Shown here piece by piece: positions 1 to 64,000 of a stretch of DNA of 64,000 bases; within the stretch, counting starts at the first letter, position 1; each line of letters opens with the position of its first letter. The translations under genes were made by a program, and so were the position numbers. This stretch comes from Treponema sp. Its GTDB lineage: Bacteria > Spirochaetota > Spirochaetia > Treponematales > Treponemataceae. The notes below the pieces were generated by a model. It saw only the letters and a list, made by a program, of their open reading frames with translations. It was not told the DNA's origin and did not search any database. The stretch is from contig JAEESZ010000002.1 of assembly GCA_016286535.1 (NCBI GenBank), positions 186,001-250,000 on the forward strand. The letters are read 5' to 3'.

Positions 1-19
1 AGTGATATAATTAGGTATT

Positions 20-1213
20 ATGATTTCACGGAAAGTAAAAGCAATTGTAGAAAGTCCATCTAACGGGGTAATCCGTAAGATGTTTGAAGAAGGTGCACTT
101 TTAAAACAAAAATATGGTGCAGATAAAGTATATGATTTTAGTATTGGAAATCCAGATTTAGATCCACCTCAAAAGGTTGTTGATGCAGTAATGGAAGTTG
201 CTGCAGATAGAAGTCATTTAAGACATGGTTATATGCCAAATGCAGGCTATAAAGAAACCCGCGAAGCAATGGCTCAGAAAACAGCCCTTGAACAGGGATG
301 CCCGGTCGATTTTTCTAATGTTGTAATGGAAGTTGGGGCTGGGGGAGCCCTTAATGTTGTTTTAAAAACAATTTTAAATGATGATGATGAAATTGTAATT
401 CCTTGTCCTTATTTTGCTGAATACAACAATTATATTCACAATCATAATGGAAAAGTTGTAGCCGTAAAAACAACAGAAGACTTTAGTCTTGATGTAAATG
501 CAATTAAAGCAGCCCTCAATTCAAAAACTGCAGCTGTTTTAATCAATTCACCTAATAATCCGTCTGGAAGAATCTATTCTGAGGAAGAGATTATAGAACT
601 TTCAAAAGTTCTGAAAGAATTTGGAAAAGCAAACGGCAGGTATCCTTATTTAATTTGTGATGAACCTTACAGGGTTATAACTTACAATAATAAAAAGGTT
701 GCCTCTGTATTTGATAAATATGAATATGCGGTAATTGCAACTTCTTTTGCAAAAAATTTAAGTCTCCCTGGAGAACGAATAGGATATTTGTGTATAAATC
801 CTGTCTGCCCTGAAAAGGCTGATTTTATTGCAGGTGCAATTTTCTGTACCCGTGTACTCGGTTATGTTAATTCACCGGCTTTCTTCCAGAAGGTTATAGC
901 AAAATCCTGGGACGCGGAGTGCGATTTTTCGACTTACGAAAAGCGTATGCGCGAAATCTGCAAAGTAATGGATTATGCAGGTCTTAAATATGCAAAGCCG
1001 GAAGGAGCCTTTTATTTATGGGTAAAAGTTCCTGATAAGTGGAATGATGATGATATGGCTTTTACAAATCACTTGAAAAAATACAATATTCTTTGTGCAC
1101 CGGGAAGCGGTTTTGCCGGTAAGGGCTGGTTCAGAATTGCCTACTGTTGTTCTGAACAAAGCATTTTAAATTCAAAAGAGGCTTTTAAAAAAGCAGTTGA
1201 AGAGGGAGAGTAA
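20..1213 (+). CDS. Pyridoxal-phosphate aminotransferase (class I/II, aspartate-aminotransferase-like)
   Basis: A fold-type I PLP enzyme of 397 residues that transfers an amino group between an amino acid and a 2-oxoacid in the cytoplasm. Visible marks are the loop NSPNNPSG at 176-183, ICDEPYR around 212-218 whose Asp should contact the PLP ring nitrogen, and SFAKNLSLPGER around 242-253 with Lys245 as the probable Schiff-base lysine. The ATG at 20 follows a weak AGG; whatever lies 5' is outside the window. glgA starts two bases after its stop, so the two are probably cotranscribed. The family is clear, but the substrate (aspartate, alanine or another) cannot be read from the sequence. Confidence 0.85.
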   Translation: MISRKVKAIVESPSNGVIRKMFEEGALLKQKYGADKVYDFSIGNPDLDPPQKVVDAVMEVAADRSHLRHGYMPNAGYKETREAMAQKTALEQGCPVDFSNVVMEVGAGGALNVVLKTILNDDDEIVIPCPYFAEYNNYIHNHNGKVVAVKTTEDFSLDVNAIKAALNSKTAAVLINSPNNPSGRIYSEEEIIELSKVLKEFGKANGRYPYLICDEPYRVITYNNKKVASVFDKYEYAVIATSFAKNLSLPGERIGYLCINPVCPEKADFIAGAIFCTRVLGYVNSPAFFQKVIAKSWDAECDFSTYEKRMREICKVMDYAGLKYAKPEGAFYLWVKVPDKWNDDDMAFTNHLKKYNILCAPGSGFAGKGWFRIAYCCSEQSILNSKEAFKKAVEEGE

Positions 1214-1215
1214 TT

Positions 1216-2706
1216 ATGAAAATCCTTATGGTTACGTCTGAAACAGTTCCGTTCGCAAAAACAGGTGGACTGGCAGATGCTGTTAGTGCTCTTGCAATCA
1301 GTTTAAGAAAAAAGGGACATGATGTAAGAATCATTATGCCAAGATATTATAAGATTGACCGGTCAAAACTTAAGGCTATAGATGAACCTGTTGCTGTTGC
1401 TGCAGGAACTATTGAAACCTGGGTAAAGTTTTATCAGTCAACCTTACCAGATTCAGATGTGCCTGTTTATTTTATTGATCATGAACAGGCATATGGCCGC
1501 GACGGTATTTACGGAACTAAGGCGGAACCAGATTTTCATGATAATCCTTACAGAAGTGCACTTTTGTGTCACGGAGCCTTTCAGCTCTGCCGTTTTTTAG
1601 GCTGGTATCCTGATATTATGCATGCCCATGACTGGTTCTGCGCATTAGTACCTGTCCTTTTAAAATGTGTATGCCGTAACGGATATTTTGCTCATACTTC
1701 TTCTGTATTTACAATTCATAATTTAGGCTACCAGGGTGTATATGGCAAGGATTCTTTCCCTGCTTTAGGTCTTGACTGGAACTTATATTATGGAGCAGGA
1801 CTTGAACACCACGGTGCAATAAATCTTTTGCAGTCTGCACTTTCATGTGCAGACATGATTACAACTGTTTCTCCTACCTATGCAAATGAGATTCAGACAA
1901 TGGAAGGAGGCTTTGGCCTCGATGGTCTTCTCAGAGTCCGCTCAGATTGTGTAAAAGGCGTTTTAAACGGCTGCGATTTAGAAACCTGGAATCCAAAAAA
2001 GGATAAGCTTTTACCTGCAAATTACGATTATAAAAATCTCGAAAACAAGAGACGATGTAAGGAAGAACTGCAGCTTAGAATGGGCTTAAATCTTGATCAG
2101 AATGTTCCTGTAATTGGAATTGTAACCCGCCTTGCAGACCAGAAGGGAATTGCAGAAATTTTTGCTCCAAACTATGGTTCAATTTACAGCATTTGTAAAA
2201 ACATGAATGTACAGTTTGCCATTCTTGGTTCAGGCGAAAGATGGTGTGAAAACGAAATAAACTCTTTACAGGCCCAGCTGCCTAATTTAAGGGCTTACAT
2301 CGGTTATGATGAAAAATTATCACACTTAATTGAAGCGGGTTCAGATTTCTTCTTAATGCCTTCAAAATATGAACCATGCGGTTTAAATCAGATGTATTCC
2401 ATGCTTTACGGAACCCTTCCAATTGTCAGAAGAACCGGAGGTCTGGCAGATACTGTAGAACAATATAATGAAGCTAGTGGAGAAGGTACCGGCTTCCTCT
2501 TTGATTCTTTAACTCCAGATGCTGTTTATAACACCGTAGGCTGGGCTGTTTTTGCTTACTATAATAAAAAAGATCATATTAAGAAAATGCAGCTTAAAGG
2601 CATGCAGAAAGATTTCTCATGGGATTTATCTGTAAAAGGTTATGAAAGCGTTTACTCCGAAGCTTTAATGAGAGGCTGCGGAATAAACACTGCGGACTGG
2701 AAATAA
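1216..2706 (+). CDS. glgA: Glycogen synthase (ADP-glucose type, GT5)
   Basis: Transfers glucose from ADP-glucose to the growing alpha-1,4-glucan in glycogen storage. The 496-residue length is usual for bacterial GlgA. The N-terminal glycosyltransferase-5 domain opens with the diagnostic KTGGLAD loop at residues 15-21, which binds ADP-glucose. The C-terminal GT1-like domain shows SKYEPCGLNQMYSM and a second TGGLADTV motif, both typical of the family. The start is supported by GGGAG upstream within the end of the aminotransferase gene. No other glg gene is in view. The 3' end is only 7 bases from the convergent WD40-like gene, with no clear terminator in the gap. Confidence 0.95.
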   Translation: MKILMVTSETVPFAKTGGLADAVSALAISLRKKGHDVRIIMPRYYKIDRSKLKAIDEPVAVAAGTIETWVKFYQSTLPDSDVPVYFIDHEQAYGRDGIYGTKAEPDFHDNPYRSALLCHGAFQLCRFLGWYPDIMHAHDWFCALVPVLLKCVCRNGYFAHTSSVFTIHNLGYQGVYGKDSFPALGLDWNLYYGAGLEHHGAINLLQSALSCADMITTVSPTYANEIQTMEGGFGLDGLLRVRSDCVKGVLNGCDLETWNPKKDKLLPANYDYKNLENKRRCKEELQLRMGLNLDQNVPVIGIVTRLADQKGIAEIFAPNYGSIYSICKNMNVQFAILGSGERWCENEINSLQAQLPNLRAYIGYDEKLSHLIEAGSDFFLMPSKYEPCGLNQMYSMLYGTLPIVRRTGGLADTVEQYNEASGEGTGFLFDSLTPDAVYNTVGWAVFAYYNKKDHIKKMQLKGMQKDFSWDLSVKGYESVYSEALMRGCGINTADWK

Positions 2707-2713
2707 TTCCTTA

Positions 2714-4657
2714 TTAGAATTCATACCACTGTTCATCAGTGGTTAAATACCAGTCGGCAAGTAAAAGCTGACTGGTTGGATTACACCAGGAAATGCTTCC
2801 GTTATAATTTAAGATTACAAGGCGGCCTCCCTGCTGACAGATTGTCTGTGGCATGGAAGCTGAACGGTTGTAAGCAAATCTTTTCTTTGTATTAAGGTTG
2901 TAACAATAAACCTTATTCTTACCAATATTTGTAAAGAGGTTATTTCCATAAAGATAAGTAAAGGCATCTGAGTCTTCATCACTGAATTTTAAGATGTTTG
3001 TTGTAACCTTAGTCTGTGTATTATAAGAGAATACATAAGTTGCCCTGCCACTTTCGTCAGAAATTAAATTAATACCGTAAATTAAAGTTCCGTTTGTACT
3101 TAAACCGTAAATTACGTTTCCTTTTACAGAAAGTGGTACAGTTTCAAGGGTTTCAAGATTTACACACAGCATTGGCACCTGAGGATTTGTTGCTGCAGAT
3201 TTTGAAACATATAATTTTCCATCATTTGCAAGAATTGCATCCTGAATACCAGAACCGCTGTATATTTCTCTATAAGAATTATTAGAAAAATCAAAAATAT
3301 TAACGGTAGTATTGCTTTCAATTTCTACAAGATAATCTTTTCCATTAATATTAAAATGTCTTAAATTCTGAATTGTATTTACAGGATTAAAGAGTTCTTT
3401 TGTAGAATTTGTTGAAAGATCAATCTGAGTTACCGGACTTTTGCTTCCCTTGGTCCATAAGAGGATTGTGTTATCATCTTTTGAAATTATATTTGTTTGA
3501 CCGGAAGTTTTTGCAAGTTCCTTAATTTCACCAGAATCAAAAGATGAACGATAAATTTTATTTTTTGAAAGGAAGTAAAAATCTTCAGGAGCTGCACAAA
3601 TATCATATACCTTAGAATATTTTGAAGAGGTGATTTCTTCCATGTTGTAAGTTGTACTGGTTGCTTCTGCGTCCAGTCTGTAAATTGAACCTGATTTACT
3701 TCCTAAAAATATATCATTATATTTTTTATAGCCGCAGTTGATTGCGCCAGAGCCTCTTGGCCCGTGTAAGGTTTTTACAAGTCTTGGATTTGATACAGAA
3801 CGGGTAACTTTTCCACTTTCTTCATCTTTTGTTTCAAGATTTTCCAGCATTTTTATCTGATATAAAGCTTTTCCGTCATATTCAAGATAATAAAGATTTG
3901 AATCTCCGTCAGAAGAAAGAATGATAGGATTTTGTGCCTGAATTGAACTTACTGTACTTCCTTTATAAGCATTAATTACGTAAATATTGTTATCTTTTAT
4001 ACCGGCAAAATAATTATTATTATTGAACATAAGGCACTGGTTCAGGCCCGGCATAATTGAAAACTTTTGTTTTAAGGAACCGCTGGCCATATCGTAGTAG
4101 GAGAGGTTTCCTGTTGGAGAATATAATACGCAGGTTTTTTCTGAATCACTTGTATTAATGTAGTTTACAATACTGGTATTAGATTTGATTTTATCAATAA
4201 CATTCCAGGTATTTGTTCTTACAAAAACTGCTCCGTCTACAGTTGCAGTTCCAATAATAAGATAATTTCCTTTTGCAGAAAATTTTAAAGATGTGATGGA
4301 ATCTGTAAATTTCTTCTGGAATTTTCTGTTTAAGGTCTTCCAGTCCCATACACTTACTTTATTAACAGAGCCGCCGTCAGTTTCGTAAACAGCAATATCG
4401 TTACCGTTTGGAGAAATTGAAATAAATTTAATTCCAACATCAGTAATCTGATAGTGCTCTCCCTGATTATCACTTGACCATTTTATAATAAAACCGTCCT
4501 GTCCGGCTGTAAAAAAGGACTGGTCATAATTTAAGCCGGAAACAGTTCCGATACAGTTTACCTGTTCTTCGTGTCCCTGACTTGAATTATGCGACTGAGC
4601 ATATATGTTTATTATTGAAATAAAAGAAATAAGTGCTAAAACAAAAATCTTTTTCAT
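2714..4657 (-). CDS. Exported WD40/beta-propeller-like protein
   Basis: Hypothetical protein of 647 residues. An N-terminal signal peptide (MKK, hydrophobic core, then NIYAQS) predicts export to the periplasm or outer surface. The body is rich in beta-strand repeats of the WD40/quinoprotein type, for example GQDGFIIKWSSD near residue 53 and several later blades with hydrophobic-Asp-Trp endings, so one or two beta-propellers are likely. No catalytic motif is seen. Its ATG overlaps the rseP stop by four bases (ATGA), so it is the last gene of the uppS-cdsA-dxr-rseP transcript. Propellers are usually protein-binding scaffolds; function is not assigned. Confidence 0.7.
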   Translation of the reverse strand: MKKIFVLALISFISIINIYAQSHNSSQGHEEQVNCIGTVSGLNYDQSFFTAGQDGFIIKWSSDNQGEHYQITDVGIKFISISPNGNDIAVYETDGGSVNKVSVWDWKTLNRKFQKKFTDSITSLKFSAKGNYLIIGTATVDGAVFVRTNTWNVIDKIKSNTSIVNYINTSDSEKTCVLYSPTGNLSYYDMASGSLKQKFSIMPGLNQCLMFNNNNYFAGIKDNNIYVINAYKGSTVSSIQAQNPIILSSDGDSNLYYLEYDGKALYQIKMLENLETKDEESGKVTRSVSNPRLVKTLHGPRGSGAINCGYKKYNDIFLGSKSGSIYRLDAEATSTTYNMEEITSSKYSKVYDICAAPEDFYFLSKNKIYRSSFDSGEIKELAKTSGQTNIISKDDNTILLWTKGSKSPVTQIDLSTNSTKELFNPVNTIQNLRHFNINGKDYLVEIESNTTVNIFDFSNNSYREIYSGSGIQDAILANDGKLYVSKSAATNPQVPMLCVNLETLETVPLSVKGNVIYGLSTNGTLIYGINLISDESGRATYVFSYNTQTKVTTNILKFSDEDSDAFTYLYGNNLFTNIGKNKVYCYNLNTKKRFAYNRSASMPQTICQQGGRLVILNYNGSISWCNPTSQLLLADWYLTTDEQWYEF

Positions 4658-5778
4658 TTAATTTTTTCCTGCCTAATAAAATATGTAATATCTGATGTTA
4701 GCGAAATTATAAATAATAAAGCTATAAATGCAATGCCTATAAATTGAATATAGTATTGAATTTTAGGCTTTATTTTTTTTCTGGTAATCCATTCTATAAT
4801 TGCTATAAGAATTAATCCACCATCCAGTAAAGGAACCGGCAGAAGATTCATTATAAATAAAGAAAGGCTTACAAGACTCATTAAACTTAAAATACTAAGA
4901 ATGCCGCTTTTTGCACTATAAGAAAAACCTTCTTTTATGCTGGAACCAAGCAATTCCGTTACTCTTGCAGGTCCGGAAACAGCATTTGTAATATCTATTC
5001 CTTTAAATAATATTTTAATGCTTTTGATGGTTACATATAAATTGTTAAAGGTATCAGAAAAGCCTTTGGGTATTGCAGTAAAAAAATTATATTTTTCAGT
5101 ATGTTTTGTAATGACTTCTGAGGTATCAGCAGCTATTCCAATTTTACCGGAACCGCTTTCCTTATCTAAATCTGTATGAATGGTAAAGGTCAATTCCTGG
5201 CCGTCTCTTTCTACAAGTACAGAAATATCTTCATCAGGTCTTATTGCAACTTCTGAAAATATTTCTGAAAAATCAGATACTTTTTTATCATTAATCTGAA
5301 GAATTCTGTCACCTGATTTTATTCCGCCATTTTTTGCGGCAAGAGACGAAACTATATTCAAATCTTCTGCAAGAAGGATTTTATTTGAATAAGTCTGATA
5401 TTCATAACCAATTAAGGCAATTAAAGAAGAAAAAATTACTGCGAGTAAAAAATTAAAAAAAGGACCTGCAAAACCAATTAATGCTCTTTTTAAGGGATGA
5501 ACTCCATATAGAGAATCGGGAGAGGCAGGAATTTCAGGAAGATTTTCTTCTATTGCTTTTTTATATTCATTTTCTCCCTTCATGCCGCAGTAGCCGCCTA
5601 TTGGTAAGAGGGAAAATCTAAAATCTGTTCCTTTGATTCTTTTATGAAATAAAACCGGTCCCATTCCAACAGAAAAGGATTCAACTTTTACTCCAAAAAG
5701 GATTGCTGCTATAAAATGACCGAATTCATGAAATAAAATCAGAAAAAATAAGCAGAGAAATCCATAAAGCCATTTCAT
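4654..5778 (-). CDS. rseP: Site-2 membrane zinc metalloprotease RseP
   Basis: Intramembrane M50-family protease of 374 residues that cleaves anti-sigma factors or remnant signal peptides within the membrane. The zinc motif HEFGH sits at residues 17-21 in the first membrane segment, and the third ligand lies in LLPVPLLDGG near residue 318. One PDZ domain occupies about 125-210 between membrane segments; E. coli RseP has two. The ATG overlaps the dxr stop by four bases, implying translational coupling. The dxr-rseP order is the standard bacterial arrangement. Its substrate is not in view. Confidence 0.93.
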   Translation of the reverse strand: MKWLYGFLCLFFLILFHEFGHFIAAILFGVKVESFSVGMGPVLFHKRIKGTDFRFSLLPIGGYCGMKGENEYKKAIEENLPEIPASPDSLYGVHPLKRALIGFAGPFFNFLLAVIFSSLIALIGYEYQTYSNKILLAEDLNIVSSLAAKNGGIKSGDRILQINDKKVSDFSEIFSEVAIRPDEDISVLVERDGQELTFTIHTDLDKESGSGKIGIAADTSEVITKHTEKYNFFTAIPKGFSDTFNNLYVTIKSIKILFKGIDITNAVSGPARVTELLGSSIKEGFSYSAKSGILSILSLMSLVSLSLFIMNLLPVPLLDGGLILIAIIEWITRKKIKPKIQYYIQFIGIAFIALLFIISLTSDITYFIRQEKIK

Positions 5779-6866
5779 ATAAATTTCCTTGTAAACTCTC
5801 TGACTTTTGCATCAATTTCGAAAACTGAATCAAAATCACTAATGCCCGAAGGTAAATCCTGAGAAAGACTCTTATTTACTATTTGAGGTATATCCAGGTA
5901 CTGAATTTTATGATTTAAGAAAGCATGCACTGCAATCTCGTTTGCTGCATTAAAGGCAATGGTATAAGGAAGTCCTTTTTCAAGACATTCAAAAGCCATG
6001 CCAAGCATAGGAAAAAGCTCATAAGAAGGCTTGTAAAATTCCATTTTGACATCAAATAAAGAAAAGGGTTTTAAATAGTTTTCTTTTATTTCCGGATAAG
6101 TTAAGGCTCCGTAAATTGGATGTTTCATATCTGGATCTGAAATCTGGGCATAAAGCATACCGTCTTTTGTCTGTACAAGAGAATGAACAAGACTTTGAGG
6201 ATGTACTACAACATCAATCTCTTCTCTTTTTAGATTAAAAAGATAACCGGCTTCAATTACTTCAAGTCCCTTATTAGCCAGGGTAGAAGAGTCAATTGTT
6301 ATTTTTGGCCCCATTTTCCAGGTAGGATGATTTAAAGCTGCTTCTACGCTGACATTTTTTAATTCTTCCTTACTGTAATTTCTAAAAGGACCGCCGCTTG
6401 CGGTAATAATAACCTTTGAAATATTTATTGCTTTTGCCTGATTAATAAGATTAAAAATTGCCGAATGTTCAGAATCAACCGGAATTAAATTTATATTATG
6501 TTTTTTAGCAAGAACTTTAATTAAAGGTCCTGCCATAACAATAGTTTCTTTATTTGCAAGAGCCAGATCAATATTATTTTCTATAATAAGTTTTGAAGGT
6601 AAAAGACCTGCCGCTCCTGCAATGCCATTTACAACAATGTCAGGCTGGGTTTTGTTAAGAAAATCAACAAAAGCGTCTTTTGAAGTTTCTTCCGAAGTTA
6701 ATAGGGTAGGACAGGAATTAAATTCTCCTGCAAGTTCTTCAAGTTTTTCTTTATTCGAATGACACTGCAAACCGCAGATTTTAAAATCATCCTTCATATT
6801 TCTGGCAATATCCAGAGTGCTGCTGCCAATAGAACCTGTAGCGCCTAATACTAAAACTTTCTTCAT
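5775..6866 (-). CDS. dxr: 1-deoxy-D-xylulose 5-phosphate reductoisomerase
   Basis: Second enzyme of the MEP isoprenoid pathway, converting DXP to MEP with NADPH and a divalent metal. The Rossmann motif GATGSIG is at residues 8-14. The metal/substrate region DSEHSA, the flexible loop near HPTWKMGPKITIDSST and the NKGLEVIEA motif are all intact. At 363 residues it is a little shorter than the E. coli enzyme (about 398). It sits between cdsA (5 bases upstream) and rseP (overlapping), in the usual envelope-lipid operon. Confidence 0.96.
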   Translation of the reverse strand: MKKVLVLGATGSIGSSTLDIARNMKDDFKICGLQCHSNKEKLEELAGEFNSCPTLLTSEETSKDAFVDFLNKTQPDIVVNGIAGAAGLLPSKLIIENNIDLALANKETIVMAGPLIKVLAKKHNINLIPVDSEHSAIFNLINQAKAINISKVIITASGGPFRNYSKEELKNVSVEAALNHPTWKMGPKITIDSSTLANKGLEVIEAGYLFNLKREEIDVVVHPQSLVHSLVQTKDGMLYAQISDPDMKHPIYGALTYPEIKENYLKPFSLFDVKMEFYKPSYELFPMLGMAFECLEKGLPYTIAFNAANEIAVHAFLNHKIQYLDIPQIVNKSLSQDLPSGISDFDSVFEIDAKVREFTRKFI

Positions 6867-6871
6867 ATTAA

Positions 6872-7708
6872 TTATTTAAATAAAAGAATTGCACAAGCAT
6901 AAAAAACAGGTGCACCAATTATTAAAGAATCAAGACAGTCCATAGAACCGCCTCTTCCAGGAATTAATTTTCCACTGTCTTTTACTTCGCAGCATCTCTT
7001 AAATACCGATTCAACCAGGTCACCGATTATAGAAGCGACAGCTGTTAAAAAGCCGGTAAGAATAATTTTCCAGATTGCAAAATTAAAAACATCACGGAAG
7101 AAAAGGGTAAAAATAAGGCCGCAGGCAACTGAACCGACAATACCACCAATAAAGCCAATGATTGATTTATTTGGACTTGCGGCAAAGAAGCCTCTTGTTT
7201 TTTTACCAAAAAGAATACCAAAGAACCAGGCTGAAGAATCACACATCATTACAAAAATGAAGAATAAAACCAGCATTAAAGATTCATTTGGAAGTGTACT
7301 GATTCTTGTAAGGAAGGTTGTTAAATATCCCATATAAACAACGATGAGGGAAGAAACTCCGATTTTTGTAAGGGAATTTTCAAAAGATTTTGCAGTAAGA
7401 CTTTCAATTGAAAAGAAGACTACAAAAATAACTGCAAGTACCCAGTTTATGTATTCAAAACTGATATTAAAGATAATAAAAAGAAAACAGGATAACCATA
7501 GAATAAAAACAAAAGAATAGATTAAAGGAGTAGGGAAGATAATGAATTTATTTTTTGCCATTTTACAAAATTCAAAAGTTCCAACAGAAGCAAAGAAAAG
7601 CATTAAAAGGTGCATGGCAAGATGATGAAAAAAAGGAATAAAAACTAATGCAAGTAAAGTTGGTAGTCCTATAATAAATGTTAATAATCGTTTGTGGGTT
7701 TCTTTCAT
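6872..7708 (-). CDS. cdsA: Phosphatidate cytidylyltransferase
   Basis: Integral membrane enzyme of 278 residues that makes CDP-diacylglycerol from phosphatidate and CTP for phospholipid synthesis. About seven or eight hydrophobic segments are visible. The family signature near the C terminus is present as VFKRCCEVKDSGKLIPGRGG followed by an Asp-containing segment, with the Lys-Asp and Pro-Gly of the consensus kept; the usual Asp-Arg after the glycines reads MDCLDS here. The gene lies 7 bases downstream of uppS and 5 upstream of dxr, so it belongs to one operon. Confidence 0.93.
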   Translation of the reverse strand: MKETHKRLLTFIIGLPTLLALVFIPFFHHLAMHLLMLFFASVGTFEFCKMAKNKFIIFPTPLIYSFVFILWLSCFLFIIFNISFEYINWVLAVIFVVFFSIESLTAKSFENSLTKIGVSSLIVVYMGYLTTFLTRISTLPNESLMLVLFFIFVMMCDSSAWFFGILFGKKTRGFFAASPNKSIIGFIGGIVGSVACGLIFTLFFRDVFNFAIWKIILTGFLTAVASIIGDLVESVFKRCCEVKDSGKLIPGRGGSMDCLDSLIIGAPVFYACAILLFK

Positions 7709-7715
7709 ATTATCC

Positions 7716-8432
7716 TCATTTTCCTTGTGCTTTTTCTGCTCCGAATCTTCTATTTCTTAAAGAAAAACTCCTGATGTTTTCTTCAAATTCTTCAAGGGAA
7801 TAATCTGGCCATAAGGTCTTTGTATATATTTGTTCTGCATAAGGTATATGCCATAATAAAAAATTACTAAGTCTCTGTTCTCCGCCTGTTCTTATAAGCA
7901 GGTCAACATCTGGACTTTCCGGCATATCAAGATATTTTGAAATTAATTCTTCTGTAATCTGGTCTGAAGTAACTTTGTTTTCTATGATTTTTTTTATTCC
8001 GCGGATAAGTTCATCTCTTCCACCGTAATTGATGGCTAAATTAAGCTGCATTCCGGTAAAATCTTTTGTTGCAGCCAGAGCTTTAGAAATATCTTTTTGA
8101 ATGTTTTTGGGAAGAGCCTTTATATCGCCAATATGATTTAATTTAATATTATTTTCTGAATAAAAATCCATTTCATCACAAAGATGTAAATGAATTAAGT
8201 TCATTAAAAAGCCTACTTCCTGTTCGGCTCTTTTCCAGTTTTCTGTAGAGAAGATATAAAGAGTAAGGAACTTAATACCCATATCAGAGGCTTTTTTTAC
8301 AATTTTTTTTACAGTTTTTAAGCCCTGATCATGTCCTGCGGTTCTTGCTAAATTTCTTTCTTGTGCCCATCTTCCGTTTCCGTCCATTGTAATGGCAACG
8401 TGAAGCGGAAGATTTAGAATTTCTGATGACAT
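7716..8432 (-). CDS. uppS: Isoprenyl transferase (undecaprenyl diphosphate synthase)
   Basis: Cis-prenyltransferase that extends farnesyl diphosphate to the C55 lipid carrier for peptidoglycan. Motifs are MDGNGRWA near the N terminus with the catalytic Asp, GHDQG, LYIFSTENW, and the C-terminal RTGGEQRLSNFLLW block. A longer reading frame runs back to 8489, but that start would lie inside frr. The ATG at 8432 gives the usual family N terminus, leaves one base after the frr stop, and yields 238 residues, so I chose it. It is the first lipid-pathway gene after frr. Confidence 0.94.
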   Translation of the reverse strand: MSSEILNLPLHVAITMDGNGRWAQERNLARTAGHDQGLKTVKKIVKKASDMGIKFLTLYIFSTENWKRAEQEVGFLMNLIHLHLCDEMDFYSENNIKLNHIGDIKALPKNIQKDISKALAATKDFTGMQLNLAINYGGRDELIRGIKKIIENKVTSDQITEELISKYLDMPESPDVDLLIRTGGEQRLSNFLLWHIPYAEQIYTKTLWPDYSLEEFEENIRSFSLRNRRFGAEKAQGK

Positions 8433-8433
8433 T

Positions 8434-8979
8434 TTAGTTTTGTAAAATATCCTTTTCTTTTGATTCATACATTTTGTTGATTTCATCAATGTATTTATCA
8501 GTTAATTTCTGGAGTTTGTCTGTTTCTGATTTAAGACCATCTTCAGTCAATTCTCCGGCTTTCTGCTGCTTTTTAAGTTCATCATTTCCGTCGCGGCGGA
8601 TATTTCTGATAGCAGTTCTACTGTTTTCTGCAGTAGCTTTAGCCTGTTTTACTAATTCCTGTCTGCGTTCAGCTGTAAGGGCAGGAACCTGAATACGGAT
8701 AACTTTTCCATCGTTTGATGGATTTAATCCTAAGTTTGCTGCCTGAATTGCTCTTTCAATTTCAGAAATGAGTGATTTGTCAAAAGGAGTAATTATAACA
8801 GAACGTGCTTCTGGAATTGCAATTGTTGCAACCTGATTCAAAGGAGATTTTGTTCCGTAATAATCTACAAATACCTTGTCGAACATAGCGGCACTTGCGC
8901 GGCCAGTTCTAATTGAATTAAATGAATCTTTTAAAGAAGCGATTGTTTTTTCCATTCTTGCTTCATTAGTTTCTGCCAT
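8434..8979 (-). CDS. frr: Ribosome recycling factor
   Basis: Frees ribosomes from mRNA after termination together with EF-G. At 181 residues it is close to the normal length of about 185. The family features are the N-terminal helix with SIRTGRAS, the segment YYGTKSPLNQVATI, and the long C-terminal coiled-coil helices that form the three-helix bundle. It is separated from the upstream tsf by about 147 bases filled with three hairpins, and from the downstream uppS by one base. Confidence 0.96.
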   Translation of the reverse strand: MAETNEARMEKTIASLKDSFNSIRTGRASAAMFDKVFVDYYGTKSPLNQVATIAIPEARSVIITPFDKSLISEIERAIQAANLGLNPSNDGKVIRIQVPALTAERRQELVKQAKATAENSRTAIRNIRRDGNDELKKQQKAGELTEDGLKSETDKLQKLTDKYIDEINKMYESKEKDILQN

Positions 8980-9011
8980 AGTAGACTCCTGATTTTTTAT
9001 TTTAATTGATA

Positions 9012-9050
9012 GAAAAGTTATACTGCAGTTTCTGTCAGTATAACTTTTTT
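9012..9050 (-). terminator. Intrinsic terminator between tsf and frr
   Basis: Inverted repeat AAGTTATACTG / CAGTATAACTT (about 9015-9046) with a ten-base loop and a T-run on both strands. In the minus direction it lies downstream of tsf and upstream of frr, so it could end or attenuate the rpsB-tsf transcript before frr. Confidence 0.7.
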
Positions 9051-9052
9051 AT

Positions 9053-9120
9053 CAGGCGTTTTTTTGCCGGAGACCGGCTCAAAAACGCCTGTAAAAACCG
9101 CACTAAAGTGACGGTTTTTA
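9053..9120 (-). repeat. Two adjacent hairpins downstream of tsf
   Basis: Directly after the tsf stop are two further inverted repeats. The first is TAAAAACCG paired with CGGTTTTTA (9092-9120, with inner CACT/AGTG). The second is CAGGCGTTTTT paired with AAAAACGCCTG (9053-9091), with an inner GCCGG/CCGGC. With the terminator at 9012-9050 they make three stacked hairpins in 110 bases. Function is unknown; 3'-end protection or graded termination are options. Confidence 0.55.
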
Positions 9121-9126
9121 CTTAAA

Positions 9127-9960
9127 CTACTTGCCTAAAACAAAAAGTTTTGCTGTAGCAAAAGAAAGAGTTGCACCAACTTCTTTTCCTGCTTCTGCAA
9201 GTTTTGCAGCTACAGTTTTCTTGTCATCCTTTACGAACATCTGATCTTCGAAACAGATTTCAGCAAGATGTTTATTGATTTTACCCTGTAAAATTCCTTC
9301 TTTTACATTGTCTGGCTTTCCAGCCATCTTTTCGTCCTGATCCATCTGTGCTTTGAAGATTTCTTTCTGTTCAGCAACATATGTTTCTGGAACATCTTTT
9401 TTAGATGTATAAGATGGTGTGAATGCTGCAATGTGAAGACAACAGTCATAAGCAAATGTTTTTAATGCTTCGCTGTTTGAACCTTTAATTACAACAACTG
9501 CACCAGTTTTTTTGTCAGAATGTACATAGAAAGAACCTGTTGAATCAGCAGGAACATCAATTACTTCAACCTTAGCAACTTTCATATTCTCGCGAATAGA
9601 AACCTTGAGAGGTTCAAGAATCTGTTCATGTTCAGCTTCAACTTTTGTATATCCTTTTGCAAATGTTACATCAAGAAGTTTTTCACCAACAGCAATAAAA
9701 TCAGCATTGTTAGCAACGAAGTCAGTTTCACAAGTAAGTTCAACTACAACAATTTTATTACCATCCTGGCGGATGAAAAGGCGACCTTCAGTTGTGGCAC
9801 GTTCAGAACGTTTAGCCATAGCTGCAAGTCCTTTTTCTTTAAGATATTTTTCTGCTTCTGCAATGTCACCATTACATTCTGTAAGGGCTTTTTTGCATTC
9901 CATCATACCAGCACCAGTTTTTTCTCTGAGTGCTTTTACATCAGCTGCTGTGATTGCCAT
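9127..9960 (-). CDS. tsf: Translation elongation factor Ts
   Basis: Guanine-nucleotide exchange factor for EF-Tu. The 277 residues begin with the UBA-like N-terminal domain carrying the conserved LREKTGAGMMECKKAL segment. The core shows CETDFVANNADF, the part that inserts into the EF-Tu GTPase domain. Length and domain order are normal. It starts three bases after the rpsB stop, the standard rpsB-tsf pairing. Confidence 0.97.
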   Translation of the reverse strand: MAITAADVKALREKTGAGMMECKKALTECNGDIAEAEKYLKEKGLAAMAKRSERATTEGRLFIRQDGNKIVVVELTCETDFVANNADFIAVGEKLLDVTFAKGYTKVEAEHEQILEPLKVSIRENMKVAKVEVIDVPADSTGSFYVHSDKKTGAVVVIKGSNSEALKTFAYDCCLHIAAFTPSYTSKKDVPETYVAEQKEIFKAQMDQDEKMAGKPDNVKEGILQGKINKHLAEICFEDQMFVKDDKKTVAAKLAEAGKEVGATLSFATAKLFVLGK

Positions 9961-9963
9961 ATT

Positions 9964-10830
9964 TTAGTCCTTATAAATTTTATCTTCGTCGATGAGGCTG
10001 TCTTCTTTGTCAGCTTCTACATCTTCTTCTTTTGGTTCTGTTGGCTGATAGTTTGAATAATCTACGATTTCTTCATCTTCATCTTTGTTAGATGCATCAG
10101 TCATAATTTCTTCATCGTCATTAAGATTTTCAAGAATCTTTAAGCCAGCTTCGTTATCAGAATCAATAACTGCATTAGCAATGATTGATGTGAATAATGA
10201 AATAGCGCGGATAGCATCGTCGTTACCAGGAATAGGGAAGTCGATACCTTCTGGGTTACAGTTTGTATCTACAACAGCGATGATTGGGATACCCATTCTG
10301 CGTGCTTCTGCAACAGCAAGCTGTTCTTTGTGTGTATCGATAATGAAAATTGCACCTGGAAGTTCTTTCATTTCTTTGATACCGCCAAGGTTCTTTTCAA
10401 GTTTTGCTTTTTCTTTCTGGAGAGCAGCAACTTCTTTCTTTGTTAAGTTTTCGAAAGTGCCGTCGATTTCCATTTTTTCGATTTTCTTTAATCTCTGAAG
10501 TGATTTTTTGATTGTAGAGAAGTTTGTAAGCATACCACCAAGCCAGCGGTTGTTTACATAGAACATACCACAGCGTTCAGCTTCTTTCTGTACAGCCTGC
10601 TGTGCCTGTTTTTTTGTTCCTACGAAGAGGATTGATTTGCCAGATGCAGTAACTTTTCTTACTTCATCATAACCGTCTTTAATTGCAGCAATTGTTTTCT
10701 GCAAGTCAATAATATGGATTCCATTGCGTTCTGCGAAGATGTACTTCTTCATACGTGGATCCCAGCGTTTTACCTGATGTCCGAAGTGAACTCCAGATTC
10801 CAACAGGTTCTTCATGGTTACTACTGCCAT
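9964..10830 (-). CDS. rpsB: 30S ribosomal protein S2
   Basis: Small-subunit protein S2, with the typical N terminus around [28 protein letters not shown], and the [13 protein letters not shown] helix. The ATG at 10830 has AAGGAG six bases upstream. An in-frame GTG at 10845 would overlap that ribosome-binding site, so I reject it. The protein has 288 residues. A highly acidic C-terminal extension of about 45 residues (runs of Asp and Glu from around residue 238) goes beyond the usual end of S2. The upstream leader is long and structured. Confidence 0.96.
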
Positions 10831-10845
10831 GATTAACTCCTTCAC

Positions 10846-11016
10846 TGCGTATTTTTCTTTTAGAAAAATACTACCAAACTCTATTTCTCGTACCTCAGAT
10901 GAGGCCGGAAGATAGTGTTAGACTTTTGTCTAACACAGCTAACGAGGCTGTCAAGGCTTTAAGCGAAGCGGGCCTTTACTGCCTCGTATTATAGTGCCAG
11001 GCTAACAGCCAGCACA
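10846..11016 (-). promoter_or_regulatory. Promoter and structured 5' leader of rpsB
   Basis: In the minus direction a TATAAT box lies at 10988-10993, with a weak TGTGCT 17 bases upstream. The following RNA could fold into ACGAGGC / GCCTCGT (10942-10948 with 10981-10987) enclosing AAGGC / GCCTT. Then come a perfect nine-base stem GTGTTAGAC / GTCTAACAC with a four-base loop (10915-10936) and CCTCA / TGAGG near 10893-10904. The hairpins could also serve as the 3' end of maf. A leader of about 150 bases in front of rpsB fits ribosomal-protein autoregulation, but that is inference. Confidence 0.5.
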
Positions 11017-11607
11017 TTACTCAAGGATAGAATATCCCTGCTCTTTTAATATATCGTAAAGCTCAGAAATAGGCAAGCCGACAACTCCTGTATAAGAGCC
11101 TTCAATCTTTGCTACAAACAAAGAAGCAAGACTTTGTATTCTGTAGCCGCCGGCGGCACCATGCCACTCTCCTGTATCTATATACCATTGAATTTCTTCA
11201 TCGGTCATAGGAGAGAAGGTTACCCGGGTTTTACTGATTTTTGATTTTGTTTCATGAGTTTTTCCCTTGTATAAAACAAGAGAAGTAACAACTGTATGAG
11301 TTTTTCCCTGCAGCTTTTTTAAGTAGTCAAAAGCTTCTTCCTGACTTTGTGGTTTTCCCATAATTTCATTATTAAAAATAATGACGGTATCTGCTCCAAG
11401 CACATAAGGAATTTCCTGTTCTGCAGGTAAGGAATGAATTACTGCCGTAACTTTTTCTCTTGCAAGTAATTCGGGAACCTGCTCAAGTTCAATTGCGCTC
11501 ATTAAAGTTTCGTCAATATTTGGAATAATTACCCTGAAAGGAATTTTTAACATTTTTAAGATTTCTTGTCTTCGTGGAGATGAAGAAGCTAAAATAATTG
11601 GTTCCAT
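11017..11607 (-). CDS. maf: Maf-family nucleotide pyrophosphatase
   Basis: House-cleaning enzyme that hydrolyses non-canonical nucleoside triphosphates, related to the septum-inhibitor Maf. The protein has 196 residues. The N-terminal ASSSPRRQEIL motif forms the phosphate-binding loop, LGADTVI carries the catalytic Asp, and GKPQSQEEAF and DTGEWHGAAGGYRIQ follow in family order. The ATG at 11607 lies just downstream of the terminator of the HEAT-repeat gene. The following gene is rpsB with its own leader. Confidence 0.93.
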   Translation of the reverse strand: MEPIILASSSPRRQEILKMLKIPFRVIIPNIDETLMSAIELEQVPELLAREKVTAVIHSLPAEQEIPYVLGADTVIIFNNEIMGKPQSQEEAFDYLKKLQGKTHTVVTSLVLYKGKTHETKSKISKTRVTFSPMTDEEIQWYIDTGEWHGAAGGYRIQSLASLFVAKIEGSYTGVVGLPISELYDILKEQGYSILE

Positions 11608-11620
11608 TTTTTACCTTTTT

Positions 11621-11654
11621 AAAAAAATGGCTGTCTTAAGAATTTAAGACAGCC
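11621..11654 (-). terminator. Intrinsic terminator of the HEAT-repeat gene
   Basis: Perfect eleven-base stem GGCTGTCTTAA / TTAAGACAGCC (11629-11639 with 11644-11654), followed in the minus direction by a run of seven T. It lies between the HEAT-repeat gene and the start of maf, so maf probably needs its own start or read-through. Confidence 0.85.
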
Positions 11655-11679
11655 TTAAATATATTAAAACAAAAAGAAA

Positions 11680-12378
11680 TTATTTTGCGTTTTTAGAGTT
11701 GCTGCCTTTTCCAGTAAGCTGTTTAAGTAATTTTAAGGCTTTCTGTCTTACAGGAGTAACATAATGATAATCTCTTGAAATAAGTGTGATTGTATCAATC
11801 ATTTCTTTTTTATTATCTGTATTTGGAGCGAGAATTTCAAAAGCATTTAAAACTTCCCAGGCAAGAGAACTTGTTGGATTAAGTACCTGATTTCTTCTGT
11901 TAGCAAAAGCAATTGCTCCTACTGCTTCGTCGTTAGTATTAATTCCAATATCTCCAAGAGATTTTACAGCAGCTGCGATTACCATTGGTTCATTATCTGC
12001 AATTGCAATGGATATTAATGTATTTTTTGTGTGCTCAGTTGGAACCTGGGCCATTAAAAGACAAGCCTGTCTTCTTATTTCAGGGAAGTTATTCATTACT
12101 CTTTTCTTTGTCATTGAAGGGTTCATAATTCCTTCGCCGGCAAGTCTGTCTAAAGCTTTAATAACCTGATCTGATGTATTTCCTTCTTCAAGTGCTGACT
12201 GTAAATACTGTAAAGCAACTAATTTACTGTCATAATCATCTGCATCAGCTAAAGCCATAATGATTCCGCCATCTACGTCATCAAGGTATTCACTTTCTAC
12301 AGATTTTTCCTGTGCAAAAGCAAAAACAGCTGTAAATATTAAACAAGAAGTAAAGAATACTCTCTTTGCTATATTCAT
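11680..12378 (-). CDS. Exported HEAT-repeat protein
   Basis: Hypothetical protein of 232 residues. A signal peptide is clear (MNIAKRVFF, hydrophobic core, cleavage near FAFAQE), so it is periplasmic or outer-membrane associated. The mature part shows HEAT-like helical repeats: RRQACLLMAQVP, EPMVIAAAVKSLGDIG and RNQ...SSLAWEVLNAFEIL follow the pattern of paired amphipathic helices. No enzymatic motif is seen. It has a strong AGGAGG ribosome site, a consensus-like promoter and its own terminator, so it is transcribed alone. Such proteins are common in Treponema; binding function only is inferred. Confidence 0.7.
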   Translation of the reverse strand: MNIAKRVFFTSCLIFTAVFAFAQEKSVESEYLDDVDGGIIMALADADDYDSKLVALQYLQSALEEGNTSDQVIKALDRLAGEGIMNPSMTKKRVMNNFPEIRRQACLLMAQVPTEHTKNTLISIAIADNEPMVIAAAVKSLGDIGINTNDEAVGAIAFANRRNQVLNPTSSLAWEVLNAFEILAPNTDNKKEMIDTITLISRDYHYVTPVRQKALKLLKQLTGKGSNSKNAK

Positions 12379-12421
12379 ATAATATTCCTCCTGGAAATTA
12401 TTACTAAATTATCGACAATTC

Positions 12422-12450
12422 ATTATAAAATAAATATATCAAAAAATCAA
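12422..12450 (-). promoter_or_regulatory. Promoter of the HEAT-repeat gene
   Basis: In the minus direction TTGATT (12445-12450), 17 bases, then TATAAT (12422-12427). This leaves a leader of about 35 bases containing AGGAGG before the ATG at 12378. Confidence 0.65.
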
Positions 12451-12480
12451 TTTTTATAATTTTTATTTATATAAAAGCAA

Positions 12481-13083
12481 TTATGGCTCTAAAACCGGTA
12501 TATGAACATACCATTTGCCGTCTTTTTTAATAAAATAATAATAAATTAATTCTTCGCCTGATTCCTTAATCTGAACAGCCTTAATATTTGTTTTTGAAAT
12601 ATAACGGATTTCATCTACCTGGCTTCTTTTTCTTGAAGGAATAAATACATATTTGAAGTAATCTCCAATACCATGTAATGCAATCTGTTTATTTGGAAGC
12701 TTTTCCCTTACTTTTCTTAAAGTCTTAATATCTGAATAATATTGAACGGAAGCTGGATCTATGTAGGTGAGCCATTTTGTTTTATCACCATTTTCCATAA
12801 TTACAGAAAGTTCTTCAATGATTTTTAAAATTGCCTGCTTATCTTCCTCGAATTCTTCTACAGTAACAGTATCATTTGAATCAATATTCTGAATGGAACG
12901 AAGATATTCCTCATGTACTTCATCTGCTTCTGCAACAAGTTCAACATCATCATCTTCTTCTACCGGACTTGTGATTGTTTCTTCCGGAGCTTCAGCTGCT
13001 TCTACTTTTGTAGAACCGCAGGAAGAGAATGAAATTATAAATAATACAATTAAACTAAAAGTTAAAATAAGATTCTTTTTCAT
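12481..13083 (-). CDS. Putative lipoprotein of unknown function
   Basis: Two-hundred-residue protein with a lipoprotein signal: MKKN, a hydrophobic core, and a spirochaete-type lipobox ISFSSC with Cys at about residue 21. A short acidic linker (EEDDDVELVAEADEVHEEY) follows, then a globular domain with alternating basic and aromatic residues ending in DGKWYVHIPVLEP, like small exported DUF4878/NTF2-like proteins. The reading frame is open back to 13188 but that part overlaps coaD. The ATG at 13083 precedes the signal peptide directly, so it is the start. Function unknown. Confidence 0.7.
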   Translation of the reverse strand: MKKNLILTFSLIVLFIISFSSCGSTKVEAAEAPEETITSPVEEDDDVELVAEADEVHEEYLRSIQNIDSNDTVTVEEFEEDKQAILKIIEELSVIMENGDKTKWLTYIDPASVQYYSDIKTLRKVREKLPNKQIALHGIGDYFKYVFIPSRKRSQVDEIRYISKTNIKAVQIKESGEELIYYYFIKKDGKWYVHIPVLEP

Positions 13084-13090
13084 ACCCTTT

Positions 13091-13119
13091 ATTATACATA
13101 TATTGCACGTTTTATTCAA
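13091..13119 (-). promoter_or_regulatory. Promoter of the lipoprotein gene, possibly leaderless
   Basis: TTGAAT (13114-13119), 17 bases, TATAAT (13091-13096) in the minus direction. The -10 ends only seven bases before the ATG at 13083, so the predicted transcript starts at or within one or two bases of the start codon. Confidence 0.55.
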
Positions 13120-13137
13120 ATAAGTTATTTTTGAAAT

Positions 13138-13623
13138 ATGGCTAAAGCAGTATTTGCAGGGTCTTTTGATCCTCCTACCAACGGACATCTTGATATTATT
13201 GAAAGGGCAGCGAAAATCTTTGATTCGCTGGATGTCGTTGTTTCAATCAATCCCCAGAAAAAATATTTATTTACTGAACAGGAAAGAATTGATTTTCTTA
13301 CTGATCTTGTAAAAAAATATAAAAACGTAACGGTACATGCCTGTAAGGAACTTATTGTAAATTATGCAAAAAAAGTAGATGCAGATGTACTTGTAAGGGG
13401 GATTCGTTCAACACTTGATTTTTCCTATGAGTTTGAACTTGCCCAGATGAACCAGAATTTAAATCCTGGAATTGAAACTTTCTTTTTACCAACAAAAGAA
13501 AAGTTTGCAATTGTAAAATCAAGCTCCATTAAGGAGCTTGCAATGTTTGGAGGAGACATCAGCCGCATGGTTCCTCCCTGTGTAGAAAAGGCTTTAAGAG
13601 AAAAATATACTTCAAGTAATTGA
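13138..13623 (+). CDS. coaD: Phosphopantetheine adenylyltransferase
   Basis: Penultimate step of coenzyme A synthesis: 4'-phosphopantetheine plus ATP gives dephospho-CoA. Normal length of 161 residues. The nucleotidyltransferase motif appears as GSFDPPTNGH near the N terminus, then VRGIRSTLDFSYEFELAQMN and the C-terminal KSSSIKELAMFGGDIS that replaces the ISSTxxR signature. It is divergent from the lipoprotein gene, with only 54 bases between start codons. No strong ribosome-binding site is visible before the ATG. Confidence 0.95.
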   Translation: MAKAVFAGSFDPPTNGHLDIIERAAKIFDSLDVVVSINPQKKYLFTEQERIDFLTDLVKKYKNVTVHACKELIVNYAKKVDADVLVRGIRSTLDFSYEFELAQMNQNLNPGIETFFLPTKEKFAIVKSSSIKELAMFGGDISRMVPPCVEKALREKYTSSN

Positions 13624-13649
13624 CTTTTTTTTTCTATTTGTAGTATTAT
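13620..13649 (+). promoter_or_regulatory. Promoter for rpmF-acpP
   Basis: TTGACT at 13620-13625 and TATTAT at 13644-13649, spaced 18 bases, just after coaD. A leader of about 30 bases with GAGG leads to rpmF. Confidence 0.55.
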
Positions 13650-13685
13650 TTTATTTGTTATATTAAATATTGCGAGGTTACATAA

Positions 13686-13874
13686 ATGGCAGTACCTAGA
13701 TCAAAAGTTTCTAAAGCTGTTACTAAGAGAAGACAGACTATCAATATGAAGTTAAAGGCTCCTCAGCTTGTTGAATGCAATAATTGCGGAAACTTGGTTC
13801 AGTCACATCACGTTTGCCCTAAATGCGGTTTTTACCGTGGACGTCAGGTAATTACACCTGAAGTAGATGGCTAA
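13686..13874 (+). CDS. rpmF: 50S ribosomal protein L32
   Basis: Small ribosomal protein of 62 residues. It opens with the family start MAVPRSKVSKAVTKRRQT and carries a four-cysteine zinc ribbon (CNNCG and CPKCG), so this is the zinc-binding form. GAGG lies about ten bases before the ATG. The rpmF-acpP pairing links ribosome and fatty-acid genes as in many bacteria. Confidence 0.96.
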   Translation: MAVPRSKVSKAVTKRRQTINMKLKAPQLVECNNCGNLVQSHHVCPKCGFYRGRQVITPEVDG

Positions 13875-13894
13875 TATAAAATCAGGAGATTAAA

Positions 13895-14134
13895 ATGGAC
13901 GAATTGTTCGAACAGATGAAAAAATTAGTTTCAGAAAAACTCGAGATTGATGAAGATAAAATCACTATGGATTCTTCTTTCAGAAATGATCTCGGAGCAG
14001 ATAGCCTGGACACATACGAATTAGTTTATGCTATCGAAGAAGAATTAGGAATCAGTATTCCTGATGAAAAAGCTAACGAATTTGAAACTATTCGTGATGC
14101 ATACGAATTTATTAAAGCTGAACAGTCTAAATAA
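13895..14134 (+). CDS. acpP: Acyl carrier protein
   Basis: Carries growing acyl chains on a phosphopantetheine arm during fatty-acid synthesis. It has 79 acidic residues with the DSLD attachment site; Ser37 is the modified residue. AGGAG precedes the ATG. It follows rpmF by 20 bases and ends at a strong terminator. The prosthetic-group precursor comes from CoA, made by the nearby coaD. Confidence 0.97.
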   Translation: MDELFEQMKKLVSEKLEIDEDKITMDSSFRNDLGADSLDTYELVYAIEEELGISIPDEKANEFETIRDAYEFIKAEQSK

Positions 14135-14152
14135 GTTAAACTGATTTTTAAA

Positions 14153-14190
14153 TAAAAAAAGTACAAGTTATATACTTGTACTTTTTTTTT
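14153..14190 (+). terminator. Intrinsic terminator after acpP
   Basis: Stem GTACAAGT / ACTTGTAC (14161-14168 with 14174-14181), flanked by A-run and followed by nine T. It ends eight bases before the rnc start codon. Confidence 0.9.
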
Positions 14191-14198
14191 AAACTAAA

Positions 14199-14909
14199 AT
14201 GAAAAACCTGAACTTAATTACACAAGAAAGAAAATCTCAACTTTTAGCCTTTTGCAAAATGGTCAACATAAAGTTTAAGGACCTTAGTCTGCTTGACCAG
14301 GCCTTTAACCATCGATCTATTACTAACGAAAAAAAGGAAAAAAAGAATAATGAAAGACTGGAATTTCTTGGAGATTCTGTTTTAGGTATGGTTACGGCAG
14401 CCTACCTGTATAATAATCTTGAAAATCCGGAAGGTGATCTTGCCAAAATAAAATCTTCGGTTGTAAGTGAAAAATCTCTTTCTCAAATTGCTCTTGTAAT
14501 TGGAATTGATAAGCTGCTTGTACTTGGTCATGGAGAAGAAGTAAGCGGGGGAAGACATAAAAATGCAATTCTTGCAGACTGTATGGAGGCAATTATAGGT
14601 GCCTACTATCTTGACAGCGGTTATAAATGTGCAGAACAGTATGTTCTTTCTTTAATGATTCCAGAGATTAATAAAATTCTTCAAAATGGAATGAAGGATT
14701 ACAAAACTGCCTTACAGGAAAAATTTCAGAAAAAATTCAAAAATACTCCTAAATATGAACTTATAAAAATTTCAGGCCCTGATCATCAGCAGGTTTTTGA
14801 AGTAATTGTTCACCTTAATGAAAAAACATTCGGTCCCTGCAAGGCTTCTTCAAAAAAAGAAGCAGAACAATTATGTGCAAAATTGGCTCTTGAAAACTTT
14901 ATTTTCTAA
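14199..14909 (+). CDS. rnc: Ribonuclease III
   Basis: Double-strand-specific endoribonuclease for rRNA and mRNA processing; 236 residues. The catalytic signature NERLEFLGDSVLGM is intact, and the second acidic patch is in ADCMEAIIGAYYLDSG. The C-terminal double-strand RNA-binding domain covers about 160-236 (DYKTALQEKFQ to the end). The ATG at 14199 starts only eight bases after the U-tract of the preceding terminator and has no Shine-Dalgarno sequence. That is unusual and leaves the true expression route open (read-through, or leaderless initiation). Confidence 0.95.
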   Translation: MKNLNLITQERKSQLLAFCKMVNIKFKDLSLLDQAFNHRSITNEKKEKKNNERLEFLGDSVLGMVTAAYLYNNLENPEGDLAKIKSSVVSEKSLSQIALVIGIDKLLVLGHGEEVSGGRHKNAILADCMEAIIGAYYLDSGYKCAEQYVLSLMIPEINKILQNGMKDYKTALQEKFQKKFKNTPKYELIKISGPDHQQVFEVIVHLNEKTFGPCKASSKKEAEQLCAKLALENFIF

Positions 14910-14931
14910 AATTCTGTGATATAATATTTTT

Positions 14932-17832
14932 ATGAAAAAACAGAATTTTCTCACCAACTTTTTAATCACTTTTGTTATTACAAGTCTTTTCGCACTTTTG
15001 TGTTTTTTTGAAATTTTCCAGAAGCTTGATTACCGTTTATATGATTATTTATTTAAGTTAAAAAAAGACGTCCCTTTAAATGAAAAAATCATGATGGTTA
15101 AAATTGATGACCCCTCCATTAAAGAACTCGGAGAATGGCCCTGGAGCCGTGATATTATTGCAGATGTTCTTTTAAGATTAAAGGAATTCGATTCAAAACT
15201 GGCTGTATTCGATATTGAATATATTTCAAATTCAAAAGCAGGAATTTCGCCAACTGCCCAGGAAAAAATAAATTCCAGTATTTCAAATGCAAATGACAAT
15301 ATTGATGCCTTAATTTCTCAGCTATCAGCTGCCATTAAAAACGGCTATTTTTCCAAGGATGAATTAAGTGATCTTACAAATGAGTTAATAAGTTCACAGA
15401 TTGATCCTTCATTTTTTGACCTTAATAATTATATTACAAATAATATTTATCGTGATAATGATGAATATTTTGCCCAGAGCCTTCAGTTCTTTGGAAATGC
15501 TTATCTGACTGTAAATAACAGAGACTTAGGTTATACAATTACTAAAGATCAGATTGATTATATAAGAAGCAGAATGCTTATAAAAAATGTTATTGATGAA
15601 AAATCACGGATTAAAATTGATAACGAATATTCCTTTATTAAAAAGAATGATGATAATACAAAAAAAGGTTTTACGCCGGCCCTTTATAAGCTGATTACCC
15701 ATTGTAAAAATGTTGGTTATACAAACTCTAACATTGATAACGATGGTACAAGAAGAAGGTTTGAACTTTTTTATGAATACGATAATCTTTATCTTCCTCA
15801 GCTGGTAATTTCGCCTTTACTGGACTTACTGCAGGTAGAAAGCGTAACCCGTACAAAACATTTTTATATTTTTAACAATGCCTTAATTCCGGGAAATACA
15901 AAAAGGGAAAATATAAAAATACCTGTTGATGACCATGGCTGTATGCTTTTGAACTGGCGAAAAGGTCTTCTTGATAAAGGTTTTAATTCTGAATCTATTA
16001 TAAATATTATTACACTCGACAGGGCAGAAGCCAATATATATGAAATCTTAAAATATATTTATGATGATGACCGCATTCTTGACAGTAATGGTTTTGAAAT
16101 GCCTTATTCAATTGCTGCAAAAGAATTGCTGGATATTTATTCAACAATCAGAGATAAAAAAGAAGAACTTTTATTAAAGTGCAGTGGCTATGATGAAAAT
16201 TCAAATGCACTTGAAGGAATAAGTGATTCTGAATATAAGGATTATTACGATTTACGTAATTATTATTATTCTAAAGTAGGGGAGTTTTTAGATAATAACT
16301 ACCTTGAGTCAATTAATCAGAGGCTTGAAGAGTTAAAGTCTTATGTTGAAGAAGACATAATTGCCGAAACAAGTGAATACATAAACGGCGATTTTGAAAC
16401 CCTTAAAAGCGATTATGATTTATATACTTCTTTATTTAATGATTTAAGCCAGGTTTTCAAGGGGGCTTATTGTATTCTTGGTAATACAGCCGTTTCAACT
16501 ACAGATTTAGGAGCAACTCCTTTCTTAAAAAAATATGAAAATGTTGGTTTACATGCAAACCTTATGAATACAATTCTTAACAGGGATTTTATTTATTATG
16601 TAAGCTGGATATATGGATTTTTGTTTACCCTGCTTCTTATCATTCTTTCTTTTGCATTTGTAAATAAGGCCCAGCATGTTCAGAATATAATCGGCGGAAT
16701 TGGAATATTTGTTATATTCTTTATTTTCTGTATTCTTTTTGTTGTCTTTGATATTTATATTCCTTTTGTTGGAACAACTTTATATGCTTTACTTACTTAT
16801 ATGGTATTTGTTGTAAGACGCTTCTTAATTTCCAATAAGGAAAAACGTCTTATTACAGATATTGCTTCTTCTTTTGCAAACAAAGAAACTGTTGATTTAC
16901 TTAGAAAAAATCCAGATTTATTTGATACCAAAGGTCAGAAGAAAAATATTACTGCTTTATTCTCTGATGTTCAGAAATTCTCAACTTTAAGTGAAAATAT
17001 TGCAAAACAGTATGGCGATGAAGGTCCAAATAAATTAATTGAAATCTTAAACGAATATCTTGGTTCTATGTCGAATGAAATTCTTATTAATCAGGGAACT
17101 ATTGATAAATACGAAGGAGATGCAATTATTGCCATGTTTGGAGCTCCGGATTCCCTTAATCTCCACACCAAAGAAGAGTGGGCTTATTTATGTTTGGACT
17201 CGGCCATCAGAATGAAAAAGGCAGAAGTCATCTTTAATAATGAACATCCCGATTTATTTAAGCCAATGGAAGTTACCAATGCCGAAGGCGAAAAAGAAAT
17301 TGTTCAGCTTTCTCCATTGCAGACCAGAATTGGTATTAATACCGGAGAGGCTTATGTAGGCCTTATGGGAAGTAAGACTCCTCAATTCTCAAAATTAAAC
17401 TATACAATGATGGGTGATACTGTAAACCTTGCAAGCCGACTTGAAGGTGTAAACAAAGCCTATAAGAGCTGGATTATGTGTTCCGGAGACACCTGGAAAA
17501 TGGCAGATTCCGGAATAAATAAAAATAAAATTACTGCAAGAAAACTTGACCGCGTAAAGGTTGTTGGAAAAAATCTTCCGGTTGAATTGTACAACATCCT
17601 TGGTTTTACTTCTGAAATAAGTGAAGAAGAAAATCAGATGATACTTAAATTTAATGAAGCTATGGATTATTACAATAATCAGGACTTCAGTAAGGCCGGA
17701 AAATTATTCCTTAAGGCTGACCAGATTTTTAAAGATGAAACATCAATTATCTTTGCAAACAGATGTAAAGATTTTATAGAAAATGGAGTTCCAAAAGGCT
17801 GGAACGGCGTTGTTACAATGACAAGTAAATAA
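14932..17832 (+). CDS. CHASE2-domain class III adenylate/guanylate cyclase
   Basis: Membrane-bound sensor cyclase of 966 residues. After an N-terminal membrane segment (about 10-28) comes a large extracytoplasmic CHASE2 domain with KIDDPSIKELGEWPWSR near 60-76. It carries a long helical, charged insertion (about 370-500). Three membrane segments follow (about 555-640), then a class III cyclase domain (about 670-865). FSDVQKFS and KYEGDAIIAMFG hold the two metal-binding Asp residues; YTMMGDTVNLASRLEG holds the transition-state Asn and Arg. A C-terminal helical tail follows. A TATAAT box lies at 14920-14925, only six bases before the ATG, and no ribosome site is visible. Product cAMP is the usual expectation. 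The ligand is unknown. Confidence 0.88.
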   Translation: MKKQNFLTNFLITFVITSLFALLCFFEIFQKLDYRLYDYLFKLKKDVPLNEKIMMVKIDDPSIKELGEWPWSRDIIADVLLRLKEFDSKLAVFDIEYISNSKAGISPTAQEKINSSISNANDNIDALISQLSAAIKNGYFSKDELSDLTNELISSQIDPSFFDLNNYITNNIYRDNDEYFAQSLQFFGNAYLTVNNRDLGYTITKDQIDYIRSRMLIKNVIDEKSRIKIDNEYSFIKKNDDNTKKGFTPALYKLITHCKNVGYTNSNIDNDGTRRRFELFYEYDNLYLPQLVISPLLDLLQVESVTRTKHFYIFNNALIPGNTKRENIKIPVDDHGCMLLNWRKGLLDKGFNSESIINIITLDRAEANIYEILKYIYDDDRILDSNGFEMPYSIAAKELLDIYSTIRDKKEELLLKCSGYDENSNALEGISDSEYKDYYDLRNYYYSKVGEFLDNNYLESINQRLEELKSYVEEDIIAETSEYINGDFETLKSDYDLYTSLFNDLSQVFKGAYCILGNTAVSTTDLGATPFLKKYENVGLHANLMNTILNRDFIYYVSWIYGFLFTLLLIILSFAFVNKAQHVQNIIGGIGIFVIFFIFCILFVVFDIYIPFVGTTLYALLTYMVFVVRRFLISNKEKRLITDIASSFANKETVDLLRKNPDLFDTKGQKKNITALFSDVQKFSTLSENIAKQYGDEGPNKLIEILNEYLGSMSNEILINQGTIDKYEGDAIIAMFGAPDSLNLHTKEEWAYLCLDSAIRMKKAEVIFNNEHPDLFKPMEVTNAEGEKEIVQLSPLQTRIGINTGEAYVGLMGSKTPQFSKLNYTMMGDTVNLASRLEGVNKAYKSWIMCSGDTWKMADSGINKNKITARKLDRVKVVGKNLPVELYNILGFTSEISEEENQMILKFNEAMDYYNNQDFSKAGKLFLKADQIFKDETSIIFANRCKDFIENGVPKGWNGVVTMTSK

Positions 17833-17850
17833 AAATTAAAAGTAGGGTTA

Positions 17851-17900
17851 AAAAAAAAGGCAGATTAAAGACTTAAAAAAGAATTTAATCTGCCTTTTTT
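17851..17900. terminator. Bidirectional terminator between cyclase and permease genes
   Basis: Long stem AAGGCAGATTAAA / TTTAATCTGCCTT (about 17857-17869 with 17884-17896), with A-run on the left and T-run on the right. It serves both converging genes. Confidence 0.9.
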
Positions 17901-17915
17901 GTTTTAAAGCTTAAA

Positions 17916-19142
17916 CTATCTGAAAATAATGATTAAGAACTGAGAAACAAGTACAACTGCTACGAGGGCAATTGGATAAGTAGAAGCATAAGCACCTGCT
18001 ACTTTTTCTGTTCCTGCAGTAGAAATCAAAGTTCCAAGAGCTGGAGTAGAAGTCATACCACCGCAGATAGAACCAAGGTTGTTTAAGAGATTTAATTTAA
18101 GAACAAATTTTGCGAAGATGTATCCAATAATCATTGGAAGAAGTGTCATGATAATTCCGTAGATGAAGTATACCCATTCAAAATATTTAACAAAACTTGC
18201 ACCACCGGCAACACCGGCACCGATTAAGAAGAGCATAAGACCAAGTTCACGGAAAACTTTAAGGGTTGCTTCCTGTGGCATAATGCAGATTTTTCCGATT
18301 TTCTGGAAGTGTCCGAAAATCAAAGAAAGAATAAGACAGCCACCTGTTGTTGTAAGAGAAAAGTTTCCAAACTTGAATGAACCGAAGAATACGCCAAGAA
18401 CTGCTACAATAGAGAAAGCACAGAAACCAAATGGATCTAACTGCATTTCTGAACCATCAAGTTTTGATGGAGCTTCTGGAGCTGATTCTGAAAGTTTTGC
18501 TCTTTCTTCGTCCATATCTGCACGGGCAAACTTTGGAACAAGCTGAACAAATAATACAACACCAACTACACCAAAGAGGTATGCAATTCCGTGTCCTACA
18601 GCAACAATTGCTTCGTAGTCAATTGCTCCGCCCTGATTAACTGTAGCTTTTGCCGCAGAGAAGGCTGGAGTTGATGTAAGTGAACCAGAAAGAAGACCAA
18701 CAAGCATAGCTGAAACTTCTTCAAGATCACGTCCGAATACTTTATTATCAAAAATAATACAGCCGGCGCATGAAAGACCACCCATAAGGATGATTATTAC
18801 ACCAAGGAGAATGTAAGATTTAAAGTTCTTCTTCAAATCTCCAAAGAAACTAGGACCGGCAATAAAGCCTACTGAAGTAACGAAAAGAATCAAACCAAGA
18901 TTTTCTACAATCTTTAAGGCGTTTGAAACATAAGTACTGTCACCAACTTTGAGCTGGGCAGCGAGCGGGTTGTAAAGGAATGCACCAAAAAGAAGAGCTA
19001 CAATGAAAACTCCCGCAGTACCTAAAGAAACACCTTTAATTGTGATTCTACCAAGCAGGTATCCTAATCCGGCGATTACGAATACACAGAATACTAAAAA
19101 ACTAATTGTTTTGATTGATAGGATTCCACCAAAAAGAACCAT
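17916..19142 (-). CDS. AspT/YidE/YbjL-type membrane permease
   Basis: Polytopic membrane protein of about 408 residues and some ten to twelve hydrophobic segments. Two internal copies of the family signature are visible, GSLTSTPAFSAAK in the first half and GGMTSTPALGTLIS in the second, as expected for the aspartate:alanine exchanger family. Each half also has an FVTSVGFIAG / FLIGAGVAGG type segment. The central regulatory TrkA-C domains of long members are absent; a charged linker replaces them. The frame continues to a TTG at 19202, but the ATG at 19142 has AGGGG at the right distance, so I chose it. Substrate unknown; an organic-acid or amino-acid exchanger is likely. Confidence 0.75.
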   Translation of the reverse strand: MVLFGGILSIKTISFLVFCVFVIAGLGYLLGRITIKGVSLGTAGVFIVALLFGAFLYNPLAAQLKVGDSTYVSNALKIVENLGLILFVTSVGFIAGPSFFGDLKKNFKSYILLGVIIILMGGLSCAGCIIFDNKVFGRDLEEVSAMLVGLLSGSLTSTPAFSAAKATVNQGGAIDYEAIVAVGHGIAYLFGVVGVVLFVQLVPKFARADMDEERAKLSESAPEAPSKLDGSEMQLDPFGFCAFSIVAVLGVFFGSFKFGNFSLTTTGGCLILSLIFGHFQKIGKICIMPQEATLKVFRELGLMLFLIGAGVAGGASFVKYFEWVYFIYGIIMTLLPMIIGYIFAKFVLKLNLLNNLGSICGGMTSTPALGTLISTAGTEKVAGAYASTYPIALVAVVLVSQFLIIIFR

Positions 19143-19226
19143 AAAAAATACCCCTATAATATATAGTTGCAATATTATATAACTTGGAAGGCTTTTCTTC
19201 AATATTAAATATCAGGCATATAAATA

Positions 19227-21059
19227 TCATGCATAATACTGGGCCTGGGCCTGCCAGAGTTGTGCATAAAGGCCTCCGTTTTTGAGAAGTTTGTCATGAC
19301 TTCCTTCTTCAACAATTTCTCCGTTATCAAAAACAAGGATATTATCGCAGAAACGACAGCTGCTCATTCTGTGACTGATGTAAATTGAAGTTTTATCCTG
19401 CACCATAGAATCAAAATGTTTATAAATTTCGTATTCCGAAAGCGGGTCAAGGGCAGAAGTTGGTTCATCAAGAATTACAAGTGGAGCATCTTTATAAAGG
19501 GCACGGGCAATGGCAATTTTTTGTGCTTCTCCACCAGAAATTTCAACTCCTTTATCCATATGCTGAAAAATATTTGAATGAATGCCTTCAGGTAATGTCT
19601 TAAGTCTTTCTTCAAAACCTGAACGTTTAAGACAGTCAATTACCTTATTTTCATCATAATTACTGCTGCCGGCAACATTTTCGCCGATTGAAAAAGAAAA
19701 AAGATTAAAATCCTGGAAAACAACGCTGAAAAGTCTTACATAATCTTTATAGTCATAATAGCGGACATCAACCCCGTTTAAGAGAATCTGGCCTTCGCTT
19801 GGATCGTAAAGGCGGCATAAAAGTTTAATGAAGGTTGTTTTTCCGGCTCCATTTTTTCCAACAACAGCAGTTTTGCTTCCAATCTTTATTTTTTGATTTA
19901 CATGACGCAGAACATAGTTTTCGGTATTTGGATATTTAAAGGAAACATCACGGAATTCAATTTCGAATTCGTTATCATCACGCTTTTCTGTCGGTATTGT
20001 TCCCTGATACTGTTTATTCTTAATCTCTATATAATCATAAAAATATGAAAGATATTCTGCTTTAATGGAAATTTCTATATAGGAATAGAAAATGCTGGAA
20101 ACACCATTAACCAGATTGGAATAGGCATTAATATATTTTAAGGCTGAACCAATTGAAATAAAGCCAAAAATTGCCTTCAGACCTACATAAAGATAGCTTA
20201 CAATCTGCAGTAAAGAATTTGCAAGAAAAACCGGCAGCTGTATTTTGTTAATTTTTCTTATCACTTTGCTGAACTGAGATTCAAGAAAATCAACAATTTT
20301 ATTCATTTTGTTTACAATCATCTTCTGGCTTTTATAAAGACGTATATACTTGGCATTTGAATAATCAAAAAGAAGATTGAAAAAATAACCGTATTCACGA
20401 TTTATGCGGATGTTATCAAGAAACATTGCCTGCTGTATGTCAGCTTCTTTTTTCTTTGTTAAAACTGAAATAAGAATGCTTAAAGCCATCATAGCTATAA
20501 GAATAAGAAAACTGTACCATTTATTTAAAAAGAGAGGCAGAAAGTCTGTATGAAGAGATTCTTTTGGAAGAAAAAGTGGAATAAGAAGGAGAATACTGTA
20601 AATTATTGTGATGATGTTTTCTATAAAGCCTGCAAATACATTACAAAAACCTGAAAAATCTCCTCTGCTGTTAATACCTTCTTCTGCTTTTTTAATTAAA
20701 TCCAGGGTTTCCTGTTTTTCCAGAATATCATAATCAAGATTAAAAGTTTTTTGACACAGAATCTGGTCAATTTTTTCGGCAAATACAGAGTTATTTACTG
20801 CAATAATATGCTGAAGTCCCCAGTAAATCATGCCTAAAAAGCCGCTTGAAAGAACAAGAATTATGGAAGTCTTAAAAATTTCTTCAAAAGGTCTTTTAGC
20901 AATAAGCTGATCAAGAATTAAGCTGCTTAAAACTATTGGTAAGAAGCGGCTTGTAACACTGATGATTCTTGAAATAATTATTAAGCTTATATGGCCGGGT
21001 TTTAGGCTATGGGTTAATTTTAAAACCTTACTGACTGTTGATTTTTTATTATTATTCAT
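19227..21059 (-). CDS. ABC transporter, fused membrane and ATPase domains (second subunit)
   Basis: Exporter-type half transporter of 610 residues: six membrane helices (about 20-330), then an ATP-binding domain. Walker A is GKNGAGKTT, the signature is ISGGEAQKIAIARA, and Walker B is LVILDEPTSALD. It follows its partner gene by two bases, so the two probably form a heterodimer. Upstream in the same direction are a response regulator and a GHKL kinase. That layout fits peptide or bacteriocin export or resistance, but no peptide gene was recognised. Substrate unknown. Confidence 0.85.
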   Translation of the reverse strand: MNNNKKSTVSKVLKLTHSLKPGHISLIIISRIISVTSRFLPIVLSSLILDQLIAKRPFEEIFKTSIILVLSSGFLGMIYWGLQHIIAVNNSVFAEKIDQILCQKTFNLDYDILEKQETLDLIKKAEEGINSRGDFSGFCNVFAGFIENIITIIYSILLLIPLFLPKESLHTDFLPLFLNKWYSFLILIAMMALSILISVLTKKKEADIQQAMFLDNIRINREYGYFFNLLFDYSNAKYIRLYKSQKMIVNKMNKIVDFLESQFSKVIRKINKIQLPVFLANSLLQIVSYLYVGLKAIFGFISIGSALKYINAYSNLVNGVSSIFYSYIEISIKAEYLSYFYDYIEIKNKQYQGTIPTEKRDDNEFEIEFRDVSFKYPNTENYVLRHVNQKIKIGSKTAVVGKNGAGKTTFIKLLCRLYDPSEGQILLNGVDVRYYDYKDYVRLFSVVFQDFNLFSFSIGENVAGSSNYDENKVIDCLKRSGFEERLKTLPEGIHSNIFQHMDKGVEISGGEAQKIAIARALYKDAPLVILDEPTSALDPLSEYEIYKHFDSMVQDKTSIYISHRMSSCRFCDNILVFDNGEIVEEGSHDKLLKNGGLYAQLWQAQAQYYA

Positions 21060-21061
21060 GA

Positions 21062-22921
21062 CTATTTCTCCTCTTTGTAATACTGGCTCTGAATATCAAA
21101 CATTTCTTTGTATTTTCCCCCCTGAGCCATAAGCTCTTCGTGGGAGCCGCATTCGACAATCTGACCATTTTCTAAAAACATAATTCTGTCGCAGAATTTT
21201 GTACTGGCAAGACGGTGGGAAATAAAGACAGCAGTTTTATTTTGTGCAAGATTGTTGTATTCTTCGTAAATCTTACTTTCTGCAATCGGATCCAGGGCCG
21301 AAGTTGGTTCATCTAGAATAAGGAAATTTCCATTTTTGTAGATTGCCTTGGCAAGTAAAAGCTTTTGTGTTTCTCCACCAGAAAGAAGAATTCCTTCAGA
21401 AGAAAAGTTCTGGGTGATATAGGTTTTTTCTTTATTTTCTAAAGAATCAATTTTTTCTTTAAGACCTGATTTTTCAAGACTTTCCCACATTTTTGCTTTA
21501 TCAGTTTCCTCTTCTTCTGCACCTGAAATATTTTCCATAACTGTAAAAGCAAGAGGATTTGTATCCTGGAAAAGTACGCTTATATTATCCTGGTAATGCT
21601 CAAGGCCTTTTTCTTCGATATCAAGGTCAAGGCTTTTTCCGTTTACAAGAATGTCTCCTGAAGTCTGATGATAAAGACCTGTTAATAGTTTTACTATTGT
21701 TGTTTTTCCAGCTCCGTTGTTTCCTACAAGGGCAATTTTTTCGCCCGCTTTAATGTGGAAGGAAAGATTATTAATTGTAGATTTTTCGACGTCGGGGTAG
21801 GAAAAAGATACATTCTTGAAAGTGATTTCAGGAGCATCTGACAAAGCATTCTGGTCTGTGTCTTGAGAATGTCCCAGGGCAGGAACTTGTCCTTGTGCGG
21901 CAGAAATTTTTGTATTTCTTTCGGGAAGCTGTAAGAATTCATGTAAATCATTAAATTCATGACTTGCTCTTCGTAAATCATTAAAGCGCTGGGACAGGGT
22001 ATAAATCCAGTTTGTAAAACCTTCTAAAAGGCCAAGATATAAAGTAAAGGTTGCAATATCCATTGAACCGTCAAGAACTTTTTTAATTAATATTGCATAG
22101 GCCAGAATATTTCGTGCAAAGTTAAAAAACATTCCTGAAAGGGTTGGGAAAAACCAGCGGAGCTGAAGCTTTTTTTCGAGCTTACTTCTTTCGTTTATAA
22201 TTTCTACAAAAAGTGAATTAAACCAGGCTCCAAGCTGATAGATTCTTATATCTTTTCCGGCAGAAATATTAAAGCTCTTTTGTTTTATATAATTTTTTTT
22301 ACGCCAGATTTCACTGCTTTCTTCACGGTGGGCATCAGAATATTTAATTGCATAAGTTCTTAAAAGGACATCTTCAATGAACATTGCAAAGGTGATTAGG
22401 AGGATTCGCCAGTCAAGGATGAGAACTGCAGTTCCGTAAGTTACAATGCCAAAAAGAATTACTGCAAGTTCTGTTGCTTCTATCATAACCTTTTCAGGTC
22501 CTCTATTGTTGCTTGAAATTGAGTTTGAGGCTTTTCCTAAAAGCTTTTGTTTTTTCTGGGGCTCAATATTTTCATAATCAGTATAAAGAGCCTTATGGGT
22601 AAAAAGTCCCATAAAGTGTCCAAGCCTTGTATAAATTCTTTGATTTTCAACGAAAGTTCCGCAAATATTTGATGCCGCATTCAAAATTGAAAAAATCAGA
22701 ACCGCAAGAATAATCAGGATTATAAAATTCCTTACATCTCCTGCACTAATAGATTTTATTGCAAGGGAGGGAATTAAAGTTGTAACAAATGGGGTGGATA
22801 TTCTTAAAAGTAGATAGAAGGGGATTAAAATAAAAGCTGATGGATAACGCTTTAACCATGCCCTTAGTACAAGTCCTATATTTTTAAGGACGGAGTTTTC
22901 TTTTTTTTCTTTATTTTTCAT
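21062..22921 (-). CDS. ABC transporter, fused membrane and ATPase domains (first subunit)
   Basis: Partner half transporter of 619 residues with an N-terminal six-helix membrane domain and a C-terminal ATPase (Walker A GNNGAGKTT, signature LSGGETQKLLLAKA, Walker B FLILDEPTSALD). A low-complexity linker around 345-370 joins the domains. A TTG at 22933 would also be in frame, but the ATG at 22921 has GAGG seven bases upstream, and that GAGG falls inside the longer reading, so ATG is preferred. The pair with the following gene is heterodimeric by inference. Confidence 0.85.
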   Translation of the reverse strand: MKNKEKKENSVLKNIGLVLRAWLKRYPSAFILIPFYLLLRISTPFVTTLIPSLAIKSISAGDVRNFIILIILAVLIFSILNAASNICGTFVENQRIYTRLGHFMGLFTHKALYTDYENIEPQKKQKLLGKASNSISSNNRGPEKVMIEATELAVILFGIVTYGTAVLILDWRILLITFAMFIEDVLLRTYAIKYSDAHREESSEIWRKKNYIKQKSFNISAGKDIRIYQLGAWFNSLFVEIINERSKLEKKLQLRWFFPTLSGMFFNFARNILAYAILIKKVLDGSMDIATFTLYLGLLEGFTNWIYTLSQRFNDLRRASHEFNDLHEFLQLPERNTKISAAQGQVPALGHSQDTDQNALSDAPEITFKNVSFSYPDVEKSTINNLSFHIKAGEKIALVGNNGAGKTTIVKLLTGLYHQTSGDILVNGKSLDLDIEEKGLEHYQDNISVLFQDTNPLAFTVMENISGAEEEETDKAKMWESLEKSGLKEKIDSLENKEKTYITQNFSSEGILLSGGETQKLLLAKAIYKNGNFLILDEPTSALDPIAESKIYEEYNNLAQNKTAVFISHRLASTKFCDRIMFLENGQIVECGSHEELMAQGGKYKEMFDIQSQYYKEEK

Positions 22922-23026
22922 AAAGTACCTCAATCTTAAGATGGGTCTATAATAAACTTATTTTGAGCTGATTATAAAAGAGGTGCATCAAATGCAAAAA
23001 AATGTTCACGAATTGCAGTTTAATCT

Positions 23027-23746
23027 TTATAAAGGAAGGAGGATTTCTGTTGCAAATACTCCGGGTTCATTTTTTCTATTTAAATAACCATTATATAAAT
23101 CAACAATTTTATCTATTCTTTTAAGGCCAAAGCCGTGTTCACCTTTTTTTCCGGTAATTAATTCTGATATTTTTTTTCTTTCCATTTGTTTTGTAGAGTT
23201 TGAAACACTTATGTATAATTGTTCTTTAAAAATGCCAATGTATATTCTTATAAATCTGTTCTGGGGATCTGCTTTTTGACAGGCTTCAATAGCATTGTCT
23301 AAAAGGTTTCCAATAATTGTACAAAGGTGAACATCAGAAACCTTAAGTGACTGGGGCAGATTTGCCTTACAGTTTACGGGAATATTGTTTTTCTCTGCAA
23401 TTGAAACTTTACTGCTTAAAATGGCATTTAAGCTTGTATTACCGGTTTTTATGGCAATATCAATACTGTCTAAATCTTCTTCCAGGTGATCAAGATATTG
23501 ATTTAATTCCGAAAGCTGATTCATGGAAAGGTAGGCTTTTATTGTCTGCATATGATTATGATAATCATGCCTCCAGCCCCTCATTGTATTGTAAACATTT
23601 TCTACTTCATCCCTCTGCTTTTTTAATACAGAATCCTGAAAGTTAAAAATCCATTTTTCATCAATATGTTTTGTTATTAAATATGTGATAATTACAGAAA
23701 GAAGTACAATTATAAAAATAAGGAGGAGCAGATAGTAGAAGTTCAT
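23027..23746 (-). CDS. GHKL-family sensor histidine kinase with a single membrane segment
   Basis: Two-component kinase of 239 residues related to AgrC/Spo0B-type kinases. The only membrane segment is at about 4-24. The phosphoacceptor region RGWRHDYHNHMQT has His60 as likely site. The N box is GNLLDNAIEAC (146-156) and the G box is HGFGLKRI (204-211). Unlike AgrC it lacks the multi-helix sensor domain, so its signal input is unclear; it may sense through the transporter. It lies three bases after the response regulator gene and about 105 bases before the ABC pair. Confidence 0.85.
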   Translation of the reverse strand: MNFYYLLLLIFIIVLLSVIITYLITKHIDEKWIFNFQDSVLKKQRDEVENVYNTMRGWRHDYHNHMQTIKAYLSMNQLSELNQYLDHLEEDLDSIDIAIKTGNTSLNAILSSKVSIAEKNNIPVNCKANLPQSLKVSDVHLCTIIGNLLDNAIEACQKADPQNRFIRIYIGIFKEQLYISVSNSTKQMERKKISELITGKKGEHGFGLKRIDKIVDLYNGYLNRKNEPGVFATEILLPL

Positions 23747-23749
23747 TTA

Positions 23750-24484
23750 TTAAAATCCTCCATTCTTTTTATAATGATTTATAAAAGCTTCGTTTAATTC
23801 TTTATATTTGCCTCTTGCAACCGGAATAATTTCCTTTGTATCAAGAATACATTCTGTTCTGGTAATCTTTTCTACGTGATCAAGATTTACAAGCAGGCCT
23901 CTTCTAAGGCAAAAAAAATCTTTTTTTTGAAGCTTATCTTCCAAAGAAGAAAAGGAAGCCTTCCATTGACGGCATAAAGCTTCCTCGGTTGAAGAAAGGT
24001 AGAGGTAATGTCCCCTTGCTTCTATATAAATAATTTTAGAATATTCAATTTTATCTATTTCGTTACCGCACTGTAAAAGGAAGACCTCTTCTTTTTTATT
24101 ATTAAAATCTTTGTAAAGGAAGGAGAGGGTATTAAATAAATCTTCTTCTTTGATGGGCTTTAATAAATATCTTGCGGCAGAAACTTCATAGCCGTCGATT
24201 GCATAATCCTTTATACCTGTAAGAAATACCAGAGAGCCTGAAAAACCTCTTTTTCTAAGGATTTTTGCAAGTTCGAAACCATTCATTTTTCCCATCTGTA
24301 TATCTAGAATTAAAAGGTCATATTCCAGACGGTCTTCTGATTCAAAAAGAAAATTTTCAGAACTTGTAAAAGTGTCGGCCTGAACCCTGATAGCGGATTT
24401 TTTTGACCATTTATTTATAAGTTCCTTTTCATATTCTCTGGAGGTCTGGTCATCTTCGCAGATTGCAATTCTAAAAGCTGTCAT
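23750..24484 (-). CDS. LytTR-family response regulator
   Basis: Response regulator of 244 residues with an N-terminal receiver (about 1-125) and a C-terminal LytTR DNA-binding domain (about 140-240). The receiver has the acidic pair CEDD at 9-12, phosphoacceptor Asp61 in LLILDIQMG, and the Lys in RYLLKPI near 108. The LytTR part shows IIYIEARGHYLYL and FFCLRRGLLVNLDHVEKI, typical of AgrA-like regulators. It is the first gene of the kinase/ABC operon and probably controls it. Confidence 0.9.
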   Translation of the reverse strand: MTAFRIAICEDDQTSREYEKELINKWSKKSAIRVQADTFTSSENFLFESEDRLEYDLLILDIQMGKMNGFELAKILRKRGFSGSLVFLTGIKDYAIDGYEVSAARYLLKPIKEEDLFNTLSFLYKDFNNKKEEVFLLQCGNEIDKIEYSKIIYIEARGHYLYLSSTEEALCRQWKASFSSLEDKLQKKDFFCLRRGLLVNLDHVEKITRTECILDTKEIIPVARGKYKELNEAFINHYKKNGGF

Positions 24485-24529
24485 AACCTTATTTTACTAT
24501 AATATTTTTAAAATTAAAGGATACGTCGA

Positions 24530-24593
24530 GTCAAGGCACGCTCACGCTTAAAGCCTTGACTTCGCCGTTTTGAGGGGTTTGTAATAAACCCTC
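24530..24593 (-). repeat. Two intergenic hairpins, one from a dispersed family
   Basis: GTCAAGGC / GCCTTGAC (24530-24537 with 24553-24560) around a loop containing ACGCTTA, then GAGGGGTTT / AAACCCTC (24572-24593). The first shares 16 identical bases with the opposite-sense hairpin in the rpsB leader and resembles the one before carB. The rest of the 185-base gap holds only the frdA terminator and the 5' leader of the response regulator. Confidence 0.55.
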
Positions 24594-24596
24594 AAT

Positions 24597-24634
24597 AAAA
24601 AAAACACTATAGACAAGAATGTCTGTAGTGTTTT
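24597..24634 (-). terminator. Intrinsic terminator of frdBA
   Basis: Stem AAAACACTATAGACA / TGTCTGTAGTGTTTT (to 24634), one G-T pair, four-base loop, followed on the minus strand by eight T. It lies 36 bases past the frdA stop. Confidence 0.85.
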
Positions 24635-24669
24635 CAAATTACATATACAAAACTCTTTTTAGTAAATAA

Positions 24670-26307
24670 TTAGAGTGTTGCACCTGGAATTTCTTTGTCG
24701 AATTCAGGGTTACCGTGATGGTAAGTTGGTAAAATCTTTGGAGAAACTGCGTCACCTTCAATCTTTGCTGCAGCGCGTTCTTTTTCGAATGCCTTTACAT
24801 GGTCAAGGTTGAGTTTGTCGCTTAATTTAATGTCTTTGAAAATCTTACCGGCTTCAATTCCAGCTTCGCGTCCGAATACAACTACGTCAAGAAGAGAGTT
24901 ACCCATCAGACGGTTTGTACCGTGTACACCACCAGAAGCTTCTCCTGCTACGAGGAGGTTAGCAATATTTGTGTGACATGTTTTATTAATTTCAACACCA
25001 CCATTCTGATAGTGGAGTGTTGGATAAACAAGAATTGGTTCCTTGCGGATATCGATTCCATATTTTATGAACATGTTGTACATAGCAGGAATTGACTTAA
25101 GGATTGTTCCTTCTCCGTGAATCATATCGATCATTGGAGTATCGAGCCATACAGCATCCTGTACATCATTTTTTACACCACGGCCTTCGCGAACTTCACG
25201 GATAATACCGGAAGCGTTTACGTCACGTGTTTCGAGAGGGTGAATGTAAACTTCACCATTTTTATTGATAAGTTTAGCTCCGAGAGAGCGAACTTTTTCT
25301 GTTACAAGTTTACCAAGAATCTGTGTTGGGTAAGCAGCTCCAGTTGGGTGATACTGTAAAGAATCCTGATAGAGGAGTTTTGCTCCGGCACGGTAAGCCA
25401 TTACAAGACCGTCAGCAGTAGCACCATAGTGGTTAGAAGTTGGGAAGCCCTGATAGTGCATACGTCCAGCTCCACCAGTTGCAATAATTACAACTTTTGC
25501 TTTTGCAATGCGGATTTCGCCAGTTTCAATGTTCATAAGAACTGCACCGGCAGCTTCGCCTTTTTCGTTTTTGATGATTTCGATGGCAGCTGTAAAGTCA
25601 ACTACTGTAATTGAACTTGCGCGGTTGAATGTTTCATCGCGAAGTGTACGCATGATTTCTGCACCAGAGTAGTCTTTGCAAGCGTGCATACGCTTACGGC
25701 TGGTTCCACCACCATGAGTTGTAACCATTGTACCGTCAGGCATTTTATCGAATTCAACACCAAGGTCGTTGAGCCATTTGATTACAGAAGGAGCCTTATT
25801 TACAAGTGTAGAAACAAGTTCTGGTTTTCCGTCAAAGTGTCCGCCACCAAAAGCGTCAAGATAGTGCTGGGCAGGTGAGTCGTTTGGCTTGTCTGCAGCC
25901 TGAATTCCACCTTCAGCCATCATTGTATTTGCATCTCCAACACGGAGTTTTGTTACTAAAAGAACTTTTGCACCTGCTTCTGAGGCCATGATTGCAGCAG
26001 AAGTACCAGCTCCACCACCACCTATTACAAGTACATCAGATTCATAATCGATGTGATTTAAATCAATTTTTTCTGGTTCAATGCGAGGTTTTGCCTGAAG
26101 CATTTCTGCAAGTTCGATTGGAGCTTTCTGTCCTTTATTTGGACCAATTTTAAGTTCTGTGAACTGTTCCTTAATGCGGTCAGGATGGAACTTCAAAAGA
26201 AGATCGTCCTTTTCTTCTGCAGTAAGACGAGCATGTTCAAATTTAAGGTTTTCTTCGCGTTTTTCTGCAACAATTTTTGCAGCATCATCAAGATAATTTC
26301 CGTACAT
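24670..26307 (-). CDS. frdA: Fumarate reductase-like flavoprotein subunit
   Basis: FAD enzyme of 545 residues in the fumarate reductase/succinate dehydrogenase/aspartate oxidase family. The dinucleotide fold starts at VLVIGGGGAGTSAA near residue 92. Substrate-site elements are present: YHPTG, VTEKVRSLG with Arg, LHYQNGGVEI and GVHGTNRLMGNSLLD. The histidine that covalently holds FAD in membrane enzymes is replaced: the SHTVAAQGG region reads ANTMMAEGG, so FAD should be non-covalent. With the adjacent iron-sulfur protein and no membrane anchor gene, it looks like a soluble fumarate reductase for fermentative succinate production. An aspartate-oxidase or thiol:fumarate-reductase-like role is possible. 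Confidence 0.75.
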   Translation of the reverse strand: MYGNYLDDAAKIVAEKREENLKFEHARLTAEEKDDLLLKFHPDRIKEQFTELKIGPNKGQKAPIELAEMLQAKPRIEPEKIDLNHIDYESDVLVIGGGGAGTSAAIMASEAGAKVLLVTKLRVGDANTMMAEGGIQAADKPNDSPAQHYLDAFGGGHFDGKPELVSTLVNKAPSVIKWLNDLGVEFDKMPDGTMVTTHGGGTSRKRMHACKDYSGAEIMRTLRDETFNRASSITVVDFTAAIEIIKNEKGEAAGAVLMNIETGEIRIAKAKVVIIATGGAGRMHYQGFPTSNHYGATADGLVMAYRAGAKLLYQDSLQYHPTGAAYPTQILGKLVTEKVRSLGAKLINKNGEVYIHPLETRDVNASGIIREVREGRGVKNDVQDAVWLDTPMIDMIHGEGTILKSIPAMYNMFIKYGIDIRKEPILVYPTLHYQNGGVEINKTCHTNIANLLVAGEASGGVHGTNRLMGNSLLDVVVFGREAGIEAGKIFKDIKLSDKLNLDHVKAFEKERAAAKIEGDAVSPKILPTYHHGNPEFDKEIPGATL

Positions 26308-26321
26308 ATTCGTCCTCCGCC

Positions 26322-27002
26322 TTATTTTTCAATCTCGCGATTGTTGTAAAGATTTTTAATTTCGTCTAAAGGCTTATTCATCATTTCTTCGAGAGCAGCC
26401 TGACATTTTCCTTCGTCAATTTCTTTAACACGGTCAATAAGATGCTGTGTCTGTGGCTGGAGATATTTACCATTGATACGGCGTGCAAGTTCTGCAACCT
26501 GTGGATGAGAAATACCAGCTGGACAGCGGCTTGAACAGCAACCACACATTACGCAGTCAAATGATAAATCTGCACATTTTGCAAAATCACCACGCTGAGC
26601 ATAAGCAATATACTGCATTGTCTGTAAGCTCTGAGGACAGGCACGTGTACAGGCGTTACAACCTACACAAGAGTAAATCTCAGGGTAAAGCTGCATCATA
26701 ATCTGCTGTTCTGGTTTAATTTTATTGATGTCGTAAATCTGTTTTACGAGTGGGAAGAAAGGAAGTGTTGCAATATACATGTCGTTTTCAACTTTCTTAG
26801 AACATGCAAGACAAGTCTGCAACTGGTTCTGTCCTTTAATACGATAAATTGTAGCACAAGCACCACAGAAACCGTTTCGGCATCCGCAGCCTCTCTTGAG
26901 CTGATAGCCGGCATATTCCATTGCGTTCATGATGGTAAGTTCTGCCGGAACATCATATTTCTTTCCAAAAATGTAGATGGTAGCCATTTCTTTTTCAGCC
27001 AT
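26322..27002 (-). CDS. frdB: Fumarate reductase-like iron-sulfur subunit
   Basis: Iron-sulfur protein of 226 residues paired with the flavoprotein 14 bases downstream. The N-terminal ferredoxin-like domain has CGCRNGFCGAC and a later Cys for a [2Fe-2S] cluster. The C-terminal part has CVGCNACTRACP and CVMCGCCSSRCP, two full [4Fe-4S] motifs of the HdrC type, whereas classical FrdB has one [4Fe-4S] and one [3Fe-4S]. This resembles the N-terminal part of thiol:fumarate reductase TfrB without its CCG domain. The electron donor is not evident. AGGAG precedes the ATG. Confidence 0.75.
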   Translation of the reverse strand: MAEKEMATIYIFGKKYDVPAELTIMNAMEYAGYQLKRGCGCRNGFCGACATIYRIKGQNQLQTCLACSKKVENDMYIATLPFFPLVKQIYDINKIKPEQQIMMQLYPEIYSCVGCNACTRACPQSLQTMQYIAYAQRGDFAKCADLSFDCVMCGCCSSRCPAGISHPQVAELARRINGKYLQPQTQHLIDRVKEIDEGKCQAALEEMMNKPLDEIKNLYNNREIEK

Positions 27003-27046
27003 ATTTGCTCCTATAAAAACTGAACTGTTTTTAAAATATTAGATAC

Positions 27047-27075
27047 ATTATAGCTGATTTTTTAATTATTGTTAA
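27047..27075 (-). promoter_or_regulatory. Promoter of frdBA
   Basis: TTAACA (27070-27075), 17 bases, TATAAT (27047-27052) in the minus direction. It is divergent from the asnB promoter, with only 14 bases between the two -35 boxes. Confidence 0.75.
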
Positions 27076-27089
27076 TAGAAGTAAATGAC

Positions 27090-27118
27090 TTGACAGCAAT
27101 TTTTGATTTCAATAAGAT
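27090..27118 (+). promoter_or_regulatory. Promoter of asnB
   Basis: Perfect TTGACA at 27090-27095, 17 bases, TAAGAT at 27113-27118. The predicted start near 27125 places the hexaloop stem at the very 5' end of the RNA. Confidence 0.8.
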
Positions 27119-27125
27119 AAAAAAA

Positions 27126-27193
27126 ACGACAAAGAGGTCGTAGATAATATTTTTGTTTAATGCAAAGGTATTGTCTACGGCCTCTTTTTTTTT
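27126..27193 (+). promoter_or_regulatory. asnB leader: ANTAR-type hexaloop overlapping an intrinsic terminator
   Basis: Stem ACGAC / GTCGT (27126-27130 with 27137-27141) closes the six-base loop AAAGAG, with A at 1 and G at 4. The loop and right arm are also the start of a terminator stem: 27131-27150 pairs with 27168-27187 (GAGGTCGTAGA against TCTACGGCCTC at its core) and runs into nine T. The two folds exclude each other, as expected for an antiterminator/terminator switch. The terminator precedes its own gene, so it is a regulatory leader. Confidence 0.75.
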
Positions 27194-27219
27194 GCTTATG
27201 CAGAAAAAGGTAGGAAATT

Positions 27220-28989
27220 ATGTGTGGTTTTGTTGGTTGTTTTGATTTGAATAGTGGCAGTGAACCTGTTGCAGAAGGACTCAAAGAAGAACTTCGCTCA
27301 CAGGTCATTGAAATGAGTAAAAAAATCCGTCACCGCGGTCCAGACTGGTCTGGGGTTTATACAGGCGACAATGCAATTTTAAGCCATGAAAGATTAAGTA
27401 TTGTTGATCCTCTTTCGGGAAAGCAGCCTCTTATAAGTGATGACCAGACAATCATCCTTGCGGCAAACGGAGAAATATATAATCACAAGGAAATACGTGA
27501 AAGTTTTAAGGGAAAATATAATTTCAGAACAGGAAGTGACTGTGAAGTTATTATTCCTTTATATAAAGAATGTCTTCAAAATGGAAAAGATTTTACAGCC
27601 ATGATAGAAAAACTTTCGGGAATCTTTGCTTTTGCCCTTTACGACAGTAAAAATGATACATATCTTATTGCCAGGGACGAAATTGGTGTTATTCCTTTGT
27701 ATCAGGGCTGGGACAAAAACGGTCACTATTATGTTGCAAGTGAATTAAAGGCACTGGAAGGCGAATGCATATCTATAGAAGAGTTCCCAAACGGAAGTTA
27801 TTTGTATGGACACTCCCGTAACGCCCCCGTCAATCCAATCCGCTGGTATAAGAGAGACTGGGAAGATTATGAAAATGTAAAAAATAATGCCCGTGCAACA
27901 GACGATAAGGGAGAAATCATCAATCCTTCTGTTATTGATAAGGTTCGTAACGGACTTGAAAGTGCTGTAAAAGCTCAGCTTATGAGTGATGTTCCTTATG
28001 GTCTTCTTTTAAGCGGCGGACTCGATTCTTCAATTATTGCAGCAATTACTCAGAAATACAGTAAAAAGCGAATTGAATCAGACAGTAAAGAAAGTGCCTG
28101 GTGGCCAAGACTTCATTCCTTTGCAATCGGACTTGAAGGCTCTCCTGATCTTTTAGCGGCAAAAAAAGCTGCAGATTATATCGGAACTGTTCACCACGAA
28201 GTTCATTTTACAATTCAGGAAGCCTTAGATGCCTTACCAGATGTAATTTATCATATAGAAACTTATGACATAACAACAGTAAGGGCTTCGACTCCAATGT
28301 ATCTGCTTGCAAGGGTTATTAAATCTATGGGAATAAAAATGGTATTAAGCGGAGAAGGAAGTGATGAACTTTTTGGCGGTTATCTTTATTTTCATAAGGC
28401 TCCTGATGCAAAAGAATTCCATGAAGAACTTGTTCGAAAAATGAGTAAGCTTCACCTTTATGACTGCCTTCGCGCAAATAAATCCCTTATGGCCTGGGGA
28501 GTAGAAGGACGTGTTCCTTTCCTAGACAAGGATTTTATTGATATTGCAATGAGGCTGAATCCTGCAGATAAAATGAGCATTCGGCTTGAAGACGGAAAGC
28601 AGAGAATGGAGAAATGGATTTTAAGAAAGGCCTTTGAAGACCTGCTTCCGGAATCTATCTGCTGGAGACAAAAGGAACAGTTCAGCGATGGTGTAGGTTA
28701 CAACTGGATTGATACCCTTAAAAAAATCACAGAAGAAAAAGTAAGTGATGCAGAGTTTGCAAGAAGAGAAAAACGCTTCCCTGTAAATCCTCCTAAAACA
28801 AAAGAAGAATATTATTACAGAGAAATTTACAGCCGTCTTTTCCCAAGCGACAGTGCAGCTAAATGTGTACCACATGAAGCCGGAGTTGCCTGTTCTACAG
28901 CAAAAGCACTTGAATGGGATGCTGCATGGAAAAATATGGATGAACCAAGCGGAAGAGCTATTGGAGGTGTACATAATGATGCCTATTAA
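27220..28989 (+). CDS. asnB: Asparagine synthetase, glutamine-hydrolysing
   Basis: Makes asparagine from aspartate, ATP and glutamine. The 589 residues start with MCGFVG, so Cys2 becomes the N-terminal nucleophile of the class II glutaminase domain (about 1-210). The synthetase domain follows with the PP-loop LLSGGLDSS near 265 and SGEGSDELFGGY near 385. The leader carries a terminator with a hexaloop, so expression is probably attenuated by nitrogen supply. The 3' end overlaps pyrG by 14 bases, so pyrG, and likely carA, share the transcript. Confidence 0.95.
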   Translation: MCGFVGCFDLNSGSEPVAEGLKEELRSQVIEMSKKIRHRGPDWSGVYTGDNAILSHERLSIVDPLSGKQPLISDDQTIILAANGEIYNHKEIRESFKGKYNFRTGSDCEVIIPLYKECLQNGKDFTAMIEKLSGIFAFALYDSKNDTYLIARDEIGVIPLYQGWDKNGHYYVASELKALEGECISIEEFPNGSYLYGHSRNAPVNPIRWYKRDWEDYENVKNNARATDDKGEIINPSVIDKVRNGLESAVKAQLMSDVPYGLLLSGGLDSSIIAAITQKYSKKRIESDSKESAWWPRLHSFAIGLEGSPDLLAAKKAADYIGTVHHEVHFTIQEALDALPDVIYHIETYDITTVRASTPMYLLARVIKSMGIKMVLSGEGSDELFGGYLYFHKAPDAKEFHEELVRKMSKLHLYDCLRANKSLMAWGVEGRVPFLDKDFIDIAMRLNPADKMSIRLEDGKQRMEKWILRKAFEDLLPESICWRQKEQFSDGVGYNWIDTLKKITEEKVSDAEFARREKRFPVNPPKTKEEYYYREIYSRLFPSDSAAKCVPHEAGVACSTAKALEWDAAWKNMDEPSGRAIGGVHNDAY

Positions 28990-30589
28990 TGATGGAAAAA
29001 AATCAGGTCCAAAATTTATTTTTGTTACCGGAGGGGTTGTTTCCGGGTTAGGAAAAGGAATTACAGCAGCTTCTCTGGGCCGGCTTTTAAAATGCCGGGG
29101 ACTGAAGGTAACCAGTCAGAAACTAGATCCTTATATGAATATTGACCCGGGAACCATGAGTCCTTTTCAACATGGAGAAGTTTTTGTAACTGATGACGGA
29201 GCAGAAACTGATCTTGACCTTGGACATTATGAACGCTTTATTGACGAAAATCTTGGTAAATATTCGAACCTTACAAGTGGAAGAGTCTACTGGAATGTTT
29301 TGACTAAAGAGAGAAATGGAGATTATCTTGGACAGACTGTTCAGATTATTCCACATGTTACCAATGAAATAAAAGATTTTATTTTAAAAAATGCAGAAGA
29401 TGCAGATATAGGTATTGTTGAAATTGGCGGTACAATTGGTGATATTGAAAGTCAGCCCTTTTTAGAAGCAATCCGACAGCTGGCTCTGGAAGTAGGAAGA
29501 AGAAACTGTCTTTTTATTCATGTATGTCTTGTTCCTTATATTTCCGGAAGTGATGAGTTTAAAAGTAAACCTACCCAGCATTCTGTAAAAGAGCTTATGT
29601 CTGTAGGAATCCATCCGGATATTATTGTTGCCCGCTGCGATAAAGAAATTCCGGACGAAATAAGAAAAAAGATTTCTTTATTCTGTAATGTTTCTCCAGA
29701 CTGTGTAATAAATAATACAACCTGCAAAAGTCTCTATGAAGTTCCACTTATGCTGCATGATCAGAATATGGATGATGTTGTGTGCAGGGAACTTGGAATT
29801 GAAAAGGCTGCTGATTATTCAGGGCTTTCTGACTGGTCTAAAATGGTTGAAAGAATCCATGCAAGAGAGGGAGAAATACAGGTTGCTCTTGTTGGAAAAT
29901 ATATAAAGCTTCATGATTCTTATTTAAGTATTGTTGAAAGCTTAAATCATGCAAGCTTTATTGTTGGTAAAAATGTAAAGATTAAGTGGGTTGATTCTGA
30001 CAGCGTAACAGACCAGACTGCAGAAGAGATTTTTAAAGACTGTGCAGGAATTATTCTTCCCGGAGGCTTTGGCCAGAGGGGAATTGAAGGTATGATTTCT
30101 TCCTGCCGCTATGCAAGAAGTCATAAGATTCCTTATTTTGGAATTTGCCTTGGAATGCAGATTGCTGTAATTGAGTTTGCAAGAAGCATTTTAGGACTAA
30201 GCGATGCAAACAGCCGAGAATTTGATGAAACCTGCACTCATACTGTAATTGATTTGATGAAAAATCAGGAAGGGGTTATTATGGGCGGTACAATGAGACT
30301 TGGTTCATACCCCTGCAAGGTACTTGAAGGAACAAAATTGCATAAAGCTTATAAAGATACTTTAATTAACGAAAGACACCGTCACCGCTATGAATTTAAC
30401 AATGAATACAGGGAAGCAATGCAAAAGGCAGGCCTAGTAATCAGCGGAACTTCTCCGGATGGAAGTCTTGTTGAATCTGTAGAAGTTGAAGGACAGTTTC
30501 ATGTTGGCGTACAGTTCCACCCGGAATTTAAGAGCCGTCCAAATAAGGCAAGTCCATTATTCGTTGAATTTTTGAAGGCATGTTTATGA
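28976..30589 (+). CDS. pyrG: CTP synthase
   Basis: Aminates UTP to CTP with glutamine and ATP. The frame is open back to 28853 inside asnB, but the ATG at 28976 has GGAGG eight bases upstream and leads directly to KFIFVTGGVVSGLGKGI, the family N terminus. It gives 537 residues, a normal length. The synthetase domain has DPYMNIDPGTMSPFQHGEVFV; the C-terminal glutaminase has GICLGMQ with the nucleophile Cys and FHPEFKSRP with the His-Glu pair. It overlaps asnB at the start and carA by four bases at the end. Confidence 0.96.
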   Translation: MMPINDGKKSGPKFIFVTGGVVSGLGKGITAASLGRLLKCRGLKVTSQKLDPYMNIDPGTMSPFQHGEVFVTDDGAETDLDLGHYERFIDENLGKYSNLTSGRVYWNVLTKERNGDYLGQTVQIIPHVTNEIKDFILKNAEDADIGIVEIGGTIGDIESQPFLEAIRQLALEVGRRNCLFIHVCLVPYISGSDEFKSKPTQHSVKELMSVGIHPDIIVARCDKEIPDEIRKKISLFCNVSPDCVINNTTCKSLYEVPLMLHDQNMDDVVCRELGIEKAADYSGLSDWSKMVERIHAREGEIQVALVGKYIKLHDSYLSIVESLNHASFIVGKNVKIKWVDSDSVTDQTAEEIFKDCAGIILPGGFGQRGIEGMISSCRYARSHKIPYFGICLGMQIAVIEFARSILGLSDANSREFDETCTHTVIDLMKNQEGVIMGGTMRLGSYPCKVLEGTKLHKAYKDTLINERHRHRYEFNNEYREAMQKAGLVISGTSPDGSLVESVEVEGQFHVGVQFHPEFKSRPNKASPLFVEFLKACL

Positions 30590-31698
30590 GTAAAGCATTT
30601 CTTATATTAAAAGACGGAAGTATTTTTGAAGGCCAGTCTATTGGTATAGAAGGCATGACAATAGGAGAAACTGTCTTTACAACAGGAATGACCGGATACA
30701 TAGAAACTCTTACAGATCCAAGCTATTTTGGTCAGATTGTTACACAGACCTTTCCCCTTATCGGCAATTATGGTATTGAAAGAGCTGATTTTGAAAGCAA
30801 AAAATCTTATGTTAAAGGCTATATCGTAAGAGAACTTTGCGAAAAAGACAGCAACTTTCGTTCGGAAGGAAATCTGGATTCATTTTTAAAAGAGCAGGGA
30901 ATTGTAGGAATTTGCGGTATAGATACCAGAAGCCTTACAAAAAAAATAAGGGAATCTGGAGTTATGAACGGAATGATTTTAAGCGGAGAAAAAAATATTT
31001 CTCTTTTAGAAAAATCCCGCCAAAAACTTCTTAAAGATATTGCAGATTATAAAATTACAAGGGCCGTAGAAAGTGTACAGAGTTCAAACAAAGAATACAG
31101 TCTTAATGAAAAAGGAAAGTATTCTGTATGTCTTCTTGATTTTGGGGCTAAGGCAAATATTGAAAGGGAACTTGAAAAAAGGGACTGTAAAGTAACAATT
31201 CTTCCATATAATACCAGTGCAGAAAAAATAATTTCTCTGCAGCCTGATGGCATAATGCTTTCAAATGGTCCAGGAGATCCTGCAGATAATGTTTCTGTAA
31301 TAAATGAAATAAAAAAATTATGTGAATATGGAAAGATTCCGATTTTTGGAATTTGTCTTGGCCATCAGATGCTGGCCCTCGCGAACGGAGCTCAGACCAG
31401 CCGCCTGAAATACGGCCATCGCGGAGGCAATCACCCTGTAAAGGATTTAAAAAGCGGCCGCATTTACATTACCAGCCAGAATCACGGCTATGCTGTTGAA
31501 AATAAAAGCCTTCCTTCCTGTGCGAAAGAAACTTTTATTAACACAAATGATGGAACCTGCGAAGGCCTTGAATATACAGATATAAATGCCTTCAGCGTAC
31601 AGTTTCATCCGGAAGCCTGCGGCGGTCCAAAAGATACAAATTTTCTCTTTGACCGCTTTATGGAAATGATAAAAAACAATATTTACAAAAAACTGTAA
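30586..31698 (+). CDS. carA: Carbamoyl-phosphate synthase, small (glutaminase) subunit
   Basis: Hydrolyses glutamine and passes ammonia to CarB for carbamoyl phosphate, the precursor of pyrimidines and arginine. The 370 residues show the CPSase small-chain domain (about 1-150) and a class I amidotransferase with IFGICLGHQ (Cys257) and QFHPEACGGP. The ATG at 30586 overlaps the pyrG stop (ATGA); a further ATG at 30580 is possible but less well spaced from GAAGG. carB does not follow directly: a promoter, a terminator leader and a hairpin lie between. Confidence 0.95.
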   Translation: MSKAFLILKDGSIFEGQSIGIEGMTIGETVFTTGMTGYIETLTDPSYFGQIVTQTFPLIGNYGIERADFESKKSYVKGYIVRELCEKDSNFRSEGNLDSFLKEQGIVGICGIDTRSLTKKIRESGVMNGMILSGEKNISLLEKSRQKLLKDIADYKITRAVESVQSSNKEYSLNEKGKYSVCLLDFGAKANIERELEKRDCKVTILPYNTSAEKIISLQPDGIMLSNGPGDPADNVSVINEIKKLCEYGKIPIFGICLGHQMLALANGAQTSRLKYGHRGGNHPVKDLKSGRIYITSQNHGYAVENKSLPSCAKETFINTNDGTCEGLEYTDINAFSVQFHPEACGGPKDTNFLFDRFMEMIKNNIYKKL

Positions 31699-31710
31699 TT
31701 TTGTTATATT
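31682..31710 (+). promoter_or_regulatory. Internal promoter for carB
   Basis: TTTACA (31682-31687), 17 bases, TATATT (31705-31710), overlapping the end of carA. The predicted start near 31717 would put the hexaloop stem at the RNA 5' end, as at asnB. Confidence 0.5.
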
Positions 31711-31717
31711 AATTTCA

Positions 31718-31764
31718 GTCAAAGACGACATTATCCTTTAGGGGATGGTGTCGTCTTTTTTTTT
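31718..31764 (+). promoter_or_regulatory. carB leader: hexaloop overlapping an intrinsic terminator
   Basis: GTC / GAC (31718-31720 with 31727-31729) closes the loop AAAGAC (A1, G4). The same bases form the 5' arm of a 16-base terminator stem (31721-31736 with 31743-31758, two G-T pairs), followed by nine T. The stem closing the hexaloop is only three base pairs, the weakest of the set. The element could alternatively be only the end of carA. Confidence 0.6.
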
Positions 31765-31775
31765 GCAAAAAATTT

Positions 31776-31813
31776 CCCTGTCAGGATATGTTACGCTTAC
31801 GGTCCTGACGGGG
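31776..31813 (+). repeat. Hairpin before carB, member of a dispersed family
   Basis: CCCTGTCAGGA / TCCTGACGGGG (31776-31786 with 31803-31813), eleven pairs with one G-T, loop containing TTACGCTTACGG. Its GTCA...TGAC arms and ACGCTTA loop resemble the hairpins at 24530-24560 and in the rpsB leader. There is no T-run, so it is not a terminator. Confidence 0.5.
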
Positions 31814-31847
31814 ACACTTCTTGGTAAAATCAGGAGCTTATAACACC

Positions 31848-34800
31848 ATGCCTTTAAACAAAGATATTCATAAAGTAATGATTATTGGAAGTGGTCCTAT
31901 TGTAATTGGACAGGCGGCGGAATTTGATTATGCAGGAAACCAGGCCTGCAAAGCCTTAAAAGCATTAGGGCTTGAAGTTTGTCTGGTAAATTCTAACCCT
32001 GCAACCCTTATGACAGACCATGCAATGGCTGATCAGATTTATCTTGAGCCTTTAACCTTAAAAACTCTTGAAAGAATTATAGAAAAAGAAAAACCTGATT
32101 CCCTGCTTTCAACCCTGGGAGGTCAGACAGGACTTACCCTTAGTATGGAACTTGCAAAGTCAGGCTTTCTTGAAAAACACGGCGTAAAGCTTTTGGGTGC
32201 AAGACCTCTTACCATAGATAAGGCCGAAGACCGCCAGATGTTTAAAGATACAATGGAAGAAATAGGGGAGCCCTGCATTCCTTCAAAAGTTGTAACTACT
32301 TATGAAGATGCCCTGGATTTTGCTCAAAATGAAATTGGACTTCCTGCCATAATCAGGCCAGCCTTTACTCTTGGAGGAACCGGAGGTGGTATAGCAAACA
32401 CCTGGAAGGAATTTGATGAAATTGCTCATAATGGACTTCACCGTTCTCCAATTCATCAGATTCTGGTAGAAAAATGTATTTCCGGCTGGAAGGAAATTGA
32501 GTTTGAAGTTATGAGGGACTCTTCCGGTAATGTAATTACCGTTTGTTCTATGGAAAACTTTGATCCTGTTGGAATTCATACCGGAGATTCTATAGTAATT
32601 GCACCTACAGTTACCCTTGCAGATAAAGAATATCAGATGCTGCGCTCTGCAGCCCTGAATATTATTACCACCCTTGAAATTGAAGGAGGCTGTAATTGTC
32701 AGTTTGCCCTTAATCCGGATTCTTTTGAATATGCGGTTATTGAAGTAAATCCTAGAGTTTCACGTTCTTCGGCCCTTGCTTCAAAGGCAACAGGATATCC
32801 TATTGCAAAAGTTGCGGCTTTAATTGCTGTCGGTTTTACACTCGACGAGATTCCAAACTTTGTTACTAAAAAAACAAAGGCAGCTTTTGAACCGGTCCTT
32901 GATTACGTTGTTGTAAAAATGCCTAAGTTCCCTTTTGATAAATTTGTTTATGCCAGCCGTAAACTTGGAACTCAGATGAAGGCTACCGGAGAAGTTATGG
33001 CTATTGGTCAGAATTTTGAAGAAGCAATTTTGAAGGCTGTTCGCGGGGCTGAACTTGGTGTAAAGGATTTGAATCTTCCTTTATTCCAGAAAGAATTTGA
33101 TGAAAAAATAATAGAAAGAGTTTCGCAGCCAACTGATCAGAGAATCTTTGCAATTTACCAGGCATTAAAAAGAAAACTTTTAAGCGTAGAAGAGATTCAC
33201 GAAATTACAAAAATTGATAAATGGTTTTTGTGGAAACTGGAAAATATTATAAAAATAGAAAAGGCTGACGGCTCTCTAATCTATAAGCCTCAATCCTTTA
33301 AAATGGTTGATACCTGTGCCGGTGAGTTTGATGCAGAAACTCCATACTTTTATTCTACCAGTTCAGGCGAAAATGAGGCAGAAAAATTCCTGCTTGAAAG
33401 GCAGGAGAGCCTTGCGGGGGATGCCTCCTCAAAAGGAACTATTGTTGTTCTTGGTTCAGGTCCAATCCGTATTGGGCAGGGAATTGAATTTGATTATTCT
33501 TCTGTTCAGTGTATCTGGGCTCTTAAAAAACTTGGATACCAGGTTGCAATTATAAATAATAATCCGGAAACAGTTTCTACAGATTTTGATATTGCAGACA
33601 GGCTTTATTTTGAGCCTCTTACTCCGGAAGATGTAATGAATGTCCTTGCGGTTGAAAAACCTCTTGGGGTTGTTGTTGCCTTTGGCGGCGGAACTGCCAT
33701 AAAACTTGCAAAGTTTCTGGATGGTAAGGGAGTTCGCATTCTTGGAACATCTGCCGATGCCATTGACCTTGCCGAAGACAGGGAAAGATTTGAGGAGCTT
33801 TGTGACAGGCTTAAGGTAAACAGGCCTAAGGGACTTACGGTATTTACTGAAGTTGAAGCTCTGGAGGCGGCAGCCCGTCTTGGTTACCCGGTTTTAATGA
33901 GGCCAAGTTATGTTCTTGGCGGCCAGAATATGATTATTGCCCGTAACTCTGCTGATATTAAAGAATATATGAAGATTATTCTTGCTCAGAAAATTGAAAA
34001 TCCTATTTTAATTGATAAATACATGGAAGGAACTGAGCTTGAAATTGACTGCATTTGTGATGGTCAGGATGTTTTGATTCCGGGCATTATGGAACATGTT
34101 GAAAGAACAGGTATTCATTCGGGTGACTCTATTGCAGTCTATCCGCCATGGGATTTTACTCCCCAGATGACAGCTGAAGTTGTAGAAAAATCTACTGCTA
34201 TGGCCCTGGCTCTTGGAACAAAGGGACTTGTAAATATTCAGTGGCTTTTTTACAAGGGACAGTTGAATATTATTGAAGCAAATCCACGTTCCAGCCGTAC
34301 TGTTCCATATCTTTCTAAGGTAACCGGTATTCCAATGGTTGAACTTGCCACAAGAGCCATGCTTGGAGAAAGAGTAAGGGATATGGGCTATGGAACAGGG
34401 CTTTTTCCTGCAAGAAATTACTTTGCTGTAAAGGTTCCTGTATTCAGTTTTGAAAAGCTGATGAATGTAGATACTCATCTTGGTCCTGAAATGAAAAGTA
34501 CCGGTGAGGTACTTGGAATTGCAGATAGCCGGGAAGAAGCCGTCTTTAAGGGAATGGTTGCTGCCGGCTGGAAGATGGAACACGAAAAAGGAATTTTATT
34601 CAGTGTAAGGGAATCGGATTTACCTGAACTACCTGAGCTTGCAAAAAAATTTTATGATATGGGCTTTACCCTTTATGCAACTTCTGGAAATGCTGCAACC
34701 ATTGAAAGAAGTGGAATGAAAGTAACTCACATTGCAAAAGTCCATGAAAATTATAATGACAATGTAATGACTTTACTGGAAAGTGGAAAAGTTATTTATG

Positions 34801-34997
34801 TAGTTTCTACTTCTGCAAAAGGCAGGGATCCGGTAGCAGAAAGCGTAAAATTAAGAAGACTTGCGGTAGAAAAAGATATTGACTGTCTTACCTCAATAGA
34901 CACTGCCAATGCTCTGGCAGACTGTTTAAGGGGAAAATTTACTCTTGAAAATGTCAGTCTTGTAGATATTAATAAACTTCAGCTTTCTAAGGTGTAA
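31848..34997 (+). CDS. carB: Carbamoyl-phosphate synthase, large subunit
   Basis: ATP-dependent synthesis of carbamoyl phosphate from bicarbonate and ammonia. The 1049 residues contain the two homologous ATP-grasp halves (GSGPIVIGQAAEFDYAG and GSGPIRIGQGIEFDYSS mark their beginnings) and a C-terminal MGS-like allosteric domain (about 930-1049). A TTG at 31821 is in frame, but the ATG at 31848 gives the standard N terminus MPLNKDIHKV; AGGAG lies eleven bases upstream. Its separation from carA by a terminator leader means the two subunits could be expressed unequally unless read-through or antitermination occurs. Confidence 0.95.
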   Translation: MPLNKDIHKVMIIGSGPIVIGQAAEFDYAGNQACKALKALGLEVCLVNSNPATLMTDHAMADQIYLEPLTLKTLERIIEKEKPDSLLSTLGGQTGLTLSMELAKSGFLEKHGVKLLGARPLTIDKAEDRQMFKDTMEEIGEPCIPSKVVTTYEDALDFAQNEIGLPAIIRPAFTLGGTGGGIANTWKEFDEIAHNGLHRSPIHQILVEKCISGWKEIEFEVMRDSSGNVITVCSMENFDPVGIHTGDSIVIAPTVTLADKEYQMLRSAALNIITTLEIEGGCNCQFALNPDSFEYAVIEVNPRVSRSSALASKATGYPIAKVAALIAVGFTLDEIPNFVTKKTKAAFEPVLDYVVVKMPKFPFDKFVYASRKLGTQMKATGEVMAIGQNFEEAILKAVRGAELGVKDLNLPLFQKEFDEKIIERVSQPTDQRIFAIYQALKRKLLSVEEIHEITKIDKWFLWKLENIIKIEKADGSLIYKPQSFKMVDTCAGEFDAETPYFYSTSSGENEAEKFLLERQESLAGDASSKGTIVVLGSGPIRIGQGIEFDYSSVQCIWALKKLGYQVAIINNNPETVSTDFDIADRLYFEPLTPEDVMNVLAVEKPLGVVVAFGGGTAIKLAKFLDGKGVRILGTSADAIDLAEDRERFEELCDRLKVNRPKGLTVFTEVEALEAAARLGYPVLMRPSYVLGGQNMIIARNSADIKEYMKIILAQKIENPILIDKYMEGTELEIDCICDGQDVLIPGIMEHVERTGIHSGDSIAVYPPWDFTPQMTAEVVEKSTAMALALGTKGLVNIQWLFYKGQLNIIEANPRSSRTVPYLSKVTGIPMVELATRAMLGERVRDMGYGTGLFPARNYFAVKVPVFSFEKLMNVDTHLGPEMKSTGEVLGIADSREEAVFKGMVAAGWKMEHEKGILFSVRESDLPELPELAKKFYDMGFTLYATSGNAATIERSGMKVTHIAKVHENYNDNVMTLLESGKVIYVVSTSAKGRDPVAESVKLRRLAVEKDIDCLTSIDTANALADCLRGKFTLENVSLVDINKLQLSKV

Positions 34998-34999
34998 AG

Positions 35000-35740
35000 A
35001 TGGAAATTGGTAAGAAAAAATCAAATATAGAAAATCTTCTTAAAAAACTTAAAGGTACCAGAGAAGAAGAAATTCTTTGCCAGACTGAAGAATTATATGA
35101 TGAAATTAAAGAAAATCAGTCTGTATGGTATGAAAAATCTTCTTTTACCTGTCCTTCTGCCTGCGGTCAGTGCTGCAAAAACTTTGAACCTGATTTACTC
35201 GATTGTGAAGCAGATTATATGGCTGCCTGGCTTTTAGAAAAGAGGCCGGAGATTGCAGATGAAGTTTCTAAAGGAAATTTTCCTTTTGCGAAAAATAAGG
35301 GCTGTCCTTTCTGGGACGAAAACAATGACTATCACTGTACAATTTATGAGGGCAGGGCCTTTATCTGCAGATTTTTTGGAGCTTACGGCTCAAGGTCTAA
35401 AACGGGGGAAAATGTTTTTAAGCCATGTAAATTTTATCCTTCAGAAAAACTTGCAGAACATAATCCACCTTTAAGTCACAGACAGTATAGTCAAAAAGAA
35501 ATGCAGGAAATATTTGGAGTACTTCCACCTCTTTCTACAGATATTATGGAGAAGGCCCTTGTTCTGAATCCTGATAACACAAAAACAAATATGCTAAGGG
35601 ATATTCTTCCTAAAGCTGTAAACAGATTAAAATGGTTATTGTATATGGCTGGGGCAGAAGAAAAGTCTGAGAACGAGACTGGGGCAGAGGCAACTGACGA
35701 TACCGGGGCAGGGGCCGTCTGCCTGGTTGAAGAGATATGA
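35000..35740 (+). CDS. YkgJ-family cysteine-cluster protein
   Basis: Protein of 246 residues with the zinc- or iron-sulfur-binding cysteine cluster of the YkgJ/UPF0153 family: CPSACGQCCKNF near 50, then GCPFW, CTIYEGRAFICRFFGAYG and PCKFYP. It starts two bases after carB, so it is cotranscribed. The last 30 residues are Glu/Gly/Ala-rich and probably disordered. The function of the family is not established; some members are oxidoreductase-like or metal-handling. The end of the gene holds the glnA promoter. Confidence 0.75.
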   Translation: MEIGKKKSNIENLLKKLKGTREEEILCQTEELYDEIKENQSVWYEKSSFTCPSACGQCCKNFEPDLLDCEADYMAAWLLEKRPEIADEVSKGNFPFAKNKGCPFWDENNDYHCTIYEGRAFICRFFGAYGSRSKTGENVFKPCKFYPSEKLAEHNPPLSHRQYSQKEMQEIFGVLPPLSTDIMEKALVLNPDNTKTNMLRDILPKAVNRLKWLLYMAGAEEKSENETGAEATDDTGAGAVCLVEEI

Positions 35741-35755
35741 AATTCTATTTATAAT
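35727..35755 (+). promoter_or_regulatory. Promoter of glnA
   Basis: TTGAAG (35727-35732), 17 bases, TATAAT (35750-35755), overlapping the end of the ykgJ-like gene. The short leader has GGAG and no terminator, unlike the other nitrogen genes here. Confidence 0.65.
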
Positions 35756-35782
35756 TTTTAGAGATTTTTTTGGAGAAAAAGT

Positions 35783-36925
35783 ATGTATACACAAAGTGAT
35801 GTTTTGGATTATGTAAATGAGGAAGATGTAAAATTTGTACGCCTTGCTTTTTTTGATATGAATGGAGTGCAGAAAAATATTTCTATTATGGCAAGTCAGC
35901 TGGAAAGAGCTTTTTCGGACGGTATTAGTTTTGATGCCTCTGCAATTTATGGCTTTGAAAAAGCTGAAAAATCTGATTTGTTTTTATTTCCTGAAGCATC
36001 AACAATTTCTGTTCTTCCCTGGAGACCAAATACAGGAAAGGTTGTACGTATGTTCTGTACAATAAAACATTCAGATGGTCGTATATATAAAAAAGACTGC
36101 AGAAGTCTCTTAAAAAATGCAATTAAAAAAGCAAAAGAAGAATATGGAATTGAGTTTAATATTGGGACTGAAATTGAATTCTATCTTTTTAAGCTTGATG
36201 AAAAAGGGGAAGCAACTAAAATTCCTTTTGATGAAGCCGGTTATATGGATATTGCTCCGGAAGATAAAGGTGAAAATATAAGAAGGGAAATCTGTTTTAC
36301 TCTTGAACAGATGGGAATTCAGCCTGAAGCAAGTCATCACGAAGAAGGACCTGGTCAAAACGAAATTGATTTCCATTATTCTGATGCCCTTACCGCGGCC
36401 GACAACGCCTCCACCTTCAAGTGGATTGTTCGTACGCGCGCGGCAAACTCCGGTCTTTACGCCGACTTTTCTCCAAGGCCACTTCCTTCAAAACCTGGAA
36501 GCGGTTTACATATAAATATTTCTTCTTCCGACAGTACAAAGAACAAAAACATTATGGCAGGAATTCTTAGTCATGCTGCAGAAATGACTTATTATATGAA
36601 TCCTACAGAGAATTCCTACGTAAGACTTGGACTTGATAAGGCTCCAAAAAATATTTTCTGGGGAAATGAAAACCGTCTTGCGCTTATAAGGGTTCCGGCC
36701 ATTACAAACAGTGATTCAAAAAGACTTGAAGTTCGTTCTGCCGACTGCGAGTGCAATATTTACATTGTTCTGACTCTCTTAATAAATGCGGCACTGGACG
36801 GAATTAAAAATAATCTTCTTCCACCCGAAGAAGGAAACAATACTCTGTCGCTGCCTGACAGCCTGGAAGAGGCAAAAAGTATTGCCCAAAACAGTGATTT
36901 TATAAAAAACTCTCTGGATTTTTAA
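35783..36925 (+). CDS. glnA: Short glutamine synthetase-family protein (type I-like)
   Basis: GS-fold protein of 380 residues, against 440-470 in typical type I enzymes. Metal and substrate residues are present by eye: GTEIEF (Glu130, Glu132), EEGPGQNEIDF, GSGLHINIS (His243), Arg281 in NSYVRLG, IRVPA (Arg303) and RLEVRSAD (Glu316, Arg318). The glutamate flap that reads YEAP in standard enzymes reads DKAP here (Lys286). The sequence stops after the EEAKSIAQNSDF helix, so the C-terminal 60 or so residues that lock the dodecamer are missing, and there is no adenylylation-loop Tyr. It sits directly before the ANTAR gene. It may be a weak enzyme, act on another amine, or serve as a nitrogen sensor; the classical role is likely taken by glnN. 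Confidence 0.75.
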   Translation: MYTQSDVLDYVNEEDVKFVRLAFFDMNGVQKNISIMASQLERAFSDGISFDASAIYGFEKAEKSDLFLFPEASTISVLPWRPNTGKVVRMFCTIKHSDGRIYKKDCRSLLKNAIKKAKEEYGIEFNIGTEIEFYLFKLDEKGEATKIPFDEAGYMDIAPEDKGENIRREICFTLEQMGIQPEASHHEEGPGQNEIDFHYSDALTAADNASTFKWIVRTRAANSGLYADFSPRPLPSKPGSGLHINISSSDSTKNKNIMAGILSHAAEMTYYMNPTENSYVRLGLDKAPKNIFWGNENRLALIRVPAITNSDSKRLEVRSADCECNIYIVLTLLINAALDGIKNNLLPPEEGNNTLSLPDSLEEAKSIAQNSDFIKNSLDF

Positions 36926-36955
36926 TCTAAGGTAAGGTTTTACAGGCAGGTTTTT

Positions 36956-37522
36956 ATGACGGCAGATTCGCACAGCGTTCTGGTAATAACAAAAGATATT
37001 AAAATATCCTCTCTGATTCAGGCTATGCTGACTCCACCTCTATTTGAATGTCAGATTGTAAATGATTTTAATGAAGCAAGAAGACTTACTTCTGAGCGTT
37101 TATATAATATCATTCTGATTGATTATGCAGATGGAGAAGGGGTCGATTTTGCAAGAGATATTTCTGAAAACCTGAGTACAATTTTACTTTTGACACCCCA
37201 GCACTTATACGAAGAAGTAAGCTACAGGGTTGAAGGTTACGGAATTATTACTATAAGTACACCTTTTGATCAGTTTTATTTTTATACTTCAATAAAAACT
37301 GCTATTGCCGTTCAGTATAAAGTTCAGATTCTTTCAAGCCAGACTACAAAATTAAAGGTCAAAATGGAAGAAATCAGACTGATGAACAGGGCAAAAATGC
37401 TTTTGATGCAGAATCTTAGAATGACAGAAGAGCAGGCCCACCGTTACATAGAAAAAGAATCTATGAACAGGGGTATGAAAAAGACTGCTCTTTCTGAAGA
37501 AATAATCAGAACTTACGCATAA
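36956..37522 (+). CDS. ANTAR-domain RNA-binding antiterminator with pseudo-receiver
   Basis: Regulator of 188 residues. The C terminus (about 130-185) is an ANTAR three-helix domain: a coiled-coil lead-in, then RAKMLLMQNLRMTEEQAHRYI and a following helix, matching the family pattern of Ala-Lys, Leu-Met and Glu-x-x-Ala. The N-terminal domain (about 5-120) has a receiver fold. Asp56 stands at the phosphoacceptor position (ILIDYADG), but the acidic pair is replaced (VLVITKD) and the conserved Lys before Pro is Thr102 (ISTPF), so phosphorylation is doubtful. ANTAR proteins bind hexaloop RNA stems and block terminator formation. It follows glnA by 30 bases. Clostridia have a comparable glnA-nitR arrangement. 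It is the obvious candidate regulator of the five terminator leaders around it. Confidence 0.88.
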   Translation: MTADSHSVLVITKDIKISSLIQAMLTPPLFECQIVNDFNEARRLTSERLYNIILIDYADGEGVDFARDISENLSTILLLTPQHLYEEVSYRVEGYGIITISTPFDQFYFYTSIKTAIAVQYKVQILSSQTTKLKVKMEEIRLMNRAKMLLMQNLRMTEEQAHRYIEKESMNRGMKKTALSEEIIRTYA

Positions 37523-37549
37523 AATACAGGCGGTATAAGATATAAAAAA

Positions 37550-39007
37550 CTATACCGGATACTCGCCGTTAAAGCAGCCCTGGCACCAGCCCAGGCATTC
37601 ATTTTTTTCCTTCTGGTCAGAACTTTTAATGCAGGAAGAAAGAGCCTTAATCATACCTTCTAAAGAAATGTATGTTAGAGAATCAGCTCCAATTTCTTTT
37701 CGGATTTCTTCAAGTTCATGAGTGGAGGAAATAAGTTCATTTTTACTTGGTGTATCTATACCCAAATGACATGGAAATTTTACAGGAGGAGAAGATACCA
37801 TAAAGTGAACTTCTTTAGCACCCGCTCTTCGTAATATTTCTACAAGGCGGCGGCTGGTAGTTCCTCTTACTATGGAATCATCTATAACAATTACTTTTTT
37901 TCCTTCCAGATCACTTTTTATGGCATTTAGCTTTACAAATACCATATTCTCCCTTTCTTTCTGGCCAGGGGCAATAAAGGTTCTTCCAATATATTTATTT
38001 TTTAAAATGCCGGTAACATATGGTATTCCGCTTTCTTTTGCATAACCCAGAGCCGCTCCTATACCACTGTCAGGAACTCCGATTACAACATCAGCATTTA
38101 CAGGTTTTTCTTTTGCAAGTTCCTGTCCCATATGATATCTTGCGTCCTGGACTGCAATGTTATCTATTACAGAATCCGGTCTTGCAAAATACACATATTC
38201 AAAAATACAGGTTTTCTTAGGACTTTTAGAGTAAATCTGGCTGTATATTTGAGTTTTATCTTCTTTTTTTGAAATTACAATAAGTTCTCCGGGTTTAATA
38301 TCTCTTATAAATTGACCGTTTACAGAATCTATTGCACAGGATTCAGAAGCAAGAATATAACCTTGCTCAACTTTTCCCAGACATAAAGGACGGATTCCAT
38401 TCGGATCTCTTATTCCAATAAGCATATCTTCTGTCATAACGCAGAGGGCAAATGAACCTTTTATTTCCTTTACCGCCTGAATAAGGGCATTTATAAAAAG
38501 TTTATCCTTATCATAAATTTCTTTACTATTTCCGCTTTTTCCGCTGCCCGGTTTTCCACCATTTTCAATAAATTTTCTTACAATAAGCTTTAAAATTACT
38601 TCGCTGTCTGAAGAACTTGAAAAGGTTGAGCCGGAATCTTCAAGTTTTTCCCTTAGTTCTGCATGATTTACCAGCTGTCCGTTATGGGCCAGAGCTATAA
38701 AGCCGTTTTTGAAAGTATTTAAAAAGGGCTGGGCATTTTCAAGACTTCGCGCCCCTGCAGTTGCATATCTTACATGACCAACTGCAATATTTCCCTTAAG
38801 ATTTTTTAAGTTTTCTGCATTAAAGACTTCGCTTACAAGGCCTATTCCTTTATGAAGACTTACCTTATCATCGTAAACTGCAATTCCTGCACTTTCCTGA
38901 CCCCTGTGCTGTAAAGAGGTAAGGGCGAAATATGAAAGATTTGCAGCATTTTCTACTCCAAAAATTCCACATACGCCGCATTCATCATGAAGTTTATCAT
39001 TCTTCAT
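37550..39007 (-). CDS. purF: Amidophosphoribosyltransferase
   Basis: First committed enzyme of purine synthesis: PRPP plus glutamine gives phosphoribosylamine. The 485 residues start with a nine-residue propeptide before Cys10 (CGVCGIFG), the class II glutaminase nucleophile. The PRPP loop is VIVIDDSIVRGTTSRR. Cysteines in KTCIFEYVYF, PPVKFPCHLG and the C-terminal CLGWCQGC match the [4Fe-4S] ligands of the Bacillus-type enzyme. It starts immediately after the gltD stop, an uncommon partner for the glutamate synthase operon. It converges on the ANTAR gene with a weak GGTATA / TATACC hairpin in the gap. Confidence 0.94.
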   Translation of the reverse strand: MKNDKLHDECGVCGIFGVENAANLSYFALTSLQHRGQESAGIAVYDDKVSLHKGIGLVSEVFNAENLKNLKGNIAVGHVRYATAGARSLENAQPFLNTFKNGFIALAHNGQLVNHAELREKLEDSGSTFSSSSDSEVILKLIVRKFIENGGKPGSGKSGNSKEIYDKDKLFINALIQAVKEIKGSFALCVMTEDMLIGIRDPNGIRPLCLGKVEQGYILASESCAIDSVNGQFIRDIKPGELIVISKKEDKTQIYSQIYSKSPKKTCIFEYVYFARPDSVIDNIAVQDARYHMGQELAKEKPVNADVVIGVPDSGIGAALGYAKESGIPYVTGILKNKYIGRTFIAPGQKERENMVFVKLNAIKSDLEGKKVIVIDDSIVRGTTSRRLVEILRRAGAKEVHFMVSSPPVKFPCHLGIDTPSKNELISSTHELEEIRKEIGADSLTYISLEGMIKALSSCIKSSDQKEKNECLGWCQGCFNGEYPV

Positions 39008-40573
39008 TTATTTTTCTCCGGCCTTATCTGATTTTTTCATTAAAAATTCATCAATCTGTCGGGCACATTCTCTTCCTTCTGCAATAGCCCATACAACTAA
39101 AGACTGTCCTCTGTGCATATCTCCGGCAGTAAAGATTTTATTTATATTAGTTGCATAGGATTCAGCAGGGACAGTTCCTCTTGGACCTAATTCAAGACCA
39201 AAGGCTTTTGCAGTATATTCTTCGCAGCCTGTAAAACCTGCCGCAATGAGCAGAAGATCGCAAGGTAAAGTTTTTTCGCTTCCTTCAATTTCGACCAGCT
39301 GCCTTTTTCCATCTATTGTCTTAAACTCAACTTTTACTGTCACTATTGCCTTTATCTGGTTTTCTTCGCTGATAATTTCTTTGACAGTTGTCTGGTAAAC
39401 TCGTGGATCATGACCGAATTTTGCAATTGATTCTTCGGCACCATAATCCACCTTGAGAACTTTTGGCCACTCCGGCCATGGGTTATTTTCTGCCCTTACA
39501 AGGGGAGGACAGCTCATCATTTCTAATTGGGTAACAGAGGCGGCTCCCAGGCGGATTGAAGAACCACAGCAGTCATTTCCTGTGTCTCCTCCGCCTACAA
39601 TTACAACATGTTTACCTTCAATATTAATTCCCTCTCTTTCCTGCAGCATTTGAGCAATCTGAGAGTTTGTACTTTTAATTCCAATTTTTGAAAGGGCTTC
39701 TTCTGTTGCAATTACACATTTAGTTACTGCCTTAAGAAAATCTACAGCAAGGTAAACGCCCTTTGAATCTTCGCCCTTAACTCCAAGTCTTCTGGCTTTT
39801 TTTGCACCGCAGCATAAGGCAAGTGCATCATAATCATTTAATATGTGACTTGCAGATATTGAAGCACCAACATCAGCATTAAAAATGAATTCAACACCTT
39901 CTTCCTTCATAAGATTAATTCGTCTTTGAATTACAGATTTTTCGAGCTTCATATTTGGAATACCATACATTAATAATCCGCCAGGTCTGTCTTCTCTTTC
40001 AAAAACTGTAACATTGTGTCCTCTGCGGTTGAGCCAGTCTGCTACCGCAAGACCACTTGGTCCCGAACCAATTACCGCAACTTTTTTTCCGCTTCTGTGA
40101 GCAGGAATTTCTGCCTTCATATAACCGGTTTCAAAGGCTTTTTCTATAATGAAAAGTTCATTGTCATGAATTGTTACCGAAGATGAAAGGGAATTATCTT
40201 TGTCTTTTGCAATAACCGGATTTCCACAATTACAGGCTTTTTCGCAAAGGGCAGGGCAGACTCTTCCTGTGAATTCTGGAAAACTTGAAGTTTTTAAAAG
40301 TCTCCAGGCAGCCATATCATATTGCCCGTTATAAAGTGCATCATTCCATTCAGGAATATAATTGTGAAGCGGACAGCCTGTAATCATTCCGTTTAATTTA
40401 ATTGCAGACTGACACATAGGCACTCCGCAATTCATACATCTTGCAGCCTGTTCTTTTCTTTCTTTTTCATTCAGTTTAGGATGAAATTCCTTAAAATTTG
40501 TAATTCTTTCAAGAGCATCAATATTTCCGTTTTCAACTCTATCGTAATCCATGAATCCACTTGCTTTTGCCAT
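39008..40573 (-). CDS. gltD: Glutamate synthase, small (NAD(P)H) subunit
   Basis: Flavoprotein subunit of 521 residues that passes electrons from NAD(P)H to GltB. The N-terminal iron-sulfur domain has CMNCGVPMCQ and CPALCEKACNCG, ligands for two [4Fe-4S] clusters. The FAD fold is VAVIGSGPSGLA near 170 and the NAD(P) fold is VVIVGGGDTGND near 330. TAGDMHRGQSLVVWAIAEGR near the C terminus is the usual FAD contact. AAAGGAGG precedes the ATG. It lies 15 bases after gltB and is directly followed by purF. Confidence 0.95.
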   Translation of the reverse strand: MAKASGFMDYDRVENGNIDALERITNFKEFHPKLNEKERKEQAARCMNCGVPMCQSAIKLNGMITGCPLHNYIPEWNDALYNGQYDMAAWRLLKTSSFPEFTGRVCPALCEKACNCGNPVIAKDKDNSLSSSVTIHDNELFIIEKAFETGYMKAEIPAHRSGKKVAVIGSGPSGLAVADWLNRRGHNVTVFEREDRPGGLLMYGIPNMKLEKSVIQRRINLMKEEGVEFIFNADVGASISASHILNDYDALALCCGAKKARRLGVKGEDSKGVYLAVDFLKAVTKCVIATEEALSKIGIKSTNSQIAQMLQEREGINIEGKHVVIVGGGDTGNDCCGSSIRLGAASVTQLEMMSCPPLVRAENNPWPEWPKVLKVDYGAEESIAKFGHDPRVYQTTVKEIISEENQIKAIVTVKVEFKTIDGKRQLVEIEGSEKTLPCDLLLIAAGFTGCEEYTAKAFGLELGPRGTVPAESYATNINKIFTAGDMHRGQSLVVWAIAEGRECARQIDEFLMKKSDKAGEK

Positions 40574-40588
40574 ATTAATCCTCCTTTC

Positions 40589-43500
40589 CTAAGCTGTACA
40601 TTTTCTAAAAGCTTCAAGAATTGCTTCGTCGCCTTTTAGACCTGCTTTTTCTTCCTTATCAATTTCTCTGACAATCTTTAAATAATCATTTGGAATGATT
40701 TTCTTAAATGATTTTTTATAATTATCCCAGTCAGAAAGGATTTCTTTTGCCCTTTCACTGCCGCTTTCCTTATAGTGTTCTTCAATTAAGGAGTGGAGAT
40801 TCTCTTCGTCAGGAGAAAGGTCTTTATCTGAAGATTTCCAGTTTAAAAGGCTTGTAGTTTTATCATTGAGTTCATACATGGTAACAAGTTCATGATTTAA
40901 TCTTTTGTAAAGGTCATGATTTTTGTCATAAACATAGGCAATTCCGCCGCTCATACCTGCACAAAGATTTTTTCCTGTATTTCCAAGAATAACGGCTGTT
41001 CCGCCTGTCATATATTCAAGGCCATGATCTCCACAACCTTCCGTAACGACAGTCGCCCCGGAATTTCTTACGCAGAATCGTTCGCCGCAAACTCCGTTGA
41101 TAAAGGCTTTTCCGCTGGTTGCACCAAAAAGGGCAACGTTTCCGGCAATTATGTTGGCTTCTGCCTTTCCCTGGAAATTTTTATTTTTCTTAATAACTAA
41201 TTTTCCACCGCTTAAGCCTTTTCCAAAAGCATCATTTGCTTCTCCTGTAAGGCGCAGGGTAAGTCCCTTTGGAATAAAGGCACCAAAACTTTGTCCTGCT
41301 CCGCCTTCAAAATCAATACAGAAAGCATCTTCAGTTAAAGAGTTTCCATATTCTTTTTGAATCTGGCTTCCCAAAATTGTTCCGCAGCTTCGATCGGTTG
41401 ACTGGATTTTTATAAGAGGGAACTTTTTATCTTTTAATAAAGGAAGCAGACTTTTTACATCGACTGTATTTTCAAGCTTAAAGTCGAATAAAGAACGTTC
41501 TTTTTTCCAGTCCTGTCTCTGCGAGTTTGTAAAGAGAATCCTGCTCATATCTGCAAGGCCTGCTCTCTTAAAGCCCTGTTTTTCTTTAGTTTTAAGTAAA
41601 TCACTTCTTCCGCAAAGCTCTTCTACGCTTCTGATTCCAAGCTTTGCCATTATTTCCCTCATTTCCTGAGCAATAAACTTCATAAAGTTTTCGACATATT
41701 CAGGTTTTCCAGGGAATCTTGAGCGCAGTTTTTCGTTCTGGGTTGCAACACCAAATGGACAGGTATCCAACTGGCAGACTCTCATCATAGAACAGCCCAT
41801 AGCAATTAAAGGTGCTGTAGCAAAACCAAACTCTTCGGCACCAAGTAAAGCAGCAATTACAACATCACGGCCACTCATAAGCTTACCGTCTGTTTCAATT
41901 ACAACCCGGCCACGAAGTCCGTTTTGAATTAAAGTCTGGTGGCTTTCTGCAAGTCCAAGTTCCCATGGAAGACCTGCATGATGAATTGAAGAAATTGGGG
42001 CAGCTCCGGTTCCGCCGTCATGTCCTGAAATTAAAATTACCTGGGCACCTGCTTTTGCGACACCTGCGGCAATTGTTCCAACTCCAGCCTCGCTTACAAG
42101 TTTTACAGAAATGCGGGCCTGGCGGTTGGCATTTTTTAAGTCATAAATGAGCTGGGCAAGATCTTCAATTGAATAAATATCATGGTGTGGTGGTGGCGAA
42201 ATTAAGGCTACGCCTGGAGTTGCATAACGTGTTTTTGCAATCCAAGGATAAACTTTCTTTCCTGGTAAATGACCACCTTCCCCGGGTTTAGCTCCCTGGG
42301 CCATCTTAATCTGTATTTCCCTGGCGCTTAACAGGTATTCTTCTGTAACACCAAAACGTCCGGAAGCAACCTGTTTAATTGCAGAGTTATATTCAGTTCC
42401 AAGTCTTTCAGGCTTTTCACCGCCTTCTCCTGAGTTTGATTTTCCGTGTAAGTGATTCATTGCGGCTGCCATACATTTATGAGCTTCTTCGCTGATTGAA
42501 CCATAAGACATAGCTCCGGTTTTAAATCTCTTAACAATTTCCTCAACGCTTTCAACCTGGTCCAGAGGAATGCCGCCGTCTGAAGCAAAATTAAAATCCA
42601 GCATGGCACGAAGGGTGTGAGGCTCTTCATTTGAATCAACAAGGGCAGTGTATTCCTTAAAGCGCTGGTAGTCTCCATTACGGGTTGCCTGCTGCAGGGC
42701 AATAATAGTTTCAGGATTGTAAAGGTGACTTTCAGCCTGAGGTCCACGACGGAATTTATGCTTGCCGACTGAATCAAGATGAGTGTTTACTGTAAGACCA
42801 TCAGGATCAAAGCCCTGGGCATGATGATAAAGAATATCTTCTTCAATTTCTTTTAAGCCAATTCCACCAACTCTACTGACAGTATTTGTAAAGTATTTTT
42901 CAATTACATCTTCTGCAATTCCAAGAGCTTCAAAAATCTGGGCAGACTGATAAGACTGAATTGTAGAGATTCCCATTTTTGCAGCAATCTTTACAATTCC
43001 ATTTATAATTCCCTTATTGTAGTCATCAATGGCTGTATGATAATCCTTATCAAGGATTTTCTGGTCAATAAGTTCTGCAATTGCTTCGTGGGCTAAATAA
43101 GGATTTACGGCTCTTGCTCCATAGCCAAGACACATTGCTGCCTGATGAACATCCCTTACTTCGGCACTTTCAAGAATAACAGAAATAGAGGTACGTTTTT
43201 TAGTTCTGATAAGATATTGTTCCACCGCACTTACAGCAAGAATTGCAGGAATTGCGGCACGATTTTCATCAAGGCCACGGTCACTTAAAATGATGATGTT
43301 ATAACCTTCTGAATATGAACTTTCAATCTGCTTAAAAAGATTTTCAAGTGCGGCTTCAAGATATTTTCCATCTTTTTTGCAGTCTTTTATATCAAAGAGA
43401 ATTGAAAGCCTTTTTGCTTTTAAGCCGGGCTGATTAAGGGCTGCTATTTTTATTAAATCTGTCCCGGTAAGAATAGGATTATTTATTTCAAGTACACGAC

Positions 43501-45148
43501 AGTTGGAAGGCTGGGCATCAAGAATATTTCCGTCTTTTCCTACATAAACGGTTGTATCTGTAACTATTTTTTCTCTTAGACTGTCAATTGGAGGATTTGT
43601 TACCTGGGCAAAAAGCTGCTTAAAATAACTGAAGAGCGAAGGGTGTTTTTCGCTCATAAAGGCAAGCGGGGTATCAACTCCCATACTTGCTGTAGGTTCA
43701 ACTCCGTTTCTTGCAAGAGGAAGAATCATCTCGTTTACATCTTCATAATTCCAGCCAAAAGCCCTATAAAGAATATTTCTTTCTTCCTGACTGCTTACAG
43801 GAATTTTTTTATTAGGGATTTTTAATTCTGAAAGATGAATAAGATTCATATCCAGCCACTCTCCATAAGGATAAAGTTCTGAATATTCTTTTTTACATTC
43901 TTCATCACTAATGATTTTTTTCTTTAATGTATCTACAAGAAGAATTTTTCCAGGCTGCAAACGGGATTTTATTTCTATATTTTCTTCCGGTATATCAAGT
44001 ACTCCAACTTCACTTGAAAGAATAAGCATTCCATCTTTAGTAACGTAGTAACGGCTTGGTCTTAAGCCGTTGCGGTCTAAGGTTGCTCCAAGAAGATCCC
44101 CGTCACTGAACAAAATAGCTGCAGGACCGTCCCAGCTTTCCATCATGGTTGCCCAGTAATGATAAAAATCCTTTTTTGAAGAAGTCATATTTTCATCATG
44201 TTTCCAAGGTTCCGGAATACAGGTCATAACAGCAAGTGGAAGAGGAAGTCCGTTCATTACAAGGAATTCCAGAGTGTTATCAAGCATGGCAGAGTCACTT
44301 CCGCTTACATCAACTGCAGGAAGGATTTTTTCTATTTCGCTCTTTGAAAAAACTTTTGACTTTAATGTTTCTTCACGGGCAAGCATTCGGTCTACATTAC
44401 CCCTGATTGTATTAATTTCTCCGTTGTGGGCTATAAAGCGGTTAGGGTGGGCTCTCTGCCAGCTTGGCTGTGTATTTGTAGAAAAGCGTGAATGAACGAT
44501 TGCAAGAGATGATTTATATTCACTGTCCTGTAAATCACTATAGAAAGTTCTAAGTTCATGAACAAGGAACATTCCTTTATAAACTATTGTTCTGCTGCTT
44601 AAAGAACATACATAGGTTAATGAGTTTTCTTTTTCGAATTCTCTTCTTAAAAGATAAAGTTTACGGTCAAATTCAAGCCCTTTTTTACAGTTTGAATCTT
44701 TTTTAATAAAAGCCTGCCATATTTGAGGCATGCAGTCCCTGGCTTTTTTACCAAGAACTTTTTCATTTACTGGAACTTTTCTCCATCCAGAAAAGTTCAG
44801 TTTTTCACTTTTACATAATTTTTCAAAACGTTTTTTTTCGCTTTCGCATTTTTCTATATCAGAAGGAAAGAAAAATTGTCCGATTCCGTATTCTCTTTCT
44901 CCGGCCTGGCCAAGCAGATCTGCAGCATTTTTTGTAAAAAAATCGTGACTTATCTGAAGCAGAATACCAACTCCATCACCAGTTTCTCCACTTGCATCTT
45001 TTCCGGCCCTGTGTTCCAGTTTTTCAACTATACTAAGTGCATTATCTACTATTTTGTGCGATTTACTGCCGTCAATATTTACAACTGCACCAATACCACA
45101 GTTGTCGTGTTCAAATTCTGGCTGATAAAGTGTCTTATATTTCTGCAT
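40589..45148 (-). CDS. gltB: Glutamate synthase, large subunit
   Basis: Converts glutamine and 2-oxoglutarate into two glutamates. The chain has 1519 residues: an N-terminal class II glutaminase whose nucleophile Cys17 (HDNCGIG) is exposed after removal of a 16-residue propeptide, a central domain, the FMN-binding synthase domain (SGEGGEKPER, GAKPGEGGHLPG, then GHDGGTGAAP), and a C-terminal beta-helix with GGXXG repeats. The frame extends to 45211, but only the ATG at 45148 has GGAG at the right distance, and the longer version would run through the leader terminator. It heads the gltB-gltD-purF operon. Confidence 0.96.
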   Translation of the reverse strand: MQKYKTLYQPEFEHDNCGIGAVVNIDGSKSHKIVDNALSIVEKLEHRAGKDASGETGDGVGILLQISHDFFTKNAADLLGQAGEREYGIGQFFFPSDIEKCESEKKRFEKLCKSEKLNFSGWRKVPVNEKVLGKKARDCMPQIWQAFIKKDSNCKKGLEFDRKLYLLRREFEKENSLTYVCSLSSRTIVYKGMFLVHELRTFYSDLQDSEYKSSLAIVHSRFSTNTQPSWQRAHPNRFIAHNGEINTIRGNVDRMLAREETLKSKVFSKSEIEKILPAVDVSGSDSAMLDNTLEFLVMNGLPLPLAVMTCIPEPWKHDENMTSSKKDFYHYWATMMESWDGPAAILFSDGDLLGATLDRNGLRPSRYYVTKDGMLILSSEVGVLDIPEENIEIKSRLQPGKILLVDTLKKKIISDEECKKEYSELYPYGEWLDMNLIHLSELKIPNKKIPVSSQEERNILYRAFGWNYEDVNEMILPLARNGVEPTASMGVDTPLAFMSEKHPSLFSYFKQLFAQVTNPPIDSLREKIVTDTTVYVGKDGNILDAQPSNCRVLEINNPILTGTDLIKIAALNQPGLKAKRLSILFDIKDCKKDGKYLEAALENLFKQIESSYSEGYNIIILSDRGLDENRAAIPAILAVSAVEQYLIRTKKRTSISVILESAEVRDVHQAAMCLGYGARAVNPYLAHEAIAELIDQKILDKDYHTAIDDYNKGIINGIVKIAAKMGISTIQSYQSAQIFEALGIAEDVIEKYFTNTVSRVGGIGLKEIEEDILYHHAQGFDPDGLTVNTHLDSVGKHKFRRGPQAESHLYNPETIIALQQATRNGDYQRFKEYTALVDSNEEPHTLRAMLDFNFASDGGIPLDQVESVEEIVKRFKTGAMSYGSISEEAHKCMAAAMNHLHGKSNSGEGGEKPERLGTEYNSAIKQVASGRFGVTEEYLLSAREIQIKMAQGAKPGEGGHLPGKKVYPWIAKTRYATPGVALISPPPHHDIYSIEDLAQLIYDLKNANRQARISVKLVSEAGVGTIAAGVAKAGAQVILISGHDGGTGAAPISSIHHAGLPWELGLAESHQTLIQNGLRGRVVIETDGKLMSGRDVVIAALLGAEEFGFATAPLIAMGCSMMRVCQLDTCPFGVATQNEKLRSRFPGKPEYVENFMKFIAQEMREIMAKLGIRSVEELCGRSDLLKTKEKQGFKRAGLADMSRILFTNSQRQDWKKERSLFDFKLENTVDVKSLLPLLKDKKFPLIKIQSTDRSCGTILGSQIQKEYGNSLTEDAFCIDFEGGAGQSFGAFIPKGLTLRLTGEANDAFGKGLSGGKLVIKKNKNFQGKAEANIIAGNVALFGATSGKAFINGVCGERFCVRNSGATVVTEGCGDHGLEYMTGGTAVILGNTGKNLCAGMSGGIAYVYDKNHDLYKRLNHELVTMYELNDKTTSLLNWKSSDKDLSPDEENLHSLIEEHYKESGSERAKEILSDWDNYKKSFKKIIPNDYLKIVREIDKEEKAGLKGDEAILEAFRKCTA

Positions 45149-45164
45149 TTTTAGTCTCCAAGGC

Positions 45165-45216
45165 AAAAAAAAAGCTGCACGCACAGAAAAATACTGTACA
45201 TGCAGCGTCATTGCCG
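45165..45216 (-). promoter_or_regulatory. gltB leader: hexaloop overlapping an intrinsic terminator
   Basis: In the minus direction CGGC / GCTG (45216-45213 with 45206-45203) closes the loop AATGAC (A1, G4). The right arm starts a 13-pair terminator stem, 45206-45194 with 45186-45174 (two G-T pairs), with a seven-base loop and nine T (45173-45165). The terminator lies just upstream of the gltB ribosome site. A second AAAGAC hexaloop immediately upstream (45221-45216) has only two possible stem pairs. Confidence 0.75.
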
Positions 45217-45241
45217 TCTTTGAGTTTTGTAAATTTACTAA

Positions 45242-45270
45242 AAATTATAAATATTTTTTAAAAATGTCAA
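45242..45270 (-). promoter_or_regulatory. Promoter of gltB-gltD-purF
   Basis: Perfect TTGACA (45265-45270), 17 bases, TAATTT (45242-45247) in the minus direction. Together with the glnN promoter it occupies the 347-base gap between the divergent gltB and glnN genes, which otherwise holds only their two leaders and AT-rich spacer. Confidence 0.75.
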
Positions 45271-45321
45271 TAGAAATAAAAAATATCACAAAATTTTTTA
45301 AATTTTTTTTTGCAAAACTTA

Positions 45322-45350
45322 TTGACAATTTTTTTTTATGAAGATATAAA
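45322..45350 (+). promoter_or_regulatory. Promoter of glnN
   Basis: Perfect TTGACA (45322-45327), 17 bases, TATAAA (45345-45350). The predicted start lies near 45357. Confidence 0.78.
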
Positions 45351-45364
45351 GAGAATCAAGAAAA

Positions 45365-45408
45365 GACAATGGGGTCGCAGATATGATATTTCTGCGGCCT
45401 TTTTTTTT
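45365..45408 (+). promoter_or_regulatory. glnN leader, first element: hexaloop overlapping an intrinsic terminator
   Basis: GAC / GTC (45365-45367 with 45374-45376) closes the loop AATGGG (A1, G4). Its right side is the 5' arm of the terminator GGTCGCAGA / TCTGCGGCC (45373-45381 with 45391-45399), followed by nine T. The terminator core is nearly the same as that of asnB (GGTCGYAGA with TCTRCGGCC), which argues for a shared element and not chance. Confidence 0.75.
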
Positions 45409-45410
45409 GC

Positions 45411-45470
45411 AAAGGCGCTATAGTTTCTTCAGAGAATATTATCTGAAAGAAGTCTGCAGCGCCTTTTTAT
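45411..45470 (+). terminator. glnN leader, second terminator-like hairpin
   Basis: Outer stem AAAGGCGCT / AGCGCCTTT (45411-45419 with 45458-45466), inner stem TTCAGA / TCTGAA around an AT-rich loop, followed by TTTTTAT. It lies between the first leader terminator and the ribosome site of glnN, giving two terminators in series before the same gene. Confidence 0.7.
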
Positions 45471-45495
45471 TTTTAACATAAAAAGGAGATTTCAT

Positions 45496-47589
45496 ATGGA
45501 CGAAGTAACATCTATTTTTGGCGAAAATGTTTTTAATGAAACAGTCATGAAAGCAAGACTTCCAAAAGAAACTTTTAAACAGTTAATGAAAACTGTAGAA
45601 GGTGGAGAAAAGCTTGATCCTGCAGTAGCAACCGTAGTTGCAAATGCCATGAAGGACTGGGCTGTTGAAAAGGGTGCAACTCATTTTACCCACTGGTTCC
45701 AGCCACTTACCGGTATTACTGCCGAAAAGCATGACTCATTTATTCAGCCTATAGATGGCGGAAAAGTAATAATGGAATTCAGCGGTAAGGAACTTGTTCA
45801 GGGAGAACCAGACGCATCTTCTTTCCCAAGCGGAGGAATCCGTGCAACTTTCGAAGCCCGTGGTTATACAGCCTGGGATCCAACAAGCTATGCCTTTATT
45901 AAAGACGGAACTTTATGTATTCCAACTGCTTTCTGTTCTTATACAGGAGAAGCACTTGATAAAAAAACACCTTTGCTTCGTTCCATGCAGGCAATTTCAA
46001 AACAGGCCGTACGTGTGCTTAAACTTTTTGAAGGAAACGAAAATGTTACAAGCGTAAAGACAACTGTAGGACCTGAACAGGAATATTTCCTTATTGATAA
46101 ATCTGTTTATGATCAGCGCGAAGATTTGATTTACACCGGAAGAACTCTTTTTGGTGCAAAAGCTCCAAAAGGTCAGGAACTGGAAGATCATTACTTTGGA
46201 ATGATTAAACCTCGCGTTCAGGCCTTTATGAAAGATTTAAACAAAGAATTATGGAAGCTTGGAATTCTTGCAAAAACAGAACACAACGAAGTTGCTCCTG
46301 CCCAGCACGAATTAGCTCCAATCTTTTCTACAACAAATATTGCCTGTGATCATAACCAGCTCACAATGGAATTAATGAAGAAAATCGCTTCAAAACACGG
46401 AATGGTTTGTCTTTTACATGAAAAACCATTTGCCGGTGTAAACGGAAGCGGAAAGCATAACAACTGGTCTATAAGCACTAATACAGGAAAAAATCTTCTT
46501 GACCCGGGTGCTACTCCAGATCAGAATGCACAGTTCCTTATTTTCCTTTGTGCAGTAATTAAAGCCGTAGATGAGCATCAGGATTTACTCCGTATATCTG
46601 TTGGAACTGCAGGAAATGACCACAGACTTGGAGCCAACGAGGCACCTCCAGCAATTATTTCTATGTTCCTTGGAGATGAATTAAGTGCAATTCTTGACTG
46701 TCTTGAAGAAGGAAAGCCATACGGTAACCATGCAAAAGAAAAAATGCAGATTGGTGTTACAGTTCTTCCTGACTTCAACAAGGATACAACAGACCGAAAC
46801 AGAACATCACCTTTCGCCTTTACAGGAAATAAGTTTGAGTTCCGTTCTCTTGGTTCAAGTGATTCTATTGCCTGTGCAAACATTATGCTCAATACAGTTG
46901 TTGCAGATGCTTTGTGTGACTTTGCTGACCAGCTGGAAAAGAGCAAAGATTTCCAGAAGGATCTTCATGAATTAATTTTGAAAACAATTCGCGAACACAA
47001 ACGAATTATTTTCAACGGAAACGGTTATGATGAATCATGGGTAAAAGAAGCAGAAAAACGCGGACTTTTGAACCTTAAGACTACACCGGAAGCCTTAAAG
47101 TATTTCCCATCTGCTGCTAACAGAGCCCTCTTTAAAAAACACGGAGTATTCAGCGATTCTGAAGTTTCAAGCCGATTCGAAATTCAGAATGAAAATTATG
47201 CAAAGATTATCAACATAGAAGCTCTTACAATGATTGATATGACCCGTAAGCTTTACCTGCCAGTTTCAAGCGCATATTCAAAAGAACTTGCAGATACTAT
47301 CAATGCAAAAGCTTCATGCGGCATCACAGACCAGGGCTTTGAAGGAGAACAGCTTAAAATAGTAAGCGTTCTTACAGGCTCAATTTACAAAAAGCTTTGT
47401 GAGCTTGAAAAAACTGTTTGTGATTCAAAGAATGTAGAAGAAGCATCTGAGCTTGCCATGTACTATAAAGATAAGGTAATTCCTGCCATGAATGAGCTTC
47501 GTGCAAACGTTGATGAAATGGAAGGTCTTGTACCTGAAAGTAAGTGGCCGGTTCCAGGCTACGGCAAGATGCTTTTTAGCGTAAAGTAA
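45496..47589 (+). CDS. glnN: Glutamine synthetase type III
   Basis: ATP-dependent synthesis of glutamine from glutamate and ammonia. The 697 residues are the length of GSIII, far longer than types I and II. Family marks are [15 protein letters not shown] near 115, [28 protein letters not shown] and [21 protein letters not shown] precedes the ATG. Expression is probably limited by two tandem terminators in the leader. The ammonium channel gene follows 156 bases later behind its own terminator leader. This is most likely the main ammonia-assimilating enzyme here. Confidence 0.95.
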
Positions 47590-47631
47590 TAAAATAAAAA
47601 AAGTTTAAAAAAATAATTAATTATATTTAAT

Positions 47632-47699
47632 TTGGCAATGAAGTCAATTTTTGTGTTAGTGCACAATGCAAATTCTGATTTCATTGCCATTTTTTTTTT
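47632..47699 (+). promoter_or_regulatory. amtB leader: hexaloop overlapping an intrinsic terminator
   Basis: TTGGC / GTCAA (47632-47636 with 47643-47647) closes the loop AATGAA (A1, G4). The loop and stem overlap the 5' arm of a 13-pair terminator, 47634-47646 with 47676-47688, followed by ten T. Inside the large terminator loop is a further small hairpin TTGTG / CACAA with loop TTAGTG. A TATATT at 47622-47627 could be a -10, but no good -35 is seen, so RNA may come from glnN read-through. Confidence 0.75.
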
Positions 47700-47709
47700 A
47701 ACAATCAGC

Positions 47710-47728
47710 GGCCGCCTACCGGGCGGCC
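47710..47728 (+). repeat. G+C-rich hairpin before the amtB ribosome site
   Basis: Perfect GGCCGCC / GGCGGCC stem with a five-base loop, standing out in AT-rich surroundings. It lies seven bases before AGGAGG and may affect RNA stability or translation. Confidence 0.45.
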
Positions 47729-47745
47729 TTACTCAGGAGGTATAT

Positions 47746-49419
47746 ATGAGTGAAGTTTGGAGCGTCTGGTTCCTTATTGGTGCAGCCCTTGTATTCTTTA
47801 TGCAATGCGGTTTTGCAATGGTTGAAACAGGTTTTACGAGAGCAAAAAACGCTGGAAATATTATCATGAAAAATCTTATGGATTTTTGTATTGGTACTCC
47901 TATGTTTATGCTTCTTGGTTTTGGCTTAATGATGAGCGAAAACTATTTCTTTGGTCTTATCGGTAAACCTGATATGCAGCTTTTTACAAACTTTGCAGAA
48001 AATGACTGGTCAAGTTTTGTATTCAACCTTGTTTTCTGCGCTACTGCCGCAACAATCGTTTCCGGTTCTATGGCAGAACGTACAAAGTTCTCTGCTTACT
48101 GTATTTATTCAGCTGTAATTTCTGCAGTTGTTTATCCTATAGAAGCAGGCTGGGTATGGAACTCTCAGGGCTGGCTGGTTGGTCTTGGTTTCGTAGACTT
48201 TGCCGGTGGTGCCGCAATTCATTCGGTTGGTGGAACAGCCGCTTTAATTGGTGCTATCTTCCTTGGTCCACGTATTGGAAAGTATGATCGCGACGCAAAC
48301 GGAAAGGTAACAAAAGTGCACGCCATTCCAGGTCATTCTCTGACTCTTGGTGCACTTGGAACCTTTATCCTCTGGTTCGGATGGTATGGTTTCAACGGTG
48401 CCGCATGTACACAGCTTCTTGGAGTAGGCGGACTTGCAGCAGTTTTCACTACAACTACAATAGCTCCTGCCGTAGCTGCAGTTACAACAATGATCTTTAC
48501 CTGGATTAAAAACAAGAAGCCTGATGTTTCTATGACTCTTAACGCTTCTCTTGCAGGTCTTGTTGCAATTACACCTACCTGTGCAACAGTTGATGCTTTA
48601 GGTGCAACTATTATTGGTATTGTAGCTGGAATTATCGTTGTTCTGGTTGTTGAACTTCTTGATCTTAAGCTGCATATTGATGACCCTGTTGGTGCTGTTG
48701 CCGTTCACCTTGCAAACGGTATCTGGGGAACTTTAAGTGACGGTTTATTCAATGTTGAAAGCGGAGTTTTCTACGGCGGTGGATTCAGTCATCTTGGAGT
48801 TCAGTGTCTTGGTGAGTTTACAATCGTTGCCTGGACTACAGTTTGTATGATTATCACCTTCAGCCTTATAAAGAAGTTCCACGGACTTCGTGCAAGCCGC
48901 GAAGAAGAAATTATCGGTCTTGATAAGCTTGAACATGGAATTGATTCAAGTTATGCAGGCTTTATTATGGCTCCACAGGTTCTTGGCGGAGAAAGTTCGG
49001 CAGCAGCAGGCGAAAGCGTACCTGTAGAAAAGGCTATACCAGTTGCAAAGGCTACAGCCCGCCCTGATGCTAAGTTCCATATGGTTACAATCATTACCCG
49101 TCAGAGTAAGTTTGATGAACTTAAGGCAGCCATGAACGACATTAATGTAACAGGTATGACTGTTACAAACGTACTTGGTTGCGGTCAGCAGCACGGAAAT
49201 GTTCAGAAGTACCGCGGTGTAGAAATGGATATGACTTTACTTCCAAAAATCAAGGTTGATATTGTTGTAAGTGAAGTTCCTGTAGATCTTGTTATAACTG
49301 CTGCTAAGGAAGTTCTTTATACCGGAAATATCGGAGATGGAAAAATCTTCGTATATGACGTAAGCAATGTTGTAAAGGTTCGTACCGGCGAAGAAGGATA
49401 TGAAGCTTTACAGGACTAA
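47746..49419 (+). CDS. amtB: Ammonium transporter fused to a C-terminal PII domain
   Basis: Ammonium channel of 557 residues with about eleven membrane helices (to about 390). The twin pore histidines are in GHSLTLGALGTF and AVHLANGIWG. After a cytoplasmic tail and an Ala/Val-rich linker (about 395-442), residues 443-557 form a complete PII (GlnB/GlnK) domain: KFHMVTIITR, GMTVTNVLGCG, the T-loop with KYRGVEMDM, and TGNIGDGKIFVYDV. The uridylylation Tyr51 of GlnB is Met here. The channel and its PII blocker are therefore one polypeptide. The frame is open back to 47632, but that stretch is the terminator leader; the ATG at 47746 has AGGAGG five bases upstream. Confidence 0.93.
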   Translation: MSEVWSVWFLIGAALVFFMQCGFAMVETGFTRAKNAGNIIMKNLMDFCIGTPMFMLLGFGLMMSENYFFGLIGKPDMQLFTNFAENDWSSFVFNLVFCATAATIVSGSMAERTKFSAYCIYSAVISAVVYPIEAGWVWNSQGWLVGLGFVDFAGGAAIHSVGGTAALIGAIFLGPRIGKYDRDANGKVTKVHAIPGHSLTLGALGTFILWFGWYGFNGAACTQLLGVGGLAAVFTTTTIAPAVAAVTTMIFTWIKNKKPDVSMTLNASLAGLVAITPTCATVDALGATIIGIVAGIIVVLVVELLDLKLHIDDPVGAVAVHLANGIWGTLSDGLFNVESGVFYGGGFSHLGVQCLGEFTIVAWTTVCMIITFSLIKKFHGLRASREEEIIGLDKLEHGIDSSYAGFIMAPQVLGGESSAAAGESVPVEKAIPVAKATARPDAKFHMVTIITRQSKFDELKAAMNDINVTGMTVTNVLGCGQQHGNVQKYRGVEMDMTLLPKIKVDIVVSEVPVDLVITAAKEVLYTGNIGDGKIFVYDVSNVVKVRTGEEGYEALQD

Positions 49420-49450
49420 TTATCCTGCATGACTAATTAATAATGCAAAA

Positions 49451-49477
49451 AAAATCCACGCCAAAAGCGTGGATTTT
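49451..49477. terminator. Bidirectional terminator between amtB and flxA
   Basis: Stem AAAATCCACGC / GCGTGGATTTT (49451-49461 with 49467-49477), five-base loop, A/T runs on both sides. It ends both converging operons. Confidence 0.92.
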
Positions 49478-49500
49478 TACTTTTAAAGAAACTTTAAATA

Positions 49501-50331
49501 TTAGTATTCAGGTGGAAGTTCACCTAACTGGTCAAAACTGAATACTGGACCGTCTTTACAAACGAATTTATCACCAATATTACAGCGGCCGCATTTACCA
49601 ATACCGCACTTCATTCTCATTTCCATAGTTGTGAAAATCTGTTCATCTTTAAAGCCAAGATCTTTTAAGATTTTCAAAGACATGTGAATAAGAATTGGAG
49701 GTCCACACATGATTACTGTCATTCCGGCATCTGGTTTAAGTTCTGTGATGAATGGTGGAACGAAACCAACGTGTCCATCCCAGCCTTCTTCTGCACGGTC
49801 GATTGTGATATCGATAGAGCAGTTTGGCTGTTTCATCCATACATTCTGCATTTCATCAAGGCGAACTAAGTCTGCCTTTGAACGTGCACCATAGATTACC
49901 TGAATTTTTCCATAGTTTTCACGATGGTCCATCATATAGTTTACTACCGAATGAACTGGAGCAATACCAATACCACCGGCAATAACAAGAATGTCTTTAC
50001 CTTTAAGGGCACCTTCTACAGGGAATCCGTTTCCAACTGGACCGCGCAGACAAATCTGCTGGCCAACTTCTGCGTTGTGCAGCCATTCAGTTACACAACC
50101 GCATTTTTTAATTGAGAATTCCATGTGAGATTCCAGAGTAGGGGAAGAAGTGATGGAAATCATTGATTCACCAACACCAGGAACAATAAGCATTGCACAC
50201 TGTCCAGGAATGTGGTTAAAGAGTTTTTTTCCATCAAGTCCAACTACGCTGAAAGTTTTTACATCAGGAGTTTCCTGTTTAATATCAATAATTTTTCCTA
50301 CATAAGGAATGAATGATTCTTTTGTTTCCAT
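49501..50331 (-). CDS. flxA: FAD/NAD-binding subunit FlxA of the Flx-Hdr complex
   Basis: Flavoprotein of 276 residues in the ferredoxin-NADP reductase superfamily, like dihydroorotate dehydrogenase PyrK and hydrogenase gamma subunits. The FAD domain has LRGPVGNGFP, the NAD domain has VIAGGIGIAPVHSVV and MCGPPILIHM, and a C-terminal [2Fe-2S] site is CGIGKCGRC with a later Cys. In Flx-Hdr complexes this is the NADH entry point. A TTG at 50337 is in frame, but AAGGAG is placed for the ATG at 50331. It is the last gene of the operon. Confidence 0.85.
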   Translation of the reverse strand: METKESFIPYVGKIIDIKQETPDVKTFSVVGLDGKKLFNHIPGQCAMLIVPGVGESMISITSSPTLESHMEFSIKKCGCVTEWLHNAEVGQQICLRGPVGNGFPVEGALKGKDILVIAGGIGIAPVHSVVNYMMDHRENYGKIQVIYGARSKADLVRLDEMQNVWMKQPNCSIDITIDRAEEGWDGHVGFVPPFITELKPDAGMTVIMCGPPILIHMSLKILKDLGFKDEQIFTTMEMRMKCGIGKCGRCNIGDKFVCKDGPVFSFDQLGELPPEY

Positions 50332-50346
50332 GCTCAACTCCTTATC

Positions 50347-51390
50347 CTAAATGTCATCTGTCTCGTTTACGGCTTTAATAACCTTAACGATATTCATGTT
50401 TACAGGGCAGCTTTCAAGACAGCGTCCACATCCAACACAAGAGAAGAGACCTTCATGAGCCATTGGATAATACATAAGTTTATGCATAAAACGCTGACGG
50501 CTTCTTTCTTTCTGTGTATGGCGAGGGTTTTCTGCAGCCATCTGTGTAAAGTCGTTGTACATACAAGAGTCCCAGCAGCGAATCTGACGGATTCCCTTAT
50601 CTGTACCAGTAGAGAAGTCTCTAACATCAAAACACATACAGGTTGGACATACGTAAGTACAGGTACCACAGCCTAAGCAAGGTTCTGCAACTTTTTCCCA
50701 AATCTTTGAATTAAAGATTTTGAGCATATCTTTACCCTGGAATTTAGAAAGATCAAGATGTGCAAATGGAAGCTTTTCGATTTTTTCAGAAATTTCTTTC
50801 TTTAATGCATCAACTGCTTTTTCATCAGAATCAGAAAGAAGTGATTTTGCATTTTCAATAAAAGCTTTTCCTTTTTCTGTATTTGCAGCAAAGAAATATT
50901 TTCCGTCTGCTAACCAGGCAGAAACATCTCCTGCAGCTTTTGAAAGGCTTGCATCAATTGAGTATGTAGAACAGAAACATTCTTTTGCAGGTTCATTACA
51001 TGCAAGAGTAATTACAGTTCCATGTTCGCGGCGGTTTGTGTAATAAGAATCTTTTGGGTTCATGTTCATATAAACATTGTCAATTACTTCAAAACCTTTT
51101 GCATCACAGGCACGTACACCAAAAATTACAAAGTCTTCAACTTCTTTTCTTGGGTCTTCAACTGTAATTTCTTTTCCGCTTACTTTGTAAGAAACCATGT
51201 GTTCTGTTTTTGGAAAGAAGAAATCTTTTGCAGATCTTACTGTCTTTAAGGCAGAAGAAAGTTTTGTTCCTTTTTCCCACTGTTTGAAATCTGCTTTACC
51301 GGAAGTGTTGTCAACCGGCAGATAAAGAGGCTGCTTTGAGCCGATAAGTTCAAACAAAGAATCTATTTTATCAGCATTAATATAAAACAT
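50347..51390 (-). CDS. flxB: Iron-sulfur subunit FlxB (dicluster ferredoxin type)
   Basis: Protein of 347 residues resembling the beta subunit of sulfhydrogenases. A long N-terminal domain with RACDAKGFEVIDN precedes two [4Fe-4S] motifs: CLGCGTCTYVCP followed by TCMCFD, and CVGCGRCLESCP. It should pass electrons between FlxA and the rest of the complex. Its ATG overlaps the flxC stop by one base (TAATG), indicating translational coupling. Confidence 0.82.
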   Translation of the reverse strand: MFYINADKIDSLFELIGSKQPLYLPVDNTSGKADFKQWEKGTKLSSALKTVRSAKDFFFPKTEHMVSYKVSGKEITVEDPRKEVEDFVIFGVRACDAKGFEVIDNVYMNMNPKDSYYTNRREHGTVITLACNEPAKECFCSTYSIDASLSKAAGDVSAWLADGKYFFAANTEKGKAFIENAKSLLSDSDEKAVDALKKEISEKIEKLPFAHLDLSKFQGKDMLKIFNSKIWEKVAEPCLGCGTCTYVCPTCMCFDVRDFSTGTDKGIRQIRCWDSCMYNDFTQMAAENPRHTQKERSRQRFMHKLMYYPMAHEGLFSCVGCGRCLESCPVNMNIVKVIKAVNETDDI

Positions 51391-52352
51391 TATTCAGCCT
51401 CCTTGTCGTGTGAGCGGTCGTAAACAATAGTTGTTTCAGGATCGCCTTCTGCATTGAATGTAAGCATAGCAGGTTTGCTTTCCATGTCGCTTCCAGCCTG
51501 ATACTCACCGTAAATTTCATTGATATCTTTAATGAACTTGCGGTTGAGAAGATAAAGTGGAATGTGCTGAGGACAAACACGAGAACATTCACCACAGTCT
51601 GTACAGCGGCCTGCAACGTGCCATGCACGAATGATATGGAAAAGACTTTCTTCAAAGTTTGTTTCTGCAACTTTCTGAGATGTGTAAAGTTTGTTGTTGT
51701 CGAATACACATTTTTCGCAGGTACATGCAGGACAAATGTCACGGCAGGCATTACAGCGAAGACATCTGCTGAATTCATTTTTCCAGAAAGCATCTCTTTC
51801 ATCTGCAGTCATTTTTTCAAGTTTTTCAACTTCTTCCATGCGTTTAGATTCAAGAGCTTCAACTTCTGCATCAATTCCAATTAATTCATCGCAAGAAACA
51901 GGTTTCTTGTTTTTACAGTTATCACAAACTTCGCCGCCATCAAGAGTATCCTGACAAGGAACGCCGATAGCATAAACATCACCGCGGGCAATGCGGTTTT
52001 CTTTAAGAAGCTGTGTAAAAGAATAAGTATCACTTGGTTTTAAGAATACAAGAACAACTTCCTGAGGAATTGGAGCATCAACGGCATTTGGATCTCTCTG
52101 TTTTGCCATTGTGTTGTTCATTCTTGTTGTACTCTTGGCAGTTTCAATCTGTCTTGTAATTTTTACAAGATATTTAGAAAGATTTGCCTTACAGTATTTG
52201 TTAAAAACAAAATCTTTATCTAATTCTTCTGCAGAAGAGAAAACTGCAGGGCTTATATCATCTTCAAAAAGACCTTTTTTCCAGCCAACTACTTTCTGAA
52301 CTTTTCCTTCAGCAAGAAGTTCTTTTGCACGTTTGATTAATTTGTCTTGCAT
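51390..52352 (-). CDS. flxC: Iron-sulfur subunit FlxC
   Basis: Protein of 320 residues with a helical N-terminal half and two [4Fe-4S] motifs: CLRCNACRDICPAC with CEKC, and CTDCGECSRVCP. A further Cys pair lies in VCDNCKNKKPVSC. This is the FlxC-like partner of FlxB. GGAGG lies seven bases before the ATG, and the gene overlaps the 3' end of flxD by 16 bases, as expected in a tight operon. Confidence 0.82.
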   Translation of the reverse strand: MQDKLIKRAKELLAEGKVQKVVGWKKGLFEDDISPAVFSSAEELDKDFVFNKYCKANLSKYLVKITRQIETAKSTTRMNNTMAKQRDPNAVDAPIPQEVVLVFLKPSDTYSFTQLLKENRIARGDVYAIGVPCQDTLDGGEVCDNCKNKKPVSCDELIGIDAEVEALESKRMEEVEKLEKMTADERDAFWKNEFSRCLRCNACRDICPACTCEKCVFDNNKLYTSQKVAETNFEESLFHIIRAWHVAGRCTDCGECSRVCPQHIPLYLLNRKFIKDINEIYGEYQAGSDMESKPAMLTFNAEGDPETTIVYDRSHDKEAE

Positions 52353-52825
52353 CTTACATCCTCCAGCTTTTTACATTCGCCAAGCTCAGTAATCTGCTTT
52401 ACGAAATCATTCATAATTCCTGCAAAGCGAACACCTTCTGCAGCTGAACACCATTCTACGCGGGTACGGCCTTTTTCAATTCCCAAAAAGTCAAGCATAG
52501 AGAAGAGAAGGGTCATACGACGGCGTGCGAAGTAGTTACCAGTTGAATAGTGACAGTCACCAGGGTGACATCCACACAAAATAACTCCATCAGCTCCGCG
52601 CTGGAATGCACGCAAAATAAAGAGCGGATTCAAGCGGCATGAACATGGAATACGAATAATCTTTACATTTCCAGGATACTCGAGACGGTTGTTACCAGCC
52701 AGGTCGGCACCTGCATAAGAACACCAGTTACAGCAGAATGCTACAATCTTTGGGGTCCATGCGCTGCCAGAGGCAGCTACCGAGTTTCCTGCGGAAACAT
52801 CGATTTTATTTTCACTCATAATCAT
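52337..52825 (-). CDS. flxD: MvhD/FlxD-type hydrogenase iron-sulfur subunit
   Basis: Protein of 162 residues in the MvhD family, which holds a [2Fe-2S] cluster and links electron-donor modules to HdrA. The cysteine signature is FCCNWCSYAGAD, then IPCSCRLNP and CGCHPGDCHY. Two in-frame ATG codons (52825 and 52819) are possible; neither has a good ribosome site, and the true start is not decided. An 80-base gap with a hairpin separates it from hdrA. Confidence 0.88.
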   Translation of the reverse strand: MIMSENKIDVSAGNSVAASGSAWTPKIVAFCCNWCSYAGADLAGNNRLEYPGNVKIIRIPCSCRLNPLFILRAFQRGADGVILCGCHPGDCHYSTGNYFARRRMTLLFSMLDFLGIEKGRTRVEWCSAAEGVRFAGIMNDFVKQITELGECKKLEDVRCKTN

Positions 52826-52840
52826 ATTTTTCAGATTTGT

Positions 52841-52905
52841 GAAACAGGATGGGGAGGATAATCAGGATTATATTTATATCCTTTTTATCCTGTATATCTT
52901 GTTTC
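52841..52905 (-). repeat. Long imperfect hairpin between hdrA and flxD
   Basis: GAAACA / TGTTTC form the ends (52841-52846 with 52900-52905). Inside are several GGAT/ATCC units (AGGATA with TATCCT, GGATTATA with TATATCC). The sequence looks like the short AATCCTG-type intergenic repeats found scattered in many genomes and not like a terminator, since no T-run follows. It splits the hdr and flx halves of the operon. Confidence 0.5.
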
Positions 52906-52906
52906 A

Positions 52907-54919
52907 TTACAATACTGAATCAACCTCCGCCAAGATTTGTTTATTGCTGAAGCCCTTAAGATCCATAGCACCAGATGGACAGGCAACAGTACATGCACCA
53001 CAACCATGACACATAGCAGAATTAACCTGTGATACGTGACGTGTAATTGTAGTTCTGTTTGGACCACGGAAATCCTTATCAATATAAGAAATTGCTCCGT
53101 AAGGACAAACGTTAATACACTGACCACAACCGTTACAAGCATTTTCATCCGGCTGAGCAGTACAAGGGTCATTCTTAAGCTTATCTTTTACGAGTAAGCA
53201 GATAGCCTTTGCAGCAGCACCTGATGACTGAGCAACAGTTTCTGGAATATCTTTTGGTCCCTGGCAGCAGCCTGCAAGGAAGATACCGGCAGTAGGAGAT
53301 TCAACAGGACGAAGTTTAGCATGAGCTTCAAGGAAGAAGTCATTGTTGTCCATAGAAGTTGTAAGCATAGTTGCAAGTGGGCGGGCAGATTTGTCTGCTT
53401 CGATAGAGGCTGCAAGAACAACCATATCAGCCTTAATATGAACCTGCTTATTCAAAATTAAGTCGCTTCCCTGAACATCAAGACTTCCGTCACTCTGTGG
53501 AGTAACTTTTCCTACCTGACCTTTAATGTAGTGTACGCCATACTGTTCAACTGCACGGCGGTAGAACTCATCAAAGAGTTTACCTGGAGTACGAACATCA
53601 ATATAGAATACATAACAGTTTGTATCAGGATAATGATCGCGGGTAAGGATTGCGTGTTTTGCAGTATACATACAGCAGATCTTTGAGCAGTACTCGTGAC
53701 CTTTTGTGCTGTCGGCACTGCAACGGCTTCCTACACACTGTACGAATACGATTGTTTTTGGTTCTTTTCCGTCTGAAGGGCGGAGAAGGTGACCATTTGT
53801 AGGTCCTGAAGCGTTACAAAGTCTTTCAAATTCAAGAGAAGATACAACGTCAGGACTCTGGCTGTAAGCATATTCATCGAATTTTTCAAGAGAAATAGGA
53901 TTGTAACCTGTTGCTACAATGATTGCACCATATTTTTCTGTAAGAATTTCTTCTTTCTGATTAAAGTTGATGGCTCCAACACCACAGGCTTTTTCACAGA
54001 AACCACATACATTGTCTTTACCGTTTGCAAGACCCTTCATGTGGAGACAGTAATTAGCATCAATGTTTGCAACCTTTGGAACAGCCTGGGCAAAAGGAAT
54101 ATCAATTGCCTTGCGGTTGTTTAAGTTAAGGTTGAAAGCATTTGGAACTTTCTTGTTAGGACATTTTTCGATACATGCACCACATCCTGTACATTTAGTT
54201 TCATCAACATAACGTGGATGTCGTTTAATATCGATTTCAAAGTTTCCAATGTATCCTCTAACTCCGCATACTTCAGAAGCTGAAAGAATGCGAATGTTAG
54301 GATTCTGGCTTACTTCTGTCATTTTTGGAGTTACGATACAAGAAGCACAGTCCAGTGTTGGGAATGTCTTATCAAGCTTAGCCATTTTTCCACCGACAGT
54401 GTAGTCTTTTTCTACAATGTCTACAGGGAAGCCGGCATCGGCAATATCAAGGGCAGCTGTAATACCTGCAATACCACCACCAATTACAAGTGCACGTTTT
54501 GTAACTGTTGTTTCACCTGGGGTGAGTGGAGTATCAAGGATTGTTTTTGCAACTGCTGCTTTACCAAGAGCAATGGCTTTTTCTGTAGCCTGCTCCATAT
54601 CTTTCATTACCCATGAAGTCTGTTCACGGATATTTGCTACTTCTACTTTAAATGGGTTAAGACCGGCACGTTCTGCACAGGCACGGAAGGTTTTTTCGTG
54701 CATACGTGGAGAACAAGAACAAAGAACAACACCAGTAAGTTTGTCGTCTTTGATATGGTCTTCAATCATTTTCTGACCGGCAGAAGAACACATGTAAGTG
54801 TAGTGTGTTGAATAAACAACTCCGTCTACTTTTCCAAGTTCTTCTGCAACTTTAGCTACGTCAACTGTTCCGGCAATGTTAGTACCACAGTGACATACAA
54901 ATACACCAATTCTTTCCAT
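52907..54919 (-). CDS. hdrA: Heterodisulfide reductase subunit A (HdrA)
   Basis: FAD and multi-iron-sulfur subunit of 670 residues, the flavin-based bifurcation centre in Hdr complexes. The N-terminal domain has MCSSAG and CSCSPRMHEKTF. The FAD fold is VIGGGIAGITAALD near 145. Ferredoxin motifs are CTGCGACIEKCP, then CGFCEKAC, CNGCGQCINVCP and CHGCGACTVACP. No selenocysteine is indicated. It follows hdrC by nine bases. Together with the Flx subunits it should couple NADH oxidation to reduction of ferredoxin and a disulfide. Confidence 0.92.
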   Translation of the reverse strand: MERIGVFVCHCGTNIAGTVDVAKVAEELGKVDGVVYSTHYTYMCSSAGQKMIEDHIKDDKLTGVVLCSCSPRMHEKTFRACAERAGLNPFKVEVANIREQTSWVMKDMEQATEKAIALGKAAVAKTILDTPLTPGETTVTKRALVIGGGIAGITAALDIADAGFPVDIVEKDYTVGGKMAKLDKTFPTLDCASCIVTPKMTEVSQNPNIRILSASEVCGVRGYIGNFEIDIKRHPRYVDETKCTGCGACIEKCPNKKVPNAFNLNLNNRKAIDIPFAQAVPKVANIDANYCLHMKGLANGKDNVCGFCEKACGVGAINFNQKEEILTEKYGAIIVATGYNPISLEKFDEYAYSQSPDVVSSLEFERLCNASGPTNGHLLRPSDGKEPKTIVFVQCVGSRCSADSTKGHEYCSKICCMYTAKHAILTRDHYPDTNCYVFYIDVRTPGKLFDEFYRRAVEQYGVHYIKGQVGKVTPQSDGSLDVQGSDLILNKQVHIKADMVVLAASIEADKSARPLATMLTTSMDNNDFFLEAHAKLRPVESPTAGIFLAGCCQGPKDIPETVAQSSGAAAKAICLLVKDKLKNDPCTAQPDENACNGCGQCINVCPYGAISYIDKDFRGPNRTTITRHVSQVNSAMCHGCGACTVACPSGAMDLKGFSNKQILAEVDSVL

Positions 54920-54928
54920 ATTAAAACC

Positions 54929-55318
54929 TTATTTCTTATATTTGCGGAATGCACTAACAATAGCCTGCTGTGGCATATCATCATCAAGATGTTCAGGAAC
55001 CTGAACTGGATCAAGGTGATGAGGACCCCGCTGGCCTTCAACATACTGACGTACGCCGTCTATTAACTTTGCAGGTTCTACCTGGCGTGGACAACGTTCA
55101 AGGCAGGCAAAGCAAGAAAGACATGCATAGATTGATTTAGAATTTAAAAGTGGTTCAAGGTCTCCGTTTTCAACCATCTGAACAAACTGATGTGGATGAT
55201 ATTCCATTGCATCATAGTTAGGGCAGGTAGCTGAACATTTTCCACAGACCATACACTTTTTAGGATTTACACCGCTTTTAAGAAGGATAATTTCTTTAGC
55301 AAGTTCTGTATTTTCCAT
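54929..55318 (-). CDS. hdrC: Heterodisulfide reductase subunit C (HdrC)
   Basis: Small iron-sulfur protein of 129 residues with two [4Fe-4S] motifs, CMVCGKCSATCP and CLSCFACLERCP, that wires HdrA to HdrB. Normal length lies between 110 and 190. Its ATG overlaps the hdrB stop by one base. Confidence 0.9.
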   Translation of the reverse strand: MENTELAKEIILLKSGVNPKKCMVCGKCSATCPNYDAMEYHPHQFVQMVENGDLEPLLNSKSIYACLSCFACLERCPRQVEPAKLIDGVRQYVEGQRGPHHLDPVQVPEHLDDDMPQQAIVSAFRKYKK

Positions 55319-56112
55319 TATGCTTCCTCCTTTAAGCCGAGGGCTTCTGCAAGTAATTCTGTAAAGTAGATTACATCAAGTTTTGAGTCACCCTTATTTT
55401 TAATAAGATTATATCGGCAGAGAGGACATGAAGTTACAAGGAAGTCTGCTCCCATATCTTCTGCATTTGAAAGGATTTTCTTTGTTCTGTTTTTTGGAAT
55501 TGATTGGTCTTCGAACATTGTGTATGCACCGCAGCATTCATTACGCTGAGCATAAATTACAGGTGTAGCTCCAATTGCCTTGATAAAATCTTCAAGGATT
55601 TTTGGATTTTCAGGGTCATCAAGACCAAGAACTTTGCCTGGACGAAGAAGAAGACAACCATAATATGCACCGATTTTTTTACCGGTAAAAGGTTTTTTAA
55701 CAGCCTTTTTAAGGTTATCCCAACCAACTACATCGCGCAGAATTTCGAGGTAATGAAGAACTTTTGTTTCTCCATGATACTCAATGTCATCCTGCTTGAG
55801 ATAGTTATTCACCTTGAATGCTACAAATTCATCTGTTGCTACATCGTTATTTACCTGTTTTAAAACATTGTAACATGCAGAACAGAGAGTAACTAATTCT
55901 TTTCCAGAATCACGTGCATTTGCGAGGGCGCGGACAGATGAAAGCTTTGAAGCGATTTCATCTTTAGCCATAGGATATTCACCACCACAGCACTGCCATT
56001 CAGGAATTTCTTCAAGTGTGAATCCTAAAGCTTCCGCAGACTTGCGCGCATAAAGGTCAAGGTCAGTTGCCTTGTTTTTCAGCGTACAGCCTGGAAAATA
56101 AGAATATGTCAT
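55318..56112 (-). CDS. hdrB: Heterodisulfide reductase subunit B (HdrB)
   Basis: Disulfide-reducing subunit of 264 residues. Two CCG domains are complete: Cys9, Cys41-Cys42, Cys77 and Cys80 in the first, and Cys153, Cys193-Cys194, Cys229 and Cys232 in the second. These are the ligand sets for the paired non-cubane [4Fe-4S] clusters of HdrB. The frame runs to a TTG at 56124, but the ATG at 56112 has GGAG at the right place and gives the usual start MTYSYFPGCT. It is first in the operon hdrB-hdrC-hdrA-flxD-flxC-flxB-flxA. The physiological disulfide is unknown; no DsrC-like gene is in the window. Confidence 0.9.
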   Translation of the reverse strand: MTYSYFPGCTLKNKATDLDLYARKSAEALGFTLEEIPEWQCCGGEYPMAKDEIASKLSSVRALANARDSGKELVTLCSACYNVLKQVNNDVATDEFVAFKVNNYLKQDDIEYHGETKVLHYLEILRDVVGWDNLKKAVKKPFTGKKIGAYYGCLLLRPGKVLGLDDPENPKILEDFIKAIGATPVIYAQRNECCGAYTMFEDQSIPKNRTKKILSNAEDMGADFLVTSCPLCRYNLIKNKGDSKLDVIYFTELLAEALGLKEEA

Positions 56113-56194
56113 ACTTGCTCCCAATAAAAATATATTTAATTCTATGAAAAAATCAGAATAAATTTTTTGCCGAATCTATCCCGATTATCTTTTT

Positions 56195-56223
56195 ACTATA
56201 TAACTTTTTGCTTCTTTTGTGAA
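56195..56223 (-). promoter_or_regulatory. Promoter of the hdr-flx operon
   Basis: TTCACA (56218-56223), 17 bases, TATAGT (56195-56200) in the minus direction, giving an untranslated leader of about 75 bases without a terminator. Confidence 0.6.
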
Positions 56224-56297
56224 GATAAAATCTACTAATTAAAAATACTATTGTGCAGGGGAAAATCCCTGTTTAATTTGATAAATATCATGTCTTA

Positions 56298-56326
56298 TTG
56301 ACTTTATATTTCTCTATTAATATACT
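56298..56326 (+). promoter_or_regulatory. Promoter of the opp operon
   Basis: TTGACT (56298-56303), 17 bases, TATACT (56321-56326). The start codon of oppB follows at 56367 with AGAGG. Confidence 0.7.
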
Positions 56327-56366
56327 AAAAATTCACGTTATTATGCTATTTTAGAGGCAAAATCAA

Positions 56367-57284
56367 ATGATTAAATACATCATCAAAAGGCTTGTTACCG
56401 CTTTGATAACAGCTTATCTTGTTGCGACTTTAACATTTTTCATTATGAATATGGTTCCGGGTGGACCTTTTCTTTCTGAAAAAGCCGTAACTCCCCAGGC
56501 TCAGGCCGCAATGGAAGCAAAATATGGACTTGATAAACCGCTTGGTCAGCAGTATTTAACTTACATAGGTGGAATTCTTCACGGAGACTTTGGTCTTTCA
56601 GTTAAAAAAAGAGGAAGAAGTGTAAGCGAAATCATTTTTACAAAATTTCCTGTTTCTGCAAGACTTGGCGGCTGGGCAATTATAGTTTCAATTTTGTTTG
56701 GAGTTCCCCTTGGAGCTATAGCTGCATATAAGAGAAGTAAGGCAATTGATAACATCATCGTAGTACTTTCAACAGCAGGAATTGCAATTCCTAGCTTTCT
56801 TTCTTCAACTCTTTTAATGTACATATTCTCTACAAAGCTTCACTGGCTGCCATCTTTAGGCTTAAACGATGCCAAAAGTTATATTATGCCGGTTGTTGCT
56901 TTAGCCCTTTATCCTACCTTCTACATTGCAAGACTTATGCGTTCTTCAATGCTGGATGTTATGGGACAGGATTATATGAGAACTGCCAGGGCAAAGGGTG
57001 TAAATAATTTTAAATCTATTTTTAAGCACGCTTTAAGAAATGCCATTCTTCCTGTAATTACTTATTTAGGACCTCTTATTGCTTCTCTTATGACAGGAAG
57101 TTTTATTATCGAAAAAATCTTCAACATTCCTGGCCTTGGTTCAGAATTTGTTGGTGCTATTACCAGCCGCGATTATCCAATGATTATGGGTACAACAATC
57201 TTCCTTGCTGTTTTTGTAATTATTATGAATGTAATTGTTGATCTTCTTTATGCGGTTGTAGACCCACGTATTAAACTTAAATAG
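56367..57284 (+). CDS. oppB: Oligopeptide ABC transporter permease OppB
   Basis: Inner-membrane permease of 305 residues with six membrane helices. The N terminus MIKYIIKRLVTALITAYLV and the loop MVPGGPF are typical of OppB/DppB. The EAA-type motif for ATPase contact is in DYMRTARAKGVNNFKSIFKHALRN. First gene of oppBCDFA behind a good promoter. Confidence 0.93.
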   Translation: MIKYIIKRLVTALITAYLVATLTFFIMNMVPGGPFLSEKAVTPQAQAAMEAKYGLDKPLGQQYLTYIGGILHGDFGLSVKKRGRSVSEIIFTKFPVSARLGGWAIIVSILFGVPLGAIAAYKRSKAIDNIIVVLSTAGIAIPSFLSSTLLMYIFSTKLHWLPSLGLNDAKSYIMPVVALALYPTFYIARLMRSSMLDVMGQDYMRTARAKGVNNFKSIFKHALRNAILPVITYLGPLIASLMTGSFIIEKIFNIPGLGSEFVGAITSRDYPMIMGTTIFLAVFVIIMNVIVDLLYAVVDPRIKLK

Positions 57285-57297
57285 AAAAGAGAAAAAT

Positions 57298-58347
57298 ATG
57301 GACGAAAAGAAAAAAAATCCTTTAAGCTTACAGATTAATGTGGATGATTTTATTCCTGCTTCTGCAGATGAAAAACAATCCCTTGTAATAATGAGAGAAT
57401 CAGTTGGTTTCTGGAAAGATGGAATCAGAAGATTCAGAAAGAACAAGATTGCAATGACCTCTCTTTGTATTGTTATCTTTATTATTTTCTTATGTTTTAT
57501 TGTACCTGCTTTTTATCCTTACAAATATGAACAGCAGATTAAGGGAAGCGAAAGACTTGGTCCTATGCAGTATTCTGCTACAGAACTTCAGATGAAGGCT
57601 AATGGTCAGAAAGTTTTTCCGCATTTTCTTGGAACTGACCAGAATGGCCGTGATTATGCAATCCGCGTAATGGTTGGCGGCCGCGTTTCCATGACGGTAG
57701 GTATTGTTGCCTCAATTCTTATTTTAATTATTGGTTCTCTTTACGGAGCAATTGCCGGTTATTTTGGCGGAATGGTAGATTTAATTATGATGAGAATTGT
57801 AGATATCATTTATACAGTTCCGGATGTTTTAATCATCATTCTTCTTGCCCAGACTTTAAAATTCCCCCTCCGTTCTTTAGGAGAAGTTCCGGGCTTTGGC
57901 TGGATTCAGCGACTTGGACCAAATATGGTTTCAATGTTCATCGTTTTTGCCCTTTTGTACTGGGTTGGAATGGCAAGAATTATCCGTTCTCAAATTATTA
58001 TTCTTAAACAGAATGAATACGTAACTGCAGCCCGTGCCCTTGGTGCAAACGGAAAACGCATTATTGGAAAACATCTTATTACCAATTGTATCGGAACCCT
58101 GATTGTAACAACAACCCTTCAGATTCCTTCATCAATTTTTACAGAATCTTTCCTTTCTTTCTTAGGACTTGGTGTACAGGCTCCAATGCCTTCTTTAGGT
58201 TCTCTTGCTTCTGCAGCCTTAAACGGCTTTCAGACTTTCCCGGAAAAACTTTTTGCTCCTGCATTTTTAATTTTTATCATCATTTTAAGTTTTAACCTTC
58301 TTGGAGACGGTTTACGTGATGCTTTTGATCCTAAACTGAAAAGCTAA
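57298..58347 (+). CDS. oppC: Oligopeptide ABC transporter permease OppC
   Basis: Second permease, 349 residues. A cytoplasmic N-terminal stretch precedes the OppC N-terminal segment (RRFRKNKIAMTSLCIV). The marker FLGTDQNGRDYAIRVMVGGRVS is followed by six helices; its EAA loop is EYVTAARALGANGKRIIGKHL. It lies 13 bases after oppB. Confidence 0.93.
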   Translation: MDEKKKNPLSLQINVDDFIPASADEKQSLVIMRESVGFWKDGIRRFRKNKIAMTSLCIVIFIIFLCFIVPAFYPYKYEQQIKGSERLGPMQYSATELQMKANGQKVFPHFLGTDQNGRDYAIRVMVGGRVSMTVGIVASILILIIGSLYGAIAGYFGGMVDLIMMRIVDIIYTVPDVLIIILLAQTLKFPLRSLGEVPGFGWIQRLGPNMVSMFIVFALLYWVGMARIIRSQIIILKQNEYVTAARALGANGKRIIGKHLITNCIGTLIVTTTLQIPSSIFTESFLSFLGLGVQAPMPSLGSLASAALNGFQTFPEKLFAPAFLIFIIILSFNLLGDGLRDAFDPKLKS

Positions 58348-58367
58348 GGAATATAAGGAAAAATAAA

Positions 58368-59414
58368 ATGGATAATAAATATTTAGTAGATATACAGCAT
58401 GAAAAACTTTCATTTTTTACACCGGCAGGAGAGGTAAAAGCTCTTAACGATGTAACAATTCAGATGAAAGAAGGCGAGGTTCTTGGAATTGTAGGAGAAT
58501 CTGGAAGTGGTAAATCTGTAACAGCATATTCAGTTATGGGCCTTACTGCAGAAAACGGAAAGATTACCGGTGGAAGCATAACCTTTAATGGACACAGAAT
58601 TGACCAGATGAGCGAAAAAGAACTCCGCAAAATCAGGGGAAAAGAAGTAAGCATTATTTTCCAGGATCCAATGACTTCCTTAAATCCTGTATGGACAATA
58701 GGAAATCAGATTGAAGAAGCAATAAAACTTCATACAGATAAAAAGGGAAAGGAAGCCAGAGAAAGGGCAAAAGAACTTCTTACTCTTGTAGGCATTAACG
58801 AACCAGACAAACGCTTAAAACAGTATCCTCATGAACTTTCTGGTGGAATGAGACAGCGTGTAATGATTGCCATAGCCCTGGCCTGCGAACCAAAACTTTT
58901 GATTGCAGATGAACCAACTACAGCCCTTGATGTAACTATCCAGGCCCAGATTCTTGAACTTATGCAGGAATTAAAAAATAAGCTGGGAATGGGAATTATT
59001 ATGATTACTCATGATCTTGGTGTTGTAGCTTCTATGTGTGATCATATTGCCGTTATGTATGCCGGCGAAATTATTGAGTACGGAACAACTGATGATATTT
59101 TTTATAATCCTCAGCACGAATATACAAGAGGACTTTTGCGTTCAATTCCAAAATTCCACGAAAAAGATTATTCAAGACTGGTTCCAATTGAAGGTCAGCC
59201 GGTTGATTTGTTAAATCGTCCAAAAGGCTGCTGTTTTGCTCCAAGATGTTCAAACTGTATGAAAATCTGTCTTGAAAAGGCTCCTGTTAGAAACGATTAC
59301 GAAAGTCTTGGCGGCTCTCTGGTTGGAGATAACATACATTACGGTCGCTGCTGGCTTGAACAGAAGGCACAAATGCTTGGAAGTGCAGATGCTCTTGTAA
59401 AAGGAGGCGAATAA
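58368..59414 (+). CDS. oppD: Oligopeptide ABC transporter ATPase OppD
   Basis: ATP-binding subunit of 348 residues: Walker A GESGSGKS, signature LSGGMRQR, Walker [13 protein letters not shown]. The C-terminal oligopeptide extension has a cysteine-rich segment ([15 protein letters not shown]) as found for the [4Fe-4S] site of Opp/Dpp ATPases. It overlaps oppF by one base. Confidence 0.94.
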
Positions 59415-60391
59415 TGAGCGAAAATTTACTTGAAGTTGAAGGCTTAAAACAATACTTCCCGGCAGGAAAAGGCCGCTTTATCAAGGCTGTTGATGATGTA
59501 AGTTTTTTTATTAAAAAAGGCGAAACTTTCGGGCTGGTAGGTGAGTCTGGCTGTGGAAAAACTACAACAGGCCGCTCTATTTTGCGCCTTACAGAACCAA
59601 GTGCCGGAAAAATCACTTATGACGGCCAGGTTATTTTTGACAGTCAGAATAACATTAAAGTTGATATGCTTCCTTACAGACAGAAAATGCAGATTGTTTT
59701 TCAGGATCCATATGCTTCCCTTGACCCAAGAATGACTGTAAGTGATATTATTGGCGAAGCCCTTGATATTCATAAATTATATTCTTCAAAGGCAGAAAGA
59801 CGGGAAAAGATTCTTTCTTTACTTGCAAAAGTTGGTCTTAACAGTGAACATGCAAACCGCTTCCCCCACGAATTTTCCGGCGGACAGAGACAGAGAATTG
59901 GAATTGCAAGAGCCCTTGCCGTAAATCCACAGTTTATTGTCTGTGACGAACCGGTTTCTGCCCTTGATGTTTCAATTCAGGCCCAGGTAGTAAATATGTT
60001 CGAAGATTTACAAAAAGAAATGGGCCTTACATATCTTTTTATTGCCCATGACCTTTCTGTAGTTAATCATATTTCCAGCAGAATTGGTGTAATGTATCTT
60101 GGCCATATGGTAGAAATGGCTGAATCTGATGAATTGATTTTCCATTCAGTACATCCATATACCCGTTCCCTTATTTCTGCAGTTCCAATTGCAGATCCAA
60201 AAACTGCTAGACAAAATAAGAGAATTGTTCTGGAAGGGGATGTACCATCACCATTAAATCCACCTTCCGGCTGTCCTTTCAGGACACGATGCCCTTACGC
60301 CGACCAGCTTTGCGCCCGGGAAAATCCTCAATTTAAGGAAGTTTCTTCAGGCCATTATGCGGCATGCCATCATCTTGATAAATTAAATTAA
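59414..60391 (+). CDS. oppF: Oligopeptide ABC transporter ATPase OppF
   Basis: Second ATPase, 325 residues: Walker A GESGCGKT, signature FSGGQRQR, Walker B FIVCDEPVSALD. The C terminus has CPFRTRCPYADQLC, the Opp/Dpp-type cysteine cluster. With OppD it forms the ATPase heterodimer. The gap to oppA is 52 bases. Confidence 0.94.
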   Translation: MSENLLEVEGLKQYFPAGKGRFIKAVDDVSFFIKKGETFGLVGESGCGKTTTGRSILRLTEPSAGKITYDGQVIFDSQNNIKVDMLPYRQKMQIVFQDPYASLDPRMTVSDIIGEALDIHKLYSSKAERREKILSLLAKVGLNSEHANRFPHEFSGGQRQRIGIARALAVNPQFIVCDEPVSALDVSIQAQVVNMFEDLQKEMGLTYLFIAHDLSVVNHISSRIGVMYLGHMVEMAESDELIFHSVHPYTRSLISAVPIADPKTARQNKRIVLEGDVPSPLNPPSGCPFRTRCPYADQLCARENPQFKEVSSGHYAACHHLDKLN

Positions 60392-60405
60392 TTTAAAAAT
60401 ATATT

Positions 60406-60431
60406 GTCCTTATCCCGCCACGAATAAGGGC
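60406..60431 (+). repeat. Small hairpin before oppA
   Basis: GTCCTTAT / ATAAGGGC with a ten-base loop, just before AAGGAGG of oppA. There is no T-run. It could stabilise the oppA part of the mRNA so that more binding protein than permease is made. Confidence 0.4.
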
Positions 60432-60443
60432 AAGGAGGTTTTT

Positions 60444-62069
60444 ATGAAGTTGAAACTGACAGGTTTAGTTTCTTTATTTTTAATGGCAAGCCTTAGCGTA
60501 ATTTCCTGCAGCAAAAAGGCAGAAAATGCACCAAAAGGCTCTGTATTACATGTTCAGGTTGGACCTTCTCCAGAGACAATCGACCCTGCATTAAACTCTG
60601 CAGTAGACGGTGCAAACATGATTATTCATGCTTTTGAAGGTTTGTTAAAATTTGACAGTAATAACAACATTGTTGCTGCAAGTGCAGATAAATGGGAACA
60701 GTCTTCTGATGGTCTTACATGGACATTCCACTTAAGAGACGGCTTAAAATGGTCTGACGGTTCAGCATTAACTGCCAATGACTTTGTTTATGCCTGGAGA
60801 CGTGTTGCAGATCCAAATACTGCTGCACCTTATGGTTATGACCTTTTAAACATTGTAAAAGGTTATAAAGAAGCTTCTGAAGGTGACACAGAAAAACTTG
60901 GTGTTGAAGCAACAGACGACAATACTTTTGTTGTTCACCTTACAAATCCATGCATCTACTTTGATAAAATTGCAGCCTTTGCAGTTTTAGTTCCAGTTCA
61001 GAAGGCAACAATCGAAGCAAACGGCGAAAGCTGGTCTATTAATCCATCTTCATACGTTACAAATGGTCCATACTATATGACTGAATATACAGATGGTTCA
61101 CAGATTGTATTTACAAAAAATCCTAACTACTGGGATGCAGCAAATATCACTTTTGAAAAAATCGTTTGGCATTTAATTGAAGATCCAAATACTTCTTACA
61201 ACGCTTATAATCAGAATGTATTACAGTTGATTAAAGATGTTCCAACAGAAGAAATTCCTTCATTAAGAGGTAATTCACAGTTCCATGTTGAACCAATCAT
61301 GGGAACTTATTACATTACCTTTAATACTCAGAAAGCTCCATTCAACAATTCAGATGTAAGAAAAGCTCTTTCTCTTGCTATTGACCGTAAACACGTTGCT
61401 ACAACAATCATGCAGGGTACATATACACCTGCTAAAAACTTTGTAGGACCTGGAATTTCTGATGCAGCTCCTGCTTCTTCTTTTGAAGATGTAACAAGAG
61501 CAGCTTATGGTGACCATTTTGATACAGATAATTACGAAGCTGACCTTGCAAAAGCAAAAGAACTTCTTGCATCTGCCGGTTATCCTGAAGGAAAAGGCTT
61601 CCCAACTTTTGAATATCTTACAAACGATTCAGGTTATCACAAGGCTGTAGCAGAATACTTACAGGCTGCCTGGGCTGAACTTGGCATTACAATGACTGTA
61701 AATATTCAGGAATGGAAAACAATGACTGCTGACCGCCGTTCAGGAAACTTTGATATTGCAAGAAACGGCTGGGTTTATGACTGGGATGATCCATCAAATA
61801 TGATTAACCTTCTTGAAACGGGAAACGGTAACAACGATGGAAAATATTCTTCTGCAGAATTTGATAAATATGTAAGACTTGCAAGAAACACAACAAAAGT
61901 TGCTGAGCATTATGATTATCTTCATAAAGCTGAGCAGGCTGCATTAAACGATGCTGCAATGGCTCCAATCGCTTACTACAACGAATTCTGGCTTCAGAAA
62001 GATAACTTAAAAAATACCTGGCATTCTCCTTACGGATACTGGTACTTCATGTACGGTAAGTTAGAATAG
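60444..62069 (+). CDS. oppA: Oligopeptide-binding lipoprotein OppA
   Basis: Substrate-binding protein of 541 residues in the peptide-binding SBP family 5. The N terminus is a lipoprotein signal ending in SVISCSKK, with Cys at about residue 22. The body shows GPSPETIDPALNS, WEQSSDGLTWTFHLRDGLKWSDG and the family block FVYAWRRVADP. C-terminal PIAYYNEFWLQKDNLKN closes the fold. It lies last in oppBCDFA, behind a small hairpin. Amino acids from imported peptides could feed the nitrogen pathways of this window. Confidence 0.93.
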   Translation: MKLKLTGLVSLFLMASLSVISCSKKAENAPKGSVLHVQVGPSPETIDPALNSAVDGANMIIHAFEGLLKFDSNNNIVAASADKWEQSSDGLTWTFHLRDGLKWSDGSALTANDFVYAWRRVADPNTAAPYGYDLLNIVKGYKEASEGDTEKLGVEATDDNTFVVHLTNPCIYFDKIAAFAVLVPVQKATIEANGESWSINPSSYVTNGPYYMTEYTDGSQIVFTKNPNYWDAANITFEKIVWHLIEDPNTSYNAYNQNVLQLIKDVPTEEIPSLRGNSQFHVEPIMGTYYITFNTQKAPFNNSDVRKALSLAIDRKHVATTIMQGTYTPAKNFVGPGISDAAPASSFEDVTRAAYGDHFDTDNYEADLAKAKELLASAGYPEGKGFPTFEYLTNDSGYHKAVAEYLQAAWAELGITMTVNIQEWKTMTADRRSGNFDIARNGWVYDWDDPSNMINLLETGNGNNDGKYSSAEFDKYVRLARNTTKVAEHYDYLHKAEQAALNDAAMAPIAYYNEFWLQKDNLKNTWHSPYGYWYFMYGKLE

Positions 62070-62073
62070 TCAA

Positions 62074-62123
62074 ATAAAACTTAAACATAAATCATAGATT
62101 ACCATTTATGGTTTATGTTTAAG
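62074..62123 (-). terminator. Terminator of the second ABC importer, overlapping its stop codon
   Basis: Stem of 17 pairs with one G-T, 62080-62096 with 62107-62123 (CTTAAACATAAA / TTTATGTTTAAG at the base). On the minus strand it is followed by TTTTATTT. The 5' half lies inside the last codons of the ATPase gene. It may also act at the end of oppA, though no T-run follows on the plus strand. Confidence 0.65.
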
Positions 62124-63094
62124 CTTACAAGGCTTCCTTCATTCAGCGAGTTAGATTCAAGAGTTTTTAGATCTGCCGTAAGAAGAAGCTTTTCTTCTTT
62201 TCCCTTTATTTTATAACTTTCAATCTTAAAACGGGTCATATCACCAAGAAAACTTACAGCCTTTACATAACCTTCAATATCAGCTTCTCTGTCAGATTTA
62301 TTTAATTCAAACCACTCTGGTCTGATTGTATATAAATTTCCGTCTATAGTTATAAAATTAGAATGACCTACAAAATCGGCTGTAAAATTATCCTGAGGCT
62401 TAAAATATAAATCTCTTGGAACTCCATACTGAAGAATTTTTCCTTCGTTTATTACGGCAATTTTATCAGAGAGGGAAAGAGCTTCTTCCTGATCATGGGT
62501 AACATAAACTGTTGTAATCTTAAATCTTTTCTGAATACTTTTAAGGTCTTCCCTTACTTTTTCCCTTAATTTTGTGTCCAGACTGGAAAGAGGTTCATCC
62601 ATCAAAATTATCTGAGGCTGTAAAACTAGAGCTCTTGCAAGGGCAACCCGCTGCTGCTGGCCACCGGAAAGCTGATTCGGATACCTGTCCAGAAGCTTTT
62701 CTATATCAAGATTTGAGGCAATTTCCTTACATTTAAGGGCAAAATCCTTATCTTTTTTTATTTTCAGGCCGAACTGAATATTCTGTCTTACCGTCATATG
62801 AGGAAAAAGGGCGTAATCTTGAAAAACCATTCCAATTTTTCTTTTATTTGGAGCAATATCATTGATATTCTTTCCATACAGTTCAATCTGCCCCTGGTCT
62901 GCCTTTAAAAAACCCATAATAAGTTTTAAGAGGGTTGTTTTTCCACAGCCGCTTGGACCTAAAAGGGTAGTAAAAGAGCCTTCTTCAATATCTAAAGAAA
63001 GATTTTTTATTGTTTCTTTTGAACTTTTATTTTTTTCGTTCTTATAAGAAAAAGATATATTTTTTAAGCTTAAGGCTATTTCTTTATTATTCAT
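62099..63094 (-). CDS. ABC importer ATPase (PotA/FbpC-like)
   Basis: ATP-binding subunit of 331 residues: Walker A GPSGCGKTT, Q-loop VFQDYALFPHMTV, signature LSGGQQQR, Walker B IILMDEPLSSLD, and H-loop VYVTHDQEEA. A C-terminal TOBE-like domain (about 245-331) marks the iron(III)/polyamine/sulfate-type branch. It overlaps the permease gene by eight bases. No binding protein is in view. Substrate cannot be fixed: iron, polyamine, thiamine and phosphonate systems all share this layout. Confidence 0.85.
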   Translation of the reverse strand: MNNKEIALSLKNISFSYKNEKNKSSKETIKNLSLDIEEGSFTTLLGPSGCGKTTLLKLIMGFLKADQGQIELYGKNINDIAPNKRKIGMVFQDYALFPHMTVRQNIQFGLKIKKDKDFALKCKEIASNLDIEKLLDRYPNQLSGGQQQRVALARALVLQPQIILMDEPLSSLDTKLREKVREDLKSIQKRFKITTVYVTHDQEEALSLSDKIAVINEGKILQYGVPRDLYFKPQDNFTADFVGHSNFITIDGNLYTIRPEWFELNKSDREADIEGYVKAVSFLGDMTRFKIESYKIKGKEEKLLLTADLKTLESNSLNEGSLVSLNINHKW

Positions 63095-64000
63095 ATTTCT
63101 TTCCCCAGAATCTTATAATTAATTTTCCTGTAAGCAAAATTACAAAAGTGATGATTGTTAAAACAAGGGCAAGTGCGGCTGCATCTCCCCAGAAGCCCTG
63201 CTCGGCAAGATTTAATATTTTAATTGAAGTTAAAGGAGTGTCAAAGGAAACTAAAAATATTACAGCCGACATTGTTCCAACGCCCCTCATAAAATCATAA
63301 ATAAAGGAATTAAGAAGTCCGTCTTTTGAAAGCGGATAAATTATAGAAAATAAAAGTTTTAAAGGAGATGCCCCTAAGGCAAGGGCTGCATCATCTATAG
63401 TCATTTTTATCTGGGAATAGGCTGAACTTATTGATCTGTAAGAAAAAGGAATAAAGCCTACGGTTATTGCAATTAAAATCAATATGTTTGAATAATGAAA
63501 ATTTATTTTTGAAGAAAATAAGAGCAGGGCAAGGCCAAAAAGACTTCCCGGAATTACGGCCGGTAACTGAATTAGAGAATCTATGTATTTTTTTAAGGGA
63601 CAGGATGTCCTTAATACCAGGAAGGCTGCAAAACTTGCAATTAAAGTTGATAAAAGTCCTGCTTCTATTGCAAAACGTAAACTGTTTATAAGTTCTTTTT
63701 TACAGCGGGCAATATTCTGGATATGTTTAAGTGTAAACTCAGGATTAATTCCCCAGATTTTTTGAAAAGAGCCTGCGATTATAGCAAAAAACTGTAAAAT
63801 TACACATATAGTTATAAAAGAACAAAAAAATGTAAAGAAAATTTTTGCAGACACAGAGGCCGAAGTTTTTGTATTTGAAGAAGCTTTTCCACCAACTACA
63901 GCCAGCTTTGCCATATTTTTTGAAAAATACTTATTTTGAAAAACAAATAGAATTATTGACGGAATTACGAGTAATATTCCAAGAACAGCAGAAGAGCCTC
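63087..64000 (-). CDS. Two-domain ABC permease, C-terminal half, running off the window
   Basis: Membrane protein with at least six helices and the EAA motif in DDAALALGASPLKLLFSIIYPLS. An ATG at 63914 could be taken as start, but the frame stays open to the window edge and reads as hydrophobic membrane helix followed by a charged loop (ILLVIPSIILFVFQNKYFSKN), then KLAVVGGKAS, the inter-domain pattern of FbpB/ThiP-type double permeases. So the true start lies beyond 64000 and the protein is a fused two-domain permease. It pairs with the ATPase at 62099-63094. Confidence 0.75.
   Translation of the reverse strand, partial: GSSAVLGILLVIPSIILFVFQNKYFSKNMAKLAVVGGKASSNTKTSASVSAKIFFTFFCSFITICVILQFFAIIAGSFQKIWGINPEFTLKHIQNIARCKKELINSLRFAIEAGLLSTLIASFAAFLVLRTSCPLKKYIDSLIQLPAVIPGSLFGLALLLFSSKINFHYSNILILIAITVGFIPFSYRSISSAYSQIKMTIDDAALALGASPLKLLFSIIYPLSKDGLLNSFIYDFMRGVGTMSAVIFLVSFDTPLTSIKILNLAEQGFWGDAAALALVLTIITFVILLTGKLIIRFWGKKYE

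Follow-up and report, generated by a model that had tools for sequence, protein, structure and literature searches.

The gene studied here encodes a NitR-type ANTAR protein that would act as a phosphorylation-independent antiterminator of nitrogen assimilation, with single-hexaloop leader RNAs as targets and the neighboring GlnA as its likeliest sensor. We put the probability of this reading at about 0.78. The gene lies in a 64-kb stretch of Treponema sp. DNA, which was analyzed as a whole and is referred to as the window. Comparative genomics provided good support for a predicted nitrogen regulon of this protein. Furthermore, genome comparison showed leader modules with two predicted competing folds that were nearly restricted to genomes carrying an ANTAR protein. 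RNA binding and antitermination are inferred, as are contact with GlnA and activation when nitrogen is limiting. The features of the window are listed in Table 1.

Table 1. Positions of the regulator, the predicted leader modules, and the associated genes in the window
Feature	Position	Strand	Description
asnB-leader module	27125..27193	+	ACGAC-AAAGAG-GTCGT, loop at 27131; covariance model E 8e-11
asnB	27220..28989	+	predicted target gene; Pfam Asn_synthase
carA/carB intergenic module	31718..31764	+	GTC-AAAGAC-GAC; scanner, covariance model silent
carB	31821..34997	+	predicted target gene
ykgJ-like gene (CxxCxxCC protein)	35000-35740	+	between carB and glnA
glnA	35783..36925	+	short (380 aa) type-I glutamine synthetase-like; Pfam
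ANTAR regulator, NitR-type	36956..37522	+	188 aa; Pfam PF03861, AlphaFold2 model
gltB	40589..45148	-	predicted target gene; gltD, purF follow
gltB-leader module	45165..45218	-	CGGC-AATGAC-GCTG; covariance model E 9.7e-6
First glnN-leader module	45362..45410	+	GAC-AATGGG-GTC; covariance model E 2.7e-6
Second glnN-leader module	45409..45472	+	loop AAAGGC, 2-bp stem; scanner
glnN, type-III glutamine synthetase	45496..47589	+	predicted target gene; Pfam GSIII_N
amt-PII-leader module	47632..47695	+	TTGGC-AATGAA-GTCAA; scanner, covariance model silent
amt fused to PII	47746..49419	+	predicted target gene; Pfam Ammonium_transp + P-II

The ANTAR protein consists of a degenerate receiver (residues ~1-120), a long helix (106-154), and an ANTAR domain (132-184). 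Pfam PF03861 matched residues 132-184 with an E-value of 2.5e-14 and 53.2 bits, above the curated cut-off of 27.3, and the N-terminal part gave a weak sequence match to receiver domains in a profile search. EutV, Rv1626, AmiR, and NasR were among the matches of a phmmer search against solved structures. AlphaFold2 predicted a receiver fold followed by the long helix and the ANTAR helices (106-154, 158-172, and 176-187; mean pLDDT 92.8). When the full-length model was submitted to Foldseek, the best structural matches were EutV, Rv1626, and AmiR, with EutV at the top. The RNA-contact residues of EutV include K149, E160, and M172 (PMC8934654). These correspond to K147, E158, and M170 of the window protein, all invariant in the homologues aligned, and the equivalents of EutV K143 and K147 are basic. 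The equivalents of EutV R142 and Tyr164 are not identical; Tyr164, which stacks on G4, is replaced by His or Gln in spirochaete ANTAR proteins, and this counts against the proposed reading. A search of the same genome found this ANTAR protein alone. As in NitR-type regulators, receiver-like and ANTAR domains are combined in a protein encoded directly beside glnA, and by this predicted architecture and gene order the protein belongs to the NitR group.

A scanner for hexaloop hairpins overlapping an intrinsic terminator detected six modules in the window, all in leaders of nitrogen genes or of genes that use glutamine (asnB, carB, glnN with two, amt-PII, and gltB), whereas dinucleotide-shuffled windows gave 0-3 (mean 0.8). 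Reading of the intergenic regions revealed terminators in the asnB, glnN, amt-PII, and gltB leaders, with the 5′ arm beginning in or beside the A1..G4 hexaloop hairpin. The modules thus carry the hallmark of ANTAR-type targets, an A1/G4 hexaloop hairpin whose formation would exclude an intrinsic terminator. Three of them have strong sigma70-like promoters upstream. The asnB module lies directly 3′ of TTGACA-N17-TAAGAT, its hairpin beginning ~7 nt and its loop 12 nt past the -10 box, and the first glnN module lies 3′ of TTGACA-N17-TATAAA. For asnB, the computed energies strongly favor the terminator form over the hairpin (-36 vs -5.7 kcal/mol), suggesting that the off state is the likely default. 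The second glnN module, with its 2-bp stem in the window, has 3-5 bp in many relatives.

On the strand of the ANTAR gene, the order is carA, carB, the ykgJ-like gene, glnA, and the ANTAR gene, while gltB-gltD-purF lies on the opposite strand. The carB module is likely to govern carB-ykgJ-glnA-ANTAR as well, and the gltB module likely governs gltB-gltD-purF. We placed the gltB start at the ATG at 45148 rather than at the 45211 of the ORF caller, as 45211 falls inside the leader terminator. The amt start is probably 47746, not 47632. Beside this nitrogen cluster, positions 49501-56124 (minus strand) hold iron-sulfur/flavin oxidoreductase genes resembling heterodisulfide-reductase-type electron transfer.

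Across the genus, the scanner found at least one module in the leaders of glnN (25/26), amt (22/28), asnB (24/29), and gltB (24/30). Further module-bearing genes in relatives, matched by BLAST, were gltD, carA, and pyrG, and there the glnA-ANTAR operon itself also bore modules; purF is a putative addition, on the strength of model hits that lie beside it. The ANTAR gene is probably in its own predicted regulon, through the carB leader here and the glnA leader in relatives. Nearly all module-bearing genes serve the production or consumption of glutamine or ammonia. The tie to nitrogen metabolism that the first-pass annotation had implied was strong, as the modules sit before nitrogen-assimilation genes; the annotation did not mention these RNA targets, although they lie in the window.

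The alternative between terminator and hairpin rests on sequence anatomy and covariation. When 61 modules were aligned, 13 pairs made up the terminator, and 11 of these showed compensatory changes. For the competing hairpin, compensatory changes occurred in 4 of the 5 pairs of the same alignment, a count that is partly circular because the modules had been picked for hairpin pairing. For this reason, the test was repeated with terminators picked blind to the hairpin. Of 139 leader terminators picked in this way, 102 carried an AAWG loop with a closing stem of 3 bp or more; among 27 terminators in 200 kb of DNA drawn at random from the genus, none did (Fisher p ~1e-13).

We then compared module counts with the presence of ANTAR proteins, which fall into a subfamily close to the window protein and a second, distant spirochaete subfamily (~33% identity). 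The covariance model used for counting, R1, was tuned to close relatives and was silent on three window modules, those of carB and amt and the second one of glnN. Because these three were missed, R1 counts are lower bounds. Among genus genomes at least 90% complete, the mean number of R1 modules, read in this way, was 6.25 in those with the close subfamily and 1.25 in those with the distant one, against 0.43 in those lacking ANTAR. The scarcity of R1 hits in distant-subfamily genomes, 5 of 16 of which had none, counts against the proposed reading, although the looser scanner found modules in some of these genomes. Among genomes mostly outside model building, modules were detected in 9 of 11 ANTAR-positive and in 0 of 10 ANTAR-negative genomes, and in a phylum-wide sample every module-positive genome (7/7) had an ANTAR protein. 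No module was found in the glnN leaders of four nearly complete ANTAR-less species. All seven ANTAR-positive genomes examined for type-I glnA had the gene, and 12 of 13 ANTAR-less ones lacked it. This co-presence and co-absence indicates that the ANTAR protein, type-I GlnA, and the RNA modules behave as one unit.

A sample of 296 spirochaete genomes contained 37 with ANTAR proteins. We rejected the idea that these proteins are confined to one spirochaete genus, as they occurred in 13 of 138 sampled genera. Three species (G001, G028, and G064; loci L213, L214, and L215) carry both subfamilies. In two of them a glnA of its own accompanies the distant copy, pointing to a duplication or transfer event and to two circuits that work separately.

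The pairing with glnA that the first-pass annotation had noted proved to be real and conserved. The end of glnA and the start of the ANTAR gene are 30 nt apart in the window, and the two genes were adjacent in 30/30 close loci and in 74 of 80 named loci, which are mostly from Treponema MAGs and Clostridia. A glnA gene also lies upstream of the distant-subfamily ANTAR genes, L214 being the sole locus without a glnA match, and the adjacency extends to most other spirochaete families sampled.

The paired GlnA scored 325.8 bits against TIGR00653, under the cut-off of 429, and its counterparts in close relatives are 380-403 aa long (n=30). When mapped on B. subtilis glutamine synthetase, the metal ligands and the glutamate-binding Arg (R298) were kept. 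The flap Glu (E304) was replaced by Lys in the window GlnA and in 45/45 close relatives, and Ser56 by Ala in the window GlnA and in 43/45. We take B. subtilis E304 and Ser56 to be the equivalents of Salmonella Glu327 (flap Glu) and Ser53 (ammonium site). Both Ser53 and Glu327 are ammonium-site residues (PMC8998196). GlnA thus departs from the catalytic residue set of type-I glutamine synthetases at the flap Glu and the ammonium-site Ser. Among other paired GlnA proteins, 17 of the 33 from spirochaetes and 8 of the 53 from Clostridia kept the flap Glu; as its loss is not universal, a catalytically altered GlnA is not required for the pairing. Paired GlnA proteins with the flap Glu had median lengths of 422-438 aa, and those without it 389-403 aa. 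Type-III GlnN was present in 87 of 89 genus genomes, indicating that GlnA need not be the chief enzyme. The genome that contains the window has a second type-III glutamine synthetase gene (G000:C14:182011).

The altered active site makes a contact between GlnA and the ANTAR protein more plausible, judging from these residues. In its most specific form, the proposal would be that a glutamine synthetase whose synthetic activity has been lost serves as a glutamine sensor, binding its ligands and holding or releasing the ANTAR protein, which would then switch on the single-hexaloop regulon; we regard this form as tentative. It is also quite conceivable, although we do not favor it, that the ANTAR protein and the single hexaloops act as proposed while GlnA is an ordinary or amine-specific ligase and the signal comes from PII or from glutamine/2-oxoglutarate. 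The retained metal and glutamate ligands would suit a ligase, and changes at the ammonium site also occur in the gamma-glutamylpolyamine synthetases of Streptomyces (PMC8998196). An amine-specific ligase is a serious alternative for the role of GlnA. A PII signal would fit the Amt-PII fusion encoded in the same cluster. However, glnA lies directly upstream of the ANTAR gene nearly everywhere and is absent together with it, whereas amt is rarely adjacent.

Characterized ANTAR targets have two hairpins, P1 and P2, which are separated by a linker of 5-12 nt and are both needed in vivo (PMC3369931). In the EutV-RNA structure, a dimer engages no more than one hexaloop at once, and the minimal binding motif is a single hexaloop, although two hexaloops are still held to be necessary for antitermination (PMC8934654). 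A strict dual-hexaloop scan of the window returned nothing, and a single-hexaloop scan was therefore made. The modules that it detected carry one hexaloop rather than two adjacent ones joined by a 5-12 nt linker, which speaks against the proposed mechanism. In view of the P1-P2 arrangement of the characterized RNAs, they might be truly dual, with the other hairpin missed because it is short or non-canonical, and the glnN, gltB, and some amt leaders do contain two complete hexaloop-terminator modules in tandem; in many glnN and gltB leaders such tandem modules could act jointly. We consider this unlikely. The asnB leader has no room for P1, as its hairpin starts so close to the -10 box. Furthermore, adjacent hexaloop-hairpin pairs were rare (12 in 2.3 Mb of strand sequence vs 4 after shuffling), and no extra upstream hexaloop was found beside the modules of the 80 named loci. 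Single-hexaloop modules were also observed in several clostridial leaders near glnA-ANTAR pairs, indicating that the variant is not limited to spirochaetes.

We next considered how the receiver might be switched. The first-pass annotation had placed Asp56 at the phosphoacceptor position, noted that the acidic pair and the conserved Lys are missing and that no kinase gene is adjacent, and doubted a histidine kinase input. Asp56 was confirmed in the ORF, and T12-K13 (followed by D14) occupies the place of the acidic pair after strand 1. In the alignment of receiver residues that had been proposed, D56 was invariant in 16 close orthologues and the acidic pair was present in 0/16. The loss of the Lys held only in part. 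The window protein has T102, and the 16 orthologues have T, S, N, W, K, and others at this position, so that Lys is present in some; it is mostly present in the distant subfamily. Among the residues of phosphorylated response regulators (acidic pair, Asp, Thr/Ser, and Lys), the Asp alone was consistent in close relatives. Beyond these it is not conserved, with D56 changed to N in two distant-subfamily spirochaete proteins and Asp56 mostly replaced by Asn or another residue in clostridial relatives. Because the receiver is degenerate family-wide, including these replacements, phosphorylation is unlikely as a general switch, and the degeneracy, as read from the alignments, is a family trait.

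These data bear on whether the protein belongs to an ordinary two-component system, in which an unlinked histidine kinase phosphorylates Asp56 and causes EutV-like dimerization. The invariance of Asp56 in close orthologues would agree with this, as would the fact that EutV, the top structural match, is phosphorylated (PMC8934654). However, the acidic pair was absent in every homologue examined, and the neighborhood contains no kinase gene; the nearest kinase seen, 12 kb away, is in a sensor-kinase/LytTR pair with its own regulator (23027-24484, minus strand), near two ABC transporter genes. The doubt about a histidine kinase was thus borne out, and we consider such a system improbable. It is similarly hard to credit that a riboswitch, a different RNA-binding protein, or the movement of ribosomes controls the leader terminators, with an indirect ANTAR association as some ANTAR-positive genomes without model hits might suggest, because no Rfam family matched the window in a scan, the loop has the ANTAR A1/G4 signature, and ANTAR-less species lack modules even in their glnN leaders.

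In the mechanism we favor, the ANTAR protein would bind one hexaloop hairpin per leader RNA. Part of this hairpin, in most cases its loop and 3′ arm, also belongs to the 5′ arm of the intrinsic terminator; an unbound leader would fold into the terminator, and transcription would stop. Holding the bound hairpin would block the terminator and allow RNA polymerase to read through, by analogy with EutV. The receiver-like domain would be switched by contact with a sensor rather than by phosphorylation, as in AmiC-AmiR and NasS-NasT. The short GlnA, with its glutamate and metal ligands kept and its ammonium site altered, is the likeliest candidate for this sensor, and a shortage of glutamine may lead it to release the ANTAR protein or to activate it.

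Several parts of this system have counterparts elsewhere. NitR of C. acetobutylicum and C. saccharobutylicum, in work on NitR-glnA cited in PMC4676874, is described as an antiterminator that regulates ammonia assimilation; together with the gene order shared by clostridial homologues, this agrees with the earlier remark that the glnA-nitR pairing is known from clostridia. The Treponema protein is likewise a receiver-like and ANTAR protein encoded beside glnA. It differs in its spirochaete host, its much wider predicted regulon, its defined single-hexaloop targets, and its paired GlnA, which is mostly short with an altered active site. With EutV of Enterococcus it shares the fold, the A1/G4 hexaloops, the predicted competition between hairpin and terminator, and most RNA-contact residues. 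However, EutV requires phosphorylation by EutW and a pair of hexaloops with a spacing of 5-12 nt (PMC3369931, PMC8934654), whereas in the Treponema system each terminator has a single hexaloop and the receiver is degenerate. In NasS-NasT and AmiC-AmiR, a partner protein that binds a ligand controls the receiver-like ANTAR protein through contact (PMC3795266; structure 1qo0). AmiC and NasS are small-molecule-binding proteins, NasS resembling a nitrate-binding protein, whereas the candidate partner in Treponema derives from a glutamine synthetase. By this analogy, ligand-sensing partner of a pseudo-receiver ANTAR protein would be a reasonable role for GlnA. Ramesh and co-workers predicted nitrogen ANTAR regulons in Desulfotomaculum and Pelobacter (PMC3369931), which are similar in having many nitrogen operons per genome under ANTAR-type leader elements. 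A dual-hairpin model was used there, and it would be expected to miss single-hexaloop modules.

To our knowledge, nitrogen sensing in spirochaetes of this group is largely undescribed. The first-pass annotation knew of no spirochaete description, and we likewise found no paper joining ‘ANTAR domain’ and ‘Treponema’ in a literature of incomplete coverage, which makes this weak evidence of novelty. Nitrogen control by ANTAR antitermination apparently had not been described in spirochaetes. In the same incompletely covered literature, ‘single hexaloop’ appeared with ANTAR in the EutV structure paper alone. The predicted regulon would place multiple nitrogen operons under one regulator in a genus of animal gut bacteria. 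Single hexaloops at the extreme 5′ ends of transcripts put the two-hexaloop requirement to the test and suggest how regulons of this kind would have escaped dual-hexaloop searches. The system would also allow a test of whether a metabolic enzyme has become the sensor of an RNA-binding regulator. If GlnA has this role, pseudo-receiver ANTAR proteins would have a further type of sensor in addition to AmiC and NasS, and the dual hexaloop would be dispensable.

Modules were also present before dapF-like genes (L190, L192, L194, L197, and L201) and before a nadE-like gene in L197; these look like targets that would widen the predicted regulon past classical ammonia assimilation. Another module (G000:C17:16225-16290; locus L188, ~1526-1591, plus strand) has a promoter-like TTGACC...TATAAT immediately upstream and lies between two opposite-strand genes, and no clear gene follows it on its own strand. 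Such a module may yield a short RNA that acts as a decoy for the ANTAR protein, a role proposed for EutX, or may simply terminate the gene on the opposite strand.
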